Shown here: piece by piece, positions 1 through 64,000 of the stretch
Position numbering within the stretch: the stretch's first letter is position 1
Layout: every line of letters starts with the position of its first letter
Source of the DNA: Aquimarina spongiae
Lineage (GTDB): Bacteria; Bacteroidota; Bacteroidia; Flavobacteriales; Flavobacteriaceae
NCBI RefSeq assembly: GCF_900141785.1
Contig: NZ_FQYP01000002.1
Location: 124,001-188,000 of the forward strand
Length of the DNA stretch: 64,000 bases
Direction: 5' to 3'
The notes under the pieces: generated by a model
Seen by the model: only the letters and a program-made list of their open reading frames with translations
What the model was told of the DNA's origin: nothing
Databases searched by the model: none
Made by a program: the position numbers and the translations under genes

Positions 1-192
1 TGCTGTAAGTCCAAATGAAACCATGAGAATATGAAATAAAAACCCACACATTACTCCAAATAGAGAAATGATTCCCGCATTTTTTCCTTGAGATAGGGAA
101 CGAGAGATTAAATAAATCATATTTGGTCCTGGTGACAGTACCATAAGTAAAGCTGCTAATGCAAATACTAGTATATCAGTTATAGGTATCAT
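1..192 (-). CDS. LysE/RhtB-family amino-acid exporter, N-terminal fragment
   Basis: The minus strand opens with ATG at 192 and reads 64 codons to the window edge without a stop. The first residues form a hydrophobic helix ending in a Ser-Pro-Gly-Pro-Asn motif (about residues 20-24). This is the hallmark of the first transmembrane helix of LysE/RhtB/CadD translocators, inner-membrane exporters of amino acids and related compounds. A second hydrophobic segment starts near residue 45. The rest of the gene (family length about 200-210 aa) lies outside the window, so substrate and completeness cannot be judged. Confidence 0.8.
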   Translation of the reverse strand, partial: MIPITDILVFALAALLMVLSPGPNMIYLISRSLSQGKNAGIISLFGVMCGFLFHILMVSFGLTA

Positions 193-555
193 AGTTTATG
201 TATTATCATTTAAATTAAAGTGATCATCCTGTTTTGGATTTCAGTATTCATGGCTTTCCCTTAAGAATCATTCTTTCTTCGTAAAAATACGATAATCTAG
301 TATTATCTTGTTGTTATAAATCAGAGTATCTATACTTAAAGATCAACTGATTTCATAGAATTAAAAATAAACTCAAATAATAAGCGATAAGTTATAATAA
401 TACCTTATCTATGCATATGCGTTTGTGATTCATCAATCGCAGTACTACAAAATCTTTAAGAGGATAATATAGCTTGTTTTAATTGATGCTTAAATAAGAT
501 CGAAAAAATCGAGATCATTACGAACTTTTAGGTGATAACAATTAAAACTAAAACT
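193..555. other. intergenic region between divergent exporter and bS21 genes
   Basis: This 363-bp gap is AT-rich and holds no convincing ORF. It should contain divergent promoters, but I see no exact TAnnTTTG element on either strand. The 8-bp palindrome GCATATGC lies near 414. An AGGTGA sequence at 530-535 is the only Shine-Dalgarno-like string and sits unusually far (20 nt) from the ATG of the downstream gene. Confidence 0.4.
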
Positions 556-756
556 ATGCTAATAATCCAGGTTAAAAAAGGAGAAAGTATTGATAGAGCT
601 CTTAAAAGATATAAGAGAAAGTGCAAAAACGTTAAGCTTGTAAAAGAAATAAGGTCACGCAAAGAATATGTAAAAAAGTCTGTTAAAATGCGTGAACAAA
701 TGAAAAAAGCTCAACATAAAGCAAAATATCTTCGCGAACATAGTGACGAATTTTAG
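556..756 (+). CDS. rpsU: 30S ribosomal protein bS21 (paralogue)
   Basis: This 66-aa, very basic protein begins MLII and contains GESIDRALKRYKRK, the bS21 signature. bS21 binds the small-subunit platform near the anti-Shine-Dalgarno end of 16S rRNA. I chose ATG 556 because family members begin at MLII; the longer frame from GTG 532 adds eight residues not expected in bS21. The middle and C-terminal parts are richer in lysine and diverge from the standard flavobacterial bS21 (which has RQLRARQ-type residues here), so this looks like a second, accessory copy rather than the main one. It is monocistronic, followed by the cold-shock gene with its own promoter. Family assignment is secure; paralogue status is inferred from remembered family sequences. 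Confidence 0.85.
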   Translation: MLIIQVKKGESIDRALKRYKRKCKNVKLVKEIRSRKEYVKKSVKMREQMKKAQHKAKYLREHSDEF

Positions 757-856
757 CTAAGAGCATAAAACACAAGCACTTCATTTACTGTGTATTAATT
801 TAATGTTATCAAAATAATTTTTCATTTGATCATGGTTATTTTGCGAATAAATATGC

Positions 857-864
857 TATTTTTG
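857..864 (+). promoter_or_regulatory. predicted -7 element of the cold-shock gene
   Basis: TATTTTTG matches the Bacteroidota -7 consensus TAnnTTTG exactly and is followed by GCAGCG. No well-spaced -33 TTTG is visible (the nearest TTG ends 13 bp upstream). Transcription from here would start near 870 and give a leader of about 200 nt before the csp ATG at 1074. Long structured leaders are typical of cold-shock mRNAs. Confidence 0.5.
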
Positions 865-1073
865 CAGCGTTCAAATAGAACTGCTTTTTGATTTTAAGGT
901 ATTATTTAGTAATTAGTTTTTTGAGTTTATTCTCTTCTTGCCTTTTTTATTTCATTATTACTTTATTTTTTTAAGTGTTTAGGATGATATTATAACTATT
1001 ATAATGAGCTCTAAATTTTATTAAGAAGAACTGTTTGAACACGATAACATTTAATAATTTAAAATTTAGTAAG

Positions 1074-1265
1074 ATGCAAGAAGGCACAGTAAAATTTTTT
1101 AACGACTCAAAAGGATTTGGGTTCATTTCATCAGAATCAGGACAAGATATTTTTGTACATGTAACTGGTTTAATAGATGAAATAAGAGAGAATGACAAAG
1201 TTGAATTCGAAACCGAACAAGGAAAAAAAGGATTAAACGCTGTTAATGTTAAAGTGATTTCATAA
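1074..1265 (+). CDS. CspA-family cold-shock protein
   Basis: This 63-aa single-domain OB-fold protein begins MQEGTVKFFNDSKGFGFI and contains the RNP1 (KGFGFI) and RNP2 (DIFVHV) single-strand nucleic-acid binding motifs. It is expected to act as an RNA chaperone. ATG 1074 gives the standard family start; the open frame continues upstream to TTG 1035, but those 13 residues are not part of the family. The gene has a long AT-rich leader and a strong terminator directly after it, so it is monocistronic. CspA mRNAs are commonly controlled through their leader by temperature; that is known of the family, not shown here. Confidence 0.93.
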   Translation: MQEGTVKFFNDSKGFGFISSESGQDIFVHVTGLIDEIRENDKVEFETEQGKKGLNAVNVKVIS

Positions 1266-1304
1266 TTCAAATTATCTGATCATTTTAAAAAGTGAAAAAT
1301 ATTA

Positions 1305-1340
1305 CAAAGATTGTCTCGCAAAGACAATCTTTGTTGTTTA
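1305..1340 (+). terminator. intrinsic terminator after csp
   Basis: A perfect 12-bp stem (1305-1316 pairs with 1322-1333) closes a 5-nt loop, followed by TTGTTTATATT. It lies 40 nt after the csp stop and before the convergent cupin gene, whose stop is at 1390. The A-rich sequence on the other side could make it work in both directions. Confidence 0.85.
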
Positions 1341-1389
1341 TATTGCTGTCTTTATTTTATACTATTAAAAGGTAAAGATTCAATATTTC

Positions 1390-1899
1390 TTATTCTCTTA
1401 TTGGCAGCATGTCCGAAGTATCTACAGGAAAACTGTCGTATTTGTTATATAATTTCAAATACTTTTTGGGATTGATAGGAACTTCGTTTAAGGTTTCGTA
1501 CAATCCTCTAAAAAACCCTTCACGTTTTTGCGATGGATTAAATACCAGGCTTAGTTTCACCGTCTCATTAGTATCATTTTTAAATCCATGTGGTGTAAAT
1601 CTTGGAATGTAAGCCACTGTGCCCGGATGGGCTTGCATTTCTTTATCTCCAACTTGCATCGTTAAAACTCCTTCGTTTACGATAAAGGTTTCGTCCATAA
1701 ATCGATGATAGTGTAGCTTTGCACCAATGGCCATTGGAGGTAAGGTAATTTCATAAATCCCTAATTGATCATTTGATATTTCGCTGGTCACTTTGAAGGT
1801 TATCGAAATGGTTTCCAATTCTAGTTTTTCTCCTTGTTCTGGAGCTACAATCACTGCTTCACTTTCCAGTTGATCATTAAAATAATCTGTCTTTTTCAT
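1390..1899 (-). CDS. cupin-domain protein
   Basis: This is a 169-aa protein with one central cupin barrel (about residues 50-120). The first cupin motif is visible around HYHRFMDETFIVNEG (two His and a Glu as metal ligands) and the second around PRFTPHGFKN (third His). Cupins of this kind are small metal-binding dioxygenase- or isomerase-like enzymes or sensors; the substrate cannot be read from the sequence. The ATG at 1899 directly abuts the azoR stop at 1900, so the two are translationally linked and probably cotranscribed downstream of the ECF41 sigma-factor gene. A role in quinone or oxidative-stress metabolism is inferred only from the neighbours. Confidence 0.8.
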   Translation of the reverse strand: MKKTDYFNDQLESEAVIVAPEQGEKLELETISITFKVTSEISNDQLGIYEITLPPMAIGAKLHYHRFMDETFIVNEGVLTMQVGDKEMQAHPGTVAYIPRFTPHGFKNDTNETVKLSLVFNPSQKREGFFRGLYETLNEVPINPKKYLKLYNKYDSFPVDTSDMLPIRE

Positions 1900-2517
1900 T
1901 TATCGTGTTTTTAGTATTTCTAGTATTTGTTCTTTTTGACGGTTTAGATTTTCCTGAAGAATGTTTGGATGCGCCGTCCCTTCTAGCGAGAAAATGGCCT
2001 TTTGCTTTATCCCCATAAAACCGAAAATGGTGGTTAAATATGGCTCTTGAAAATCCAAAGCTTCCATAACCGTGTTTTTGTAAACTTCCCCTTTGGCAGT
2101 GATGATGAAAACTTCTTTTTTTTTCAGTAATCCCTTATAATTCCCATTATGATCAACCATAAAAGTATGTCCAGCCCTAACCACATGATCCAGATATGAT
2201 TTTAAGGCTGAGGGTACATTCAAGTTATACAGTGGACTGCTTATCAGAATTTGATCTGCTGATTTGAGTTCTTCTATCAAAGTATCAGACAAGGCAATCG
2301 CCTCCCTGTTTTGTTGCGTATAGTGCTCTTCAGGAACATGAAAAGCCTGTACCGTTTCATTTTGTAAATGTGGAATATTGATTCGGGTTAGATCCCTATG
2401 TATTACTCTTCCTCCTGGGTTTGCTTTTCCCCAATGGGTTTCAAAAAAATCGGCTAAATTTCTGGAGTGAGAACCTTCGATTCTGAGACTTGCGTCTATT
2501 CTTAATAATGTTTTCAT
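1900..2517 (-). CDS. azoR: FMN-dependent NADH-azoreductase / quinone reductase
   Basis: This 205-aa flavodoxin-fold protein matches the AzoR (AcpD) family in length. The FMN phosphate-binding segment DASLRIEGSHSRN is near residues 8-20, the SPLYNLNVPSALKSYLDH block near 95-112 carries the conserved PLYN motif, and TAKGEVY follows at about 140. AzoR reduces quinones and azo compounds with NADH by two-electron transfer and protects against thiol and quinone stress. It sits between an ECF41 sigma gene (57 nt upstream) and the abutting cupin gene, an arrangement consistent with the known linkage of ECF41 factors to oxidoreductase genes. Confidence 0.88.
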   Translation of the reverse strand: MKTLLRIDASLRIEGSHSRNLADFFETHWGKANPGGRVIHRDLTRINIPHLQNETVQAFHVPEEHYTQQNREAIALSDTLIEELKSADQILISSPLYNLNVPSALKSYLDHVVRAGHTFMVDHNGNYKGLLKKKEVFIITAKGEVYKNTVMEALDFQEPYLTTIFGFMGIKQKAIFSLEGTAHPNILQENLNRQKEQILEILKTR

Positions 2518-2574
2518 CTATTGATTTTTTACATTCAATAGAATGACAAAAGAGTCCTTTAAAACGTGACTGAT

Positions 2575-3408
2575 TTATAACAAAAAAGATTTTAATTTCT
2601 TTGGATCAACAATAGAATAGATACTTTTAATTTTGGTCCCTTTTAACTCAAAAACCTGGCAGTTGTATAGGGTACCGTTTTGAAAAAACAAAATAGCTGG
2701 TTGGTGGTTTACAAACTTCATTTTGATCGTCAACCCTGCCAAAAATGCTTTGTATACGTAAATCAATAGTTTAGAAGCACTTGTTATTCCAGTGGTTAAT
2801 GCTCTTACCACTTTGATATCTTTTCCTCCATCCGCAGCCACAACGATATCATTGGATAATAGGTTTTCCAAAGCGGTAAGATCCCCACTTTGTATGACTT
2901 TGACATAATTTTCTAAAGGATACGTATCGTACACCGTATTTCTATTTTCGTTGATCTGGGTATTCTGGACTTTTTCCTTTGCTCTACTCAGTAATTTTCG
3001 AGAATTTTCAATTGAAAAACTGAGCACTTCAGCTATTTCTTTGTGAGAATAATCGAATGCTTCTTTTAGAATAAAAACTGCGCGTTCTTTTACCGTTAAT
3101 TTTTCAAGGAGGACCAACATCGAATAGGATAATATTTCCTCTTTATGAATACTATCATCGGTATTTTCGGTAGAAAAAGGTTCTGGTAACCAGACTTCAT
3201 TCATCCGGGTAATTTTACTTCTCCTCTTTTTTAGATTAATGGCATGATTAATTACAGATCTGACTAAGTATCCAATCTCATTTTCTACAGATGATTTATC
3301 TATGGATAGATACTTTATCAAAATATCCTGAATAGTGTCTTTTGCATCTTCAGAAGAACCTAAGATGTTATATGCATATGGAAATAAGATGTCATGATAG
3401 TTTTTCAA
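2575..3408 (-). CDS. ECF41-type RNA polymerase sigma factor with C-terminal SnoaL-like domain
   Basis: Residues 1-160 hold sigma region 2 (from YHDILFPYAYNILGSSEDAKD) and region 4 (LTVKERAVFILKEAFDYSHKEIAEVL). The linker carries the WLPEP motif that defines ECF41 factors. A C-terminal domain of about 110 residues resembles the NTF2/SnoaL fold and contains ADGGKD, a variant of the ECF41 DGGGK motif. In this family the fused domain replaces a separate anti-sigma factor and controls activity. The start appears to be TTG at 3408: the upstream frame is closed by TAG, no ATG is available, and the N-terminus aligns with family starts. azoR and the cupin gene follow on the same strand and are its likely targets, since ECF41 factors usually regulate an adjacent oxidoreductase or carboxymuconolactone-decarboxylase gene. 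Confidence 0.85.
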   Translation of the reverse strand: MKNYHDILFPYAYNILGSSEDAKDTIQDILIKYLSIDKSSVENEIGYLVRSVINHAINLKKRRSKITRMNEVWLPEPFSTENTDDSIHKEEILSYSMLVLLEKLTVKERAVFILKEAFDYSHKEIAEVLSFSIENSRKLLSRAKEKVQNTQINENRNTVYDTYPLENYVKVIQSGDLTALENLLSNDIVVAADGGKDIKVVRALTTGITSASKLLIYVYKAFLAGLTIKMKFVNHQPAILFFQNGTLYNCQVFELKGTKIKSIYSIVDPKKLKSFLL

Positions 3409-3536
3409 AACAAGCAGCTATATTTACAATAAGACAATTCAAATTATAAAAATGTGACATCATTGTGAAAAATAATATCAAAAACAGAGGGTACGTTGAT
3501 TATTCATGCGCTTTTAAAGCGCAAAATCTAATACCA

Positions 3537-4496
3537 TTACTTCTCGTTTTTGGATAAAGATCTTGCTACATCAATCATTGCAGCACTAAATTTTTTGGGT
3601 TCGTCACTTGGGACCTCATGGGTAGAATTATAAAACCAAACAATTTCTTTATGATCAGCTTCGATATCTTGGATCAGCTCTTCTGCTACCTCATAATTTG
3701 ACACCAAGTCCTTTTTACTTAAGAAAAAATAAATCGGACAATCTATTTTTTGAACGATCTGCGAATAATCAGTCCTGGAAGCCTCCAAAAAAATCGACAT
3801 CCATTTTGCAGACCATTCTTTGAACAAAGCTTTAGGATAGTACCTTTTTGAAGATTTGGCATTAGAGAAATAGGCAGTCCATTTTCTCTGAACATACAAT
3901 GCCTCCCAAGAGGTAAACGGAATAGTGACATTGGCAAGCTCTTCTACGGCTTGCGTATTACCCGTTTGTTTTGCTTTTTCTTTAATAAGTTGTAAAGTTT
4001 GTGCTTCGGAAGCATCTCCATGGATCATAGCACTTACCGATACATAGGCATGTAATAGTTCTGGATATTGATGTGCAAATTGAAGCCCAAGGACACCTCC
4101 CCACGAAAACCCGACTAAATACAGTTTTTCTTTGTTAAACTTTTGCAATACATAATCCACAACTTCTTTGGTATCTTGATGCATCAAGTCTATTGAGATA
4201 GGATCATCTTCGGATCCCCATGCTGCTGTAAAACCACTACCTCGTTGGTCCCATTGTACTACAATAAAATCTTTTTTTAGATCTTTTATAAACTTCTTGC
4301 TATACACCTTGGATGAAAACCCTGGGCCGCCATGCAGAAATAAAAGCACTGGTTTTGTTGCATCTTCTCCTTTGGCACTTATCCATTGTTTGATCCCTCC
4401 TATTTTTACACCTTCATGAGTTTTTACAGATTGTGCAGAGGCCAAAATATTGAAAAAAAATGCTAGAATCAGTGCAATAGTGGTAGTTGTTTTCAT
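3537..4496 (-). CDS. secreted alpha/beta hydrolase, proline-iminopeptidase-like
   Basis: This 319-aa protein has a signal peptide (about 1-21, ending ASAQS), so it is exported. The oxyanion motif HGGPGFSS at about 55-62 and the nucleophile elbow GFSWGG (Ser at about 133) are characteristic of peptidase family S33 (proline iminopeptidases and tripeptidyl aminopeptidases). A late Asp (near KKDLVSN) and a His in NSTHEVP complete a plausible triad. Its substrate could be N-terminal proline peptides or an ester. It lies between the sigma-factor gene and the flavoprotein gene with 67-128 nt gaps, so cotranscription is not evident. Confidence 0.8.
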   Translation of the reverse strand: MKTTTTIALILAFFFNILASAQSVKTHEGVKIGGIKQWISAKGEDATKPVLLFLHGGPGFSSKVYSKKFIKDLKKDFIVVQWDQRGSGFTAAWGSEDDPISIDLMHQDTKEVVDYVLQKFNKEKLYLVGFSWGGVLGLQFAHQYPELLHAYVSVSAMIHGDASEAQTLQLIKEKAKQTGNTQAVEELANVTIPFTSWEALYVQRKWTAYFSNAKSSKRYYPKALFKEWSAKWMSIFLEASRTDYSQIVQKIDCPIYFFLSKKDLVSNYEVAEELIQDIEADHKEIVWFYNSTHEVPSDEPKKFSAAMIDVARSLSKNEK

Positions 4497-4563
4497 GTTA
4501 AAAATTTACTGCATTGGATCAAAAATAATACCAACTTTGTGAATCACCACTCCGCAATAACAC

Positions 4564-5472
4564 TTAGAATTGCTCTTGGGCCAATTCCATATTCACAACT
4601 GCCCCGGTTGTATTACCAGCAGCTACCGCATTAGCTACAGAACGCATCCTAGTAGTATTATCCCCACAGGCAAATACGCCTTCTACGGTTGTCTTTTGCA
4701 TCATATCTACTTCCAGATAGCCTTGCTCATTTAATGTACAACCCAAAGAAGCTGGAATATCCGAATGTTGAACAAAAGGAACTGAAGCATATACAGCTTC
4801 AAAACTTGTTGTACTACGATCAGTAAAAATTACATTTTTCACATACCTATTTTCGTGTTCTATTTCCAAAACCTTTTTTTCTATGACCTCAATATTGTTG
4901 CGTTTAAGTTTTTCCAGCTCCTCTTTATCAAAATCTGCTTTTCCAGAAGTGATAATAGTTAGATCATCGGTTAGATTAGCAACCAAAGTTGCTAAATGCA
5001 TTCCTTTTTCACCATTAGCCATAATTGCCGTTTTTTTATGATGTACTTCGTAACCATGACAATATGGGCAATGAATTACAGAAATCCCCCAACATTCTGA
5101 TATGCCTTTTATGGCCGGCATCAAATCCTTTACTCCAGTAGCAAAGATCAATTTTTGAGCAGTAAACTCCTCTCCTTTTTCTGTAAAGACACGAAATCCT
5201 TGAGCAGACTTCTTACCATCGACTGCCAGGTCTTCAACAAATTTTATGGTTTTATACTGCAATACTTGTGCTTTGGCTTTTTCTGCAATTACACTCGGTT
5301 GTACTCCATCCTGGGTAATAAAATTATGAGAATGTGGTGTCTGCCGATTGCAAGGTAGACCACTATCGATTATTAACACCTCACGTAAAGAACGGCCTAA
5401 TGCCATTGCCGCAGATAAACCTGCATAACTCCCTCCTATGATGATAACTTCAAAATTCTTCTTTGTATTCAT
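4564..5472 (-). CDS. thioredoxin-reductase-like FAD/NAD(P)-dependent disulfide oxidoreductase
   Basis: This 302-aa protein has a Rossmann FAD site GGSYAGLSAA at 13-22 and the redox-active CxxC Cys135-Pro-Tyr-Cys138 in HCPYCHGYE, placed as in low-molecular-weight thioredoxin reductases. The FAD-contacting VFACGDN motif is near 265. The HCPYCHGYE context is typical of TrxR-like proteins common in Bacteroidota whose partner is often unknown, rather than of canonical TrxB. The gene is transcribed away from a Fur-family regulator gene. Its predicted promoter (-7 at 5590-5597, -33 at 5617-5619) is covered by two palindromes, so metal- or peroxide-dependent repression by that regulator is likely. 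Confidence 0.85.
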   Translation of the reverse strand: MNTKKNFEVIIIGGSYAGLSAAMALGRSLREVLIIDSGLPCNRQTPHSHNFITQDGVQPSVIAEKAKAQVLQYKTIKFVEDLAVDGKKSAQGFRVFTEKGEEFTAQKLIFATGVKDLMPAIKGISECWGISVIHCPYCHGYEVHHKKTAIMANGEKGMHLATLVANLTDDLTIITSGKADFDKEELEKLKRNNIEVIEKKVLEIEHENRYVKNVIFTDRSTTSFEAVYASVPFVQHSDIPASLGCTLNEQGYLEVDMMQKTTVEGVFACGDNTTRMRSVANAVAAGNTTGAVVNMELAQEQF

Positions 5473-5557
5473 TTCCTTACAATTTAAAAAATTAGCTACG
5501 GAAAGGATTCACGCTACCCAAATCCTTGTCAACGTATTTTTCATCTATTTTAATTTC

Positions 5558-5582
5558 ATTATTGCGATTAAGTCGCAATAAT
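5558..5582. promoter_or_regulatory. palindromic operator 1, Fur-family-like
   Basis: ATTATTGCGA, five bases, then TCGCAATAAT form a perfect 10-bp inverted repeat over 25 bp. It covers roughly +1 to +25 of the flavoprotein transcript predicted from the -7 box at 5590-5597. The two operators start 52 bp apart, close to five helical turns. The half-site differs from classical Fur, PerR and Zur boxes as I remember them. Confidence 0.75.
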
Positions 5583-5589
5583 ACAAATG

Positions 5590-5619
5590 CAAATATAAAC
5601 CTATTCTATATTATTGCAA
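5590..5619 (-). promoter_or_regulatory. promoter of the flavoprotein gene
   Basis: On the minus strand TATATTTG (5590-5597) matches TAnnTTTG exactly, and a TTG (5617-5619) lies 19 bp upstream. This is the ideal flavobacterial -33/-7 spacing. The -33 element lies inside operator 2. Confidence 0.65.
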
Positions 5620-5634
5620 TAAAGTCGCAATAAA
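5610..5634. promoter_or_regulatory. palindromic operator 2, Fur-family-like
   Basis: ATTATTGCAA, five bases, then TCGCAATAAA repeat operator 1 with only two changed positions in the arms. It overlaps the -33 elements of both divergent promoters, so one bound regulator could shut off both genes, giving autoregulation plus target control. Confidence 0.72.
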
Positions 5635-5647
5635 ATATTTACATTTG
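5614..5647 (+). promoter_or_regulatory. promoter of the Fur-family gene
   Basis: TACATTTG (5640-5647) matches the -7 consensus exactly, with a TTG at 5614-5616 located 23 bp upstream. The TTG lies within operator 2. The transcript would begin near 5655, about 90 nt before the ATG. Confidence 0.6.
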
Positions 5648-5742
5648 TAGTATGAAATAAGCCATAACCATTATGTTGATCTTCAACAGAACTGATTATA
5701 TGGCAATCCCATCTGACGATTGAAAACAACAAATAAAAACAG

Positions 5743-6135
5743 ATGAAACGAAGAAATACTCCTACAAAAGAGGCTGTGCTTTCTGTTTTGGAATCAACAG
5801 CCAAAGCAATGAGTCAAGATGCTATTGAGAAGAAAATCGGTATCGATATCAATAGAGCTACCATCTATAGAGTATTAAACCGTTTTTGTGATGATGGTGT
5901 ACTACATAGAATTGTTGCTGATGATGGGAAACAATATTTTGCTTTATGCATGAAATGCGATGATCATCAACAACTAAAGAATCATTTCCATTTTCGGTGT
6001 AAAGTATGTGAAACCATCGAGTGCTTACCCATTCCTGTGCACTTTTCTTTGGCCAAAGAATATGAAGTAGAAAATGTGAATTGTGTAATTACAGGAGTTT
6101 GTAAGGATTGTGGTCATGATAAAAAATATGACTAG
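5743..6135 (+). CDS. Fur-family metal/peroxide-responsive transcriptional repressor
   Basis: This 130-aa protein has an N-terminal winged helix (about 1-80; recognition helix around DINRATIYRVLNRF) and a C-terminal dimerisation domain with two structural zinc CxxC pairs: CKVC near 88-91 and CKDC near 124-127. His-rich segments (KCDDHQQLKNHFHF) can supply sensory metal ligands. Whether it is Fur, Zur or PerR cannot be decided from sequence; its compact size and HFHF segment are compatible with a Zur- or PerR-like role. It is divergent from the thioredoxin-reductase-like gene, with twin palindromes between them, which supports autoregulation and a redox-linked target. Confidence 0.88.
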   Translation: MKRRNTPTKEAVLSVLESTAKAMSQDAIEKKIGIDINRATIYRVLNRFCDDGVLHRIVADDGKQYFALCMKCDDHQQLKNHFHFRCKVCETIECLPIPVHFSLAKEYEVENVNCVITGVCKDCGHDKKYD

Positions 6136-6186
6136 AAAGCAACTTGCCAATTCTGAAGTTGCAAACTATAACTCTCTTTTATTCAC

Positions 6187-6220
6187 AAAAAGTGCAAACC
6201 TTTTGGGTTTACACTTTTTT
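6187..6220 (+). terminator. intrinsic terminator after the Fur-family gene
   Basis: A stem of about 13 bp with one mismatch (6187-6200 with 6205-6217), a short T loop and a following T run. It sits between convergent genes and may serve both. Confidence 0.75.
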
Positions 6221-6255
6221 ACTTTTCTTGCGTATTCATATTCGTGTAGAATTGT

Positions 6256-6765
6256 TTACTCTAACTTCGAATGGTAGTTCGAAGTGATCACAGCAATGGG
6301 AAGTCCTACCAATATCATGTGCCAAACAATACCTATAATTGCTAATCCCATATCAAAAGGTGCTTTAGGAATATTAGAATTTGGTAAAACCAAAAGATTC
6401 ATGAACAACCAAATTGCAAAACCATATAGTAATCCCATTATTCTCTTATTCTTTCGTAAGATGCCCATTCTAGGATATGCTATAAAGTAAATAACAGCAA
6501 CTACATAGGCTATCAAAAAATGAAAAAGCATTCCGGCAATTACCATTCCCACACCTCCATCTATAGCCTCTGGACCATAAACCCCAGCAGCAATAAACTG
6601 CAAAACTTGCAAAGGATTCAATCCAAAATAAATATAATACACAATCACTCCTGCAATAGCATCCAATATACCAGCTACCAACCCAGACCAAAGTATAGTC
6701 TTTGTTGGATTTGATGATTGCGTGTCACCAAATGTTCCTGACGTAATAGTTTTATTCTCATTCAT
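6256..6765 (-). CDS. YagU/DUF1440-like inner-membrane protein
   Basis: This 169-aa protein has about four hydrophobic segments (near 25-50, 70-95, 108-128 and 140-162), a short hydrophilic N-terminus, and GLVAGILDAIAGVIVYY in the first helix. The pattern resembles the YagU/DUF1440 family of small membrane proteins, linked in E. coli to acid resistance. Biochemical function is not known. It follows the AhpD-like gene by 12 nt and is probably cotranscribed with it. Confidence 0.6.
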   Translation of the reverse strand: MNENKTITSGTFGDTQSSNPTKTILWSGLVAGILDAIAGVIVYYIYFGLNPLQVLQFIAAGVYGPEAIDGGVGMVIAGMLFHFLIAYVVAVIYFIAYPRMGILRKNKRIMGLLYGFAIWLFMNLLVLPNSNIPKAPFDMGLAIIGIVWHMILVGLPIAVITSNYHSKLE

Positions 6766-6777
6766 AGTTTTCTTTTT

Positions 6778-7326
6778 TTAGATTTTAGGTACTTCCGGAA
6801 AATCAATTGGTATCTGGGTAATATTGTGGAGATAGTTGGTCATTGTTTTCTCTCCAATTTGTAAAATCACATCTACTAAGTCTCCTTGATTGTACCCTGA
6901 TTCATAAAATAATTCCAAATACTTGAAATTCACTTTTCCTCTAGTATTTACAATGTTTTGACTTAGCTTTACAAGACTATTCAATCTTTCGTCAAAAGAA
7001 GCTTGTCCACTTCTGATTTCAAGAGCTTGTTCGTATGTAAATCCATTCATCTTTCCAATAGCAGTGTGAGCGGCTCTACAATAATCACATTCGTTTACTT
7101 CGCTTACCACCAAATTAATAGCTTCCTTTTCTTTATTACTCAAAGAAGACTTTGCATTCTGAAAAGATATATATCGATTCAATCCATTATCAGATAACCC
7201 CAGGGTTGCGAAAAGATTTGGCATAAAACCAATAGATTTTACAATAGTATCAAACACGGGTAAATTATGCTCAGACATTTGTTCCCGTACCGGGACTTCG
7301 AATTTAATTTTTGAATTTGTTTCCAT
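6778..7326 (-). CDS. AhpD-like / carboxymuconolactone-decarboxylase-family protein
   Basis: This 182-aa helical protein has the AhpD active-site pattern: Glu76, Cys80, Cys83 and His87 (ExxxCxxCxxxH, visible in SEVNECDYCRAAH). Such proteins act as alkylhydroperoxidases or disulfide reductants and are often annotated as peroxidase-related enzymes. It is the first gene of a likely two-gene operon with the downstream membrane protein. A Crp/Fnr-family regulator gene lies 97 nt upstream on the same strand and is a natural candidate regulator. Confidence 0.88.
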   Translation of the reverse strand: METNSKIKFEVPVREQMSEHNLPVFDTIVKSIGFMPNLFATLGLSDNGLNRYISFQNAKSSLSNKEKEAINLVVSEVNECDYCRAAHTAIGKMNGFTYEQALEIRSGQASFDERLNSLVKLSQNIVNTRGKVNFKYLELFYESGYNQGDLVDVILQIGEKTMTNYLHNITQIPIDFPEVPKI

Positions 7327-7423
7327 TCTTTTTGTATTTATTTAATTCAATACAAAGATGGAAACTCAACAAATGCTGTACATTCAGCTATATGAAGAAA
7401 AATGGTTCGTCTAGTTGAACATT

Positions 7424-8008
7424 TTATAGTTCAGAAGTTAATTGATTTCTAATTTCACTTAAATATTGTTTAGAGATACCGAGATAGGAAGCAATCATGT
7501 ATTGAGGTATTCTCTGCTCGAATTCTCGATATTCTTCTCTAAACAAAAGATACCTTTCTTTGGCAGAAAAACTTAAATTATTGATGATTCTCTTTTCCAG
7601 AGTAATAGAAACATTCTGAAAAAGCAGGCGAAAAAAACGTTCGAATTGAGGAATCTCTTGAGTTAACTTTTCAAAACTTTCTAAAGAAATTTGAACAACC
7701 ACTGTATTCTCCAGACATTGTATATTGGTATTCGAAATATCTTGATTTATAAAACTGGGTAAATCTGTGGCCCACCATTTTTCGATTGCAAACCTGAATA
7801 TATGTTCATTACCCTTATCATCTAGATGAAAAGTCTTGGTTGCACCAGAAACAACAAAGTTCAAAAAATGACAAGGATCTCCTTGTTGTAATATGTACTG
7901 ACCCTTCAAATATTTTCTTTCTTTTACTTCAGAAAACAGCAAAGATTCCTGATTATCAGAAAGAGTAATAACGTTTTTAATATAATCTCTAAAAACGGAA
8001 ATATTCAT
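7424..8008 (-). CDS. Crp/Fnr-family transcriptional regulator
   Basis: This 194-aa protein starts MNISVFRDYI. It has an N-terminal cyclic-nucleotide-binding fold (about 15-130; LKGQYILQQGDPCHFLNFVVSGATKTF) and a short C-terminal helix-turn-helix (IPQYMIASYLGISKQYLSEIRNQ). I chose ATG 8008; the frame extends upstream to 8092 but adds a Cys-rich 28-residue stretch foreign to the family. No Fe-S cysteines of Fnr are present in the domain, and the cAMP-contact residues are not obvious, as in most flavobacterial members, so the effector is unknown. The AhpD-like and YagU-like genes lie directly downstream. Confidence 0.87.
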   Translation of the reverse strand: MNISVFRDYIKNVITLSDNQESLLFSEVKERKYLKGQYILQQGDPCHFLNFVVSGATKTFHLDDKGNEHIFRFAIEKWWATDLPSFINQDISNTNIQCLENTVVVQISLESFEKLTQEIPQFERFFRLLFQNVSITLEKRIINNLSFSAKERYLLFREEYREFEQRIPQYMIASYLGISKQYLSEIRNQLTSEL

Positions 8009-8185
8009 TTTTGAATGAGTTAAATTGATAACATTCTTTTCATTAACCAAATATATAATAGAAGGACAAATACAACACAATGAATACGACATTACTTACA
8101 CAATATTCGAATAACTTGATTTCTAAGGCCACTAATCCTTGACAGAATGCTTACTAATCTTAGGTCTTCAGATCCACATAGTTCG

Positions 8186-8851
8186 TCATTTTGGTAACTT
8201 TCTAAGCCCATATTTTTTCACATAAATCATAAATCCAACTATGATGAGAATGGCTATTACTGATGGGATGTACTGACTGTGTGGTTGATATCTCTCTAGA
8301 ACAGTACCCGAAAATGCCGATAAAAGGGCCGAAAATGCACTTGTCATTTTATAAATATGCTCGTATAACCAAATACGATGTTTCTTATAGGCTTCCCTCG
8401 GAATCCCATATTTTAGTAAGTCATAAGTGACAACTAATAACAAAGCTCCTACACCACTGTAAATTACTATAGGAGACCAAATCATACCAATAGATTTAAA
8501 GTAATAAAGAAAATATCCCAAAACCAAAACGCTAAGTATAGCTATGGTAATATCTATCCATTTTGGTGTATTGGATTTTAAAATTAACACCCGATATCCC
8601 GAAAAAGAAACGTAGCCACTCAATACTGTAATCACCAACAAAAATGCATTCCTTTTAAAAACAAAAACTCCTATCAAGCCGGTCACAATGACCACAGCAA
8701 TGAGCTTTAAAAAGTAACTCCCACTTTGATTATGAACCTTTGCACCTTTTGTGCTTGTCAAAGCGATAATACCTAAAATTAGAGCGATCGAACCAGTGAT
8801 CACGTGTAGAATAATATTGAATTTATGTAGTATTTCCATATAACTGTTCAT
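8186..8851 (-). CDS. DUF2306-like multispanning membrane protein
   Basis: This 221-aa protein has about seven hydrophobic helices. The first, HVITGSIALILGIIAL with a His at its start, the following KGAKVHNQSGSYF loop, and a later KHRIWLYEHIYKMTSAFSALLSAF segment with spaced His residues resemble DUF2306 membrane proteins. The conserved His pattern suggests haem or metal binding, but that is inference. It stands alone, 177 nt downstream of a LytTR regulator gene on the same strand, and may be its target. Confidence 0.62.
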   Translation of the reverse strand: MNSYMEILHKFNIILHVITGSIALILGIIALTSTKGAKVHNQSGSYFLKLIAVVIVTGLIGVFVFKRNAFLLVITVLSGYVSFSGYRVLILKSNTPKWIDITIAILSVLVLGYFLYYFKSIGMIWSPIVIYSGVGALLLVVTYDLLKYGIPREAYKKHRIWLYEHIYKMTSAFSALLSAFSGTVLERYQPHSQYIPSVIAILIIVGFMIYVKKYGLRKLPK

Positions 8852-9027
8852 TTAAAACAAAACCTCATCATGAGGGGCTCTTCCGTATGCAAGTAATTGA
8901 AATGTTACAGGTTACAAAAGACAAATCGGGTAAACGAACCAGATTAATGGTGAGTGATCCAAAAAAATAAGTGAATACAATTGAAAACTATAGAGCCGGT
9001 ATAAGTTAGAATGACACAATTTACTTT

Positions 9028-9813
9028 CTACTCAATTTTAATGAGTTTTCTTATCGTACTTGCGTAGCTCTTGCTGCTGGTAATGGAAGACAATTCGTTT
9101 TCAAACAACAAAACGTAACGCCCATTTACATATGGAGTGACTTTTTTTATATGACTCTCATTTACAATATATTTTCGATGCACTCGAGAAAAATTGCTGG
9201 TCAATCGTTGTTCTAGAAATCTCAAGGAATAATCACATAGTTTCTTTTCTCCATTCTGCATATATACAAAAGCATAATTATCATAGGCTTCAAAATAGAC
9301 AATATCTTCTATCGGGATGAGAAGCACATGCTCGCCTTGTTTTACAGGAATTGTAGTAATCCATTCATTCGCAGACAAAGTAGTAGCTGTTTGTTCCTGA
9401 CTATAATCAGTAGTCTTACTTTTGTAGAAATCATTTAGAAAAAAACTATACCCCAGGATTAAAGAAATGATGCCGTTGAACACATACATTTTACCTGAAG
9501 AGAACAACTGAAATTCTTGGCTTTGAAACACCACCGATCGAATCACATGCTCAAACTCAGTAGCCACTGTACCTGTAAACAAGAAGGTAGAAAATAGGAA
9601 GAGGTATAATTTTGTTTTTGATCCAAAACGGGACATCAACCAAGATTTATTTACACCAATAACCACTAGTGTATATCCAATGATAAAACTAGTGCACAAA
9701 GATTGGATACACCATTGTATCCAATTAAGGTTATCATTCAAAACATAATTTGCTGTACCTATACCCAACCCTACCACCACGATATGTGGTAAAAATTTAT
9801 TTGCGGGTTTCAT
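9028..9813 (-). CDS. membrane-anchored LytTR DNA-binding regulator
   Basis: This 261-aa protein (ATG 9813; a GTG at 9834 would add seven residues) has four hydrophobic helices in the first 150 residues, then a C-terminal LytTR domain of about 100 residues. The domain is recognisable by DIVYFEAYDNYAFVYMQNGEKK, the FSRVHRKYIVN segment and the GRYVLLFENE strand. No receiver domain is present, so it is a one-component regulator that binds DNA from the membrane. The membrane part may sense an envelope or lipid signal. LytTR proteins bind paired direct repeats upstream of targets; the DUF2306-like gene downstream is the nearest candidate. Confidence 0.85.
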   Translation of the reverse strand: MKPANKFLPHIVVVGLGIGTANYVLNDNLNWIQWCIQSLCTSFIIGYTLVVIGVNKSWLMSRFGSKTKLYLFLFSTFLFTGTVATEFEHVIRSVVFQSQEFQLFSSGKMYVFNGIISLILGYSFFLNDFYKSKTTDYSQEQTATTLSANEWITTIPVKQGEHVLLIPIEDIVYFEAYDNYAFVYMQNGEKKLCDYSLRFLEQRLTSNFSRVHRKYIVNESHIKKVTPYVNGRYVLLFENELSSITSSKSYASTIRKLIKIE

Positions 9814-9915
9814 ATTAAAGGGTTTGATAGTCACTAGTATAATATGGACTTTAATTATATCATATATCCAAATACCAAGGTAATAAAATTGAAAGAAATC
9901 TACTCATTAGATCAC

Positions 9916-10455
9916 TTACTTCGCTGATGATCTTTCCTTCTCTAATACTTTGTTCATCACAAGATTTTCATAAGTATTAAACTCCATTGGAAAATCTACA
10001 TTACCGATAGCAACATAGCCTTGTCTTTTGTAAAAAGTAATCGCTCTAGCATTATGAATATATACCTCTAGATTGCATTCTTTGTATCCATTTATTTGTA
10101 TTTCCTTTTCGACTTCTTGAAGCAAACCAAACCCGATACCTTTGCCATAAAACCGTTCTAATACATATAATTTACTTAATTCTGGCACCGATATTTTTCG
10201 AATTGGACAGATGCTGTGATACAATATTTCGGCAACTCCAACCGGATTCCCGTTTTGATAAGCCACAATCAATTGGTTTGGGTTTTCTTTGATAACTTGC
10301 TCAATATAGTTGGTAGAAAATCTTTTGGTAATAAAATTGGCAAACTCAAACGTGATACCATCTACGGCATAAGTTTGAATATATACGGTTTTTAACAATA
10401 CCGATATTCGTAAAGCATCTTTGTATTTGGCTTTACCATAAGTTATTTCATTCAT
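9916..10455 (-). CDS. GNAT-family N-acetyltransferase
   Basis: This 179-aa single-domain GNAT protein has the acetyl-CoA pyrophosphate-binding motif YGKGIGFGLL at about 127-136 after a beta strand ending in SKLYVL, and a C-terminal AITFYKRQGYVAIG block typical of the family. It transfers acetyl from acetyl-CoA to an amine; the substrate is unknown. It is divergent from the esterase gene at 10662, with a long perfect inverted repeat between them. Confidence 0.87.
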   Translation of the reverse strand: MNEITYGKAKYKDALRISVLLKTVYIQTYAVDGITFEFANFITKRFSTNYIEQVIKENPNQLIVAYQNGNPVGVAEILYHSICPIRKISVPELSKLYVLERFYGKGIGFGLLQEVEKEIQINGYKECNLEVYIHNARAITFYKRQGYVAIGNVDFPMEFNTYENLVMNKVLEKERSSAK

Positions 10456-10591
10456 AATATTGATTTCCTATTATTCTTTAATGTATCTGTTTGCTCTAAA
10501 GATGCAAGATATTCTTACCCGTTGCTTTTTACATTGTAAAACCCCATTTTGTTGTACAACTGTAACAATCCAAAAAAAATGTACTCTTTAC

Positions 10592-10616
10592 TAACGTATA
10601 GTTACACTATACGTTA
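10592..10616. promoter_or_regulatory. 25-bp inverted repeat upstream of the esterase gene
   Basis: TAACGTATAG, five bases, then CTATACGTTA form a perfect 10-bp inverted repeat 46 bp before the esterase ATG and 137 bp before the GNAT start. A further related string, GTAACACTAAC, follows at 10620-10630. The symmetry and position suggest an operator for a dimeric repressor. No TAnnTTTG box is visible nearby. Confidence 0.6.
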
Positions 10617-10661
10617 CGAGTAACACTAACAAATATTTACTTCTACAAAACACTAGCCGTC

Positions 10662-11837
10662 ATGAAATTCATTAAAACCATCCTTTGTTTTTGTATTTTA
10701 TTTTCGAGTTGCCTGACATTTGGGCAAGACAAAAACCAATCAGAAATTGAACATACCATCGATTCCAAGATTTTTGAAAAGAAACGTAGTGTAAAAGTTT
10801 TTTTACCCAATAGGTATCATCGGGATTCTATTTCAAAATATGCAGTAACCTATGTTTTGGATGCGCAACATCAGATATTTTGGGATGCCGCCAAAGGAAA
10901 CATTGGATACATGGTAGACAACTATTCGGTAATGCCTATGATTGTGGTAGGTGTGGTTTCGGATCAACGCGGACCAGAGTTTAATCCAAAATCTTCCAAA
11001 TTGCAGGAACATTTGGCCAAAGAGGTGTTCCCGTTAATAGAAAAAGAATACAGAACAGACTCTTTTAGAGCTATCGTAGGTCACTCATGGGGCGGCGCAT
11101 TTGTAGGCAATACCATATTTAGTGACAAACGTAATATGTTTGATGCTTATGTTGGCATCAGTCCTTCTTTTGGAGATAAAGATAATGTCATTGTAAAACA
11201 TGCCGATTCTTTATTAAAAACCAAAACTACCTTTGGTAAATACTTGTATTTTAGCCATGGAGATGTAGGCCGTAGAGAAATAGAATTCAAAGGATATGTG
11301 GATAGTATTGATTCTTTGTTAACCAAATACCCAAATACAACAATCGCCTGGCAACCCAGACCAATCAAAAGTGTGGGGCATTGGCAAATTGTTGGGCCAT
11401 CAATTTGTGATGGTTTGATTAGTATGAGTCGCAATTATTTTGCGGATCAAAAGGTAATGGAAGATCTGGCTAAAAAACCTAATAGTGATTTAGCTAAAGA
11501 AGTCACTCTTTTCAACAAAAAACAAAAAGCAACTTTTGGATATGTACATGAAGCAAGTGCTGGGTATTTGAATTTTGTCGCCAACGATTTTAAAGCTCTG
11601 AAAGATTATGAAATTGCTTTGGTCATTTACACGATGGCTATTGCCAAAAAACCTAACCATGTACAAATACATGCCAATGTGAGTGACTTATATGATAAAA
11701 TGGGGAAAAAGGAACAGGCAAAAACCATGTTTCTAAAAACCAAAAAACTATTAGACGAACAGAAATCTGATTTTAGTGAGAACTATTATAAAAACACTTC
11801 TGAATGGATTGACGAAATGTTAGCTGGCTATGATTAA
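10662..11837 (+). CDS. secreted esterase-D/IroE-like alpha/beta hydrolase with C-terminal TPR
   Basis: This 391-aa protein has a signal peptide (1-21, ending TFGQD). The catalytic domain (about 25-270) resembles the putative esterase (Fes/IroE/esterase D) family: YVLDAQHQIFWD and MPMIVVGVV lead to the nucleophile elbow VGHSWGG (Ser at about 143), with a late His in SVGHWQIVGP. The C-terminal 100 residues contain at least one tetratricopeptide repeat (ALVIYTMAIAKKPNHVQIHANVSDLYDKMGK), a combination recurrent in flavobacterial esterases of this family. Siderophore-ester hydrolysis is possible but there are no iron-uptake genes nearby. A strong terminator follows immediately. Confidence 0.82.
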   Translation: MKFIKTILCFCILFSSCLTFGQDKNQSEIEHTIDSKIFEKKRSVKVFLPNRYHRDSISKYAVTYVLDAQHQIFWDAAKGNIGYMVDNYSVMPMIVVGVVSDQRGPEFNPKSSKLQEHLAKEVFPLIEKEYRTDSFRAIVGHSWGGAFVGNTIFSDKRNMFDAYVGISPSFGDKDNVIVKHADSLLKTKTTFGKYLYFSHGDVGRREIEFKGYVDSIDSLLTKYPNTTIAWQPRPIKSVGHWQIVGPSICDGLISMSRNYFADQKVMEDLAKKPNSDLAKEVTLFNKKQKATFGYVHEASAGYLNFVANDFKALKDYEIALVIYTMAIAKKPNHVQIHANVSDLYDKMGKKEQAKTMFLKTKKLLDEQKSDFSENYYKNTSEWIDEMLAGYD

Positions 11838-11861
11838 AAAAGGAACGAGAGTTCCTTTTTT
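11836..11861 (+). terminator. intrinsic terminator after the esterase gene
   Basis: AAAAAAGGAAC, loop GAGA, GTTCCTTTTTT: a perfect 11-bp stem with a GNRA-type tetraloop that overlaps the stop codon. The A and T runs make it symmetric, so it can also terminate the convergent DUF4345 gene. Confidence 0.9.
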
Positions 11862-11881
11862 AATCTGATTCTCCTAGTAAC

Positions 11882-12280
11882 CTATGTTAGAGGTTTGTTT
11901 TTTAATAAAACCAATGCGGATAGTGTCCCTAATAGTAATTCGATAGCCAATGCTATTAGCAAAGATTGGTTTGGTTTGTCATCAAGCGCCCAACTTACCA
12001 ACCTGCCCAATGCGTACCCAAGATATACCATAGTAGAAACGGTTAACGATAGCCTTATCATTTTTTTCTGGAATACTCCTAAAAACATTAGAAATCCAGC
12101 AATTACTAATACCCCACCCGGAGATCGTAATTCACTTAACAAACTGGCACTTGGCGATTCAAAAACAATCTGAGACGCAGCGTGAAAATCTAAAGGAGTA
12201 AATGTCAAAGCTCCTCCAATCCATAAAGCTACCAAACTTGCTATAGCTAATAATACCTTGATTAAATGTATAACTTTCAT
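11882..12280 (-). CDS. DUF4345-type small membrane protein
   Basis: This 132-aa protein has four hydrophobic helices and the ELRSPGGVLVIAGFLMFLG motif after the first loop, which is characteristic of DUF4345 proteins. Residues YALGRLVSWALDDKP precede the last helix, as in the family. Function is unknown. It is monocistronic, convergent with the esterase gene and divergent from the SPFH gene. Confidence 0.78.
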   Translation of the reverse strand: MKVIHLIKVLLAIASLVALWIGGALTFTPLDFHAASQIVFESPSASLLSELRSPGGVLVIAGFLMFLGVFQKKMIRLSLTVSTMVYLGYALGRLVSWALDDKPNQSLLIALAIELLLGTLSALVLLKNKPLT

Positions 12281-12500
12281 GACTTATTATTTTGATACAA
12301 ATATGAGTCAAAGAAGCAGTGTCAACTTGTTTGAAAAGTGTTTTGATTTGTCCGAAAAGGGATAGCATCACCTACATTCAATACCAAAGAGAACTGCAAA
12401 GAAGTAAATATTAAATACCATAATTTACTAAAAAAAAGCAGTTCAAACTTTTTATTCTGAAAAATAAATAGTATTATTATGATATCAAAACAATATCAAA

Positions 12501-13355
12501 ATGAAAAAAGAAACAGAATTTAAAGCGACCAATGGATATATAATGCTATTTATACTAGTCGTAACCATTACAGGTATGATGACAGGTTTGATCATTTTCG
12601 ACAATCCTCTTTTCTTATTGCTTGGATTACTCATTATCCTGATTATCAAAGGCTTCTTTATTGTTAATCCTAATAGTTCTAAAGTACTCGTATTATTTGG
12701 TGCATATAAAGGAACAGTCCGAGACAATGGTTTCTTTTGGGCTAATCCGTTTTTTTCTAGACAAAAAATTTCGTTACGTGCTAGAAATTTTGATAGTGAA
12801 CGTGTAAAGGTGAATGACAAAATTGGTAATCCCATTATGATTAATGTGATTCTGGTTTGGCAAGTTTCTGACACCTACAAATCAGCTTTTGATGTAGACA
12901 ATTATGAAGAATTTGTAAAGGTACAGACCGATGCCGCGGTACGTAAACTTGCCGGATCGTATCCTTATGACAATTTTGATGATGAACAGGCAGAATTTAC
13001 CCTACGCTCTGGTATGGACGAGGTAAACGAAGCCTTGGAAAATGAAATTACCGAACGTCTCGCTATTGCAGGAATTAAAGTAATGGAAGCCCGAATTGGA
13101 TACCTAGCCTATGCTCCGGAAATTGCAAGCTCGATGTTAAAACGTCAACAAGCGGTTGCCATTGTAGCCGCCAGAAAGAAAATTGTAGAAGGTGCTGTAG
13201 GTATGGTTGAAGATGCCTTGCATAAATTATCTACTGACGATATCATAGATTTTGATGATGATAAAAAAGCATCTATGGTTAGCAATTTAATGGTAGTTTT
13301 GTGTGGTGATAAAGAGGCGGTTCCTGTAGTGAATACCGGAACTCTAAATTCTTAA
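12501..13355 (+). CDS. SPFH/Band-7 membrane protein
   Basis: This 284-aa protein has two hydrophobic segments in residues 12-55, followed by an SPFH (prohibitin/stomatin/flotillin) domain from about 58 to 230 (NPNSSKVLVLFGAYKGTVRDNGFFWANPFF; later VDNYEEFVKVQTDAAVRKLAGSYPYDN). These proteins form oligomeric membrane scaffolds. The C-terminus lacks a long flotillin coiled coil. The stop is separated by only 2 bp from the GTG of a 59-aa ribbon-helix-helix-like protein, a pairing I recall as frequent in Bacteroidota, so the two products probably work together or share regulation. Confidence 0.87.
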   Translation: MKKETEFKATNGYIMLFILVVTITGMMTGLIIFDNPLFLLLGLLIILIIKGFFIVNPNSSKVLVLFGAYKGTVRDNGFFWANPFFSRQKISLRARNFDSERVKVNDKIGNPIMINVILVWQVSDTYKSAFDVDNYEEFVKVQTDAAVRKLAGSYPYDNFDDEQAEFTLRSGMDEVNEALENEITERLAIAGIKVMEARIGYLAYAPEIASSMLKRQQAVAIVAARKKIVEGAVGMVEDALHKLSTDDIIDFDDDKKASMVSNLMVVLCGDKEAVPVVNTGTLNS

Positions 13356-13357
13356 TT

Positions 13358-13537
13358 GTGAGCAAAAGAAAATCATTTGTACTTCGTATTGACCCAGAGC
13401 TATTTAAACAAATCGAAAAATGGGCTGATGATGAGTTTCGTAGTGTTAATGGCCAAATCGAATGGATGATCCATAAAAGCTTGAAGGAAGCAAAACGATT
13501 ACCAAAAAAGGGGCGAGATAAAGATGATGACGCTTAG
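13358..13537 (+). CDS. Arc-type ribbon-helix-helix-like protein, 59 aa
   Basis: This small frame starts at GTG 13358, 2 bp after the SPFH stop, and encodes 59 residues. It begins with a short strand (KSFVLRID), then two helices (ELFKQIEKWADDEF and VNGQIEWMIHKSLKEA) separated by RSVNG, the layout of Arc/MetJ-type DNA-binding proteins. The tail is basic then acidic. No toxin gene accompanies it, so it is not an evident toxin-antitoxin antidote. Its tight coupling to the SPFH gene suggests a regulatory or assembly role. The GTG start is inferred from the absence of an in-frame ATG before the conserved part. Confidence 0.75.
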   Translation: MSKRKSFVLRIDPELFKQIEKWADDEFRSVNGQIEWMIHKSLKEAKRLPKKGRDKDDDA

Positions 13538-13568
13538 GTCCTAAAATTATCAATATAGATAACTCTTA

Positions 13569-14027
13569 TTATTTTTGCATTCTGGCAATATTTCTTAGGT
13601 TTATCAATACTCGTTCGGCATCTTTATTCTCAGGAAATAGAAAGGATCTAGTATTAATAATAAGATAAGTCTCAAATGTTCCATCATCATTTTTCATTTC
13701 TACAGTTATGTATTTTGTCTTTTTTAATTGAAATGAATCAGGATACCCGATTTTATCAAAAGAATACGATTTAGCCCGTCTAAATTTCTTTTTTAAAACA
13801 ATTTTATCTCCTACAATTCGTGCATCACATGCATACAGAAATTGATAAATTACTAATACTACCAGTAAGAGTAATAATACTCCCCCTAATAACATTCGTT
13901 CATTGAATTCATATTCTATTACCGCGAATAAACCTATAGCCAAAAGAAATAATGTAAATATACCGGCCGCATACAATCCAAAACTAGTCCAATTTGAAGA
14001 TAGTTTGACTTCTTTTTGAGTATTCAT
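13569..14027 (-). CDS. membrane protein with PH-like cytoplasmic domain, unknown function
   Basis: This 152-aa protein has two adjacent hydrophobic helices (about 14-34 and 44-64), then a beta-rich domain of 85 residues (CDARIVGDKIVLKKKFRRAKSYSFDKIG) resembling bacterial PH-like domains. I do not recognise a named family. It converges with the SPFH/RHH pair, with 31 bp between the stops. Similar topology is seen in the next gene downstream of it in coordinates, suggesting a group of related envelope proteins. Confidence 0.55.
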   Translation of the reverse strand: MNTQKEVKLSSNWTSFGLYAAGIFTLFLLAIGLFAVIEYEFNERMLLGGVLLLLLVVLVIYQFLYACDARIVGDKIVLKKKFRRAKSYSFDKIGYPDSFQLKKTKYITVEMKNDDGTFETYLIINTRSFLFPENKDAERVLINLRNIARMQK

Positions 14028-14229
14028 TTTATTTAGGTTTTAGGTGAGTATTGGTCTCAGTTGATTGATGGTTAAAATCTGTTCTTATTACGCTTTAGAT
14101 TAAAAAACTAACAATTTTAATATCCGGTATATGCTTACGACTTTTCAGACTTGGTCAACCAATTTACAAACACTAATATACTCCTTTTTCATAAAAAATA
14201 AATAGGAATCATAAACATAGTAAACTTTT

Positions 14230-14754
14230 TTAGGCAGGAGAAAGTAAGGTTTTTAAGAGTTGCTCACGATGATCTACCTCGGCCTGTATCATAGCAACAA
14301 TAAGGTAGGTCAACTTTACTGCATCTACTTTTACCTGACTTAGATTCAAGTTCAGTTCTTGCGCGCCCAAAGCTTCATTCCATCGCACTACATTGCGTTT
14401 AAAACGGCTTTGCTTATGTGAAGGTTTAAACTGTTCATCGATCACTAAACATACAAATTCTTGCCCGCTAATGCTTATGGGGTAGGCATCTTGTATTAGC
14501 TCCCAGTTGATAAATTCATTATGCGCAGTACGATCAAAAACTCCAATGGTATTGATAATAATTTGTGGTCTGCGATCTAATAAATTATAAGTCCCAACAG
14601 GATAACCCAACCCGAAAAAACCTATCCCCAACCAGGATACCCAACGAGGTGCATCTGTAGTTAGTAACCAAATGCCAAGTACGACAAATATGGAACACAA
14701 AAGCATTAGTTTTATTGCTTTCCAAGGAGATTTATAGATCTTTATTTCTTGCAT
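14230..14754 (-). CDS. STM3941-like membrane protein, unknown function
   Basis: This 174-aa protein starts MQEIKIYKSPWKAIKLMLLC, followed by two hydrophobic helices (about 13-30 and 37-55), then the segment PQIIINTIGVFDRTAHNEFINWELIQ. This matches the STM3941 family layout of two helices plus a PH-like domain. Function is unknown. It is probably in its own transcription unit; the DUF4442 gene lies 52 nt upstream on the same strand and could be cotranscribed. Confidence 0.62.
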   Translation of the reverse strand: MQEIKIYKSPWKAIKLMLLCSIFVVLGIWLLTTDAPRWVSWLGIGFFGLGYPVGTYNLLDRRPQIIINTIGVFDRTAHNEFINWELIQDAYPISISGQEFVCLVIDEQFKPSHKQSRFKRNVVRWNEALGAQELNLNLSQVKVDAVKLTYLIVAMIQAEVDHREQLLKTLLSPA

Positions 14755-14806
14755 TACCCGTTCGTATTGGTTATTATAAATGTAAGAAATAAAAAGCCAA
14801 TCGCGG

Positions 14807-15340
14807 CTAATGTTGATGCTGTTTGGCTTGCTTTCGTTTTTCTTTGTAAAAAGCCTTATCTGCTATATAGATGATCTTTCTTACCTCACAAAAGGTTTTA
14901 TTATTGTCCTTATTAGTGAGATAAGTTATTTTTTCGATCTCGATCTCTTTTTCCTGTTGTACTCTGCGAGTGATATCATTCAATTCTTCTACTGTATAAG
15001 TAAAATCAGCATACAAATGTTCTTTGGCTGGTCGTTTAAAAAATACCTGAGCAGATTTATCCCATACCACATAATCATCTCCGATTAGGTTCATTAATTG
15101 CACCATCGGAATAGGATCTACTGCGGAAAACATGCTTCCTCCAAAAATAGAGCTCACATAGTTTTTGTTTTTATAACTGATCTTAATACGTATCCGAATA
15201 TGCAGCAGATCTTTTGATGCCTGGATTACACGACCAGTACTGCGCCGATACATGGGTGACAAATTGAATCCGTATTTAAAAAGGATATCTTTTCCTAAAT
15301 ATTTGATACCTACTGCAGCTATTTTTTGGTAAATGGACAT
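14807..15340 (-). CDS. DUF4442 hotdog-fold protein (possible acyl-CoA thioesterase)
   Basis: This 177-aa protein begins MSIYQKIAAVGIKYLGKDILFK (ATG 15340; the frame runs up to a TTG at 15376). The central SSIFGGSMFSAVDPIPMVQLMNLIGDDYVVWDKSAQVFFKRPA is the DUF4442 signature, a hotdog domain related to acyl-CoA thioesterases. The active-site Asp/Asn expected of thioesterases is plausibly the Asp in SAVDPIP. Substrate unknown. The C-terminus is basic and His-rich. Confidence 0.75.
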   Translation of the reverse strand: MSIYQKIAAVGIKYLGKDILFKYGFNLSPMYRRSTGRVIQASKDLLHIRIRIKISYKNKNYVSSIFGGSMFSAVDPIPMVQLMNLIGDDYVVWDKSAQVFFKRPAKEHLYADFTYTVEELNDITRRVQQEKEIEIEKITYLTNKDNNKTFCEVRKIIYIADKAFYKEKRKQAKQHQH

Positions 15341-15435
15341 TACATTTTGTTTTTGCAATTTCGTCTGTATCGACAAAACTAGGCATTGCTATACAAATTA
15401 TACTACATTATTTTGAGAAGTATTTTTTTCAATGT

Positions 15436-15795
15436 TTAACGAGTAGCCAATAGTTTGTGTAAATATACATTTGAAGTGATCAATACCATAATAAACACAA
15501 GGTTGAGAAAGGTAATTCCCCAACCGTCTTTATGCGCAATATGGGCTACAATCGCAGTGATAAAAAACAACCCTGTCCGGGCATAAGCCCACTCTTTGGC
15601 TTGTAGCGGGACTTGCGGGATCAACAATAACAATACTGCAATAATTTTTAGAATTGCTAGTTGAACCCTAAAAAAATCAGGAAAACCAAGAGCCTTGACC
15701 CCCTCAATCATTTCTTTGTTGATCAAATAGGCAATTGCACTCCACAGTAAAATTGCTGATAACAATAGCGTTGATATCCAATAGATTGCTTTCAT
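15436..15795 (-). CDS. DoxX-like small membrane protein
   Basis: This is a 119-aa protein from ATG 15795 (upstream codons to 15846 look non-coding). Four hydrophobic helices and the pattern GFPDFFRVQLAILKIIAVLLLLIPQVP with AYARTGLFFITAIVAHIAHKDG match the DoxX-like family (DUF6463/DoxX type). Related proteins are associated with thiosulfate:quinone chemistry or redox balance, but the function here is not known. It precedes the PUL region and appears monocistronic. Confidence 0.72.
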   Translation of the reverse strand: MKAIYWISTLLLSAILLWSAIAYLINKEMIEGVKALGFPDFFRVQLAILKIIAVLLLLIPQVPLQAKEWAYARTGLFFITAIVAHIAHKDGWGITFLNLVFIMVLITSNVYLHKLLATR

Positions 15796-15933
15796 AAATG
15801 ATATGCTCAAAAACTTAATGTATACGATTCTAAGATCTTGATCCAAACAACTAAAATAAGCATTCTGAAAAAAGAAATCCCCAGATTCTTAAAGATTCTA
15901 GGGATAACTCAATGACGATTGTTAAACGTATGC

Positions 15934-16953
15934 TTAACTGATATAATACCAGGTGGTACCTCTTAATTCTACACGTCTCCAACGGCTTTGATTACGATCG
16001 TAATACCACCATTGGTCATTCCAACGGTATACACGTACTCCTTGGATAGTGTAATAATTTCCATTTTCGTACTCTTCTCCTCCACCGTCGGCTGGATACA
16101 TTTTATTGATCCCTTCCAGATCTCCGGCAGATAATCCATTACGTTGTGTACTGTAGCCACTTCCGTCTTTTTTGGTGATCGTACGTTGCCCATTTTTTGA
16201 AAAAGATCTTGAACTATACATCATAATCGAACCAAAATCCAAGCTATTGGTATATTCATCTCCATCTCGTCCTCGTTGTACATAAGTTTGGAAATTATGT
16301 TCTTTCCCTGATTGGATGTTTTGCCATTGTATGGTGATCCAATCATCACGATCCGCCCTACTCTGTTCATGCCATAACCCTACTGCATGGCCAATCTCAT
16401 GAATTGTACTTCCAGTAGAACAACCATCAGCCAAATTGATATTCTGACGACCTCCAATCATTCCTACACTCGAAGAACACCCAGACCCTTTTCTAAATCG
16501 AATGTAATTAGATTGGTTAGTACGACGTACAAAGGTTAATGCAGTATTTGCCTCCCAATGAGCTATAGCATCGGTAACTCGGTACTGCTTTGGTAAATCG
16601 GCATCAACAGTATAATAGACAGTGTTATTGGGCCAACGCGCTCCAGTTCTACCTACACTTTTGGTTGCCCCGCTTTCACCTGGCTCAAAAACAAGTTTTT
16701 CTAGATCTCGAGTCAACATGTCCTTTTCGAAAATAATATCCCCTTCCATAACAAACTGTCCATTGATCTCTTCTATGGCCAATTTTTCTCCGGCGTGGTA
16801 CATTTCACTTACTTTACCTGTTTCATTTGGGAAAGCTACTTCTACGGTTTCTTCTTTTGACGATTGATTAAGAATCGTATCGTCAAAGGTCTCATGGGTA
16901 CATGCAGTAACCAAAAGCCCTAAAAACAATGACTTTGCGATTGTCTTTTTCAT
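15934..16953 (-). CDS. astacin-like (M12A) zinc metalloprotease lipoprotein
   Basis: This 339-aa protein has a lipoprotein signal (LLVTAC, Cys18), so it is likely outer-membrane anchored. A propeptide-like region (about 20-100) precedes the catalytic domain. The extended zinc motif is H185-E186-x2-H189-x2-G-x2-H195-E196, and the Met-turn is SIMMY with Met244 and Tyr246, both diagnostic of astacins. The last 45 residues form an unusual Trp/Tyr/Arg-rich tail (VYRWNDQWWYYDRNQ and similar) of unknown function, possibly a carbohydrate- or peptide-binding element. Its promoter lies in the 169-bp gap after the LPMO gene. A protease beside chitin and glucan enzymes would strip the protein matrix from cuticle or cell wall. 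Confidence 0.9.
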   Translation of the reverse strand: MKKTIAKSLFLGLLVTACTHETFDDTILNQSSKEETVEVAFPNETGKVSEMYHAGEKLAIEEINGQFVMEGDIIFEKDMLTRDLEKLVFEPGESGATKSVGRTGARWPNNTVYYTVDADLPKQYRVTDAIAHWEANTALTFVRRTNQSNYIRFRKGSGCSSSVGMIGGRQNINLADGCSTGSTIHEIGHAVGLWHEQSRADRDDWITIQWQNIQSGKEHNFQTYVQRGRDGDEYTNSLDFGSIMMYSSRSFSKNGQRTITKKDGSGYSTQRNGLSAGDLEGINKMYPADGGGEEYENGNYYTIQGVRVYRWNDQWWYYDRNQSRWRRVELRGTTWYYIS

Positions 16954-17031
16954 AATAGTTGAGTTTGTATTAGGTTTAGATATAAATTGGTTTTGGTGTG
17001 GTCGTTTGGTTTTTGACCCCCCAAAAGTACG

Positions 17032-17039
17032 TTCTACAT
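17032..17039 (-). promoter_or_regulatory. predicted -7 element of the astacin gene
   Basis: The minus strand reads TACTTTTG, an exact TAnnTTTG, 79 nt before the astacin ATG. No good -33 TTG is seen. Upstream, TAGTATCCGA (17062-17071) and TAGTATTCGA (17083-17092) are direct repeats 21 bp apart, a spacing compatible with binding of a dimer on one DNA face. Confidence 0.45.
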
Positions 17040-17122
17040 TGCTTATTTACTGGTACTAAACTAGTATCCGAAGGCATTGATTTAGTATTCGACAAATCAC
17101 GCTTCCATTTACCCATTTCATA

Positions 17123-18427
17123 CTATCTAACAATGATTTTATGGCTTGTAAAAGCTCCATTTTGATCCTCTAAAACACATAAATAAATTCCTGGAGCCAA
17201 GCTTTTCGTATCAAAAGAATGCAGGTGTATCTCCGGTGTTTTAGGTTCATTTTCAAATACGGTTAACACTTTTTGATTGGATAAGCTTCGTATGGTCATG
17301 GTTAACTTCCTGGGTATATCTACTTGATATGTTACTTCTGAAACATTGCCGAAAGCATTCGAAACGCTTTTGATTTCAAACGTTTGCTTGAAACTATTAC
17401 GAGTAGTACCAGTGCAGTCTCCCATATTTTTCCATACATCCCACTGACCTGAATTGGCTTCCGGATCATCTCCTTGGGTCCACCATTTTGCCTGGTATCC
17501 TACTCCATTGTATGCCACTTGATCACCACCTATATAAATTGTTGTAGACAGCCAAGTAGTCAAACCATCACATTCATCACTTCCAGCACCTTCACAATTC
17601 CCTACAGAAGTATACACCAGTTGCTCACAATTCACTGTAAATTCACTAATTAGATGATTAGAAAGATCTTTTGCCTGCCATTGGCTACCTACTGTAGTGT
17701 TTGTATCATATACATTGCCAGCAGTGGCTGTTCCCATAAGAGTACTATCTTGAAAATACTGAAGTGTGCAATCGGTGGTGTTATTAAAAGTAACAGCTAC
17801 TGAATCTCCTGTATTACATCCGGTTGCACCATCCACCATTATATCGCTTACCGAATAAAATGCTTCATGACTTTCGTTATAATCCCGTTGCCAAACACTT
17901 ACCAGAGCGGCTCGTTTGCCAGCATAAGAATCGGGAATAAAAGATCTAATCGTAGTAAATGCCGCTGCTGGGCTTTGACCAACATGGCCAATTTCTAACA
18001 AGTCATTCCAGCGTAATGGTTGGGTAGGGTTCCAATCCAAAGGAGTAATATACACCTTATAATATTGTGTTTTATGCGGTGCTGTATTTTGCCATTGCAC
18101 ATCTATATATCCATGATTAACTGTTGTTGCGGGCCAGGCATTCGTTAAAGCATCCAGACAACTAAAATCTATTGCGCTACCATTACCTCCACTGGCAATT
18201 TGACCATCCGGCACAAAATCCTGGTGTCTACCAAAATTAGTATCCGGCTGTAAGACTCCCATCCAATTATAGACTGCATTGCCACAAGGTTGACATATGC
18301 TAGTTGTTGGATTGTTGTAACAATTGTAAATTCGACTAGGGGGCCAAATGACGGTCCCATGCGAAAAAGTAAGTTGAGAAAAACTCAATAAAAACAGAAA
18401 AAATGAGCACAGTTTAATTTTTTTCAT
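17123..18427 (-). CDS. AA10 lytic polysaccharide monooxygenase with CBM5/12 and sorting domain
   Basis: This 434-aa protein has a signal peptide 1-22, leaving His23 as the mature N-terminus, as required for the LPMO copper histidine brace. His117 in TAPHKTQYYKVYIT is the second brace His and Phe189 the axial residue; the fold covers 23-200. The HG-x-V-x-x-P-x-SR start and WNPTQPLRW segment match chitin-active AA10. An unclassified domain (201-270), a CBM5/12 (285-338; QAKWWTQGDDPE) and a T9SS-type C-terminal domain (about 350-434) follow. It cleaves crystalline chitin oxidatively, opening it for the GH18 enzymes upstream. A hairpin separates it from the GH64 gene, so it may be transcribed at a different level. 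Confidence 0.93.
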   Translation of the reverse strand: MKKIKLCSFFLFLLSFSQLTFSHGTVIWPPSRIYNCYNNPTTSICQPCGNAVYNWMGVLQPDTNFGRHQDFVPDGQIASGGNGSAIDFSCLDALTNAWPATTVNHGYIDVQWQNTAPHKTQYYKVYITPLDWNPTQPLRWNDLLEIGHVGQSPAAAFTTIRSFIPDSYAGKRAALVSVWQRDYNESHEAFYSVSDIMVDGATGCNTGDSVAVTFNNTTDCTLQYFQDSTLMGTATAGNVYDTNTTVGSQWQAKDLSNHLISEFTVNCEQLVYTSVGNCEGAGSDECDGLTTWLSTTIYIGGDQVAYNGVGYQAKWWTQGDDPEANSGQWDVWKNMGDCTGTTRNSFKQTFEIKSVSNAFGNVSEVTYQVDIPRKLTMTIRSLSNQKVLTVFENEPKTPEIHLHSFDTKSLAPGIYLCVLEDQNGAFTSHKIIVR

Positions 18428-18476
18428 AATATCAAAATTTAGATTAGTATTATTTTAAAAAGTGCTAGGGGTAGTA

Positions 18477-18495
18477 AAGGCCCAGGCAGGGCCTT
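18477..18495 (-). terminator. GC-rich hairpin between GH64 and LPMO genes
   Basis: A perfect 7-bp stem AAGGCCC/GGGCCTT with a 5-nt loop, 17 nt after the GH64 stop. The minus-strand 3' side reads TACTACCCC, a weak U tract, so it is a partial terminator or an mRNA 3'-end stabiliser rather than a strong stop. Confidence 0.45.
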
Positions 18496-18512
18496 ATTTG
18501 TATTCTTTTGGA

Positions 18513-19424
18513 TTATTGTTTTGTAAACCGCGTGATCTTGCCCGTTTTAAAATCTTTTATAACATATGCTCCCGATTTTAAATGGCGTATATCCAAAACC
18601 ATAATGTCTCTTTTTCCATTTATATCTGTTTTGAGAATTAATCTCCCATATGCATTATAAATTCCCAAGGCAGATGTAGATGAGAGTCCTTTTAAATTTA
18701 ACACGCCTGAAGCGGGAACAGGATATGCTATAAGGTCTTGAACGGTAGAGTTCTCTGGATTCAACCTTACATTGCTTTCAACTTTGGTTATTCGTAACCA
18801 ATTGATGTTCCAACCATCTGTAAGTGCCTTGATTGCTATTTGCTGTTCTCCACTTTCTAAATTAACAACATGCTGTATAGTGGTCCAGTTTTGCCAGTCT
18901 CCGGTATTAGGAATATCCAATGCTCCATAAACAGGAATCCCACCTCCCTTTTCAAATTGAAGTCTACCTCCGGTATTGGGACTTGCCACCCGGTATTCAA
19001 CAGAATAACTTCCTGTTCTTGGAATAGTTACATCCCAAACCAACCAATCATTAGCATCAATCCATCCTACATTAAGTCCTCCTTCACTACAGGCTTCGGT
19101 TTGTATCCCAGATTCTATTACATAGTTTTCGGCTTCGATTTGAATAGACTCGGGATTATTTGTTTTTGAAATGATCAGTGAAGTTACCCTATCGTTAAAA
19201 CCATCATCTACCAAACAAGGAACGTTGGTAGTTTTGATTACCGAAGCACCGGTAAAATTATCGGTATCGTACATCGCTATTTGATATCCATCTTGTACCT
19301 GTATGGATGAAATATCATTATTTACTACTCCCAGGTTCTGTAACTGACTTAGTGTATATCTACCTTCTGTTAAGGCTACCTGATATCCTCCAAAATTGCA
19401 ATGTTGAAATAGAGAAACAACTTG
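18513..19424 (-). repeat. duplicated betagamma-crystallin/CBM6/sorting-domain cassette, GH64 copy
   Basis: This 912-bp segment encodes the last 303 residues of the GH64 protein. It matches 20672-21589 in the GH16 gene in domain order and in long identical peptide runs, for example GSYSVEYRVASPN and IPNTGDWQNWTTI. Confidence 0.85.
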
Positions 19425-20660
19425 AGTATTCGGAGGAGTGCTTCCTGCAAAACCACCAATAGTGATTTTTATTCTGTTAGGATTTGATGTATGCACTGTT
19501 GCCGACTGGTCAAACACATCATCATAAGCAAAAGTATAGGTTTGGCTATCCTGACTGATATCTGATCTATGAAAGAACTTTGAGTACCAATTATATGGCC
19601 AGGTTTGGTAGTAAGTAGCAATATCGCCAAAATCCTGCAGTACTCCAGAAGACGTATTCAAATCAATAGCATGACGAGTAATAGCCGCAACAAATTGTGC
19701 TTGCACCACCAAATCCCATTGTGGTCCGGTAGCCAATACACCACTTCCTTCCATAGCTTCGATGGTGGTGGGTTTGCCAGGGATTTTTGCTAGCTGTCCA
19801 TCACCATCTCTGGTAAAGATAAACTCATTACCCACAACACTACCTCTCCAAACTCCAGCCTGACCAGAATTAAATACCAAGACCTCTGTGCGATATTTGT
19901 TCCAAATGGCGTCAATGTAATCATCAAAAAAATTAACAGGAAAAGTGTTGGTTTTGGTTGGAAAATGAATGATTCCTTGATTGGCATCCAAAAGACCTTG
20001 ATATGCTGAAGGAGCAGTTGTCTTCCAGGCCGTTAATATTTCCTGATGTGTTTTTAACTCTCCAACTCTTTTGTAAAAGTCAGTTCCCCAGACTTCTAGT
20101 CCCATAGGGTACTGATACGAATCAACCCTTGTAGTATTACACCAAAGTCCAAAATCATTGAAAGTAAGTTCTATCAATTCATACTTGATTCCTTGATTAG
20201 GATCTGTAGGATTAGATAAGTTTGGTGCAGCATATCCGCTTGGCGAACCTGAATGTCCAAAAAAATATAAATACAATTGACTTTGAAAGGAAATCATGAT
20301 CCTACATCCTGCTATTTTGGGGATGTTAATTATCTTACCGGGAATATCACTTAATTTTCGAAAGCAATTTGCGTACAAGCCATTGTTTCCCGGTCCTGTA
20401 TTACCATCAATGATTGGTCCTGCCACCGTATTATCCGAAACCCGCATGGGGTTGACCTGGCCTGTTACCGGATCTACCCAGACATGACCATCTGTTATCC
20501 CTACGATAGCTACATATACCTCATCATCAGGATAATCTGAATTATTTTCCACCTGGTACGGAAGTGTTTGCGCAATTATTGAGCATTGGATCATTATGAA
20601 TATCGTACAAAGTACTTTTGATATCCTCCTATTGTGGTTTTTATCTATGTTGGTTTTCAT
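18513..20660 (-). CDS. GH64 endo-beta-1,3-glucanase with betagamma-crystallin and CBM6 domains
   Basis: This 715-aa secreted protein has a signal peptide ending near residue 31; a GH64 domain 33-405 (thaumatin-like beta-1,3-glucanase, laminaripentaose-producing type) with Glu164 and Asp180 in ELTFND and TTRVD, spaced 16 apart as in the characterised enzyme; a betagamma-crystallin-like domain 413-498 (LFQHCNFGGYQVAL); a CBM6 506-626 (EAENYVIESG to GWNINWLRI); and a T9SS type A sorting domain 640-715. GH64 cuts long beta-1,3-glucan, as in fungal walls or laminarin. It starts 11 nt after the GH16 stop, so the two glucanases are cotranscribed. The region from 413 on is nearly the same as in the GH16 protein. 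Confidence 0.9.
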   Translation of the reverse strand: MKTNIDKNHNRRISKVLCTIFIMIQCSIIAQTLPYQVENNSDYPDDEVYVAIVGITDGHVWVDPVTGQVNPMRVSDNTVAGPIIDGNTGPGNNGLYANCFRKLSDIPGKIINIPKIAGCRIMISFQSQLYLYFFGHSGSPSGYAAPNLSNPTDPNQGIKYELIELTFNDFGLWCNTTRVDSYQYPMGLEVWGTDFYKRVGELKTHQEILTAWKTTAPSAYQGLLDANQGIIHFPTKTNTFPVNFFDDYIDAIWNKYRTEVLVFNSGQAGVWRGSVVGNEFIFTRDGDGQLAKIPGKPTTIEAMEGSGVLATGPQWDLVVQAQFVAAITRHAIDLNTSSGVLQDFGDIATYYQTWPYNWYSKFFHRSDISQDSQTYTFAYDDVFDQSATVHTSNPNRIKITIGGFAGSTPPNTQVVSLFQHCNFGGYQVALTEGRYTLSQLQNLGVVNNDISSIQVQDGYQIAMYDTDNFTGASVIKTTNVPCLVDDGFNDRVTSLIISKTNNPESIQIEAENYVIESGIQTEACSEGGLNVGWIDANDWLVWDVTIPRTGSYSVEYRVASPNTGGRLQFEKGGGIPVYGALDIPNTGDWQNWTTIQHVVNLESGEQQIAIKALTDGWNINWLRITKVESNVRLNPENSTVQDLIAYPVPASGVLNLKGLSSTSALGIYNAYGRLILKTDINGKRDIMVLDIRHLKSGAYVIKDFKTGKITRFTKQ

Positions 20661-20671
20661 TGTTACATTCT

Positions 20672-21589
20672 TTATTGTTTTGTAAAACGTTTGGTTTTAC
20701 CGGTTTTAAAGTCTTTTACTACATACATTCCTGAAGGCAATTCATGTATATCTATAATCAAAGAGGTATCATCTGACTTCGTTTTAGTGGTTAGCAGTAG
20801 ATCTCCATCTAGGTTATAAATACCAAGAGAAGTTTGGGCTTTTGCACCTTCCAATCGAATTTCATGCGTAGCAGGAACAGGGTAAATGATTAAGTGTTCT
20901 TCTTTACTTGGATTTAATTTTACCTTGGAAGTAAAAGTATTGGTCGTAGATCGTATCTCAAGCCAATTGATATTCCATCCTCCTGAAAGAGCTTTGATCG
21001 CTATTTGCTGAGCTCCTTGTTCTAAGTTAACCCTGTGCGCTATAGTGGTCCAGTTTTGCCAGTCTCCTGTATTAGGAATATCTAGGGTGCCATAAACAGG
21101 AATTCCACCTGCCTTTTCAAATTGAAGTCTCCCTCCAGAATTGGGACTTGCCACCCGATATTCAACAGAATAACTTCCTGTTCTTAGAATAGTTACATCC
21201 CAAACCAACCAATCATTAACATCAATCCACCCCACATTAAGCCCACCTTCAGAGCAAGGTTCGGTTTGAGTCCCAGACTGTACGACATTGTTTTCTGCTT
21301 CGATGCGTGTAGACCAGGAAGGTTGAATTTTGGACACGATTGCCGAACTCATAATATCATTAAACCCTTCATTTACCAAGCAGTTATCATCACTTGTTTT
21401 TAGCAAAGATGCTCCTGTAAAATTATCGTGTTCATACATGGTAACTTGATATCCATCCTGAACACGAACTGAGGATATATCATTATCCACAAACCCAAGT
21501 GCCTGCAGTTGACTCATGGAGTAGCTACCTTCATTTAGAGGTATGCTATAGCCACCGTAATCACAATGCTGAAAAAGATTTACAAGTCC
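20672..21589 (-). repeat. duplicated betagamma-crystallin/CBM6/sorting-domain cassette, GH16 copy
   Basis: This 918-bp segment is paralogous to 18513-19424. Long stretches match at nucleotide level as well, especially across the CBM6 part (about 21040-21250 against 18880-19090), pointing to recent duplication or gene conversion. Confidence 0.85.
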
Positions 21590-22369
21590 TGAAGGCGTAT
21601 TCGTTTGTTGATACACTCGAACATAATCTACTAACATCCTTGCAGGAAAAGCAGTATTATCCACTACAAATCCAGGCCAATTTCCTCCTATCGCCATATT
21701 GAGTAAAATGAAAAAATTTTCATGAAACTCCGAGGTTCCATTCACTCCATTGGCAATACTAGCTTCGTGATACAGGGTATTATCCACATACCATTTGATA
21801 GCATTGGCATCCCATTCTATGGTATACACATGAAAATCTGTAATATTGCCGACAGGAGTAGCCCCACTATAATTAGCATATAGATTATTATGATCCTGCC
21901 AATGGATGGTTCCATGAGTTTGTGTTTCGGTATTTACATGCTCCATAATATCTATTTCACCACAGGCAGGCCAACCTATTGATGAAATACTATTGCCCAA
22001 CATCCAAAATGCAGGCCAGGAACCCGTAAAAGAAGGCATTGCAATACGAGCTTCAACCTTACCGTATTTCCAGGATTTTCTTCCCTGGGTTTTCATTCTT
22101 GCAGAAGTATAATTAAACCCACCCACAGATTCTTGCCGAGCTGTTATGACCAGGTTACCATTTTCAACAGTTGCATTTTGCTGTTGATAATACTGAAGTT
22201 CATTATTACCCCATCCAGAATTTCCATTTCCGGTTTCAAAAACCCAGTCCGTACTTATTCCGTTTGTAAATTCATCTTGCCAAACCAAAGTCCAGTTTTG
22301 TGCAATTGACAAATGGCCGCATAAGGATGTAAATAAAAGCAGGATCGTTTGTGTTTTGATCGTTTTCAT
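20672..22369 (-). CDS. GH16 beta-1,3-glucanase (laminarinase-type) with betagamma-crystallin and CBM6 domains
   Basis: This 565-aa secreted protein has a signal peptide 1-24. The GH16 domain spans 25-255 with the catalytic GEIDIMEH motif: Glu138 nucleophile, Asp140, Glu143 acid/base. The extra Met in E-I-D-I-M-E is the mark of laminarinase-type (beta-1,3-glucanase) members. A betagamma-crystallin-like domain (262-347), CBM6 (356-476) and T9SS sorting domain (about 490-565) follow, duplicated from or to the adjacent GH64 gene. It lies 28 nt after the GH5-GH18 gene and 11 nt before GH64, so the three form an operon. Endo-cleavage by GH16 would complement GH64. Confidence 0.93.
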   Translation of the reverse strand: MKTIKTQTILLLFTSLCGHLSIAQNWTLVWQDEFTNGISTDWVFETGNGNSGWGNNELQYYQQQNATVENGNLVITARQESVGGFNYTSARMKTQGRKSWKYGKVEARIAMPSFTGSWPAFWMLGNSISSIGWPACGEIDIMEHVNTETQTHGTIHWQDHNNLYANYSGATPVGNITDFHVYTIEWDANAIKWYVDNTLYHEASIANGVNGTSEFHENFFILLNMAIGGNWPGFVVDNTAFPARMLVDYVRVYQQTNTPSGLVNLFQHCDYGGYSIPLNEGSYSMSQLQALGFVDNDISSVRVQDGYQVTMYEHDNFTGASLLKTSDDNCLVNEGFNDIMSSAIVSKIQPSWSTRIEAENNVVQSGTQTEPCSEGGLNVGWIDVNDWLVWDVTILRTGSYSVEYRVASPNSGGRLQFEKAGGIPVYGTLDIPNTGDWQNWTTIAHRVNLEQGAQQIAIKALSGGWNINWLEIRSTTNTFTSKVKLNPSKEEHLIIYPVPATHEIRLEGAKAQTSLGIYNLDGDLLLTTKTKSDDTSLIIDIHELPSGMYVVKDFKTGKTKRFTKQ

Positions 22370-22397
22370 AATTGTTAGTTTTAAGAGTTACTTACTA

Positions 22398-24215
22398 TTA
22401 TTCCTTGATCAATCTTCCTGTATATCTTTTGTCGTTTACCCTACTCTTATAAAAATACATTCCAGGAGCTACATGTTCCAAATCTATTCTCAGCGATGTA
22501 TTGGCCTTATTATTAGTAAAATTATCTTTTTGATACACCTTTATACCTGCCATATTGTAGACCTCGATGCTGAAATTATGAATTGGTGTATCTAGAGTGA
22601 AGTGTACATATTTTTGTATTGGATTCGGAAATATGCTAAGCTCTTCTGTATTCACTTTTAGCGATGTAACTACTTCATTACTTCGACTTCCTAATCCGTC
22701 GAGATAGGCTCTTACTGTATTTGAAAAGTTTTTATTTTCGAATGCATCCCAATTGATAGACCAGCTCATCACACCTCGCAACGCCGGATAGGTTTGTGTA
22801 AGATTGTATTGCCCTCCAAATCCATTTCCTTTGATTAGGTAATCGAGAGCCGTAATTACACCTTGTGCTCCTGTATGACCATTACCAGCGTTTACTGTTG
22901 CCGGAACTCCAATCAAAATCTGATCAGGTCTTAAAGCTGGAAAGAACTTACTTTGATCTCTTGTTATCGGAAAACCTTTCAGCAACATATCCACCAAAGA
23001 CACATAGAAATCTGAATTACCCATACCGTAAAACTGATCATCTAATGCGGTTATCGAACCAGAATTATAATACTGTACCTGTAAAAAAGTAAGCTTATCA
23101 CGTAACGCATGAATTAACGGCAAGTATGCTCCTGCTCTGCGATCTGCTCCTGCAGAAATTCCTCCATAAAAAGAATACCCCAGCTGCACAAAAAAGGTCT
23201 CTGGTGCCATCGTAAGGATAAAATCATCTCCAAAATGGTTGCATACATCTCTCACCGCATTTATGGTATTCACGATTACCGGAGTGGTGGGATTTTCAAA
23301 ATCGGTATCTCCCAGGTTGAAAGAAAGAGATTGTCCTTCAAAATCAATATCCATCCCATCGAATCCGTATTCTTCAATAATCGAAATCATGGAGGTAATG
23401 AACTTGTCTCTTGCCGAAGTGGTATTCAATTGCACCTGTCCCTCAGCACCACCGATAGAGATAATTACTTTTTTACCCTGACTTTGTAACCATTGAATAT
23501 CTGACTTAAATTCATTAACATCATAATTAATCGTCCCAAAAACAGGATCCAACTCGAAGCCTATTTCACCATCGGTAGGAGAAATTTTAGACACCGCAAA
23601 GGATACGTTAATCACATCCCAGTTGGGAGATACATCTCGTAATTTGATTAACCCAGATCCATTTTGAAAATTATGCCAATATCCATTCAAAATTCTGGCT
23701 GGTAATCCTGTGGTAGGTGGTGGAGTAACAGTACCTACGGTAACAGTTACAGGTGAAGATTCTGTGGTTGCATTATCGTTATCAGTTGCTTTGGCAGTTA
23801 AGGTAGAAGTACCTGTGGTAGCATTGGTCCAAATCGACTCATAAGGTGCTGTGGAATCTTCTCCTATTTTTATACCATTTCTAAAAAACTCCACCAAACT
23901 AATTGTTCCATCTGTATCTGAAGCTGAAGCCGTAATGTTAATCGTGCTTCCCGCGACAAAAGATTGTCCTGAATTAGGCTGTGTAATAGTTACGGTAGGG
24001 GCTTCATTTCCATCAGGCGGATTGCCTCCATCGCATTCGCCTACCAAAGTCCAGGCGTCTTGCCAATAGGTTCCTTCTCCTGGTGCATAGGCCCATGCAG
24101 CTCCATTACACCATCCTGAAAACGGATACGGTTTACATTCATAGGTATTTCCATTATTTTGAACCACACTACCCGCAACATAACCTCCATTTTCAACATA
24201 TTGTGGATCAGTACA
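22398..24215 (-). repeat. duplicated CBM5/12-Ig-GH18-sorting cassette, GH5-GH18 copy
   Basis: Residues 606-1210 of the chimera run collinear with residues 1361-1955 of the triple-GH18 protein (26134-27921). The CBM5/12 region is almost identical (for example PYPFSGWCNGAAWAYAPGEG in both). Confidence 0.87.
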
Positions 24216-26030
24216 GGTCGTACCTCCAGTATTGTTTTCTACGGAAATAGTAACAGCAGAAGATGTACTGCTGGCATTATCATTATCGATAACTATTGCC
24301 GAAATTGAATGACTTCCTGTAGTTGATACCCAACTAGCATCAAAAGGAGCCGAAGTATCCTCTGCGATCTTATTTCCATCCACAAAAAACTCTACACGAG
24401 TTACACTACCATCTGCATCGGATGCATTTGCAGAAATAGTTACGGTTTGTCCTGCTGTATATGTCGCTCCTTGTTGGGGTGCGGTAATCGTGACAATCGG
24501 CAATTGATTATCAGGGGTTGTTTCAGAAGTAAATGTAAATCGATGAATATTAAAATCACCACTATCCATAAATACCCGTATAATCTGTGGTCCTGCAGTA
24601 AGGGGAACATTAGCTGAAATAGTCTGCCAAACTTGCCACCCTCCCGTATTAGGAACAATGATAGGACCACTAACATCTTGATTGTTGACTTCCAAATGAA
24701 ATTGTTTCCCTCCGGATATAGCAGCTACACGAACTTCAAGAGCATACGTTTTTGTCTCTTGTACATCTACAGAATACTCCAACCACTCGCCAGCATTGAT
24801 CCACCCCACATTATATCCTCCTTCGGAGCAGGGTTCTACATCGACTTCATCAGTACGATATGAACCTCCTTGATTTGCAGAACTAAGATCGTTGTAGGCA
24901 ATACCAGAACCACCAAGATCATAATTCTCTGCCTCTACAATTCCAGGAATTATAGCTGGAGTCCCTAAATAAGGCCTTTGGGTTTCTCCCGGATCACCCC
25001 CCGGAAAATCATCGGCTGGAAATTTAATTTTATCACGTATCCAACTACCGGCTTCTTTTAATCGATTGGTAGTCCATGGACCTCCAGAACATGTTCCTGC
25101 CTGCCATGCAGCTCCAGAACGGGTATCATCAGAGTAATTCCAACTGGTCCAACTAATTTTCTTTTGGCGCATCAAATCAATAAAACGTTGGGTCATAACA
25201 AAATCATTCGGCCCATCTCCTGTAAATTCCTGACTTCCAAATTCGGTGACAAAAACAGGCAATTGACTAGAAGCTTGATCCAAAACATTTAGATATGCAT
25301 CCTGATGACTCTTTGCATAAAAATGAAATGTATACATCACATTATCAAAAGATAACGGGTTATCGAGTACATCCTGTAGGTTCCCTTCTCCAGACACTCC
25401 AAATGTTGCCCATCCCTGAGTACCTACCAGAACCACTGCATCGTTATCAATCCCACGAATTACCGGGATGATCTGATCTGCGTATGTTTTGATACGATTC
25501 CAGTTCACCCCAGCACCGTTGGGTTCATTGCACACATCATATATAATATTATTCTTATTCTTGTGTTCGTTGGCTATATCGGTAAAGAATCTTTTGGCAT
25601 TTTCGAGATTGGCATTTGGATCTCCGGGACTGAGTTGATGCCAATCAATTAGTGCATACATTCCTCTTTCTGTGGCTTCATTAATCAGTCGACTCACTTG
25701 TGTAGTAAACCCAACCGGATCGGTTTCATACCCTCCTTCCTGTACATATAGAGAAATACGAAGGATATCTGCTTCCCAATCGTATGCCAAAGCATCCAGT
25801 GAAGCTTCGGTTAAACAATCTCCCCATCCATACCATTGTATACCATGGGTACTCATTCCACGCAGTTGTATGGGTTGATTATATTGATTACACAGTTGTG
25901 TTCCACATACTTTTAGTTGACCATTTTGGGATACAGGGGTGTTTTGAGCGATGGTCTTTGCACTAAACAATATGCAGAACACAAGAGTAATCAAAACAAT
26001 ATAATTGGCTAATATATTTTGTGTTTTCAT
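22398..26030 (-). CDS. bifunctional GH5-GH18 secreted glycanase/chitinase
   Basis: This is a 1210-aa protein. Signal peptide about 1-29; GH5 domain 32-340 (subfamily 2-like) with acid/base Glu169 in CNEP and nucleophile Glu263 in TEFG; CBM6 365-501; Ig-like domain 511-599; CBM5/12 606-667 (Cys-rich, WCNGAAWAYAPGEG); Ig-like 678-766; GH18 777-1125 with DGMDIDFE (891-898, Glu898 catalytic); T9SS sorting domain about 1135-1210. The GH5 half should cut beta-1,4-glucan or related glycans and the GH18 half chitin. The C-terminal 605 residues parallel the end of the neighbouring 1955-aa chitinase. It heads the GH5-GH18/GH16/GH64 operon, just after a strong terminator. A GH5-GH18 fusion in one chain is uncommon. 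Confidence 0.92.
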   Translation of the reverse strand: MKTQNILANYIVLITLVFCILFSAKTIAQNTPVSQNGQLKVCGTQLCNQYNQPIQLRGMSTHGIQWYGWGDCLTEASLDALAYDWEADILRISLYVQEGGYETDPVGFTTQVSRLINEATERGMYALIDWHQLSPGDPNANLENAKRFFTDIANEHKNKNNIIYDVCNEPNGAGVNWNRIKTYADQIIPVIRGIDNDAVVLVGTQGWATFGVSGEGNLQDVLDNPLSFDNVMYTFHFYAKSHQDAYLNVLDQASSQLPVFVTEFGSQEFTGDGPNDFVMTQRFIDLMRQKKISWTSWNYSDDTRSGAAWQAGTCSGGPWTTNRLKEAGSWIRDKIKFPADDFPGGDPGETQRPYLGTPAIIPGIVEAENYDLGGSGIAYNDLSSANQGGSYRTDEVDVEPCSEGGYNVGWINAGEWLEYSVDVQETKTYALEVRVAAISGGKQFHLEVNNQDVSGPIIVPNTGGWQVWQTISANVPLTAGPQIIRVFMDSGDFNIHRFTFTSETTPDNQLPIVTITAPQQGATYTAGQTVTISANASDADGSVTRVEFFVDGNKIAEDTSAPFDASWVSTTGSHSISAIVIDNDNASSTSSAVTISVENNTGGTTCTDPQYVENGGYVAGSVVQNNGNTYECKPYPFSGWCNGAAWAYAPGEGTYWQDAWTLVGECDGGNPPDGNEAPTVTITQPNSGQSFVAGSTINITASASDTDGTISLVEFFRNGIKIGEDSTAPYESIWTNATTGTSTLTAKATDNDNATTESSPVTVTVGTVTPPPTTGLPARILNGYWHNFQNGSGLIKLRDVSPNWDVINVSFAVSKISPTDGEIGFELDPVFGTINYDVNEFKSDIQWLQSQGKKVIISIGGAEGQVQLNTTSARDKFITSMISIIEEYGFDGMDIDFEGQSLSFNLGDTDFENPTTPVIVNTINAVRDVCNHFGDDFILTMAPETFFVQLGYSFYGGISAGADRRAGAYLPLIHALRDKLTFLQVQYYNSGSITALDDQFYGMGNSDFYVSLVDMLLKGFPITRDQSKFFPALRPDQILIGVPATVNAGNGHTGAQGVITALDYLIKGNGFGGQYNLTQTYPALRGVMSWSINWDAFENKNFSNTVRAYLDGLGSRSNEVVTSLKVNTEELSIFPNPIQKYVHFTLDTPIHNFSIEVYNMAGIKVYQKDNFTNNKANTSLRIDLEHVAPGMYFYKSRVNDKRYTGRLIKE

Positions 26031-26047
26031 AGTTGATGTTTTAAGAG

Positions 26048-26070
26048 GGGAATTAGGATTCCCAAATAGA
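26048..26070 (-). promoter_or_regulatory. possible promoter and leader hairpin of the GH5-GH18 operon
   Basis: The minus strand reads TCTATTTG (26063-26070), one mismatch from TAnnTTTG, 33 nt before the ATG. Immediately after it GGGAAT/ATTCCC (26048-26063) form a perfect 6-bp inverted repeat around a 4-bp spacer. Reading these as -7 box and operator or leader hairpin is tentative. Confidence 0.35.
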
Positions 26071-26075
26071 GAAAG

Positions 26076-26118
26076 AAAAAATCACCCGATGACAGCAATT
26101 CTAATATCATCGGGTGAT
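26076..26118 (-). terminator. strong intrinsic terminator after the triple-GH18 gene
   Basis: A perfect 12-bp stem (26081-26092 with 26107-26118) and a 14-nt loop, followed on the minus strand by a T run. It starts 16 nt after the stop codon and separates the triple-GH18 unit from the GH5-GH18 operon. Confidence 0.92.
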
Positions 26119-26133
26119 CAAAAAAATGAGAGC

Positions 26134-27921
26134 TTAACGCTTAATAAGCTTTCCTGTGGTCTTACCTTTTGTGGTGGTAATCGTATAGAAGTATAATCCT
26201 TCTTCTAGTTGACTTACATCAAAAGTGGCTAGGTTACTTCCCTTTTGTAGTTTAGTATTTTGGTATTGTAATACCTGTATACCTGTGGCATTAAAAATTT
26301 GCAGATCAAAAGTGCTGTTAGATACTTGATTATCCAATTTTAGGTTGATCACATCTCCTTTAACTGGGTTTGGAGAAAGGGTAACTTCGGTAGTTTCCTC
26401 TTCTTGGACAAGGCTTGCTCTGGTATCCAAACCATCCAGATACGCTCTATGCGGATTAGAGAATCCGAAACCAGCTACAATATCCCAGTTGATAGACCAA
26501 GTCATCAATCCTCGGAAATTTGCATATCCAGAAGGGTTACGTAACGTATAACGTCCTCCAAACGATTGCCCTTTGATGATATAATCCAATGCCTTATGCA
26601 CCTCTGAAGCTTCAGTATATCCACTCCCCGCTGCAGATGGGCTTGCCGGTAATCCTATAGCAACCTGATCCGGACGCAAAGCAGGGAACTGTTGTCCACC
26701 CGCTACTGGGAATCCTTGCAGCAACATATCGGCCATGGCAACATGAAAATCTGCGTTTCCTGATCCGTAACACAATCCATCTAAACCAAGCATACACCCT
26801 GTGTTGTAATGTTGCACATGAATGTAATCCATATCGTTTCGGAGTGCATAGATTAAAGGAAGGTAAGCTCCACTTGGTCCTCCATATCCACTAAATCCTC
26901 CTTGCACAAATAGCGTTTCCGGAGCCATCGACAATATAAAATCAGAGCTATATTGACTTAAGATTGTTCTAAATGCATTGATTAAATTAACCACCTTAGG
27001 AGATGTTGGGTTTTTAAAATCGGTATCTCCCGCGGCCAACGAAATTGAAGAACCTTCAAAATCAATATCCATTCCATCAAAACCATATTCGTTGAGAATA
27101 CTGATCATCGAATTACTAAAAGCTTGAGCATCTGCTGGGCTATCTACATCTACAGCTCCGGTTGCACCACCCATAGAGATTAATACTTTCTTACCTCGAC
27201 TTTGCAATAAAGCAACATCATTCTTAAACTCCTGAACACTTGAATAGATCGCTGGATCCGGAGTAAAAACCATTGTAGCTCCATTAGGTACGGTCGGGAT
27301 GGCAAAAGATACATTGATCACATCCCATTTATCGGATACATCTCTTAGCTTTGGTATCGAAGAACCATTGTCAAAATTATGCCAATACCCTACCAAAATC
27401 CTTCTCGGTAAATCTCCTCCAGGATTTGGTGGATTTGTAGATCCTACAGAAATATTTACCGCAGTGGCATCACCTGTAGCGTTGTCATTATCAGTTGCTG
27501 TGGCAGTTAAGGTATAATTTCCGGTAGACACATTACTCCAGGTATAACTGTAAGGGCTATTGGTATCCTCTCCTATTTTGGTGCCATTACTGAAGAACTC
27601 AACCTTGGTCACTGTACCATCACTATCTGATGCTGATGCATTAATAGTTATAGTACTTCCTGCTGTAAATGTTTGTCCGTTTGCAGGTTGTGTAATCGTA
27701 ACAGTTGGTGCTTCGTTACCCGGAGGGTTACCCCCATCACATGCTCCTACCAAGGTCCATGCATCTTCCCAATATGTTCCTTCTCCTGGAGCATAAGCCC
27801 AAGCTGCACCATTACACCATCCAGAGAATGGATACGGTTTACATTCATACAAACTACCATTGTTTTGCACCACACTACCTGCTTCGTACCCACCATTTTC
27901 TACATATTGCGGGTCATTACA
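26134..27921 (-). repeat. duplicated CBM5/12-Ig-GH18-sorting cassette, triple-GH18 copy
   Basis: This is the second copy of the cassette described at 22398-24215. Both copies share the same domain order and the same GH18 subtype, with the catalytic motif ending in DFE rather than DWE. Confidence 0.87.
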
Positions 27922-30900
27922 TTCACCTCCATCGGTTGGATTTCTGGTAACAGTTATCGAGTTTGAAAAATCATAATCTCCTTGTAAATCTGAAGTATTA
28001 TTGTTGGCAGCAAGACCTATTAATCCATCTTCATAGCTTAAATGCCAGATCAAACAGATCCCTGCAGGGGCCTCGTCGAAATTCACATCCTCTGGAGCTG
28101 CCGGTAACCCAAGTATAGTGCCCATATCATCGGTAACCACCCATTGAGAGTTAGTTCCGCTATTTCCGGTCAAAGTAACTCCCGAAACATTATCAGCAAT
28201 ACCATCTCCTACTGTAAATACAAATGGCCCACCACTTATTGTTCCTCCAGAAACGGTATTTCCATCGGTATTTACTACGATGCTTATCGCAGAAGATGTA
28301 GTTGTAGCTCCCTTATCATCGGTGGCGATTGCAGTAAGCGTATGATTGCCTTGAACTGCAGTCCAATTGCCCGTATAAGGTGCTGTTGTATCCTCTGCAA
28401 TCATATTTCCATCTACATAGAACACTACTTTTGTGACACTACCATCACTATCTGATGCAGACGCACTAATAGTAACAGCATTACCCACTAAAAATGTTGC
28501 TCCGGACTGAGGCGTAGTAATGGACACTTGTGGTGCTACGTTATCGGGTTGACAAGGATCACCAACTACCTGATTGATGGCTGCCAATAAAGAGGTGTTC
28601 GGATCTGAAGTATCGTGAGATAGCTCCCACATCATGATTCCACCAGCACGATCTAATGCCATTTGCGTTTTCGCTTTGATCGTCGGGATTCCGTTATAAT
28701 TATTTCCTTGAAAAGAATCACTATTTGGGCTAGCGCCTTGTACTAATAATGAAGCATAGCTCTGCGCTTGTGGGCGGCTGTAAAAAGGAACTCCCAATAC
28801 TGCTTTTTCTTTTGGTAATCCTCTACCTAACCAATAGTTTAATCCTCCCTCGGCTTGAGCCATTGTAGAGTGCTCTGGACCATCGTAGGCCATAATATTT
28901 AAGAAATCTACATCATCAAAAACACCGTTAAGTACGCCATCTGCATTCCATCCGGAAACCACAACTGCAGCAGTCAACAGTTTTCCACGACTATGCATAG
29001 CCTGACCTAATTCTTGCATTAACAATTCGAAGTGTTGAGGTTCATTCCCTTCTCGAGGATATTCCCAATCCATATCAACTCCGTCAAGATTATATTGATT
29101 TACAAAATTGACCAGATTGTTTATAAAAGCTGTTCTTGTCGTTGGATTTGCTGCCAATGTAGTAAATGGAGAGTCATTACCATCCATCCATCCTCCTACA
29201 GCAATCAATACTTTTACACCTTGCGCATGCCCCAAAGTAACGATTTCTTGCATTTTTGCAGCATTTTCGAGCGGTCGTAAACTACCATCACTATTTGGTA
29301 GTAGGAAAGAATAGTTAATATGAGTTAGCTTATCATATTGAATTCCGTTTGCGGCACCTTGCCAGCTGGGCATATATCCCACAACTTTAAAATTACTATT
29401 ACCGCAACCTCCATCTGTGTTTACTGAAATGGATACAGCGGATGAAGTCGTAGACAAATTAGCATTATCTGTAGCAATAGCAGTAATGCTATGACTTCCC
29501 AGAGTACTATTCCAGTTTGTAGTATATGGTGCCGTAGTATCTTCGTCAATCAAATTTCCATCTACGTAGAATGCTACTTTAGTGATATTTCCATCTGCAT
29601 CTGATGCGGTAGCATTTATTGTTACTGCACTACCATCGGTAAATGTTTGTCCGCTTGAAGGTGAGGTGATGGATACCTGTGGGGCCGCTTGACCATCTCC
29701 ACAAGGACCTATCAGTTTCCAAACATTTTCGCGATTCGTTACGGGGTCATTGTTTTGTGTCCACCATTTGGCTTCGTACTCATTTCCTTGATAAGACACT
29801 CTATCGCCTCCTGTGTACACTTGACCAGGAACATATGCTGGTACAGAACAGTTGTCTCCTCCAGTAACCGTAATAGCAACTGCTACCTGGCTTGTTCCGT
29901 TTCTATTATCAGTAGCTCTTACTTGTATCGTATGATTTCCTGAAGAGGCTCCTGTCCAGTCATAACTATATGGTGCTGTAGTATCTTCTCCCAAGAGCAC
30001 ATTTCCATCATAAAATTCTACCTTGGTTATGGTACCATCAGAATCTGAAGCATCAGCAGTAATGCCAATAGTAGCTCCTGACGCGAAGGAAGCTCCATCT
30101 TGAGGAGCAGTAATAGCTACTTGTGGTAATTGATTTTCTACATCGATATCACCAACAATAACAGATACAGTTGCTGTTGCACTCCCCCCATCATTATCAT
30201 AAGCTTTTGCGATTATCGAATTAGGTCCCAGTGGTGCGTTCTGCCATGTATACGCATATGGAGCAGAAGAATCTTCTCCTAGCAAAACTGTACCTGCATA
30301 GAACTCTACTTTAGTAATACTTCCATCAATGTCATTGGCATTGGCTGTAATTGCAATATCATCACCAGCAGAAAACTCGGTATTGTTAGCTGGAGAGCCT
30401 ATAGATACAGTAGGGTTAATATTTCCTCCTCCAGTGGCAAAAACTTCATTTACCTTATTTACCAAAGGTGATTTCACATTTGACCATCGTTTTAGTTTAT
30501 TTCCAAAGGACTGGGCCGTACCTGATATTTCAAGGTCCCCAAAAACAGTCCATACGATAGTTCCGCCAAGGTTATTCTCATTGATATATTGTGCCTTAAT
30601 TCCTATAGACTCTTCATCATCATAACTCAAAAAGAAATTTCCTTTGGTCATATAAGGTACTTTGGCCTGATCGTCCCATTGTCGGGTCCATCCACTACCT
30701 GCTCCTGTTTTTTGTTTGATAAAAAAGTGGTTTGGTGTTCCATCATACACATCCAAAGGCCAGTTGGTATAATCTGCAGATGTACTTACTGGTCCATCAG
30801 GTTGTATAGTTACATTTCTTTTAGAAGTAGGTGCGTTGAGAGCAGCTGTACCTTCGGTAACCACTCCTCTACCATAAAAAGGAATCCCAAAATTGATTTT

Positions 30901-32001
30901 AGTCGATGGAACTCCCAAAGAAAGTAGTTTGTTAAGTGTAGATTGCCAATTGAAATCTGGCGCTTCGGCTCCATCGTATGGATAGATCGGTGCATTATGT
31001 CCTGCAATATTTGACCATCCTCCATTAAAATCATAGGTCATCATATTGAAGTAATCCATGCTACTCACTAACTGAGGCCAGTTGAATCCATCCAATTTTA
31101 CAGGATCTGCAGACATTGCGGCAGTGATCAATTTATCTGGGCCAATAGCCGTTCTAATCTCTTGAACCAGAGTTGCAAAATTGGCAAAATCAGCGTTGGT
31201 ACCTGTAAAGTTCATCCCAGCATAAGGTCCTGGGTATTCCCAATCCAAATCGATACCATCAAAGCCCATATTGATCAGCTTTTTGCAGTCTTCGATAAAG
31301 CGAGCTCGTTTTACCGGATCTGCTGCCATTTCAGGAAAATGTTTACACATACTCCAACCTCCTATGGAAGCCATCACTTTTACCCCATTGTCATGAGCAA
31401 GTTCGAGGAGTCCTTTGGCTCCACTACCTTCTTTTGGTAATGGAAGTGGCAATACCCCGCTTAATCCCCATTCGGGATGTGTCCATGTATTTCCGCCAAC
31501 TTCTACCTGAAAACCTAAAGCTTCTGCTCGTTGTTTGACATCTTCATTGATCCACTGTATGGGCTCTATTTCTCCAAAAAGAATATAGAAATCCCAACTG
31601 CTATAAACATCACCATATAATAAATCTCCTGGTTGCTGTACTTGCCCCTCTTGATAGATTTGTTTATTTCTTAAATCTCCACTATGCAATGACCCGTCGA
31701 CTGCCACTCCAAAGAAGGAAAAATTAAGAATTGTGTATTTTGAATAATCTATATTCAATTGTGTTAGAGCACCTGCAGAGGGTACTCCCGCGCTAGCGGC
31801 TTTCCAAGCATCCCAATTGGTAATATATCCAATAATTTGCTTGTTGTGATTAGATGTAGTTGCGCTTCCTCCGGTATTCACTTGTGCCTGACACAAGTTA
31901 CCGATAAGAAGTACGCTAATAATCGCTAAAAAGTTGAAAACTCGGATTGATTTTTTGGGTATAATCCCCTCTAACCAGTCCCAAAGATTGATTGGTTTCA
32001 T
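26134..32001 (-). CDS. giant T9SS-secreted chitinase with three GH18 domains
   Basis: This 1955-aa protein has an N-terminal hydrophobic signal (about 20-40, after an unusually long polar lead); GH18-1 54-510 (DGIDLDWE 248-255); Ig-like 528-618 and 625-713; CBM5/12 717-767; Ig-like 774-861; GH18-2 871-1147 (DGVDMDWE 973-980); Ig-like 1156-1244; a domain 1255-1352 (SGGPFVFTVGDGIADN to LSYEDGLIG) recurrent in flavobacterial secreted proteins; CBM5/12 1361-1421; Ig-like 1430-1519; GH18-3 1531-1860 (DGMDIDFE 1642-1649); T9SS sorting domain about 1875-1955. All three motifs keep the catalytic Glu. The first domain has a large insertion typical of ChiA-like processive enzymes. It resembles the two-GH18 ChiA of Flavobacterium johnsoniae but has a third catalytic unit. 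Confidence 0.95.
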   Translation of the reverse strand: MKPINLWDWLEGIIPKKSIRVFNFLAIISVLLIGNLCQAQVNTGGSATTSNHNKQIIGYITNWDAWKAASAGVPSAGALTQLNIDYSKYTILNFSFFGVAVDGSLHSGDLRNKQIYQEGQVQQPGDLLYGDVYSSWDFYILFGEIEPIQWINEDVKQRAEALGFQVEVGGNTWTHPEWGLSGVLPLPLPKEGSGAKGLLELAHDNGVKVMASIGGWSMCKHFPEMAADPVKRARFIEDCKKLINMGFDGIDLDWEYPGPYAGMNFTGTNADFANFATLVQEIRTAIGPDKLITAAMSADPVKLDGFNWPQLVSSMDYFNMMTYDFNGGWSNIAGHNAPIYPYDGAEAPDFNWQSTLNKLLSLGVPSTKINFGIPFYGRGVVTEGTAALNAPTSKRNVTIQPDGPVSTSADYTNWPLDVYDGTPNHFFIKQKTGAGSGWTRQWDDQAKVPYMTKGNFFLSYDDEESIGIKAQYINENNLGGTIVWTVFGDLEISGTAQSFGNKLKRWSNVKSPLVNKVNEVFATGGGNINPTVSIGSPANNTEFSAGDDIAITANANDIDGSITKVEFYAGTVLLGEDSSAPYAYTWQNAPLGPNSIIAKAYDNDGGSATATVSVIVGDIDVENQLPQVAITAPQDGASFASGATIGITADASDSDGTITKVEFYDGNVLLGEDTTAPYSYDWTGASSGNHTIQVRATDNRNGTSQVAVAITVTGGDNCSVPAYVPGQVYTGGDRVSYQGNEYEAKWWTQNNDPVTNRENVWKLIGPCGDGQAAPQVSITSPSSGQTFTDGSAVTINATASDADGNITKVAFYVDGNLIDEDTTAPYTTNWNSTLGSHSITAIATDNANLSTTSSAVSISVNTDGGCGNSNFKVVGYMPSWQGAANGIQYDKLTHINYSFLLPNSDGSLRPLENAAKMQEIVTLGHAQGVKVLIAVGGWMDGNDSPFTTLAANPTTRTAFINNLVNFVNQYNLDGVDMDWEYPREGNEPQHFELLMQELGQAMHSRGKLLTAAVVVSGWNADGVLNGVFDDVDFLNIMAYDGPEHSTMAQAEGGLNYWLGRGLPKEKAVLGVPFYSRPQAQSYASLLVQGASPNSDSFQGNNYNGIPTIKAKTQMALDRAGGIMMWELSHDTSDPNTSLLAAINQVVGDPCQPDNVAPQVSITTPQSGATFLVGNAVTISASASDSDGSVTKVVFYVDGNMIAEDTTAPYTGNWTAVQGNHTLTAIATDDKGATTTSSAISIVVNTDGNTVSGGTISGGPFVFTVGDGIADNVSGVTLTGNSGTNSQWVVTDDMGTILGLPAAPEDVNFDEAPAGICLIWHLSYEDGLIGLAANNNTSDLQGDYDFSNSITVTRNPTDGGECNDPQYVENGGYEAGSVVQNNGSLYECKPYPFSGWCNGAAWAYAPGEGTYWEDAWTLVGACDGGNPPGNEAPTVTITQPANGQTFTAGSTITINASASDSDGTVTKVEFFSNGTKIGEDTNSPYSYTWSNVSTGNYTLTATATDNDNATGDATAVNISVGSTNPPNPGGDLPRRILVGYWHNFDNGSSIPKLRDVSDKWDVINVSFAIPTVPNGATMVFTPDPAIYSSVQEFKNDVALLQSRGKKVLISMGGATGAVDVDSPADAQAFSNSMISILNEYGFDGMDIDFEGSSISLAAGDTDFKNPTSPKVVNLINAFRTILSQYSSDFILSMAPETLFVQGGFSGYGGPSGAYLPLIYALRNDMDYIHVQHYNTGCMLGLDGLCYGSGNADFHVAMADMLLQGFPVAGGQQFPALRPDQVAIGLPASPSAAGSGYTEASEVHKALDYIIKGQSFGGRYTLRNPSGYANFRGLMTWSINWDIVAGFGFSNPHRAYLDGLDTRASLVQEEETTEVTLSPNPVKGDVINLKLDNQVSNSTFDLQIFNATGIQVLQYQNTKLQKGSNLATFDVSQLEEGLYFYTITTTKGKTTGKLIKR

Positions 32002-32181
32002 GAGTTAAAGATTTGTGTTTGTATTAAGTCTTTATAAAAATATTAACACTGATACTCAATGCGTAATTTTTTATACGGAGGGAGTCAAATAATAGCTAAA
32101 CAGCCTTATTCTTATCACTAATAGCATGTACATCAAAAATTCAACAAAACCGGAAGAAACTGGTTAATATCGTATCAAGTA

Positions 32182-34227
32182 CTACAATTCACTTTTCTTT
32201 AAATGCTCAAACAACTTCATAAAAGCGTCATAAGTCACGATCTCGACATCCGCTCGAGGTTCTTTGATGATGTTCATCAGGGAAGCGAAATCATTTGCAT
32301 CAGCTTTGGACACCCCTTCTTGTTTCAGAATTTTCAAGAAAAACGCTGAAACATTCTTTAACGCCGATGATAGTTCCAACAACTCTGAAACCAGAGGAGT
32401 TTCTCCTTTCAGAACAAGTAATTCTTCGTGATTTGCTATCCATTGATGAAACATGGATTCTAGTGGTTTCTGAGCTACTTCGGCTTCAGTAATAAACGTA
32501 TCCACCAATTGACTAAATTGATAAGCATCCGGTGCATCTGTAGTACAAGCATCTGCAAATAAGGTAAAGGGCGAATACGATTTGTACTCTGTTCCTCCCT
32601 TATTGCGGCTGTATTTTTGTAAAGGTTGACAGACTTTGGTTAATTTCTGAAGTGCATCTGTCTGATACCCATTGGAGATATTTCTTAGGATCACATTTTG
32701 ATTTTTAAGATGAGTGAGCCCAAGTTCTTCTAGTCGAAAACTGATCATAGTGAGTCGTTTTCTCATGTGTTGTATATCAGTAACAGTAGCCGGTGACCAA
32801 AACCGTTCGGCTATTGCAGCAGTTCTTGGCCAGATCCTGGAATCAATAGTAAGTGGTGTTACCAATTCTCCCCACATGGTAACTTCTCCTCCTAAAATTT
32901 TCTTTTGCTCCTCTTTTGTTAAGCTAAATGATTTTGGTAGTGGGTCTACTAAATAATGGTTATTTACATCATGCATACGATCGATATAATACCCTGTAGA
33001 CAAAATAGAATAATGTCCTTTTTGTGCCGCTTTAGCCAATGACTCACCTGGTTGTAGCCCTTCCTCTACGCCTCTCCATGAATGAATTAATGCAGTTGTT
33101 GGCATTTGTGGCGTCATAATCTCTTCCCATCCTACTAACCTTTTACCTAGTTTTTCTAATATCTTTTGTAATCTGAGATTGAAATGGGTTTGTAAATCGT
33201 GATTTGATTGAAAACCGTGTTTCTTTTTGAAGGCCATGATTTCAGGGTTTTCGTCCCAGTGTTTCCCCTCGTTTTCATCACCTCCAATATGAACATAAGG
33301 ATCAGGAAATAGTTCTGCTATTTCCGTAAATACATCCTCCAGTATTTGATACGTCTTCTCGTTGGTAGGATCCAAAGTAGGATCAAAAATACCAGCATAC
33401 CGTTCGATAGTATAGGTATCCTTTTTACTTCCCAACTCTGGATACGCCGTAAGCAACGCAGATGCATGCCCGGGAACATCTATTTCTGGTATTACCCTAA
33501 TCCCTCTCTCTGCTGCATATTGAATGATCTCTTTTATCTCCTCATGTGTGTAGTACTCTCCGTCAGAACCAAGTTCATGCAATTTCGGGTGTCGTTTTGA
33601 TTCCAATCTAAACCCTTGATCATCGGTTAGATGCCAATGAAAAACATTGAGTTTAACAGCTGCCATAGCATCAAGGTTTCGTTTTAACACGTCCAAAGGT
33701 TGATAGTGCCGAGCTACATCGATCATCAAACCACGCCAAGGAAACCTTGGCGCATCTTCAATATTCAATGCAGGAATATAAAAATAGTTAGCACTGGGGG
33801 TTACTAATTGCAACAAGGTTTCCAGGCCTCTTAGAGCACCAATATCAGTTATCGATTTGAGATAAATAGTCTTATCTGTTATCTGCAGCGAATATGACTC
33901 ATCATCAAAGTTTTGTAAACTTCCTTCTCGTTCAACTTCAATAATAAATGATGGAGCACTTTTTACTTTTTGTGGGAAGCCTTCTTCAAAAAACACCCCT
34001 GTTCTTCCACTTAATCGTCTTAAAAAACGAGTAGCTCCATTATGCAATCGTTGAGAAGACACATTTTGAATAAAAAGGGTAAAATCCTCTTTTATTACAT
34101 AATTTCCTGCACCTTGATGAATCTCTTTTGGCCAAGGCATTAAATTATATGAATACTGATCCGTTGTTTGTGCTGTAACTAATTGCATTGTCCCAAGTAT
34201 TAGGGCGATCCAATATATTTTTTTCAT
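32182..34227 (-). CDS. GH20 beta-N-acetylhexosaminidase
   Basis: This 681-aa protein has a signal peptide 1-19. It has an N-terminal GH20b alpha/beta domain (about 25-155) and the catalytic barrel from FPWRGLMIDVARHY (163). The catalytic pair Asp317-Glu318 lies in HIGGDENEG, and the HWHLTDDQGFR segment (198-207) is the family hallmark. It releases terminal GlcNAc from chitobiose and longer chitooligosaccharides in the periplasm. The C-terminal region after about 500 is helical and shows no binding module or T9SS domain, consistent with a periplasmic location after SusCD uptake. It starts 9 nt after the nagB-like gene, so the two are cotranscribed. Confidence 0.95.
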   Translation of the reverse strand: MKKIYWIALILGTMQLVTAQTTDQYSYNLMPWPKEIHQGAGNYVIKEDFTLFIQNVSSQRLHNGATRFLRRLSGRTGVFFEEGFPQKVKSAPSFIIEVEREGSLQNFDDESYSLQITDKTIYLKSITDIGALRGLETLLQLVTPSANYFYIPALNIEDAPRFPWRGLMIDVARHYQPLDVLKRNLDAMAAVKLNVFHWHLTDDQGFRLESKRHPKLHELGSDGEYYTHEEIKEIIQYAAERGIRVIPEIDVPGHASALLTAYPELGSKKDTYTIERYAGIFDPTLDPTNEKTYQILEDVFTEIAELFPDPYVHIGGDENEGKHWDENPEIMAFKKKHGFQSNHDLQTHFNLRLQKILEKLGKRLVGWEEIMTPQMPTTALIHSWRGVEEGLQPGESLAKAAQKGHYSILSTGYYIDRMHDVNNHYLVDPLPKSFSLTKEEQKKILGGEVTMWGELVTPLTIDSRIWPRTAAIAERFWSPATVTDIQHMRKRLTMISFRLEELGLTHLKNQNVILRNISNGYQTDALQKLTKVCQPLQKYSRNKGGTEYKSYSPFTLFADACTTDAPDAYQFSQLVDTFITEAEVAQKPLESMFHQWIANHEELLVLKGETPLVSELLELSSALKNVSAFFLKILKQEGVSKADANDFASLMNIIKEPRADVEIVTYDAFMKLFEHLKKSEL

Positions 34228-34236
34228 TAACTTTTT

Positions 34237-36204
34237 TTAAAAATGATATCGCTTAAAAGCCTCTATGGCTTCATATTCTGCTAAACCTAGTTTGTGATAC
34301 TTTTCTGCTGTTTGTTGATTTCGTTCTTCTGCTCTTACCCAAAATTCTCTAGAGTCATCTCCTTGAAACATTACTCCATCCTTTTGAGACTGATGAAAAA
34401 ATATGGCCTTGCGTTTCTTTAGTACCTCATCAGGACTTAAAGGAACTGCCATTTCTATATCATGAATATCCCATTCTTGCCAAGCTCCTCGGTATAGCCA
34501 TACCCAACAATCCTTCATATATTCTTCTTCTCTCAGATCATTTAACACTTCAAATAACACATCCAAACATACTTTATGTGTTCCATGAGGATCTGCCAGG
34601 TCTCCCGCCGCATAGATTTGATGGGGTTTGACTTTCTTGATCAAGTTGGTTAATCGTTTTTTATCTTCCGGTCCGTATGGATTTTTCTTTACCGTTCCGG
34701 TTTCGTAAAAAGGAAGGTCAAGAAAATGTACATACGCATCTGGCAAGCCCAAAAATCGTGTCGCTCCATAAGATTCTCCTCTACGGATCAATCCCTTTAA
34801 AGATCTCGTTGATTCAGAATCTATCATCCGTTCCTGTTTCCTTTTGAGTTCCAAAATGATTGAACCGATGTTTTCCTTATCAGTTGCAGGTAACATATTT
34901 TGTATCACCTCTGCATATTTTATGGCCTCTTCATCAGACACTGCAATATTTCCAGAGGTCTGATACGCTACATGTACAATATGATCTTGTTCTATCAAGC
35001 GAAGAAATGTTCCTCCCATAGAAATCACATCGTCATCGGGATGAGGACTTAGAATCAACACTCTCTTTTTATGTGGGGTATTGCGCTCTGGCCTATAGGT
35101 ATCATCAGCATTTGGTTTCCCACCTGGCCATCCGGTAATGGTATGCTGTAAGGTGTTGAACATTCTGATATTTAGTTCATATGAAGAACCTTCTTCCGCC
35201 AAAAGTCCTGACATTCCATGGTCATTATAATCCTTGTCTGTTAATTTTAGAATTGGTTTTTGCACTTTTTGACTCAACCAGATAATGGCTTTATTCTTGT
35301 TTTTTTCGTTCCAACGGCAAGGACCAACTAACCAAGGAGTTTTGATTCTTGTAAGCTCTTCTGCAGCCTCCTTATCCAAAACAAATGTGGTATTTTCATG
35401 ACGCTGCAAATACGAAGCAGGTACTTCTGAAGAAACCATTCCTTCTATAGTTTCCTTTACGACTTCTGCCTTTTTATGTCCCCAAGCCATAATGACAATT
35501 CGCTTTGCTTTTTTAATGGTCCCAATACCCATCGTAATTGCTTTTTTGGGAACATTTTCGATACCAAAAAAAGCAGGAGCAGCATCAGATCGTGTAAGGT
35601 GATCCAGAGTGATACTTCGAGTTACCGAATTATAATGAGATCCTGGTTCATTAAATCCAATATGCCCAGTTCTACCGATCCCTAACAGTTGAAAATCCAA
35701 TCCACCAAAGGAGTTTATTTTTAATTCGTAATCGATGCAATATTGATGGATTTGTTCCTGTGGAATAGTCCCATCAGGAATATGAATATTTTCTGGTAAA
35801 ATATCTACATGATTAAACAGGTGTTCGTGCATGAAATAGTGGTAACTCTGTACATTGCCCTTTTCCATTGGGAAATACTCGTCCAGATTAAACGTAACCA
35901 CATTGGCAAAACTTAGACCTTCTTCCTTATGCATTCGTACTAGTTCTTCATACACCTTTATTGGCGAAGAACCTGTAGCCAATCCCAAAACACAAGATTC
36001 TTGTTGTGCTTGCTTTTCTTTGATTAACCCTGCTATTTCTTGTGCAATAATGATAGAAGCATAATCCGAACTCTTAAAAATCACATTATGGATTTTTTCA
36101 AACCGTGTCTCTTCAAATTTTCCAGCTTCGCGATAGCTGATATCCTTGTAATAAGGCCCGTTGCTATTATTGATCGAGGAATCGTACTTTGTTTGTGTAC
36201 TCAT
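34237..36204 (-). CDS. nagB: glucosamine-6-phosphate deaminase fused to a PIG-L-type deacetylase domain
   Basis: This 655-aa cytoplasmic protein (no signal peptide). Residues 40-300 form the NagB isomerase/deaminase domain with LATGSSP (75-81), FNLDEY (105-110) and GIGRTGHIGFNEP (175-187), all active-site motifs. Residues 378 onwards form a PIG-L/LmbE domain with the zinc motif SPHPDDD (His388, Asp391) and a later DPHGTH His pair. NagB converts GlcN-6-P to Fru-6-P and ammonia. PIG-L enzymes are N-acetylglucosaminyl deacetylases, so the fusion may couple deacetylation and deamination. The fused form of about 640-660 aa is widespread in Bacteroidota. No separate NagA gene is present in this window. 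Confidence 0.93.
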   Translation of the reverse strand: MSTQTKYDSSINNSNGPYYKDISYREAGKFEETRFEKIHNVIFKSSDYASIIIAQEIAGLIKEKQAQQESCVLGLATGSSPIKVYEELVRMHKEEGLSFANVVTFNLDEYFPMEKGNVQSYHYFMHEHLFNHVDILPENIHIPDGTIPQEQIHQYCIDYELKINSFGGLDFQLLGIGRTGHIGFNEPGSHYNSVTRSITLDHLTRSDAAPAFFGIENVPKKAITMGIGTIKKAKRIVIMAWGHKKAEVVKETIEGMVSSEVPASYLQRHENTTFVLDKEAAEELTRIKTPWLVGPCRWNEKNKNKAIIWLSQKVQKPILKLTDKDYNDHGMSGLLAEEGSSYELNIRMFNTLQHTITGWPGGKPNADDTYRPERNTPHKKRVLILSPHPDDDVISMGGTFLRLIEQDHIVHVAYQTSGNIAVSDEEAIKYAEVIQNMLPATDKENIGSIILELKRKQERMIDSESTRSLKGLIRRGESYGATRFLGLPDAYVHFLDLPFYETGTVKKNPYGPEDKKRLTNLIKKVKPHQIYAAGDLADPHGTHKVCLDVLFEVLNDLREEEYMKDCWVWLYRGAWQEWDIHDIEMAVPLSPDEVLKKRKAIFFHQSQKDGVMFQGDDSREFWVRAEERNQQTAEKYHKLGLAEYEAIEAFKRYHF

Positions 36205-36522
36205 TGCGTAACTTAAGTTATGTTGTTTAATGGCTTATCGAAAATGAAACTATTACCTATATGGCTTTTATGAAAAGTTTTTCGACAGATGACATGAAAG
36301 CAATCACAAATGACAATAAAAATTGCACTAGATGATGAAGCAAAAAATCACTAATAATTTTTTGGAGTCCCATTAGCCCCATAAACCTTGTTGTTGCACC
36401 AGAAAAACACCTATATTTAAAATCTGGTTGTATGTCGACAAAAGCATGCTATATAGAGCATAAATTCGGGAATTGACACAAAGTTGATTACTTTGATTTC
36501 TTATAGAAATTTGTCTTCGAAA
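36205..36522. other. divergent promoter region between nagB and the VCBS lipoprotein gene
   Basis: This 318-bp gap must carry the start signals of the nagB-GH20 operon and of the plus-strand VCBS gene, but no exact TAnnTTTG is seen. A 5-bp inverted repeat ATGCT/AGCAT (36446-36461) and the string TTGACA (36473-36478) lie on the VCBS side. I see no ORF or RNA gene. Confidence 0.4.
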
Positions 36523-39500
36523 ATGGTCTTTAGAAAATTCTGGATTTTAGTATTCCTGTCTCTTATTCATTGCAATACAGAACATCAAAACGGTAACCAT
36601 AAGAAAGTTCAAGAAAAGGAATCATTATTCAAAATGGTTGATCCTTCTGTTTCTAATATTTATTTCAAAAACGAAGTGTCTGAAACCTTATCATTTAACT
36701 TCCTAAACTATTCGTACATATACAACGGCGGAGGAATTGCAGTGGGAGATATCAATAATGATGGATTAGAAGATCTGTATTTTAGCTCTAATCAAAACAG
36801 TAATAAATTATACCTAAATAAAGGAAATTTTATTTTTGAAGATATTACTGAAAAAGCCGGAGTTGAAGATGCTACTGGTTGGACTACCGGTGTATCAATG
36901 ATAGATATCAACAATGATGGATGGATAGATATTTACGTATGCAAATCGGGTTCTTTACATGATTCTGAAAAAAGGAAAAACAAATTATATATTAACCAAC
37001 GAGATGGAACTTTTCTAGAGCAAGCAAAAGTCTATGGACTGGATAGTGAAGCCTATTCTACTCAAGCCTATTACCTAGATTACGATAAAGACGGTGATGT
37101 GGATATGTACCTGGTCAATCATCGTGCTGATTTTAACAATAATGTGGTTGTTGATCCTAGAATACAAAACAATATTGATCCAGAAAGTACAGATCAGCTC
37201 TTTGAAAATGTAACCGGAAAATTTAAAAACGTCACACAAACTTCCGGAATTCTAAATAAAGCCTGGGGACTGAGCGCAGCAATTGGTGATTTTGATGAGG
37301 ATGGATGGCCGGATATTCATGTGGCTAATGATTTTTTGGAACCTGATTTCCTTTATATCAACAATAAGGATGGGACTTTTACTAATCGGATTCTTGAAAC
37401 TTTTGACCATATTTCTGCCAATAGCATGGGATCAGATTATGCAGATATCAATAACGACCTAAAACCAGATCTTATTGTTTTAGACATGCTTGCCGAAGAT
37501 CATCAAAGAAGTAAAGAAAACATGGCAACCATGAGCACTGATAACTTCAAGTATTTGGTGGATATAGGATATCATTATCAATATATGTCTAATATGCTTC
37601 AGTTGAATTTGGGAGATGGATCTTATAGTGAAATTGGGCAATTATCAGGCATTTCCAAAACCGACTGGAGTTGGGCTCCTTTAATTGCAGATTTTGATAA
37701 TAACGGGTATAACGATCTTTTGGTTACCAATGGTATCAAACATGATCTTTCTAATCAGGATTTTAGAAATAGTATGCGAAACAATATCCTCAATCAACAG
37801 AAAGTCACTTTACAAGAAGCCATAGGTATGATGCCTTCTACCACTTTGGAAAACAAAATATTTTCGAATGCCGGCACGTATCAGTTTCAAAACAAAAACC
37901 AAGAATGGGGGCTACATCACAAAATAAACTCTAATGGTGCAGCCTATGTGGATCTTGATAACGACGGTGATTTGGATATTGTCTTAAACAATCAAGATGT
38001 CATTGCTAGTATCTACCAGAATCAACAATCCAACAACTTCATAAGTATCACATTGTCTAATCCTGAAAACAATAATACACTTTTGGGAACTCGCATTAAG
38101 GTATACACCAATCAACATCAACAGATGAAAATGTATTATACCTGTAGAGGTTTTCAATCTTCGGTAACCAACAACCTACATTTTGGCCTGGGCAAAACCG
38201 AAATCATAGACAGCATTGTGGTTGATTGGCCCAACAATCAATCCAGTTCTTTAAAAAATGTTGTGGCAAATCAAAAACTTCATATTGACTATAAAAAGAA
38301 AGAAGCATTCTCAAAATCACAAACGACAGAGACAGTCGCAATAAAAGTCCATCCTAGCAATGCATTTGGAGTAACTTACAACCATCAGGAAACCCAATTT
38401 GATGATTATGCGTTACAACTATTACTCCCCCAAAAGCAAAGCGAAAAAGGAACTCCAATTGCAGTAGCTGATGTAAATAACGATGGTTTAGAAGATTTCT
38501 TTGTCGGGAATGCAAAGGGTGCTAGTGCCATGCTTTATATTCAAGATAATTCAGGTTCTTTTTCTATCATGAGTCAAAACACTTTTGAAAAGGATAGTAA
38601 TTTTGAAGATCGAAAAGCACTGTTTTTTGACTATGACAACGATGGGGATCAGGATTTGTATGTTGCTTCCGGGAGTTATGAAAATATTGCAGACAAACCT
38701 TATCTGCAGGATAGAATTTATGAGAATACTGGTCAAGGAAATTTTACAAGAAAAGAAAATCTATTACCTAAAATTCAAACGGTATCAGGAGGAATTGCTA
38801 TTGCAGATTTTGACAACGATCAAGATGAAGATATTTTCATCGGAGGAGGCTTTATACCAGGTAAGTACCCTTCTGCTTATCCTTCCTATATTTTGAAAAA
38901 CGAAAACGGAAAGTTTATTGATGCTACTCAGGATATAGCAAAAGACCTGTCAAATATCAATCACATCAATGATGCATTATTTTCTGATTATGATAGTGAT
39001 GGTGATCTTGATCTTGTGGTTGTTGGCGAATGGTCTTCCCCTACAATTCTTGAAAATAAAAAGGGAAAATTTGAGGCTGCAGATATCAAAGCGCTAAATG
39101 ATTTGTCTGGTTGGTTTTTTAAAATTTCAAGTTCAGACATTGATAATGATGGTGATATCGATTACCTCTTAGGTAACTTGGGTGAGAATAATAAATTTCA
39201 TCCCTCTACAGATAAACCTTTCCATATATACGCCAAGGATTTTGATGCTGACCATAGCATTGACATTGTCCTAAGTAAAACCACAAAAAAAGGAGTTTTG
39301 CTGCCTGTTAGAGGAAAGGAATGTTCGTCTCAGCAAATCCCTAGGCTTTCTGAAAAATTTAAGACGTATAATTCATTTGCTGCTGCTTCTTTACCCGAAA
39401 TTTATGGTCAAGAAGCTCTAAATAATGCAGTTCATTATACTGCTACCTGTTTTACCAGCTTGTTATTAAAAAACAAGGGACAAGGAAATTTTGATGTTCA

Positions 39501-39837
39501 AGAACTGCCTATTACTGCTCAATTTGGTCCTTCAACCGATTTTTTGGTAGAAGACTTTAATCAAGATGGTAATAAAGATGTTTTTGGTATCGGATCTCTA
39601 TATGAAGCTGAAACCGAAACTATTCGTTATGATGGTAACAAAGGGTATTTCTTATTCGGAAATACAGATCAAACCCAATTTGCTTCTTATCTGCTATCTG
39701 ATACATTACAGCAATTACAAGCTAAAGCTTGCAGGTTTATTACTATCAAAAACAAAAAGTACATTCTGATTTTTACCAAAAACAACGAGTTGAAGTTTTT
39801 GGAATACCAATTTGAAACAAAAAACCTCCATAAATAG
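36523..39837 (+). CDS. FG-GAP/VCBS-repeat lipoprotein with ASPIC/UnbV-like domain
   Basis: This 1104-aa protein has a lipoprotein signal from ATG 36523 (MVFRKFWILVFLSLIHC; Cys at about 18); an earlier start at 36484 would put 13 polar residues before it. Many FG-GAP repeats with DxNxDGxxD calcium motifs (DINNDGLED, DINNDGWID, DYDKDGDVD, DFDNNGYND, DLDNDGDLD and more) build two beta-propellers. An ASPIC/UnbV-like stretch with a HFGLG motif (about 470-580) lies between them. Such surface lipoproteins are regular companions of SusC/SusD loci and are thought to bind polymer or stabilise surface complexes. It is the only plus-strand gene within the PUL and has its own promoter. Confidence 0.88.
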   Translation: MVFRKFWILVFLSLIHCNTEHQNGNHKKVQEKESLFKMVDPSVSNIYFKNEVSETLSFNFLNYSYIYNGGGIAVGDINNDGLEDLYFSSNQNSNKLYLNKGNFIFEDITEKAGVEDATGWTTGVSMIDINNDGWIDIYVCKSGSLHDSEKRKNKLYINQRDGTFLEQAKVYGLDSEAYSTQAYYLDYDKDGDVDMYLVNHRADFNNNVVVDPRIQNNIDPESTDQLFENVTGKFKNVTQTSGILNKAWGLSAAIGDFDEDGWPDIHVANDFLEPDFLYINNKDGTFTNRILETFDHISANSMGSDYADINNDLKPDLIVLDMLAEDHQRSKENMATMSTDNFKYLVDIGYHYQYMSNMLQLNLGDGSYSEIGQLSGISKTDWSWAPLIADFDNNGYNDLLVTNGIKHDLSNQDFRNSMRNNILNQQKVTLQEAIGMMPSTTLENKIFSNAGTYQFQNKNQEWGLHHKINSNGAAYVDLDNDGDLDIVLNNQDVIASIYQNQQSNNFISITLSNPENNNTLLGTRIKVYTNQHQQMKMYYTCRGFQSSVTNNLHFGLGKTEIIDSIVVDWPNNQSSSLKNVVANQKLHIDYKKKEAFSKSQTTETVAIKVHPSNAFGVTYNHQETQFDDYALQLLLPQKQSEKGTPIAVADVNNDGLEDFFVGNAKGASAMLYIQDNSGSFSIMSQNTFEKDSNFEDRKALFFDYDNDGDQDLYVASGSYENIADKPYLQDRIYENTGQGNFTRKENLLPKIQTVSGGIAIADFDNDQDEDIFIGGGFIPGKYPSAYPSYILKNENGKFIDATQDIAKDLSNINHINDALFSDYDSDGDLDLVVVGEWSSPTILENKKGKFEAADIKALNDLSGWFFKISSSDIDNDGDIDYLLGNLGENNKFHPSTDKPFHIYAKDFDADHSIDIVLSKTTKKGVLLPVRGKECSSQQIPRLSEKFKTYNSFAAASLPEIYGQEALNNAVHYTATCFTSLLLKNKGQGNFDVQELPITAQFGPSTDFLVEDFNQDGNKDVFGIGSLYEAETETIRYDGNKGYFLFGNTDQTQFASYLLSDTLQQLQAKACRFITIKNKKYILIFTKNNELKFLEYQFETKNLHK

Positions 39838-39891
39838 CAGCCACACTTTTTACAGAGGTTTCTCCAATTAAAAACTAACATTTATACATTT

Positions 39892-41739
39892 CTAATCACA
39901 TGAACGTATGGTTTTCCACCAGTGTTCTCCACTTCCTGGAATTACCCAAATTGGTCCGGTTTGTGCCTCATACAACACTCCTTGATATACCACCTGATCT
40001 CCTTGGTTGTATATTTGTGGGTAAGCTTCCCAATTGGCAACTCCGGCGCAAGAACCACTACCTCCTCCATCAGATTGTACTGAGATTGCAACCGCAGAAG
40101 AAGTTGTTGTTCCTCCAGCATTATCCGTGGCAATTGCGGTAATGGTATAATTTCCAGTACCTGCATTAGTCCATGAATAACTGTATGGGCTTGTAGTATC
40201 TTCGCCTAATTTGGTGTTTCCTTCAAAAAACTCTACTCTAGTAACGGTCCCATCGCTATCAGATGCATTGGCAGAAATCACTATCGCGGTACCTTGAGTA
40301 AACGTGGTGTTATTTGATGGAGAAGTGATCGCTACCGAAGGTAGTTGATTACTTCCATCGCCTCCACCATCACCACAATTCTGTAGCAATTCCCAAGGTT
40401 TACCATTTCCAGTATTCGAGGAGGGCACATCACCTTGGGTCCACCATTTTGCACGATATAATTGATTTTGGTATACCGCTTCCTGACCACCTTGATATGC
40501 TGTAGCCGAGTTCCATTGTGCCGAATTACATCCGGTACCATCTCCACCGCCATCACCTCCGCCGTCTCCACCATCATATGGTGATTCTGGGTAGTTTTCT
40601 GCATTCGCGATGGCTTGGGATTGCGATACTCCATCCAACACCTGACTTGCTACATACAAATATCCATATGCAGAAGAGTTCCCATCTCCCAACAATAATT
40701 GCCAAATCATAATCCCATCATTGTTCACATTAGTTGCTCCTATATGAGCAGATAGATCCGCCATAGTTTGATAAGTATACGTATAATACGGCCCCCATGG
40801 CTCATCTGGATAATGTGTCCCTGCTGCAATCGAGAAACCATATCGATCTGCATAATGTTTGTAAGCATCATACATTATTTTTCGGTTACTTGCAGCTCCG
40901 GTATTATACCCTTGATAGGCTATTAGATCTATTTTATCTCCCACAGCTTCCATCACCGGAATCATATGCCCTGTGGTAGCAAAGCCATATAAACTAATAG
41001 CTTGATTTGGAGAAGTAGCATTATATAAATTAGCATCAGATTCTCCAGTTACGCTATTCCTCTTGCTATAAGCAAACGGTGAGGAAGGATCATCATTATT
41101 TAATCCTCCTAATGCTCCAACTCCTGCTGGCGCACAGGCTAATAGGTACTGTCCTTTGGGCATTATCGCTCTTGAGTTATTGAAAAAATCAATAAATCGT
41201 TGCACATTAATAGGTTCTCCTATAGTAGCAAAACTCCCATTGGGTTCAAAATCCCAGTCGATCCCTTCAAATCCCATGTCATCGACAAGATCCTTGATTT
41301 GTTGATAGTTAATATCATAAGCAGCATCCGATCCCCAATACGTCTCTCCTCCTACGGATAGTATCACTTTGGTCCCTTTTGATTTTAAGATAGCTACAGA
41401 TTCTTTAAGCGTAGCACCTCCATACGGTGTTTGGATACCTGTATTTGTTATATCCAGTGATCCTTTCTGATATCGTAGATTAGGTCTTGCAAAAGCGAGA
41501 AACACGTGGGTAACATGTTTGGGAATATCTCTAAGTTTAGAACCCTGACCTGTGGTAGTCCAACTCTCTGACCATGATGGGAAATATCCCAAAATAATGG
41601 GTTGTGTAAGCACAGTTTTTCTATCAAGCTGAACGGATGGATCTTCCTCTCTGAGATCATTTATAAAGCTTTCATTATTGCAAGAAAACAATAATGCTAG
41701 CATCGCAACTACTGTGATAATTCTTTTCATTGATTTCAT
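39892..41739 (-). CDS. surface GH18 chitinase/chitin-binding lipoprotein with two CBM5/12
   Basis: This 615-aa protein has a lipobox LLFSC (Cys20), followed by Asn-Asn-Glu, consistent with an outer-membrane lipoprotein. GH18 domain 46-385 with catalytic block EGIDWDFE (158-165): Glu165 is the acid, but the first Asp of the usual DxxDxDxE is Glu158. A Gly/Asp-rich linker (389-403), CBM5/12 (404-455), Ig-like domain (466-555) and a second CBM5/12 at the very C-terminus (564-615) follow. No T9SS domain. Its place directly downstream of susD suggests it is the surface glycan-binding or initial-cleavage protein of the SusCD complex. A terminator-like hairpin separates the two genes. Confidence 0.92.
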   Translation of the reverse strand: MKSMKRIITVVAMLALLFSCNNESFINDLREEDPSVQLDRKTVLTQPIILGYFPSWSESWTTTGQGSKLRDIPKHVTHVFLAFARPNLRYQKGSLDITNTGIQTPYGGATLKESVAILKSKGTKVILSVGGETYWGSDAAYDINYQQIKDLVDDMGFEGIDWDFEPNGSFATIGEPINVQRFIDFFNNSRAIMPKGQYLLACAPAGVGALGGLNNDDPSSPFAYSKRNSVTGESDANLYNATSPNQAISLYGFATTGHMIPVMEAVGDKIDLIAYQGYNTGAASNRKIMYDAYKHYADRYGFSIAAGTHYPDEPWGPYYTYTYQTMADLSAHIGATNVNNDGIMIWQLLLGDGNSSAYGYLYVASQVLDGVSQSQAIANAENYPESPYDGGDGGGDGGGDGTGCNSAQWNSATAYQGGQEAVYQNQLYRAKWWTQGDVPSSNTGNGKPWELLQNCGDGGGDGSNQLPSVAITSPSNNTTFTQGTAIVISANASDSDGTVTRVEFFEGNTKLGEDTTSPYSYSWTNAGTGNYTITAIATDNAGGTTTSSAVAISVQSDGGGSGSCAGVANWEAYPQIYNQGDQVVYQGVLYEAQTGPIWVIPGSGEHWWKTIRSCD

Positions 41740-41814
41740 AATATATAGTTAGATGTTTGTGTTAGGTAGTATTTATCTCATGCATTCTTGTTATTATATT
41801 TCATTTAAAGAAGG

Positions 41815-41856
41815 AAAAAAGAGAGAAACGGAATACAATTCACTATTTCTCTCTTT
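41815..41856 (-). terminator. terminator/attenuator between susD and the GH18 lipoprotein gene
   Basis: AAAGAGAGAAA (41818-41828) and TTTCTCTCTTT (41846-41856) form a perfect 11-bp stem with a 17-nt loop, with a T run after it on the minus strand. It lies 16 nt after the susD stop, so part of the transcripts would stop here, giving more SusCD than chitinase. Confidence 0.75.
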
Positions 41857-41871
41857 AAAATCACATGTGTG

Positions 41872-43461
41872 TTAGAAATTTCCTCCAGGCACATCCCACC
41901 AAAGACGTGTACCTGCATTGTCTGGCCCTCCCAATTTGGTCACGGCATCAGCCACACCATCTGGGTTGGTTTGTAATTCGCTATCTACAAAAGGTATCCT
42001 TCTGATTTGAAGATCGGTATCCACTACTCCTCCACTCTGGTTACTCACTACGGGGAATATTTTAGGATATCCAGTACGTCTATATTCACTCCATGCCTCT
42101 TGTCCTTCTGGGAATAATGCGATCCATTTTTGAGTAATGATACGCTCCAGTTTTTCTTCGTTGGTAGCTGCATCGTCCCAAGCAATAGTGATGGTGCTTA
42201 AAGCATTTATACTATTTCCTGGTGTAACAGGATCTACATAATCCATGGGGGTTCTTGTACCATTAGAGACATAATCTGATATCCCTCCTAAGCCATATTG
42301 CTGAAATGAGGTGGTAATTCCTTGCTCGTAATTACCTTGAACATCTCCTGCACCAGTCCAACCTCTTAATCCCGCTTCTGCTTTTAAGAAAAATACTTCG
42401 GCTGCTGCCATCAATTGCACTCGTGGCGTCAACACTTCATCTGCCAATAAAGAAAAAGTAACATAGTCTGCTTTTTGCGCAAGCTCATCATCATACCCTG
42501 GTAAAAGTGGTAATCCATTTCGAACTCCTTTGTATACTCCTTCTTCAACTTCTGAAGTATTAAAGTAGCTACCAACTCTAGGGTCTTCATATCCTACCAA
42601 AATAGATTCCATCGAAGCATTCATACGGATATCTCCCCAGGAATTATTAATAGTGCGTACCGGATGATCTAATGTTCCATTCACAAAAAAACCATCAGGA
42701 TTAGCTTCGATAAGTCCTACAGGATGATTCAATGATTTCTCACCTTCGGATTGTGCCTTGGTAGGTGCTACTTTTGAAATTCGAATTGCTAAACGTAATC
42801 GAAGTGCATTGGCATACTTAATCCAGTTCTCATAATTTCCGCCATAGGCTAAATCAAAAGCTGCAAACCTTGGACTATCAATATTATCTGATAGTATTTG
42901 AATAGCTTCTTCCAGATCTGCGAAAAAAGCATTGTAAGCTTCCTCCTGTGAGTCATACTCACTCGTAGTTGCAGATTCTCCAAATTTGGTATACACTATT
43001 GGCCCAAATACATCAGATACTCTGTGCATAGCAGTAACTTTAAGTATTTGAGAAACTGCGAACAACTCTGGAAATGTTTCCCGGGTTTCGTTTTCAATGG
43101 TCTTGGCATTGTTCATTACATTAGAGTACGGTACACTCCAAATGAAATTATTCCAACCACTTACCAAATTATAGGTGGTATTGTTTGCCCCAGCTACAAA
43201 AGGTCTTGGATTCGTCATATATCCAGAAAACACATCTGCATTCAGATTTTGCTGTAATTGAAAAGACCATGGTGGCGTATATTGATAGATATTCTCGAAC
43301 ATAGGTTTATATAAAGATCCTACATTCTGAAAGTCTACTTCTAATTGTTCTTGAGTAATGTTTCTGGGGTTTCCATCCAGATCTTCTAAACCTTCAGCAC
43401 AGGAAGACAAGAAGAGTGATATCACCACAAACCCCGATAAAAATATATTGCTGTTTTTCAT
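41872..43461 (-). CDS. SusD/RagB-type surface glycan-binding lipoprotein
   Basis: This 529-aa protein has a lipoprotein signal (LFLSSC, Cys at about 21). The sequence follows the SusD-like (SusD_2/RagB) pattern: an N-terminal YxPxW-containing segment, TPR-like helices across 100-300 (KTIENETRETFPELFAVSQILKVTAMHRVSDVFGPIVYTKFG), and C-terminal AEVFFLKAEAGLRGW plus a WIALFPEGQEAWSEYRRTGYPKI block, all typical. It forms the lid of the SusC transporter and captures oligosaccharides at the cell surface. It starts 10 nt after the susC stop. Chitooligosaccharide specificity is inferred from the neighbouring enzymes. Confidence 0.95.
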   Translation of the reverse strand: MKNSNIFLSGFVVISLFLSSCAEGLEDLDGNPRNITQEQLEVDFQNVGSLYKPMFENIYQYTPPWSFQLQQNLNADVFSGYMTNPRPFVAGANNTTYNLVSGWNNFIWSVPYSNVMNNAKTIENETRETFPELFAVSQILKVTAMHRVSDVFGPIVYTKFGESATTSEYDSQEEAYNAFFADLEEAIQILSDNIDSPRFAAFDLAYGGNYENWIKYANALRLRLAIRISKVAPTKAQSEGEKSLNHPVGLIEANPDGFFVNGTLDHPVRTINNSWGDIRMNASMESILVGYEDPRVGSYFNTSEVEEGVYKGVRNGLPLLPGYDDELAQKADYVTFSLLADEVLTPRVQLMAAAEVFFLKAEAGLRGWTGAGDVQGNYEQGITTSFQQYGLGGISDYVSNGTRTPMDYVDPVTPGNSINALSTITIAWDDAATNEEKLERIITQKWIALFPEGQEAWSEYRRTGYPKIFPVVSNQSGGVVDTDLQIRRIPFVDSELQTNPDGVADAVTKLGGPDNAGTRLWWDVPGGNF

Positions 43462-43471
43462 TTTACTAATT

Positions 43472-46400
43472 TTAGAAACTTAGATTAACATTCAACCCCC
43501 AACTTCTGGTTGAAGGAAGTCCTAATACATCAACACCTTGCAAAGCATTTCCTGTACTTAAAGTCACGTTCGGATCATGCGGAGCATCTTTATAAAAGAA
43601 GAATAAATTGTTACCGATTAACGAAGCCTTTATACTTCTGAAAAAAGAATTTTCTGAAAGCTGGAAATTATATCCCAAAGCAATTTCGGCCAGACGTACA
43701 TTGGTAGCGCTGTATACATACTCTCCGGTAAATCCATTTCTTCCTCCTGCAAGTCCATAATATTCTTGTGCAGTCAAAGTCGATACATCTCCCGTTGGAC
43801 TTACCACTTCGATCAATGCATTTTCGGTTTCTCTTTGTGTATTATTGCTCAAACCTTCTACAATAGCTTCAGTCATACTGATGGTTTCTCCACCAAATTT
43901 TCCATCGATCAAGAAATCCAAACTAATATTTTTATAAGTCATGGTGTTGTTCCACCCCAAGGTAAAGTCAGGATTCGCGTTACCCACCTTTTCTAGTCCC
44001 GCAATGGTATTGTCTGGGTTTTCATCATTGATTACTATAGCTCCTGCGTCAACTACAGGTCTTCCGTTGGCATCACGTTTTACCACTTGCGCATAGATAT
44101 CTCCATACTGTCCACCTTCTACCAAATAAGAGGCAAAAGTATTTACCCCAGGAGGCGAAATCACTTGATTATCAATTTGTACATCATCAGATGGGTTGCT
44201 GATTTCTTGAACCTCATTATCATTAGCTGCAAAATTGATATTCGAAGTCCATTTAAAATTTCCTGTTTGAACTGGAGTAACAAAAATTGACGCTTCGAAT
44301 CCTTCGTTAATGATATCTCCAGAGTTTACTCCTACAGTTACAGAACCTGTTCCAGTAGATACCGGTACTTGAAAATATTGATCCACAGTACTGGTGTGAT
44401 AATACCCAATATCAAACCCAAATCGATTATCAAAGAATCTCCACTCGGTTCCTATCTCAAATGAGCTTTGTTGTTCTGGACGAACTTCGCCCAAAGGTCT
44501 TACCGGATCCAAAGGACTTAATCCACCTCCAAAAAGAATTTGTCGTTCAGGAAACACTGTGTTTGCTGGTACGTCATTACCTACTTGAGCATAAGATCCT
44601 CTTATTTTTGCAAAGGAAATCTTCTCTCCCATATCAAAAATCTCGGTCAAAATACCTGTAATACCCGCCGATGGATAGAAGTAGGAATTATTGCTAGAAG
44701 GTAAAGAAGAAGACCAATCATTTCTTGCTGTTAGATCTACAAATACCTTTTCATTAAATCCAATGGTAGCACTGGCAAAAATTGAGTTTACCTTTTTATC
44801 TAACGAACTTTGAAATAGAGAAACTTGTGGGTTTGCATTAAAATTCTGAATAGAAAATACATTCGCAAATTGTAAGCCTCCGTTAGTTCCAGAGTCTGCA
44901 TTTAATAATTCTACGGTAGTTCTCGTCGTACTCGTCCCGACATTTGCAGATAGTGAAATGGTATTAAACTGTTTATTTATCGTAGCGATCACATCCCCGT
45001 AAAGTTGTCTAATATCCTGCTCTGTAAAAATATATCTTCCATTTGCGGGTGCTAGCGTAGCTTCGGTAGTTGCATGAACCTTTTTCTCGTAATTCAAAAA
45101 AGTTTGATCATACGTACCTCTACTCTGAACAGAAATCCAATCGTTGATTTTGAATTTCAAATTCATTGAAGCTAACAACTTCCTATTAGTGTCCTCACTA
45201 GCATTTCTGTTTAATATCCAATAAGGGTTTTGTTCTATATCCGAAGTCGCTCTAAACCAGCGTTGACTTTGAATGTTTCTATCAGGGTCTAATTCTTCAA
45301 AATTCTCATAATCCGATAGTCGTTCTCCTGGAGAGTCAAAGTTGTATGCTCCCACAAGTGGGTTAAAATACAAACCTGAAACTGGTCGATTATCAATGGT
45401 TTGTGTAGATGCCAACACATTAGCACTAGCTGTCAAAACTCCGTCGAAGAATTGTGCATTCTCTCGAATGTTTATCGTATGCTGGCTCATTTTATTGGTA
45501 GGTAATATCCCAGAAGCAAAGGTGTTGGAATATGAAAAATACGTTTGCGCTTTCTCACTTCCTCCAGAAAGAGAGACCGCATTAATATTGGTAACCCCAT
45601 TGTTGAAGAAATCCTTAATATTACTTTCAGCCTCATCGTTAAGATCGATATAATACGCCGCAGACTCTACTAATAAATTAGAAGACGCTTCTACCTTAAA
45701 AGATCCCGCTCTTCCTTTTTTGGTAGTAATCAATATCACTCCGTTTAACCCAGCGCTTCCATAAAGTGCAGATGCCGAAGCTCCTTTTAAAACGGTCAAG
45801 GATTCTATATCGTCTGGATTTATTAAAGACAATACATCTCCTCCATCACGGTTTCCACCGTTAATATCTCCAAAAGTATCCAAAGGTTGCCCTCCTGTAG
45901 GATTCGATAATGGTACCCCGTCAATTACATATAAGGGTTGGTTATTCCCTAATGAAGCATTTCCTCGCAAAGTAACTTTTACCGATCCCCCAGCACCTGA
46001 GGAGCTGCGGTTTACGACTACCCCAGAAACTTTCCCGGAGAGACTATTTACCGGATTGGTTTGCCGTACTTTGTTTAGTTCATCGGCATTAATATCCTGA
46101 GCAGCATAGGTAAGTGATTTTCTACTTTTTGCGATACCTAACGCGGTAACAACAACATCATCGAGCTGCTCCAGATTCTCCTCCATAGCAACGTCGATTA
46201 TATCTGATGCTCCGACAGTAACGGAAATAGTAGTGAGTCCCACATAACTAAACTCCAAGACATCGCCCGCAGATGCCGTAATAGTATATTTACCATCAAA
46301 ATCTGTTTGTGCCCCTTTTGCCGTTCCTTTTACAATTACATTAACTCCTGGGAGCGGCATGGCATTTTCTCCCGTCGAAGTTACTGTTCCCGAAATTGTT

Positions 46401-46474
46401 TTTTCTTGCGCTTTGACCTGTTGTGTCATTAATAGTGCTAAAAGAACAGAAAAAACTAGAATAGTTCTTTTCAT
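43472..46474 (-). CDS. SusC/RagA-type TonB-dependent outer-membrane transporter
   Basis: This 1000-aa protein has a signal peptide 1-22; a carboxypeptidase-regulatory-like domain (26-103; ISGTVTSTGENAMPLPGVNV); the TonB-box-like segment LDDVVVTALG followed by the plug (about 105-240, with PLYVIDGVPLSNP and GASASALYGSAGLNGVILITTKKG); then a beta-barrel ending WGLNVNLSF with the C-terminal aromatic residue required for barrel assembly. It imports oligosaccharides captured by the SusD partner encoded downstream. It is the first gene of the susC-susD-GH18 unit and divergent from a LytS/LytTR system that may regulate it. No N-terminal STN extension, so it is not tied to a FecR-type anti-sigma factor. 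Confidence 0.96.
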   Translation of the reverse strand: MKRTILVFSVLLALLMTQQVKAQEKTISGTVTSTGENAMPLPGVNVIVKGTAKGAQTDFDGKYTITASAGDVLEFSYVGLTTISVTVGASDIIDVAMEENLEQLDDVVVTALGIAKSRKSLTYAAQDINADELNKVRQTNPVNSLSGKVSGVVVNRSSSGAGGSVKVTLRGNASLGNNQPLYVIDGVPLSNPTGGQPLDTFGDINGGNRDGGDVLSLINPDDIESLTVLKGASASALYGSAGLNGVILITTKKGRAGSFKVEASSNLLVESAAYYIDLNDEAESNIKDFFNNGVTNINAVSLSGGSEKAQTYFSYSNTFASGILPTNKMSQHTINIRENAQFFDGVLTASANVLASTQTIDNRPVSGLYFNPLVGAYNFDSPGERLSDYENFEELDPDRNIQSQRWFRATSDIEQNPYWILNRNASEDTNRKLLASMNLKFKINDWISVQSRGTYDQTFLNYEKKVHATTEATLAPANGRYIFTEQDIRQLYGDVIATINKQFNTISLSANVGTSTTRTTVELLNADSGTNGGLQFANVFSIQNFNANPQVSLFQSSLDKKVNSIFASATIGFNEKVFVDLTARNDWSSSLPSSNNSYFYPSAGITGILTEIFDMGEKISFAKIRGSYAQVGNDVPANTVFPERQILFGGGLSPLDPVRPLGEVRPEQQSSFEIGTEWRFFDNRFGFDIGYYHTSTVDQYFQVPVSTGTGSVTVGVNSGDIINEGFEASIFVTPVQTGNFKWTSNINFAANDNEVQEISNPSDDVQIDNQVISPPGVNTFASYLVEGGQYGDIYAQVVKRDANGRPVVDAGAIVINDENPDNTIAGLEKVGNANPDFTLGWNNTMTYKNISLDFLIDGKFGGETISMTEAIVEGLSNNTQRETENALIEVVSPTGDVSTLTAQEYYGLAGGRNGFTGEYVYSATNVRLAEIALGYNFQLSENSFFRSIKASLIGNNLFFFYKDAPHDPNVTLSTGNALQGVDVLGLPSTRSWGLNVNLSF

Positions 46475-46748
46475 GAAATTAAGATTGATTTGTTTGATTA
46501 TTTCCGATTTAAAGGTTTTATGAATAAACTTGAAAAAGAAATTAAATATCTAAACAGCATTAAAAAAACAATAAACGACGTATTTCCTCATATAAGCGTT
46601 TTTGCGATTGAGCACTTTTTAAAATATTCCTTAAAGTATTTTGTTTTTAAATAAAAAAACACATAATTTTTTCACGTTTTTTAACAAATTCACACAAAAA
46701 ACATCAAAAACCGTGTTTAACTGGATAGCAACATCTGATGGTTACAAA

Positions 46749-47762
46749 ATGCCAAAAAAGTATCATTTCATATTTTGGGCAGGCTATTTTTTAATCAATT
46801 TTATTCGTTGGGGAAGTTACTTCGATGATTATGTATATTCATTGAAATCAAATCTGGTAGAATTCTTTATTCATATCCCAATTACTTATTTTCATATTTA
46901 TTATCTGATTCCCAAATTTGTCCTTAAGAAAAAATTACCACTCTATCTTATCACAGCCATATTAACCTTGGCTGTGGCATACATAGTAAGAACAGAACTT
47001 AATCTTCTATTAGTGACCAGCAATATCTGGCCAGAAGCTATCGGGACCCAAAAAGCCTATAGTTTTAATCATATTGTAGCGGTTACCATTGGAGAAGTAT
47101 ATGTAGTTGCACTTGCTACCGCGATAAAATTAACCATGGATTGGATTGCCGAACGAAAGAAGAATTCTCAGTTGAAACAATTACAACTCAAAACTGAATT
47201 AAAATATCTAAAATCACAAATACAACCTCATTTCTTCTTTAACACCTTAAACAATTTATATTATTTAACGATAGAAAAATCGGATAAAGCTTCAGATGTG
47301 GTTCTTAAATTATCTGAAATCATGCAGTATGTTTTGTACGATGTTAAAGAACCGAAAATTGGATTGCTTAATGAAATCAACTATATTGAAAGTTACCTGG
47401 AACTAGAACGATTGCGACATGGCGAAAAAGTAAACTCAGAAATTCAGATCAGAGGAAACATTGATGATATTTCTATTCCTCCATTGTTATTACTACCTTT
47501 TATCGAGAATTGTTTTAAACATGGTAGTAAAAACAATGAAGAAGTACGTCTTGACATTCATTTTGAAAATGAGAAAAACGAACATCTCATTTTTAAAGCC
47601 AAAAACAACTTTAATTCTGATTATGCTGATGATAAAAAAAGAGGTATCGGAATTGAAAATGTAAGACGAAGACTAGAATTATTATACAAAAACAAATACT
47701 CTTTAGAGACCAAAGTAATAGATAATACGTTTAACGTATTATTAAAAATCCCCATCCTATGA
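46749..47762 (+). CDS. LytS-like sensor histidine kinase
   Basis: From ATG 46749 the protein has 337 aa; the frame remains open upstream to a TTG at 46641 (373 aa). Four hydrophobic helices in the first half are followed by a short coiled coil and the His_kinase box QIQPHFFFNTLNNLYYL (phosphoacceptor His in QPHF). An HATPase domain follows with LLPFIENCFKHG as N box and KKRGIGIENVRRRLELLY as G box. It autophosphorylates and passes phosphate to the LytTR regulator encoded next, whose ATG overlaps the TGA by 4 bp. It is divergent from susC with 274 bp between starts, so the PUL is a likely target. The ligand is unknown. Confidence 0.9.
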   Translation: MPKKYHFIFWAGYFLINFIRWGSYFDDYVYSLKSNLVEFFIHIPITYFHIYYLIPKFVLKKKLPLYLITAILTLAVAYIVRTELNLLLVTSNIWPEAIGTQKAYSFNHIVAVTIGEVYVVALATAIKLTMDWIAERKKNSQLKQLQLKTELKYLKSQIQPHFFFNTLNNLYYLTIEKSDKASDVVLKLSEIMQYVLYDVKEPKIGLLNEINYIESYLELERLRHGEKVNSEIQIRGNIDDISIPPLLLLPFIENCFKHGSKNNEEVRLDIHFENEKNEHLIFKAKNNFNSDYADDKKRGIGIENVRRRLELLYKNKYSLETKVIDNTFNVLLKIPIL

Positions 47763-48484
47763 TTGTCAAATGCATTATAATAGATGACGAGCCATTCGCG
47801 ATAAAAGTAATCGAATCGCACCTGGCTTCTTTTAAAAACATAGAACTTTTAGGATCTTTTCACAATCCTATAGAAGCCTTAGAAATTATAGAACAAGGAG
47901 AAGTCGATGTCATCTTTCTGGATATCAATATGCCCGGGATGAACGGATTAGATTTCATCAAAAACAGTAGAAACAACTATCAGATTATTATCACTACAGC
48001 GTATCGCGAGTATGCTGTAGAGAGCTTTGAATTAGACGTACTGGATTATTTGGTAAAACCTATTCCTTTTAATCGTTTTTTAAAAACCATCAATAAGCTT
48101 ACTCAAGTAATTAATAAAGACCAATCAAAAAATGAAGAGTATCAAGGAAATAAGGATCCTTTTATTTTTCTTAAAGTGGATAAAAAGCTGGTAAAAATAC
48201 TCTTGAAAGATATTCTTTACATCGAAAGCCTTAAAGATTACATTAAGGTGATTACTACACATGGTAATTATCTGGTTCATAAATCGCTAACAGGAATTAC
48301 GGAAGAGTTACCTGATTCCAATTTTATACGTGTGCACCGCTCCTATACTATTGCTATCGATAAAATTAAATCTATTGAAGGCAATCTGGTAGAAATCGAT
48401 TCTAAACGAATCCCGATTGGCCGTAACTACTCCAAACACGTAAAAGAAACTATTTTCAGCAACAACAAAGATTTACATATTTAA
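47759..48484 (+). CDS. LytTR-family response regulator
   Basis: This 241-aa protein has a receiver domain at 1-120 with acidic pocket Asp9-Asp10, phosphoacceptor Asp54 in VIFLDINMPGMNG, and conserved Thr and Lys in ITTAYREYAVE and LVKPIPF. The LytTR DNA-binding domain spans about 140-240 (DILYIESLKDYIKVITTHGNYLVHKSLTG, FIRVHRSYTIAI). It overlaps the kinase gene (ATGA) and is followed 13 bp later by the symporter gene, so all three are one operon. LytTR regulators bind paired direct repeats; candidate targets are the divergent susCD genes and the symporter. Confidence 0.95.
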   Translation: MIVKCIIIDDEPFAIKVIESHLASFKNIELLGSFHNPIEALEIIEQGEVDVIFLDINMPGMNGLDFIKNSRNNYQIIITTAYREYAVESFELDVLDYLVKPIPFNRFLKTINKLTQVINKDQSKNEEYQGNKDPFIFLKVDKKLVKILLKDILYIESLKDYIKVITTHGNYLVHKSLTGITEELPDSNFIRVHRSYTIAIDKIKSIEGNLVEIDSKRIPIGRNYSKHVKETIFSNNKDLHI

Positions 48485-48497
48485 AATATCATTATAC

Positions 48498-50438
48498 ATG
48501 ATCACACTTTCAACCCTAGACCTTATTCTTATATTCTCATTTTTCACACTCACTTTATTAATTGGTATTTGGGTTTCTAGAACCTCGGGAAAAAATACCA
48601 GCGAATTCTTTCTATCGGGTAGAAACATGCCCTGGTGGTTATTGGGACTATCTATGGTGGCCACCACCTTTTCTACTGATACTCCAAATTTGGTTACCGA
48701 TATTGTTAGGAAAGGAGGAGTATCTGGTAACTGGGCTTGGTGGGCTTTTTTGATTACAGGTTTACTCACTGTATTTGTATATGCCAAATTGTGGCGTAAG
48801 TCCAATGTAAATACCGATATAGAATTTTACGATCTAAGATATGGAGGTAAACCAGCGCATTTTTTACGTGGATTTAGAGCAGTATATCTAGGGATCATTT
48901 TTAATGTACTCGCAATGTCTGGTGTTACCCTTGCCGCTATAAAAATTGGGCAAGTGATGCTTGGGTTAACGGCCTTAGAAACTGTAGGGATTGCTTCGGT
49001 AGTAACCGTTATTTTTAGCGCTATTGGAGGGTTTAAAGGAGTAGTATATACAGATTTTATTCTTTTCTTTACAGCAATGATAGGTGCACTTGGAGCGGCT
49101 TATTATATAGTAAATTTACCTGAGGTAGATGGCGTAGCCAATCTTATAGCTCATCCGCAAGTGGCCGATAAGATCTCGTTACTTCCTGATTTTGATAATA
49201 CCGAATTATTGGTATCATTATTAATCATTCCACTTGCTGTGCAATGGTGGAGTTCATGGTATCCCGGTGCTGAACCTGGTGGTGGTGGATACATTGCGCA
49301 ACGTATGCTGGCAGCCAAAAATGAGAATCATGCCATTGGTGCTACTCTATTTTTTAATATCATGCATTATGCTATCCGACCATGGCCATGGATTTTGGTA
49401 GCACTCGCTTCTTTGGTATTATACCCAAAAGATGATGCCAACACTATGGAAGCTGCTAAAAGCAATTATATAGAAATGCAAAAGTTGTCAGAAACGAGAG
49501 CCCTTACTCCTGAAGAAGCCGAACGAATGGATGCTTATTATTTTGCTTCAGAAGGGTTAACTGCAATACGACAAGCGTTCCCCGAAGATAAAGTGCAAAA
49601 AGATAAGATAGGTCATGATATTGCATATTCGGCAATGCTTACTCGTCTACCTTCCGGACTGTTAGGTATTGTTTTGGCTTCGCTAATAGCTGCTTTTATG
49701 TCGACTATTTCTACGCATCTCAACTGGGGATCTTCCTACATCGTACATGATTTTTATGCCCAACAAATCAACAAAAAAGCTTCAGAAAAAGAGCTGGTGC
49801 TCGTAGGAAGAATAAGTACTGCTATTTTGATGATTCTTAGCGCCGTCTTAGCATTATTGCTCACCAACGCTAAGCAGATCTTTGATTATATCATTATGTT
49901 TGGTGCGGGAACCGGACTTATTTTCATCTTGAGATGGTTTTGGTGGAGAATCAATGCCTGGAGCGAAATCTCTGCTATGTTTGCCTCAGGAATCGTATCT
50001 ATAATTTTTGGATTAGAATCTGTAGACCATGCATTATTTGCTGAAGGAATGCTTCCTGGATGGTCAAAATATCCAATAATTGTAGGGATTACTACCGTGA
50101 TCTGGCTTATCGTGACCTTTGTTACCAAACCAGAAGACGACAAGGTATTATTCGATTTTTATAAAAAAATACAACCGGGAGGACCTGGTTGGAAAAGTAC
50201 TATTCAACGGGCGAAACACCAAGATCTAAATATTGTTACGGATAATAGTACATGGAGTGTTCCTTCAGGAATATTGGCAATGATTGTAGGGTGTATTATG
50301 ATCTATGGAGTACTTTTTGCTGCTGGATATTGGATCTATGGAGAATATACTTTTGCAATTATTTTAACAATAGTTGTTATTGTCGCTGTCTACATTTTAA
50401 GTAAGTTGTGGAAGAAAATTAAAACCACCATCTTATAA
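48498..50438 (+). CDS. sodium:solute symporter family (SSS) permease
   Basis: This 646-aa inner-membrane protein has about 13-14 helices. The family features are the early SRNMPWWLLGLSMVATTFSTDTPN segment and SGLLGIVLASLIAAFMSTISTHLNWGSSYIVHDFY in the second half, which contain sodium-site Ser/Thr residues. The substrate is not readable: SSS members carry sugars, amino acids, nucleosides or organic acids. A hydrophilic insert near 315-365 (KSNYIEMQKLSETRALTPEEAERMD) is typical of large Bacteroidota members. Placement after the two-component genes and opposite susC makes GlcNAc or chitobiose import an attractive, unproven idea; amino-acid or amide uptake would fit the downstream genes. Confidence 0.92.
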   Translation: MITLSTLDLILIFSFFTLTLLIGIWVSRTSGKNTSEFFLSGRNMPWWLLGLSMVATTFSTDTPNLVTDIVRKGGVSGNWAWWAFLITGLLTVFVYAKLWRKSNVNTDIEFYDLRYGGKPAHFLRGFRAVYLGIIFNVLAMSGVTLAAIKIGQVMLGLTALETVGIASVVTVIFSAIGGFKGVVYTDFILFFTAMIGALGAAYYIVNLPEVDGVANLIAHPQVADKISLLPDFDNTELLVSLLIIPLAVQWWSSWYPGAEPGGGGYIAQRMLAAKNENHAIGATLFFNIMHYAIRPWPWILVALASLVLYPKDDANTMEAAKSNYIEMQKLSETRALTPEEAERMDAYYFASEGLTAIRQAFPEDKVQKDKIGHDIAYSAMLTRLPSGLLGIVLASLIAAFMSTISTHLNWGSSYIVHDFYAQQINKKASEKELVLVGRISTAILMILSAVLALLLTNAKQIFDYIIMFGAGTGLIFILRWFWWRINAWSEISAMFASGIVSIIFGLESVDHALFAEGMLPGWSKYPIIVGITTVIWLIVTFVTKPEDDKVLFDFYKKIQPGGPGWKSTIQRAKHQDLNIVTDNSTWSVPSGILAMIVGCIMIYGVLFAAGYWIYGEYTFAIILTIVVIVAVYILSKLWKKIKTTIL

Positions 50439-50455
50439 GAGACGGCTCACAATAC

Positions 50456-52078
50456 ATGATTAGATTTTTTTTACCCTTACTATTAGTTCTGGGGTTCACC
50501 ACTATTGAGGCTCAAGAACATACATTTACAAGACAAGATACCTTAAGGGGTTCTATAACACCCGAGAGAGCATGGTGGGATCTTATCTACTACCATCTAG
50601 ATATTACTGTAAAGCCTGATCAAAAAACGATTTCAGGAAAAAATACGATACAGTATAGGGTATTGGATGCTCATAATACCATGCAAATTGACTTGCAGCC
50701 TCCTTTGAAGATTGAAAAGGTAATGCAAGGCGATCAAGAGCTAAAAGTAAATTCTGAAGGAAATGCCCATTTTGTGACACTTACTGATGAACAAAAGGAA
50801 AATGACGTCAATACCGTAGAGGTATACTACAGTGGAAAACCTCGAAAAGCTGTAAATGCTCCTTGGGATGGCGGTATTTCTTGGAAAAAAGATAAAAATG
50901 GAAAACACTTTGTCGCATCTTCTTGCCAAGGACTTGGTGCTAGCGTTTGGTGGCCCAATAAAGATCATATGTATGATGAAGTAGACAGTCTTTTGATCAG
51001 CGTGAATGTTCCTAAAGGTTTAATGAATGTATCGAATGGTAGACTTCGAAAGATCGATGAGCATAATAATGGTACCAGAACCTTTCATTGGTTTGTCAGT
51101 AATCCTATCAATAATTATGGAGTGAATATTAATATTGGAGATTATATTCATTTTGGAGAACAGTACAAAGGTGAAAAAGGGTATTTGGATATGGATTATT
51201 ATGTACTACGATATAACCTGGATAAAGCCAAAGAACAATTCAAAGACGCTCCCAAAATGATGAAAGCTTTTGAACATTGGTTTGGCCCCTACCCATTTTA
51301 TGAAGATAGTTTTAAACTGGTAGAAGTTCCCTATTTGGGTATGGAACATCAAAGTTCGGTCACTTATGGTAACAAGTATAAAAATGGATATCTGGGTCGA
51401 GATCTTTCTGGTTCTGGTTGGGGATTAAAATTTGACTTTATCATTATCCATGAAGCTGGCCATGAATGGTTTGCCAACAATATTACTTACAAAGACGCCG
51501 CAGACATGTGGGTGCATGAAGGATTTACCGCATATTCTGAAAATTTGTTTCTGGATTATTATTATGGCAAAAAAGCCTCTGCCGAATATGTGATTGGGAC
51601 AAGAGGGAATATCCAGAACGATAGCCCCATTATTGGTACTTACGATGTAAACCATGAAGGCTCCAGCGATATGTACTACAAAGGAGCTAATATGTTGCAT
51701 ACATTAAGACAACTTATTGAGGATGATGAAAAATGGCGTACTATTCTTAGAGGATTAAATAAAGATTTTTATCATCAAACCGTTACCACAAAACAAATAG
51801 AAGACTACTTAAGTAAAGCGGCTAATATTGATCTTACTCAGTTTTTTGATCAATATTTGAGAACGATCAAAATACCAAATTTGGAGTATTCTTATAAAGA
51901 TGGAGTTCTTAAATATCGCTACACCAATGTGGTTGAAAAATTTGATATGCCAGTACGTGTTTTTGTTGATGATAAAGCGCATTGGATACAACCGAATGCC
52001 AAATGGCAAAGTAAAAAGTTGACAGGAAGCAATTTGCAAATTGACCCCAATTTCTATATACATCCAACACCAATATAA
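50456..52078 (+). CDS. secreted M1-family zinc metallopeptidase
   Basis: This 540-aa protein has a signal peptide 1-19. It has an N-terminal beta domain, then the gluzincin active site: His332-Glu333-x2-His336 in HEAGHEWFANN and the third ligand Glu355 eighteen residues later in HEGFTAY. The substrate-anchoring GMEHQS sequence (about 294-299) replaces the aminopeptidase GxMEN motif, as in other M1 peptidases of Bacteroidota. It likely trims peptides in the periplasm. The stop overlaps the next start (TAATG), and only 17 bp separate it from the symporter gene, suggesting linked peptide breakdown and uptake. Confidence 0.9.
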   Translation: MIRFFLPLLLVLGFTTIEAQEHTFTRQDTLRGSITPERAWWDLIYYHLDITVKPDQKTISGKNTIQYRVLDAHNTMQIDLQPPLKIEKVMQGDQELKVNSEGNAHFVTLTDEQKENDVNTVEVYYSGKPRKAVNAPWDGGISWKKDKNGKHFVASSCQGLGASVWWPNKDHMYDEVDSLLISVNVPKGLMNVSNGRLRKIDEHNNGTRTFHWFVSNPINNYGVNINIGDYIHFGEQYKGEKGYLDMDYYVLRYNLDKAKEQFKDAPKMMKAFEHWFGPYPFYEDSFKLVEVPYLGMEHQSSVTYGNKYKNGYLGRDLSGSGWGLKFDFIIIHEAGHEWFANNITYKDAADMWVHEGFTAYSENLFLDYYYGKKASAEYVIGTRGNIQNDSPIIGTYDVNHEGSSDMYYKGANMLHTLRQLIEDDEKWRTILRGLNKDFYHQTVTTKQIEDYLSKAANIDLTQFFDQYLRTIKIPNLEYSYKDGVLKYRYTNVVEKFDMPVRVFVDDKAHWIQPNAKWQSKKLTGSNLQIDPNFYIHPTPI

Positions 52079-52596
52079 TGATTGTTTCAGAAGTTGATTT
52101 ACCAAAGAACTCTTTGCTAGCGAATACCAGGCATGATTATACCGATAGCTTCTCTGGTAGCATCCATACTTCGTCTACTATTGATCAGCATCAATTAGTA
52201 AAAGCTTTTTTTGTATCCTCTCCGAAATGGGTGGGCGCATTACTATTTTTACGAAATAAAATTGTGGCTGTATTTGGACTCAAAACAGGAGAAGCAATTT
52301 CAAAAGAAGACATTCTTAGTAAAGATTTCAGACTACAGAAAGGGGATGCTGTTGGAATTTTTAGAGTATACGACAAAAGTGAAGATGAAATTATTTTTGG
52401 AGAGGACGACAGCCATCTTAATTTTAGAGTCTCTCTTTTATTGACACAAGAAAACACAACCAGGGATTTGATCATATCTACAGTTGTTGTATTCAATAAC
52501 TGGTTAGGAAAGTTATATTTTCTTCCAGTAAAACCATTCCATAAGCGTATCGTAAAAAGTATGCTCAAAAGAACACTAAAGGAATTAAAGAACTAA
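52078..52596 (+). CDS. DUF2867-family protein
   Basis: This 172-aa soluble protein overlaps the M1 peptidase stop by 1 bp. The middle section (KGDAVGIFRVYDKSEDEIIFGEDDSHLNFRVSLLL) and the C-terminal VVFNNWLGKLYFLPVKPFHKRIVKSML match the DUF2867 family, a SRPBCC-like fold without known activity. It lies inside the operon between the peptidase and arginase-family genes. No transmembrane segment is evident. Confidence 0.75.
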   Translation: MIVSEVDLPKNSLLANTRHDYTDSFSGSIHTSSTIDQHQLVKAFFVSSPKWVGALLFLRNKIVAVFGLKTGEAISKEDILSKDFRLQKGDAVGIFRVYDKSEDEIIFGEDDSHLNFRVSLLLTQENTTRDLIISTVVVFNNWLGKLYFLPVKPFHKRIVKSMLKRTLKELKN

Positions 52597-52612
52597 ACAA
52601 TTACTCGAGTAA

Positions 52613-53416
52613 ATGAAAATTTATTTTCCACAATGGCAAGGATCTGGTACAGGAAAAAATATTGAACCTGGAGCAGAAGCGATTCTAAAATATCTTGATG
52701 ACCCCGAATTCGTAAATATCCCCTTATCCAACATCGCAGCTGGAACACAAGGAATACAAAAGCATCATATTAATAACTACGACGCCATTACCGAACAACT
52801 AACTCGTTTAAAAAAAGAAATAGCTACCGTGCAACCTGATACTCTCAAAACTATTGGCGGAGATTGTGGATTAGAAATTGTGCCTGTATCTTATCTCAAT
52901 CAGAAATATCCCAATTTGGGTGTAATATGGTTTGATGCACATGCTGATATTAACAAGCCTTGTGATTCCCCAAGTTGTAATTTTCATGGCATGCCTTTAC
53001 GTACATTGTTAGGTGAAGGAGAACCCGAAATGAGTCCTTTACTATTTTCCACCATTACGGCATCACAAATCCACTATGTGGGTTTACGAGATATAGATAA
53101 GACCGAAAAAGACAGAATACAAGAAGGAGAAATTTATGCCCCGACCAAAATAGATATTGATCACCTTACGGAGACCTTGAAGGCTAAAGGTATCACCCAT
53201 TTGTACCTACACTTCGATTTCGACTGTCTGGAGCCTAACGATTATGATAAAACCTATTATAATGTTCCCAATGGGGTAAGCATTGCTGATGCTGAAACCT
53301 GCATAGAGGCACTTACCGAGAATTTTACGGTTGTAGGAAGTAGTGTTCTTGAATCTGTAACGACAAAAAGTGAAGAACTACAACCGATTTCAAAAATTAT
53401 CGATCTTTTAATCTGA
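52613..53416 (+). CDS. arginase/agmatinase/formiminoglutamase-family protein
   Basis: This 267-aa protein has the ureohydrolase fold. Metal-site motifs are WFDAHADIN (Asp108, His110, Asp112) and HFDFDCLEP near 200. The first motif, normally GGDHS with a His manganese ligand, reads GGDCG with Cys85 instead, so the binuclear centre is altered or the family branch uses Cys. Likely reaction: hydrolysis of a guanidino or formimino group, substrate unknown. It is preceded by DUF2867 and followed 8 bp later by a lipoprotein gene in the same operon. Confidence 0.85.
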   Translation: MKIYFPQWQGSGTGKNIEPGAEAILKYLDDPEFVNIPLSNIAAGTQGIQKHHINNYDAITEQLTRLKKEIATVQPDTLKTIGGDCGLEIVPVSYLNQKYPNLGVIWFDAHADINKPCDSPSCNFHGMPLRTLLGEGEPEMSPLLFSTITASQIHYVGLRDIDKTEKDRIQEGEIYAPTKIDIDHLTETLKAKGITHLYLHFDFDCLEPNDYDKTYYNVPNGVSIADAETCIEALTENFTVVGSSVLESVTTKSEELQPISKIIDLLI

Positions 53417-53423
53417 CACTGCT

Positions 53424-54236
53424 ATGGACACTAAATTCGTATTCTCTTTCTTACTAATTTTTACCCTTTTTATTTTGGGATGCAGCAATGAAACCGCAAA
53501 GAACGATACGAACGACAAAGAAAATAAGAAAAATGAAGTATTGGTACTAGGAGCCATTCATGGTGGACATCTTACAGATTCAGTATATCATACAGCGTAT
53601 TTAACTCAACTAATAAGAGCAATACAACCAGATTATATCCTAGCAGAAATACCACCAGATCGGTTTGATCAAGCGGTAAAAGAATTCAAAGAAAATGATA
53701 GTATTTCAGAATCCCGAGTACGTCGGTTTCCTGAATATGTGGATGTGGTTTTTCCGCTAACCAAAGAAATGAATTTTGAAATCATCCCTACTGCCGGGTG
53801 GACATTACCTATGGCGCAAGAACGCAGTCAAAAATTACGGGCAATAAGCAAAGACTCTACTCGAATTGAAGACTGGAATGCATATCGCAAAGCAAACCGT
53901 ATATCTGATTCCGTTTATCAAGCAACGGGAAAAGTAAATGATCCTTACTTTATTCATACCCACACTTATGATAGTATACAGGATATCGCTTTGCAGGTAT
54001 ATAATGATTTGTTTAATGTAGAATTAGGCTTGGGAGGATGGGATAATATCAATATTGCTCATTATTGGAAAATTGAAAAAGCATTAGAAAAACATCGCTA
54101 TCAAAATAAAAGAATGCTTATTATATATGGAGCAGGTCATAAAGGTTGGTTTTTAAGAGAGTTAAGAAAGCGTGATGATATCAAATTATTAGAGATGAAA
54201 CCTTTTCTTGACAAAATATCTCAAAACCAATCCTAA
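53424..54236 (+). CDS. lipoprotein resembling TraB/ChaN-like proteins, function unknown
   Basis: This 270-aa protein has a lipobox LFILGC (Cys20) and Asn/Lys-rich linker to about residue 38. The mature part begins VLVLGAIHGGHLTDSVYHT and continues with QPDYILAEIPPDRF, a pattern resembling TraB/PrgY-type domains (short strand, Gly-x-x-His, then a conserved Glu in a later strand). Late residues LIIYGAGHKGWFLRELRKRDDI repeat a G-x-x-H feature. This could make a two-histidine metal site, but no activity is established. It lies between the arginase-family and alcohol-dehydrogenase genes. Confidence 0.55.
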   Translation: MDTKFVFSFLLIFTLFILGCSNETAKNDTNDKENKKNEVLVLGAIHGGHLTDSVYHTAYLTQLIRAIQPDYILAEIPPDRFDQAVKEFKENDSISESRVRRFPEYVDVVFPLTKEMNFEIIPTAGWTLPMAQERSQKLRAISKDSTRIEDWNAYRKANRISDSVYQATGKVNDPYFIHTHTYDSIQDIALQVYNDLFNVELGLGGWDNINIAHYWKIEKALEKHRYQNKRMLIIYGAGHKGWFLRELRKRDDIKLLEMKPFLDKISQNQS

Positions 54237-54269
54237 AACCAAAGGTCCACCTGCATATTAAAAAGTTCT

Positions 54270-55310
54270 ATGAAAGCAATTGTATTTGAAGAATTTAAAG
54301 GTCCTCTCACCGAACAAAATGTACAAGATCCAACGCCTAATCCGCACAGTGTTGTTATTAAAGTCACTGCAACTGGGTTATGCCGTAGTGATTGGCATGG
54401 TTGGATGGGACATGATCCAGATATCCGATTACCACATGTCCCGGGGCATGAATTGGCTGGAGTTATTGAGGCTACCGGGAAATTCGTCAAAAACTTTAAA
54501 ATTGGGGATAGAGTTACCGTTCCCTTTGTAGCGGGTTGCGGTCACTGTGGTGAATGTATATCGGGCAATCATCAAGTGTGCGATCACCAATCCCAACCCG
54601 GATTTACACACTGGGGTTCATTTGCAGAGTATGTTGCTATAGATTATGCAGATACTAATTTGGTTCGGCTACCCGATTCGATCGATGATGAAACTGCTGC
54701 TACTTTGGGATGTCGATTCATCACATCTTTTAGAGCTGTTGTGGAGCAAGGCAAAGTAAGTGCAGGACAATTTATAGCAATTCATGGATGCGGTGGTGTT
54801 GGTTTGTCGGCAATAATGATCGCAAAAGCGATAGGAGCGCAAGTTATTGCTATAGATATCAATGATCAAACTTTACAATTTGCCAAAGAATTGGGTGCAT
54901 TTGCAACAATTAATGCAAAGGATCAAAAACATATTGTGGATGAGATACGATCCTTGACCAATGGGGGTGTTCATGTTTCCCTCGATGCGTTAGGAAGTGC
55001 AGCTACTTGTTTTAATTCTGTGGCTAATCTCAGAAAAAGAGGAAAACATATTCAGGTAGGTCTAATGACAGGAGATCATGCACATCCCAAAATCCCAATG
55101 GACATGGTGCTAGCTAATGAGCTAGAAGTAATTGGAAGTCATGGGATGCAAGCTTACAAATATCCAGAGATGTTACAAATGATAAGTGCTGGTACGTTGA
55201 AACCCCAAAAATTAATCCAGAAAACCATTTCTCTGGAAGATGCAATAACCGCTCTACCCCAAATGAACACTTTTCAAAATATGGGAGTACAAGTAATTAA
55301 CTCTTTTTAA
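54270..55310 (+). CDS. zinc-dependent medium-chain alcohol dehydrogenase
   Basis: This 346-aa protein is of normal length for the family. Catalytic zinc ligands are Cys38 in [11 protein letters not shown] and His60-Glu61 in VPGHELAG; the structural zinc site is the four-Cys lobe [15 protein letters not shown] (about 90-104); the NAD(P)-binding motif is [16 protein letters not shown] (about 171-186), followed by an acidic residue in VIAIDIN favouring NAD. It oxidises an alcohol or reduces an aldehyde of unknown structure. It starts 33 bp after the lipoprotein gene and 11 bp before the nitrilase gene. An aldehyde/alcohol step beside a nitrilase could belong to one degradation route. Confidence 0.93.
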
Positions 55311-55321
55311 AACCCTAAGGT

Positions 55322-56245
55322 ATGTCTGTAAAAGTATGTTTGATTCAGGATCATCCAGAATTTTTTGATAAAGAAAAGACCATTAATAAGGTGGCTTCTT
55401 TGGTTTCCCAATATGCCAAAGAGGGTTGTAACTTGATTGTTTTCCCAGAATCTTTTATACCTGGGTATCCCAGAGGGTTTTCTTTTGGAGCAACGATAGG
55501 TAGCAGAACTCCAGAAGGCAGGGAACTATATGCTACATATTATGATAATAGTATTGATCTGGAAAGCGAGGATCTTAAACGCCTGGAAAAAATAGCTAAG
55601 TCAGAAAATGCATACCTGGTAATTGGCGTAACCGAAAAACAAGCTGTAAACGGAAGTTTGTACTGCTCTATGCTTTACATTTCTCCAACAAAAGGATTGT
55701 TAGGGGTACATAGAAAAATTAAACCTACCGGTACAGAACGCCTAATCTGGGCTGAAGCTGCTGGAGAATCTTTAGTGGCATTCGATACTAAAATCGGGAA
55801 ATTAGGAGGATTGATCTGTTGGGAAAATTACATGCCACTAGCGCGTATGTCTATGTACCAACAAGGAGTAGAAATTTATATTGCTCCCACTGCAGATTCT
55901 AGAGAAGAATGGACCTCAACCATGAAACATATTGCCCTAGAGGGGAGATGTTTTGTTTTGGGTTGCAATCAATACTACACCAAATCTATGTATCCAGACA
56001 CCTATCAAACTATGGTAAATAACGAACCTGAAGAAATGTGTCCAGGAGGTAGTATCATTGTTTCTCCATTAGGAAAAGTTATGGCGGGACCTCTTTTTGG
56101 TGAATCTGGAGCGTTAATTGCTGAATTGGATCTGAATGAAATCACACAAAGTAAACTGGATTTTGATGTAATTGGTCATTATTCGAGAAATGACATCTTC
56201 CATTTTGAAGTAAAAAATCAGCCCGATATGAAGACAGAAAATTAA
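55322..56245 (+). CDS. nitrilase (carbon-nitrogen hydrolase superfamily)
   Basis: This 307-aa protein has the catalytic triad Glu43 (FPESFIPGYPRG), Lys132 (HRKIKPTGTERLIW) and Cys166 (GGLICWENYMPLARM). The FPExFxPGYPRG and CWENYMPL forms are those of true nitrilases (branch 1), which convert nitriles to acid and ammonia, rather than of amidases. The loop after ERLIW reads AEAAGES instead of the common GxGDGS. It is the last gene of the plus-strand operon. The physiological nitrile is unknown; plant, algal or self-generated nitriles are possible. Confidence 0.9.
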   Translation: MSVKVCLIQDHPEFFDKEKTINKVASLVSQYAKEGCNLIVFPESFIPGYPRGFSFGATIGSRTPEGRELYATYYDNSIDLESEDLKRLEKIAKSENAYLVIGVTEKQAVNGSLYCSMLYISPTKGLLGVHRKIKPTGTERLIWAEAAGESLVAFDTKIGKLGGLICWENYMPLARMSMYQQGVEIYIAPTADSREEWTSTMKHIALEGRCFVLGCNQYYTKSMYPDTYQTMVNNEPEEMCPGGSIIVSPLGKVMAGPLFGESGALIAELDLNEITQSKLDFDVIGHYSRNDIFHFEVKNQPDMKTEN

Positions 56246-56365
56246 ATCCCTTTTTTTAAATTATCATTCTACTAAGTTTTAATTAAATATAGATAGTAGA
56301 AACCTTAAAAGGAATAGTATTCTTATTACTTTTAAAGAACACAAATAAATCTTTAGTCTCTCTTT

Positions 56366-57244
56366 ATGAGTAAACCTGTTGAATTCACCTTTGTTTTACC
56401 TACCAGACTTAAGGGAGGAAGAAAATATGATGACTACTTCAGAGTAAAAGAATTTCTCATACCTTCTTTGAAAAAAAATTTAATTGATAAAGATCATATT
56501 GAATTAATTATTATCATTCCAGAATATGAATTCATCTATTTTGATCCAGAAGATCTCGGACTTTCGAATTTTAGATATAGAGTTTTCGGCGACAAGGAAG
56601 TCATAGGAAAACAACATCATATTGGTGGATGGTACAAACAACAATTGATTAAATTGGCTATTGCCGGAGTCGTTACTTCAGACTATTTTTTGACTTTGGA
56701 TGCTGATGTTATTTTATGTAACCCTATTTCTTATAAAGATTTTTTTCAGGAGGGTAAACCCATAATTCAAAAAGAGTTGTATAGCTATCATATCCGTTGG
56801 TGGCAAAGTACTGCAGCTCTATTACATTATGACATCAAATTTGATCCAAAAGGGTATTGTCCTGGTGTTACACCTGCAGTACTTTCTAAAGAATTAGTAA
56901 TCAAAATGGTTTATCATCTTCGTAAACATTTTAATGACTCAGATTGGATGGGTAGTTTATGTAGAAATCTGAAACATCCTTATGAAGCATCCTGGACTGA
57001 ATATTGTTTGTATTGGTTATTTATAATGCAAGAGCATAATTTGTCCTCTTTGTACTGCACAAACCCAGATCGAATTCTATTGGGTAAAAGTATTTGGTCC
57101 GATGGTGAATTCCATAATATGAAAGGAAACATAGGCTCTCAACTGTTTGAGTACAAAAATCATATTTTTAGTATTGTACAAAGTAATCTAAATGATTTGA
57201 ATTTTGCAGAGTTAAAAAAGGAGTTGACTCCGTTTATTTTTTGA
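56366..57244 (+). CDS. DUF6492-like protein, glycosyltransferase-like
   Basis: This 292-aa soluble protein starts with a short strand (VEFTFVLPTRLKGG), and the central YFLTLDADVILCNPI contains a DxD motif in the position where GT-A glycosyltransferases bind metal-sugar nucleotide. Long Trp/Tyr-rich stretches follow (HIRWWQSTAALLHYD, SWTEYCLYWLFIMQEH). This matches the DUF6492 layout, presumed nucleotide-sugar dependent. There are no polysaccharide-biosynthesis genes beside it, so the role is open. Confidence 0.65.
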   Translation: MSKPVEFTFVLPTRLKGGRKYDDYFRVKEFLIPSLKKNLIDKDHIELIIIIPEYEFIYFDPEDLGLSNFRYRVFGDKEVIGKQHHIGGWYKQQLIKLAIAGVVTSDYFLTLDADVILCNPISYKDFFQEGKPIIQKELYSYHIRWWQSTAALLHYDIKFDPKGYCPGVTPAVLSKELVIKMVYHLRKHFNDSDWMGSLCRNLKHPYEASWTEYCLYWLFIMQEHNLSSLYCTNPDRILLGKSIWSDGEFHNMKGNIGSQLFEYKNHIFSIVQSNLNDLNFAELKKELTPFIF

Positions 57245-57411
57245 AAAAGGTGTGAATCCTTATAAACCGTGAAAAACGAATACTTGCGCTGGTTTTATTC
57301 ACTAATCAGATCATGAGATTTTAGCTGCATCCAATTTTTTCGTGTTTTTTTTCAATCAAGTGTAACAATTCTTTTGGTATTGCATCAAAGGGAAAAACAA
57401 AATACAAAAAC

Positions 57412-58251
57412 ATGAAAACTTTAAAAATCGTTTTTCTTCTAATTATTGTTACAAGTTTGGGATACAGTCAATCATCATCAATCAAAATTGAAGTTCTTGG
57501 AGAGGGGGATCCGATAATATTCCTTCCAGGTTTTATCACACCAGGATCTATTTGGAAAGAAACAGTAACACACTTAACTTTAGATAATGAAGCACACCTA
57601 GTATCCTATGCTGGTTTTAACGGTATAGCTCCAATAGAAATGCCCTGGTATAACACCATCAAGAAAGAATTGGTCACCTATATCAAAAACAAAAAATTGA
57701 CAAATGTAACGATAATAGGACACAGTATGGGGGGCAATCTCGCCACAGATTTGGCGGCAGAACTACCAGATACTGTGACCAAATTGATCATTGTGGATGC
57801 TCTTGCTTGTATGCGAGAAGTCATGATGCCTGGTATACCCGCCAGTAGTTTACAATACGACAGTCCTTACAATCAACAAGTACTGGCTATGGAAGAAGCG
57901 CAATTTAAGCAAACAGCTATGATGATGGCTCAAAATATGACAAATACTGAAGATAAAGTACAAACCATTGTCGATTGGATTTTGGAGGCCGACCGCAAAA
58001 CTTATGTTTATGGATATACAGATTTATTAAAATTGGATTTAAGAGAAGTATTGGATAAGGTAAACGCTAAAACTTTAATTCTCGGAGCTTCTTTTCCTTC
58101 CTTAGAAATGGCCAAAGATAATTATGAAAAACAATATTCAAATTTATCCGACAAGACCATTACAATGGTTTCAAACAGTAAACACTTTATTATGTTTGAC
58201 CAACCCGAATGGTTTTATAATCAGGTAAACGCTTTTCTAACTAATGAGTAA
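57412..58251 (+). CDS. secreted alpha/beta-fold hydrolase
   Basis: This 279-aa protein has a signal peptide 1-20. The oxyanion region is FLPGFITPGS and the nucleophile elbow GHSMGGN (Ser at about 105). The later Asp is probable near DYTDLLKLDL or LILGA, and His in SNSKHFIMFDQPEWF. The substrate is unknown. Its last 8 bases overlap the ECF sigma gene, so sigma factor, membrane protein and hydrolase form an operon and the hydrolase may be under the sigma factor's control. Confidence 0.83.
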   Translation: MKTLKIVFLLIIVTSLGYSQSSSIKIEVLGEGDPIIFLPGFITPGSIWKETVTHLTLDNEAHLVSYAGFNGIAPIEMPWYNTIKKELVTYIKNKKLTNVTIIGHSMGGNLATDLAAELPDTVTKLIIVDALACMREVMMPGIPASSLQYDSPYNQQVLAMEEAQFKQTAMMMAQNMTNTEDKVQTIVDWILEADRKTYVYGYTDLLKLDLREVLDKVNAKTLILGASFPSLEMAKDNYEKQYSNLSDKTITMVSNSKHFIMFDQPEWFYNQVNAFLTNE

Positions 58252-58738
58252 AAAGAACCAACAACTCTTTGAGACGGTATATCAGCAGTGCTACCCTATG
58301 GTATTGCAAATGTGCCTGGGTTTTGTAAAGGGTAATAGTGATTTGGCTAATGATCTATCTCAAGAAGTATTTATTAATATTTGGAATGCTCTGGATAAAT
58401 TCAAAGGAAAATCCACTCCTAAAACCTGGGTGTATAGAATTACCGTGAATACCTGCTTACAATATCTTAGAAAAGAAAAGAATAAAACGAAACTTCCGAT
58501 AGAAAAAGTAGAACAGGTATTGATAGATGAATCCAAAGAAATTGATCATCAACAAAATCAAAACCTCTACCGTGCAATTGGACAACTAGAAGAACTAGAT
58601 CGGCTTCTTATCATGATGGTACTCGAAGAACAAGATTATGATACTATTGCCGAAGTACTAGGAATTACTCCAACAAATGTTAGAGTAAAAATTCACAGAA
58701 TTAAAAAAAGATTAAAAAAAATATTGGATCATGAGTGA
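58244..58738 (+). CDS. ECF-family RNA polymerase sigma factor
   Basis: This 164-aa protein has sigma region 2 (CLGFVKGNSDLANDLSQEVFINIWNALDKFKGKSTPKTWVYRITVNTC) and region 4 (LDRLLIMMVLEEQDYDTIAEVLGITPTNVRVKIHRIKKRLKK). It overlaps the upstream hydrolase gene by 8 bp and the next gene by 8 bp, a strictly coupled arrangement usual for a sigma/anti-sigma pair. Targets unknown. Confidence 0.92.
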   Translation: MSKKNQQLFETVYQQCYPMVLQMCLGFVKGNSDLANDLSQEVFINIWNALDKFKGKSTPKTWVYRITVNTCLQYLRKEKNKTKLPIEKVEQVLIDESKEIDHQQNQNLYRAIGQLEELDRLLIMMVLEEQDYDTIAEVLGITPTNVRVKIHRIKKRLKKILDHE

Positions 58739-59327
58739 TAATTTTGAAGCACTACAAAATCAGTGGAAAAAAAATAAAAAGCAAGTTGAACACGATTCTG
58801 ATGCAATGAGCAAAATGCTAGCATCTATAAAAGCCAAAAGAAACTGGAGCAAACGATTTCATTACGGGAACATCGTTGTTCTCTCCCTTGTAGTAGTTCT
58901 AATTTCTTCCTTTTTCTACTTTGTCGCACCAGTACAAAAAATCTTAAGTCAAATCGGAGTTGCGCTTATGGTCGGAGGTTTACTACTTAGAATAGGTATC
59001 GAGTTTTTTAGTGTTGAAAAACTAAAGCAAATACAATTTGATGATACTGTTTTGAAAAACACAACGGATACTCTGTCTTTTTATGCCTTCAGAAAGCAAA
59101 TCCATGGCCCAATTACAATAGGCATTATCGCCTTATACACTATAGGTTTTTTCTTTATTACTTTAGAATTTACATTATATTTTTCTACAATAGCAATGAT
59201 CCTTATTTATGTATCCTATGTTATTGGAGCGATTGTCCCTGTATTTTTTGTTAGGAAAAACATCATAAAAGAAATTAGAATCTTAAAAGAAATCACCCAA
59301 TTAAAAGACCACATTAGTATAGCATAA
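58731..59327 (+). CDS. membrane protein, candidate anti-sigma factor of the ECF sigma
   Basis: This 198-aa protein has a cytoplasmic N-terminus of about 45 residues (basic and acidic, LQNQWKKNKKQVEHDSDAMSKML) and then four hydrophobic helices. It overlaps the sigma gene. No classical ZAS zinc motif is visible, but position and topology suit an anti-sigma factor that binds sigma with its N-terminal helix. No homologous name recognised. Confidence 0.55.
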   Translation: MSDNFEALQNQWKKNKKQVEHDSDAMSKMLASIKAKRNWSKRFHYGNIVVLSLVVVLISSFFYFVAPVQKILSQIGVALMVGGLLLRIGIEFFSVEKLKQIQFDDTVLKNTTDTLSFYAFRKQIHGPITIGIIALYTIGFFFITLEFTLYFSTIAMILIYVSYVIGAIVPVFFVRKNIIKEIRILKEITQLKDHISIA

Positions 59328-59398
59328 GCTACATATCCAAAATACTACTAAAAATAAAAAGCGTATCTTAAAATTCTTATTGAAATACACCAAAAAAA

Positions 59399-59974
59399 AT
59401 GCAAGACAAACCCGAATTATATTTCAAAAATGATCAGGAATGGCGAAACTGGTTACACAATAACCATAAGGAATATGGAGGTGTTTATCTCATCTTTTAT
59501 AAGGTGGAAACCAAAATACCCAGTATGCGCTGGGAAGAAGCAGTGCGTGTAGCTCTTTGCTATGGATGGATTGATTCTACTGTTAAGAGGATTGATGACC
59601 AACGTAGACGGCAATATTTCTGCCCTAGAAAACCAAAAAGCGTTTGGAGTAAAGTAAATAAGATCCATATCAAAGATCTTATTAAAAACAAACTCATGCA
59701 CAAAAGCGGTTTGACCAGTATCCAAATCGCTAAAGAAAATGGATCTTGGACCGTTCTAGACGATGTCGAGAACGGAATTATACCTGAAGATCTGCAAAAA
59801 GCCTTTACATTAAATCCTCAAGCCTATGAAAATTATCAACAGTTTGCCAGAGGATATCAAAAAAGCTATTTGTACTGGTTGAATCAAGCCAAACGAGAAG
59901 AAACTCGAAATAAACGAATCATTGAAATTATCAACTTATGTGAAGCCAATCAAAAAAGTAGAGGTAATCGATAA
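59399..59974 (+). CDS. YdeI/OmpD-associated-family protein
   Basis: This 191-aa protein starts with a short acceptor segment (LYFKNDQEWRNWLHNNHKEYGGVYLIFYK), then WEEAVRVALCYGWIDSTVKRIDDQRRRQYFCPRKPKSVWSKVNK, which is the YdeI-like signature. Family members are small cytoplasmic proteins tied to antimicrobial-peptide or bacteriocin resistance in some species, mechanism unclear. It converges with the second LytTR regulator; their stops are 7 bp apart, with no terminator space. Confidence 0.82.
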   Translation: MQDKPELYFKNDQEWRNWLHNNHKEYGGVYLIFYKVETKIPSMRWEEAVRVALCYGWIDSTVKRIDDQRRRQYFCPRKPKSVWSKVNKIHIKDLIKNKLMHKSGLTSIQIAKENGSWTVLDDVENGIIPEDLQKAFTLNPQAYENYQQFARGYQKSYLYWLNQAKREETRNKRIIEIINLCEANQKSRGNR

Positions 59975-59981
59975 CGAAGTA

Positions 59982-60710
59982 TCAAAACATCAATTTTTTG
60001 ATGTTATCCATATATCCTCTGCTCACTCTTACCACATCATCATTTTGCATGACCACATCGTAGCTTTTGGTATATTTAATTAACTCTTTCACATTATGAA
60101 TATTAATTATAGAGGAACGATGAACTCTAATGAATACAGATGGATCTAGCTTTTCTTCCAAAACAGAAATTCCGAAATTACTTAAATAAGTGCCATTATT
60201 CGTGATTAGTTTAGAATAATCCCCATACGCCTCAACACGAATAATCTCATCTACAGCTACAGTAATTAGTTTGTTTTGAGACTGTACCAAGATGCGTTCC
60301 GGATATTTAGGTTTATCCATCAACAAACTCTCTGCCAATGGCCTAATTTTATTTTCTTTACTATTACTAGATATTTTTTCTATAGCAGTTTTAAAGCGTT
60401 CTTTTGTATATGGTTTTAACAAATAATCAATCGCATGCACTTCAAAAGCTTGCAAAGCATACTTATCATATGCGGTAGAAAAGATAATCTCTGGGATTTC
60501 TTCAATATGTGTTAATACATCGAACCCCGTCATACCAGGCATCTGTACATCCATAAATACCAAATCCGGAACAAACTCATTAATCATTTTTACGGCATCC
60601 ACCCCATTGTTCGCTTCTCCTAACAATACCAGCTCCGGAAAATCTATCAAATACTCCTTGATCAACTTTCTTCCTGCTGCTTCGTCATCAACAATAATTA
60701 CTTTTTTCAT
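59982..60710 (-). CDS. LytTR-family response regulator (second system)
   Basis: This 242-aa protein has a receiver 1-120 with DDE (8-10), phosphoacceptor Asp55 in DLVFMDVQMPGMTG, Thr/Lys in STAYDKYALQ and LLKPYTKERF; a LytTR domain 140-240 (DEIIRVEAYGDYSKLITNNGTYLSNFG; FIRVHRSSIINI). The gene follows its kinase by 1 bp on the minus strand and is divergent from the outer-membrane protein gene at 61965, which lies across a perfect inverted repeat and is a candidate target. Confidence 0.95.
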   Translation of the reverse strand: MKKVIIVDDEAAGRKLIKEYLIDFPELVLLGEANNGVDAVKMINEFVPDLVFMDVQMPGMTGFDVLTHIEEIPEIIFSTAYDKYALQAFEVHAIDYLLKPYTKERFKTAIEKISSNSKENKIRPLAESLLMDKPKYPERILVQSQNKLITVAVDEIIRVEAYGDYSKLITNNGTYLSNFGISVLEEKLDPSVFIRVHRSSIINIHNVKELIKYTKSYDVVMQNDDVVRVSRGYMDNIKKLMF

Positions 60711-60711
60711 A

Positions 60712-61782
60712 TTAAATGGCGAAATTTATTTTAAGCCCCTTAGGCTCATTTTCTGAAATATGTAATGTGGTATTGTAAATTTTTTCTAATCTCATTTTGG
60801 TATTCGTTAACCCAATACCTTTATCGAATACCTTTTCCTTATCCTTGATTCCAACACCTGTATCTGAAATCTCAAAATATAGTTTTTCTTCTTTTCTGAA
60901 TATTTTTACTGATACTGTACCTCCTTCGATGAGAGGTGCTAATCCATGTTTTACAGAGTTTTCAACCAAAGGCTGCAATAACATGGGAGGAATCATTTCA
61001 TCCATTACGTTTTTTGCAACATCAATTTCAATTTGTAAACGTTCTTCAAATCTTTCTTTTTCAAGTGCAAGATATTTTTTGACAAAATCGAGTTCGTCTT
61101 GAAGTGGAACTCGTTCTGATTGAGAAGCTTGTAGTTGATATCGAAACAAGTCTGATAATTCTGCTATTAGATGTCGTGTCTTTTCGTTTCCAGGAGGAAC
61201 TGAAGCGCTTATTGTATTAAAAACATTGTACAAAAAGTGCGGATTTAATTGTGCCTTTAAAGCTGCCAATTCACTTTTTAATGCAGATGCTCTTAACTCT
61301 GCCTCAAGTTTTATTTTATTTTTATTATCTACATGATATTGATACGAATGAAAAATTCCAAACTGCAAAATATAAAACAAAGCAGGTAAATATATATCCC
61401 AGATTTTTGCCGGCCCCGTTAAATAGAAAAAACCAAATAGACCACTAAAAATACTATATAGCTGTTGCCAAACCAAAACAAAAAATGGTAATAATAGGAC
61501 ATGTAACAATAATTTCTTTTTCATTGACCAAGCCTTTAATTCTCTAAACAAAAGCCACCAAATGGGAATTGTGATAATAAGTTTTAACAGATACCCTAAT
61601 CCGCTGTCATCCATAAAAATTATAGGATCAAACAATACATTCCCTTCATTATCGAATCTGCCACGATTCATCCATAAGGCGATATGATATGCTGACGCAA
61701 AAAAACAATAGAATCCTATAAACGCCATCAATTCGCCAATTCGAACTCCCAAAAACTTTTTCTGTAAAAATGATTTTTCCAT
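60712..61782 (-). CDS. LytS-like sensor histidine kinase (second system)
   Basis: From ATG 61782 the protein has 356 aa (the frame is open four more codons to a TTG at 61794). Four hydrophobic helices (about 15-140) precede a coiled-coil-like linker and the box LNPHFLYNVFNTISASV with the phosphoacceptor His. The HATPase has LLQPLVENSVKHGL and DTGVGIKDKEKVFDKGIGLTNTKMRLEKIY. An exact TAnnTTTG lies at 61801-61808 on this strand, which would leave a leader of only about 12 nt. It forms an operon with the LytTR regulator and may sense an envelope signal. Confidence 0.92.
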   Translation of the reverse strand: MEKSFLQKKFLGVRIGELMAFIGFYCFFASAYHIALWMNRGRFDNEGNVLFDPIIFMDDSGLGYLLKLIITIPIWWLLFRELKAWSMKKKLLLHVLLLPFFVLVWQQLYSIFSGLFGFFYLTGPAKIWDIYLPALFYILQFGIFHSYQYHVDNKNKIKLEAELRASALKSELAALKAQLNPHFLYNVFNTISASVPPGNEKTRHLIAELSDLFRYQLQASQSERVPLQDELDFVKKYLALEKERFEERLQIEIDVAKNVMDEMIPPMLLQPLVENSVKHGLAPLIEGGTVSVKIFRKEEKLYFEISDTGVGIKDKEKVFDKGIGLTNTKMRLEKIYNTTLHISENEPKGLKINFAI

Positions 61783-61845
61783 AACGATATTCAATACTCA
61801 CAAAGCTAAGCTTAAAAACTTTTCTATTATTTATTTTTCGATGAA

Positions 61846-61898
61846 TGGTCCTATAGCCTGCCGAACTGGAATTTTCCGTTCAACCCCATATAGGACCA
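61846..61898. promoter_or_regulatory. large inverted repeat between kinase and outer-membrane protein genes
   Basis: TGGTCCTATA (61846-61855) and TATAGGACCA (61889-61898) form a perfect 10-bp inverted repeat with a 33-bp centre that itself contains GAAC/GTTC and GGAA/TTCC pairings. It lies within the 182 bp between the divergent starts and ends 67 bp before the plus-strand ATG. It could be an operator or cruciform-forming element; the spacing fits no standard terminator for either gene. Confidence 0.6.
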
Positions 61899-61964
61899 CT
61901 TATCGGTTTTCACGTGTTTGATATCCTCTTAAAATTCATATTTGCCTCATCAAATTTAACAATC

Positions 61965-64000
61965 ATGAAAACGAAAACAGTTAGGTTATTAGTAGTATTA
62001 GGGATAATTATAAACCATTATGCAATTGCACAATATAACATTACAGGTATTATCGCAAATGAACAATCCTCCCCTATCGAATCCGCTACCATTTCATTAA
62101 TCAATTCTTCAAACAATCAATTTATTAGAGGAGTAATTACAAGTACCGAAGGGATATTCAATATTCCAAACATCAACAATGGATCTTATATCATAATCGT
62201 TTCGAATTTGGGGTATGCAGAATTTAGAACTGCACCCTTCACTATTGAGGACGTAGATAAAAACTTAGGTGTTATTCAGCTTTTTCCTGAAGCCGAAAAT
62301 CTAGAGGAAGTTACTATTACCGCAGAAAAACCTATTGTCGAAGTACTTCCAGACAAAACAGTATTTAATGTCCAAAATACTTTGGGAGCCACTGGAATTT
62401 CAGGTTACGAATTGTTGCGTAAAGCTCCGGGGGTAATTATTGATAATAACGACAATCTCGTCGTAGAAGGTAAAACCGGAGTATTAATTTACATCGATGA
62501 CAAACCATCTGTGTTAAGAGGGCAAGATTTGGTGAATTACCTAAAAACCATACAATCCAGCGATATTGAAGCCATCGAAATTATCACACAACCTTCATCA
62601 AAATACGATGCAGAAGGTAATGCAGGCATCATTAATATCAAGTTGAAAAGAGACAAAACCTTAGGTACGAATGGATCCGTGGGTAGCGGTTTCACCTATG
62701 GAGATTTTGCAAGATATACGAGTTCTCTCTCATTTAATAACAGAAGTAAAAAATCTAATTTTTATGGGAGTTACAGCAATCGGTTTGGAAAGAGTTTCAA
62801 CTTTATTAACCTTTTCCGAACGCAAAACAATACGATTTTTGACGCCAGAACAGAAACTATTAACGATAACAATAGCAACAACATAAAACTTGGCTATGAT
62901 TATTATGCCAATAGCAAATCTACTTTTGGGATCATTGTTTCTGGTAACTTCTCGAATAATATTTCTGATAGCGATTCGAGAACTCCTATCATTCTACAAG
63001 GAACCACAACCCCAGATCAAGTTTTGGTCGCTGGTAGTGATACAGATACCCAAACCCAAAATCTATATGCCAATATCAATTACAAGTTTAAAGATACTTT
63101 GGGGCATAGTCTGAACGTAGACTTAGACTATGGTGGATACAATAGTGATCGTACAAATTTGCAGCCTAACCGTTATTTTAATGGAGATGAAACTGAATTG
63201 ATTAGTGAAACCATCAATTTTATGGTTACTCCGATAGAAATTACGCTTTTAACAGCAAAAGCCGATTACGAACAAAATCTTTGGAAAGGAAAACTTGGGT
63301 TAGGTGTTAAATATTCCAATATCAATACAGAAAACGAATTCGATTTTTTTGATCGTATAAATGGTAATGATTTGCTTAACTTAGACAGAACCAATGATTT
63401 CACCTATGATGAAAGGATCAGTGCGGCTTACGTGAACTACAATCGAAAATTCAAAAAAACATCACTTCAATTTGGACTTAGAGTAGAACATACTGATTCT
63501 GATGGACAGCTATTTAGTGCTCAACAAAATGCAGACGATCGTGTAAAACGTAATTACACAGACTTTTTCCCTAGTGGAGGAATCACCCATCAAGTAAATA
63601 GAAAAAACTCTTTGGCCCTATTGTATAGTAGAAGGATCCAACGACCTAATTATCAAAACTTAAATCCTTTTGAGTATAAAATTGATGAATTATCATTTAG
63701 ACAAGGAAATCCTTTTCTTCAACCTCAGTATACCGATAATATTAAACTTTCGCATACGTACAACTATCGATTGACCACTGCCATCAGTTATAGTTTTATT
63801 AAAGATTACTTTGCCCAGGTAACTGAGGCTCTTGGTGATGATCAAAATTTTATAATTACTCGTAATGTAGCTAATCAAAAAATCATCAACCTTAGTATTT
63901 CATATCCCACAAAAATCACAAACTGGTGGAGCGTATATTACAGCATAAATGCCTATAGAAGTATTTTTGAAGCTACCGATGAAGATTTTCTTTCTGTATC
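61965..64000 (+). CDS. TonB-receptor-like outer-membrane beta-barrel protein, 5' part
   Basis: ATG 61965 opens a frame that runs to the window edge (about 678 codons, incomplete at the C-terminus). Signal peptide about 1-22 (ending YAIAQ), a carboxypeptidase-regulatory-like domain (23-105), then a plug-like region with GISGYELLRKAPGVIIDNND, VLIYIDDKPSVLRGQDLVNYLKTI and SSKYDAEGNAGIINIKLK, and an alternating barrel. This matches the outer-membrane beta-barrel family 3 type (TonB-dependent receptor related, no SusD partner). The substrate is unknown. A weak -7-like CATATTTG lies at 61937-61944. It is likely regulated by the divergent LytS/LytTR system. Confidence 0.88.
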   Translation, partial: MKTKTVRLLVVLGIIINHYAIAQYNITGIIANEQSSPIESATISLINSSNNQFIRGVITSTEGIFNIPNINNGSYIIIVSNLGYAEFRTAPFTIEDVDKNLGVIQLFPEAENLEEVTITAEKPIVEVLPDKTVFNVQNTLGATGISGYELLRKAPGVIIDNNDNLVVEGKTGVLIYIDDKPSVLRGQDLVNYLKTIQSSDIEAIEIITQPSSKYDAEGNAGIINIKLKRDKTLGTNGSVGSGFTYGDFARYTSSLSFNNRSKKSNFYGSYSNRFGKSFNFINLFRTQNNTIFDARTETINDNNSNNIKLGYDYYANSKSTFGIIVSGNFSNNISDSDSRTPIILQGTTTPDQVLVAGSDTDTQTQNLYANINYKFKDTLGHSLNVDLDYGGYNSDRTNLQPNRYFNGDETELISETINFMVTPIEITLLTAKADYEQNLWKGKLGLGVKYSNINTENEFDFFDRINGNDLLNLDRTNDFTYDERISAAYVNYNRKFKKTSLQFGLRVEHTDSDGQLFSAQQNADDRVKRNYTDFFPSGGITHQVNRKNSLALLYSRRIQRPNYQNLNPFEYKIDELSFRQGNPFLQPQYTDNIKLSHTYNYRLTTAISYSFIKDYFAQVTEALGDDQNFIITRNVANQKIINLSISYPTKITNWWSVYYSINAYRSIFEATDEDFLSV

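Follow-up and report, generated by a model that had tools for sequence, protein, structure and literature searches.

The open reading frame at positions 26134..32001 (minus strand) of the window, the 64,000-nucleotide stretch of Aquimarina spongiae DNA analyzed here, encodes a ChiA-like multicatalytic chitinase with three GH18 domains and a type IX secretion system (T9SS) sorting tail, as identified by translation and by Pfam and NCBIfam searches. The protein extends the known two-domain plan of FjChiA, the flavobacterial reference, by a third GH18 domain. We read it as the key secreted ChiA of a chitin and beta-glucan utilization locus in which the three GH18 domains work jointly, with a probability of roughly three in four for this reading as a whole. 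Unless stated otherwise, the features described below lie on the minus strand.

Domain architecture of the 1955-residue protein

Translation from the ATG start gave 1955 amino acids uninterrupted by stops. Pfam detected three GH18 domains (whole-protein E-value 1.4e-127), five Big_7 domains, one CBM_5_12 module, and the T9SS tail. A single chain with three GH18 units, as proposed by the sequence-only reading, was borne out by the frame, the Pfam matches, and a DxxDxDxE motif in each domain; the five Ig-like spacers of that reading correspond to the Big_7 domains, the strongest of which covers residues 1432-1500 (27502..27708). Given the E-values and the conservation described below, the GH18 assignment is not due to chance.

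Domain D1 (residues 54-500; 30502..31842) was delimited by Pfam, a predicted model, and its relatives, D2 (residues 870-1150; 28552..29394) by Pfam and its motif, and D3 (residues 1530-1859; 26425..27414) by structural relatives and its motif. Their scores with the GH18 catalytic model were 216.5, 153.3, and 54.4 bits, respectively (cut-off 29.6). The catalytic glutamates previously ascribed to all three motifs were located as Glu255 in DGIDLDWE (residues 248-255, D1), Glu980 in DGVDMDWE (973-980, D2), and Glu1649 in DGMDIDFE (1642-1649, D3). The tyrosine motifs read MMTYD, IMAYD, and VQHYN. The long insertion is indeed restricted to D1: between strand 7 and helix 7, landmarks picked by eye, D1 has 83 residues versus 29 in D2 and 13 in D3. 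In the predicted structure, the insertion contains strands and helices. The nearest solved relative of D1 is ChiW, and those of D3 are 5kz6 and B. cereus NCTU2 ChiA (3n11). The best structural matches of the modeled D1 fold are insect and mammalian chitinases, and the fold is thus not decisive for a processive or exo mode. An origin of the GH18 domains by recent duplication within the gene was rejected because of their different nearest relatives and low local identities (D1-D2, 35% over 189 residues; D1-D3, 28% over 121; D2-D3, 35% over 99).

The sequence-only reading had also listed two CBM5/12 modules. The one at residues 722-762 (29716..29838) was confirmed by Pfam, whereas residues 1361-1424 (27730..27921) gave no CBM_5_12 match and form a CBM73-like chitin-binding module according to NCBIfam and to solved relatives, namely 6z41, which we take to be a CBM73, and the ends of CbpD (7sqx) and GbpA (8gul). 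Sequence and structure comparisons delimited a further unnamed small beta-sandwich of 108 residues, X (residues 1248-1355; 27937..28260), which was absent from the earlier description. No Pfam family matched it above the cut-off, and it is probably an Ig-like spacer.

The N-terminus is signal peptide-like (residues 1-40; 31882..32001; judged by eye from the sequence), and residues 1877-1955 (26137..26373) form a T9SS type A sorting tail (Pfam, NCBIfam). The same genome contains 70 matches to T9SS tails as well as SprA, which plays a part in the T9SS; tail and SprA together suggest that the protein is exported. For the T9SS sortase PorU, NF033707 yielded only C-terminal matches below the cut-off in this genome and none of full length, and PF01364 matched neither the genome nor the controls, so that it is uninformative on absence.

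The surrounding utilization locus

A SusD-like protein (41872..43461) and a SusC/RagA-type TonB-dependent receptor (43472..46474; NCBIfam) form a SusD/SusC pair (41872-46474) beside the enzymes and a regulator comprising a histidine kinase and a LytTR response regulator (46641..48484, plus strand), which makes the region a polysaccharide utilization locus (PUL). Between the pair and chiA lie a lipoprotein-like GH18 protein (39892..41739) with DGIDWDFE, noted by eye, a CBM5/12, a Big_7, and a second, weakly matched CBM at its C-terminal end, a fusion of glucosamine-6-phosphate isomerase and PIG-L de-N-acetylase domains (34237..36204; Pfam), and a GH20 beta-N-acetylhexosaminidase-like protein (32182..34227; Pfam). 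On the other side follow P0003 (22398..26030; Pfam and further comparisons), a protein of 1210 amino acids with the order GH5-CBM6-Ig-CBM73-like-Ig-GH18(D3-like)-T9SS tail, a glucanase-like GH16-CBM6-T9SS protein (20672..22369; Pfam), a GH64 beta-1,3-glucanase-like protein with CBM6 and T9SS tail (18513..20660; Pfam), an LPMO10 (17123..18427) with CBM5/12 and a T9SS tail that scores slightly below the NCBIfam cut-off, and an astacin-family (M12A) peptidase (15934..16953). PADLOC returned no match for two other proteins of the window, both encoded outside the locus.

This gene content bears on whether the locus targets whole cell walls of chitin and beta-glucan, from fungi or other chitinous organisms, to which we give about even odds. 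ChiA would then belong to a group of wall-degrading proteins instead of being a machine for chitin alone. Downstream of chiA and in the same orientation lie the astacin peptidase and the CBM6-bearing enzymes of families GH5, GH16, and GH64, and the gene order with the downstream glucanases is kept in locus L058 and partly in L055. In Chitinophaga pinensis, the enzymes of a PUL with ChiA, ChiB-CBM6, and GH16-CBM6 were active on material from fungal walls, but converted little of it overall (PMC10449523). However, GH16, GH64, and LPMO are all absent from the examined stretch at several triple-ChiA loci (e.g., L038, L039, L040, L044, L045, and L046), so that the glucanases are optional.

The GH5-GH18 slot next to chiA varies among relatives, which carry GH5, GH8, or LPMO with GH18, or GH5 with GH19; this GH8 is nearest to chitosanases. 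Such a partner gene with swapping domains amounts to a natural design set for enzyme mixtures.

Known relatives and proposed mode of action

ChiW of Paenibacillus sp. FPU-7 (5gzt, 5gzu), the closest solved relative of D1, has two GH18 stretches per chain; it is located on the cell surface of a Gram-positive bacterium and is not known to carry a T9SS tail. Group II chitinases of insects (Ostrinia furnacalis; 5y29, 5y2a) are eukaryotic, with neither T9SS tail nor Big_7. The closest parallel is FjChiA, a model for the breakdown of recalcitrant chitin by Bacteroidota. FjChiA has two GH18 domains, for which synergy was shown by experiment (PMC5127042), and resembles the 1955-residue protein in being T9SS-exported and multicatalytic, with a GH18 at each end and an Ig/Fn-like middle; that middle is described there as having no close similarity to studied proteins. 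The nearest relatives named for FjChiA_N and FjChiA_C include ChiW and B. cereus NCTU2 (PMC7426924), which are shared with D1 and D3, respectively. Through these solved relatives, rather than through a direct alignment with FjChiA, D1 appears to be of the ChiA_N type and D3 of the ChiA_C type. D2 makes the protein a variant and not a copy of FjChiA. ChiUL, the FjChiA locus, is like the present one a PUL with SusCD, GH20, NagB, and a two-component regulator, but it encodes four enzymes alongside two SusCD pairs, and the accessible portion of its description mentions no LPMO or glucanase.

In the C. pinensis FCWUL, CpChiA comprises two GH18, three Big_7 (PF17957), and two CBM5 domains (PMC10449523). 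Chitinophaga ginsengisoli locus L076 is laid out similarly, with a D1-D3 gene and a separate D2-type GH18-CBM6 gene; the D2 type is thus a separate gene in Chitinophaga, whereas it is fused in the present protein. Stand-alone D2-type GH18 domains with CBM6 occur in L074, L076, and L077 (confirmed by Pfam for L076). Judging from L072, L074, L076, and L077, CpChiA_C would be of the D3 type and CpChiB of the D2 type. Both CpChiA_C and the GH18-CBM6 enzyme CpChiB were reported to be exo-acting (PMC10449523), while an endo mode was suggested for FjChiA_C (PMC5127042). The mixture of GH18 types proposed from the sequence stands, but such analogy does not establish the endo label of D2 and D3; the exo reports fit poorly with one exo and two endo domains.

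We infer the mode of action of each domain, and their synergy, as follows. The protein would be an FjChiA-type chitinase in which a third GH18, D2, of a type that is a separate GH18-CBM6 enzyme in Chitinophaga-group relatives, is inserted between a ChiA_N-type D1 and a ChiA_C-type D3. After export and sorting by the T9SS, the CBM5 and CBM73-like modules would anchor it to chitin. D1 most likely travels along chain ends, with its insertion as one wall of the cleft, and would release chitobiose as its main product. D3 and D2, the latter with a more open cleft, may generate fresh chain ends or trim chains presented in other geometries, from which the three-domain synergy would arise. The SusCD pair would import the oligomers, to be finished by GH20 and later enzymes, and the LPMO and the GH5-GH18 neighbor may act on crystalline or other wall parts. 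A more far-reaching proposal is tentative, and we consider it rather less probable than not: an end-running D1, a D2 of the GH18-CBM6 type, and a small open-cleft D3 would provide three-way synergy beyond a two-domain ChiA, and the swapping partner slot (GH5, chitosanase-nearest GH8, or LPMO before a like chitinase) would let chiA and its partner cover crystalline, acetylated, and deacetylated chitin. Counting against joint action of the three domains in a key secreted ChiA are the very low activity of CpChiA_N alone (PMC10449523), motif departures in D3, and the frequency of two-domain or split-gene species.

Conservation and distribution of the three domains

The three catalytic sites are intact, conserved, and constrained. 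Among domains scoring >200 bits in 124 proteins, our own included, the catalytic glutamate is retained in all 281 (D1, 116/116; D2, 72/72; D3, 93/93). Ten triple-GH18 genes gave 45 pairs, which were filtered for dS<1.5; the median dN/dS was 0.065 for D1 (15/45 pairs retained), 0.048 for D2 (11/45), and 0.129 for D3 (17/45; highest single pair 0.198), indicating purifying selection on each domain. D3 is the least constrained: its median dN is 0.172 versus 0.097 and 0.074 for the other two, and its full motif is altered in 19 of the 93 domains (N or S at the first Asp in 17, N at the third Asp in two), although the motif of the 1955-residue protein itself is complete. A dead GH18 domain in the chain was not supported given the invariant glutamate and the low ratios, and for the same reasons there is no sign at the sequence level of a loss of activity in two domains, which the sequence-only reading had named as fatal to synergy.

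These data also make it improbable that D2 (or D3) serves mainly in chitin binding or oligosaccharide trimming, with crystalline chitin left to D1 and the binding modules. The faster evolution of D3, its motif changes, and the many relatives lacking D2 (D1-D3 chains, 37/124 proteins) or D3 (D1-D2 chains, 29/124) would suit such accessory roles. Against them stand the unbroken retention of the glutamate and dN/dS values far below 1 in both domains, as well as the activity of isolated CpChiA_C and CpChiB (PMC10449523) and of isolated FjChiA_C (PMC5127042).

The triple architecture is not unique. D1, D2, and D3 share one chain in 42 of the 120 listed homologues. Of 52 genomes from the same genus, our own included, no fewer than 18 have the triple in one open frame, and triple-GH18 relatives extend to four or more further named genera. 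By the standard that the sequence-only reading had set, most of the novelty is thereby lost. No description of a triple-GH18 bacterial protein was found in the literature searched; a search for chitinases with three catalytic domains matched a single paper, on a fungal genome. On a quick D1 tree, the triple label requires at least eight changes along the starred branches, which implies that two-domain or split-gene species are common. Chains of the D1-D2, D1-D3, and D1-D2-D3 kinds and split genes, in some cases from a single genus, form a natural series in which the contribution of a third catalytic unit to one polypeptide can be examined directly.

That the fusion arose neutrally as modules were shuffled in a repeat-rich locus, with no gain over separate chitinases, is unlikely in view of the purifying selection on all three domains and the persistence of the triple in one frame in no fewer than 18 of the 52 genomes of the genus, despite 22 architecture changes over all labels on the D1 tree and the recurrence of modules with differing partners; if true, it would limit the value of catalytic fusion. 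Derivation of the present D2 from a stand-alone GH18-CBM6 gene was not demonstrated: in a quick tree of 80 rows, with no root inferred, the stand-alone D2 domains of L074, L076, L077, and L111 fall in a 33-row clade of mostly D1-D2 chains, and the present D2 in a separate 45-row clade of mostly triple chains.

Shuffling would also be in line with the binding modules. The CBM73-like modules of the 1955-residue protein (P0001) and its neighbor P0003 are 91% identical, compared with 55% for their D3 domains. However, each of them also shares 92% identity with the module of the orthologue P0006, and the comparison is no more than suggestive of concerted evolution between P0001 and P0003.

Module layout and conservation of the triple-GH18 chitinase

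The chiA gene runs on the minus strand from 32001 down to 26134 as an unbroken reading frame of 1955 codons. Pfam assigned three GH18 domains (D1, D2, and D3 from the N-terminus), five Big_7 domains, one CBM_5_12, and one Por secretion tail to the protein, in agreement with the three GH18 domains and five Ig-like spacers of the sequence-only reading. One of the two CBM5/12 modules proposed there was recovered. The second (residues 1355–1417) was recognized by NCBIfam as a GbpA-like C-terminal stretch and matched the solved structures of CbpD (7sqx), 6z41, and GbpA (8gul). The 6z41 structure is a 68-residue CBM73 module from a putative carbohydrate-binding protein. Based on these stretches and matches, the binding modules were assigned as CBM5 and CBM73-like.

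A 108-residue domain X (27937–28260, minus strand) lies between D2 and the CBM73-like module and is predicted to be a small all-strand domain. No confident relative was found in structure searches, and no Pfam family scored above the cut-off. Domain X occurs in tandem in two proteins (P0025 and P0046), its GGPF and WH columns are invariant among 14 sequences, and it is likely an Ig-like spacer.

Conservation was assessed for domains above 200 bits in 124 proteins, namely 120 listed of 410 matches and four window proteins. The catalytic Glu was kept in every D1 (116/116), D2 (72/72), and D3 (93/93). The full D3 motif was altered in 19 of the 93 domains (first Asp replaced by N or S in 17, third Asp by N in two) and is complete in the window protein. 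Median dN/dS values (Nei-Gojobori, ten triple genes) were 0.065 for D1, 0.048 for D2, and 0.129 for D3, calculated from the 15, 11, and 17 of 45 pairs, respectively, with dS below 1.5, the remainder being excluded as saturated. Judged by their sequences, all three domains look functional.

Distribution of the triple architecture

A multicatalytic ChiA secreted by T9SS and belonging to a chitin PUL is already known. As far as our searches show, the extra GH18 type is a widespread, apparently undescribed variant; no description of a triple-GH18 ChiA was found in the literature searched, mostly open-access papers. For Aquimarina muelleri, the available part of one report gives a count of two genes for GH18 and a single LPMO, leaving domain architecture aside (PMC10535946).

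The homologue search scored 7992 candidates of 0.55–1.75 times the query length, shorter relatives falling outside this count. Triple-GH18 relatives, which in large number would remove novelty according to the sequence-only reading, proved plentiful: among 120 listed homologues, the architectures were D1-D2-D3 (42), D1-D3 (37), D1-D2 (29), D1 alone (6), D3-D3 (5), and D1-D3-D3 (1), and at least 18 of 52 same-genus genomes, the window's own counted, have a single open frame with three GH18 matches. Carriers named among the matches listed include Aquimarina, to which the closest named relatives belong, Flavivirga, Abyssalbus, Tenacibaculum adriaticum, and Geofilum. One homologue (P0005) is 98% identical to the window protein and may come from the same species. 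A further triple chiA (L049, genome G027) is interrupted by in-frame stops, reflecting either real decay or an assembly error. Within 79 loci of named genomes (from the best 80 matches listed), seven triples were found, all in Aquimarina. Mapped onto a quick tree of 116 D1 rows, the triple label changes at least 11 times, and starred branches force eight of these changes; the triple form was thus gained or lost repeatedly.

In Chitinophaga ginsengisoli (L076, split confirmed by Pfam), Niastella vici (L074), and Flavitalea (L077), one gene encodes D1-D3 and another a D2-type GH18 with CBM6. This is also the layout of CpChiA and CpChiB-CBM6, chitinases of a fungal-wall PUL of C. pinensis, in the accessible portion of their description (PMC10449523). 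An 80-row D2 tree places the stand-alone D2 domains in a clade with mostly D1-D2 chains (SH-aLRT 98, starred) and the window D2 in another clade, which holds 42 triple and three D1-D2 rows (support 80). As this was a quick tree in which several branches are long and the root was not inferred, the order of D2 forms is not readable from it.

Mode of action

In FjChiA, the two-GH18 chitinase of Flavobacterium johnsoniae, excerpts of the original study report that unlike GH18 domains covalently joined with a binding middle part turn over far more chitin than separate ones (PMC5127042). By analogy, the three GH18 domains of the window chain would gain in the same way. The reports on relatives point both ways regarding the exo or endo mode of D1, D2, and D3. 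The passages on FjChiA assign an exo and likely processive mode to FjChiA_N and an endo mode to FjChiA_C (PMC5127042); for C. pinensis, both CpChiA_C and CpChiB are described as exo-acting, CpChiA_N as barely active, and synergy between exo enzymes as occurring at low conversion (PMC10449523).

The chitin locus and the gene after chiA

The surroundings of chiA encode SusC, SusD, a kinase-regulator pair, GH20, a lipoprotein-like GH18, GH64, GH16, and astacin, the gene order from lipoprotein GH18 to astacin being identical in Aquimarina acroporae (L058). They also hold a fused NagB-like isomerase and PIG-L-type de-N-acetylase (34237–36204, minus strand) and an LPMO10 with CBM5/12 (17123–18427, minus strand) within this Bacteroidota PUL; LPMOs were then unknown in Bacteroidetes, according to the passages available from the 2016 FjChiUL paper (PMC5127042). 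A 1117-aa FG-GAP/ASPIC-UnbV protein (36484–39837, plus strand) is encoded on the opposite strand inside the locus, as well as in L058.

The next gene downstream of chiA, P0003 (22398–26030, minus strand), encodes GH5-CBM6-Ig-CBM73-like-Ig-GH18-T9SS. The nearest solved structure to its GH5 was endoglucanase E-5 (2cks), and the 1a3h/2a3h set also matched; 2A3H represents GH5_2, which comprises endoglucanases and a few reported chitosanases (PMC3526467). The CBM73-like modules of chiA (27730–27921) and P0003 (residues 606 on) are 91% identical, the accompanying GH18 domains just 55%; module exchange or conversion is possible from these sequences.

The P0003 set of 79 proteins (P0003 and 78 additional ones of 120 listed) contained GH5-CBM6 (12), GH5-CBM6-D3 (11), GH5-CBM6-GH19 (7), GH5-CBM6-GH16-GH19 (3), and GH8-CBM6-D3 (2), besides D3 and further combinations. 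For the GH8 of P0137, the nearest structures were 7cju, whose name lists both glucanase and chitosanase, and the chitosanase 1v5c (E about 1e-103), followed by glucanase 5xd0 (4e-88), with CelA far off (2.5e-35). This ranking makes a chitosanase likely, a mixed-linkage glucanase being the less probable alternative. In L055, a GH8-GH18 gene occupies the slot of P0003, directly after a triple chiA and ahead of GH16 and GH64. An LPMO10 fused to a D3-type GH18 is encoded after the D1 gene in L048 and L075 (same gene); L047 and L060 resemble these on weaker evidence (LPMO score 114–117). In Aquimarina sp. RZ0 (L069), a gene neighbouring the slot fuses a D2-type GH18 to GH16 and three CBM6.

The fusion slot after chiA varies across Aquimarina (window, L055, L048, L075, L042, and L069), its partners being GH5-GH18 in the window, GH8-GH18 with chitosanases nearest to the GH8, LPMO10-GH18, GH5-GH19, and GH5-GH16-GH19.
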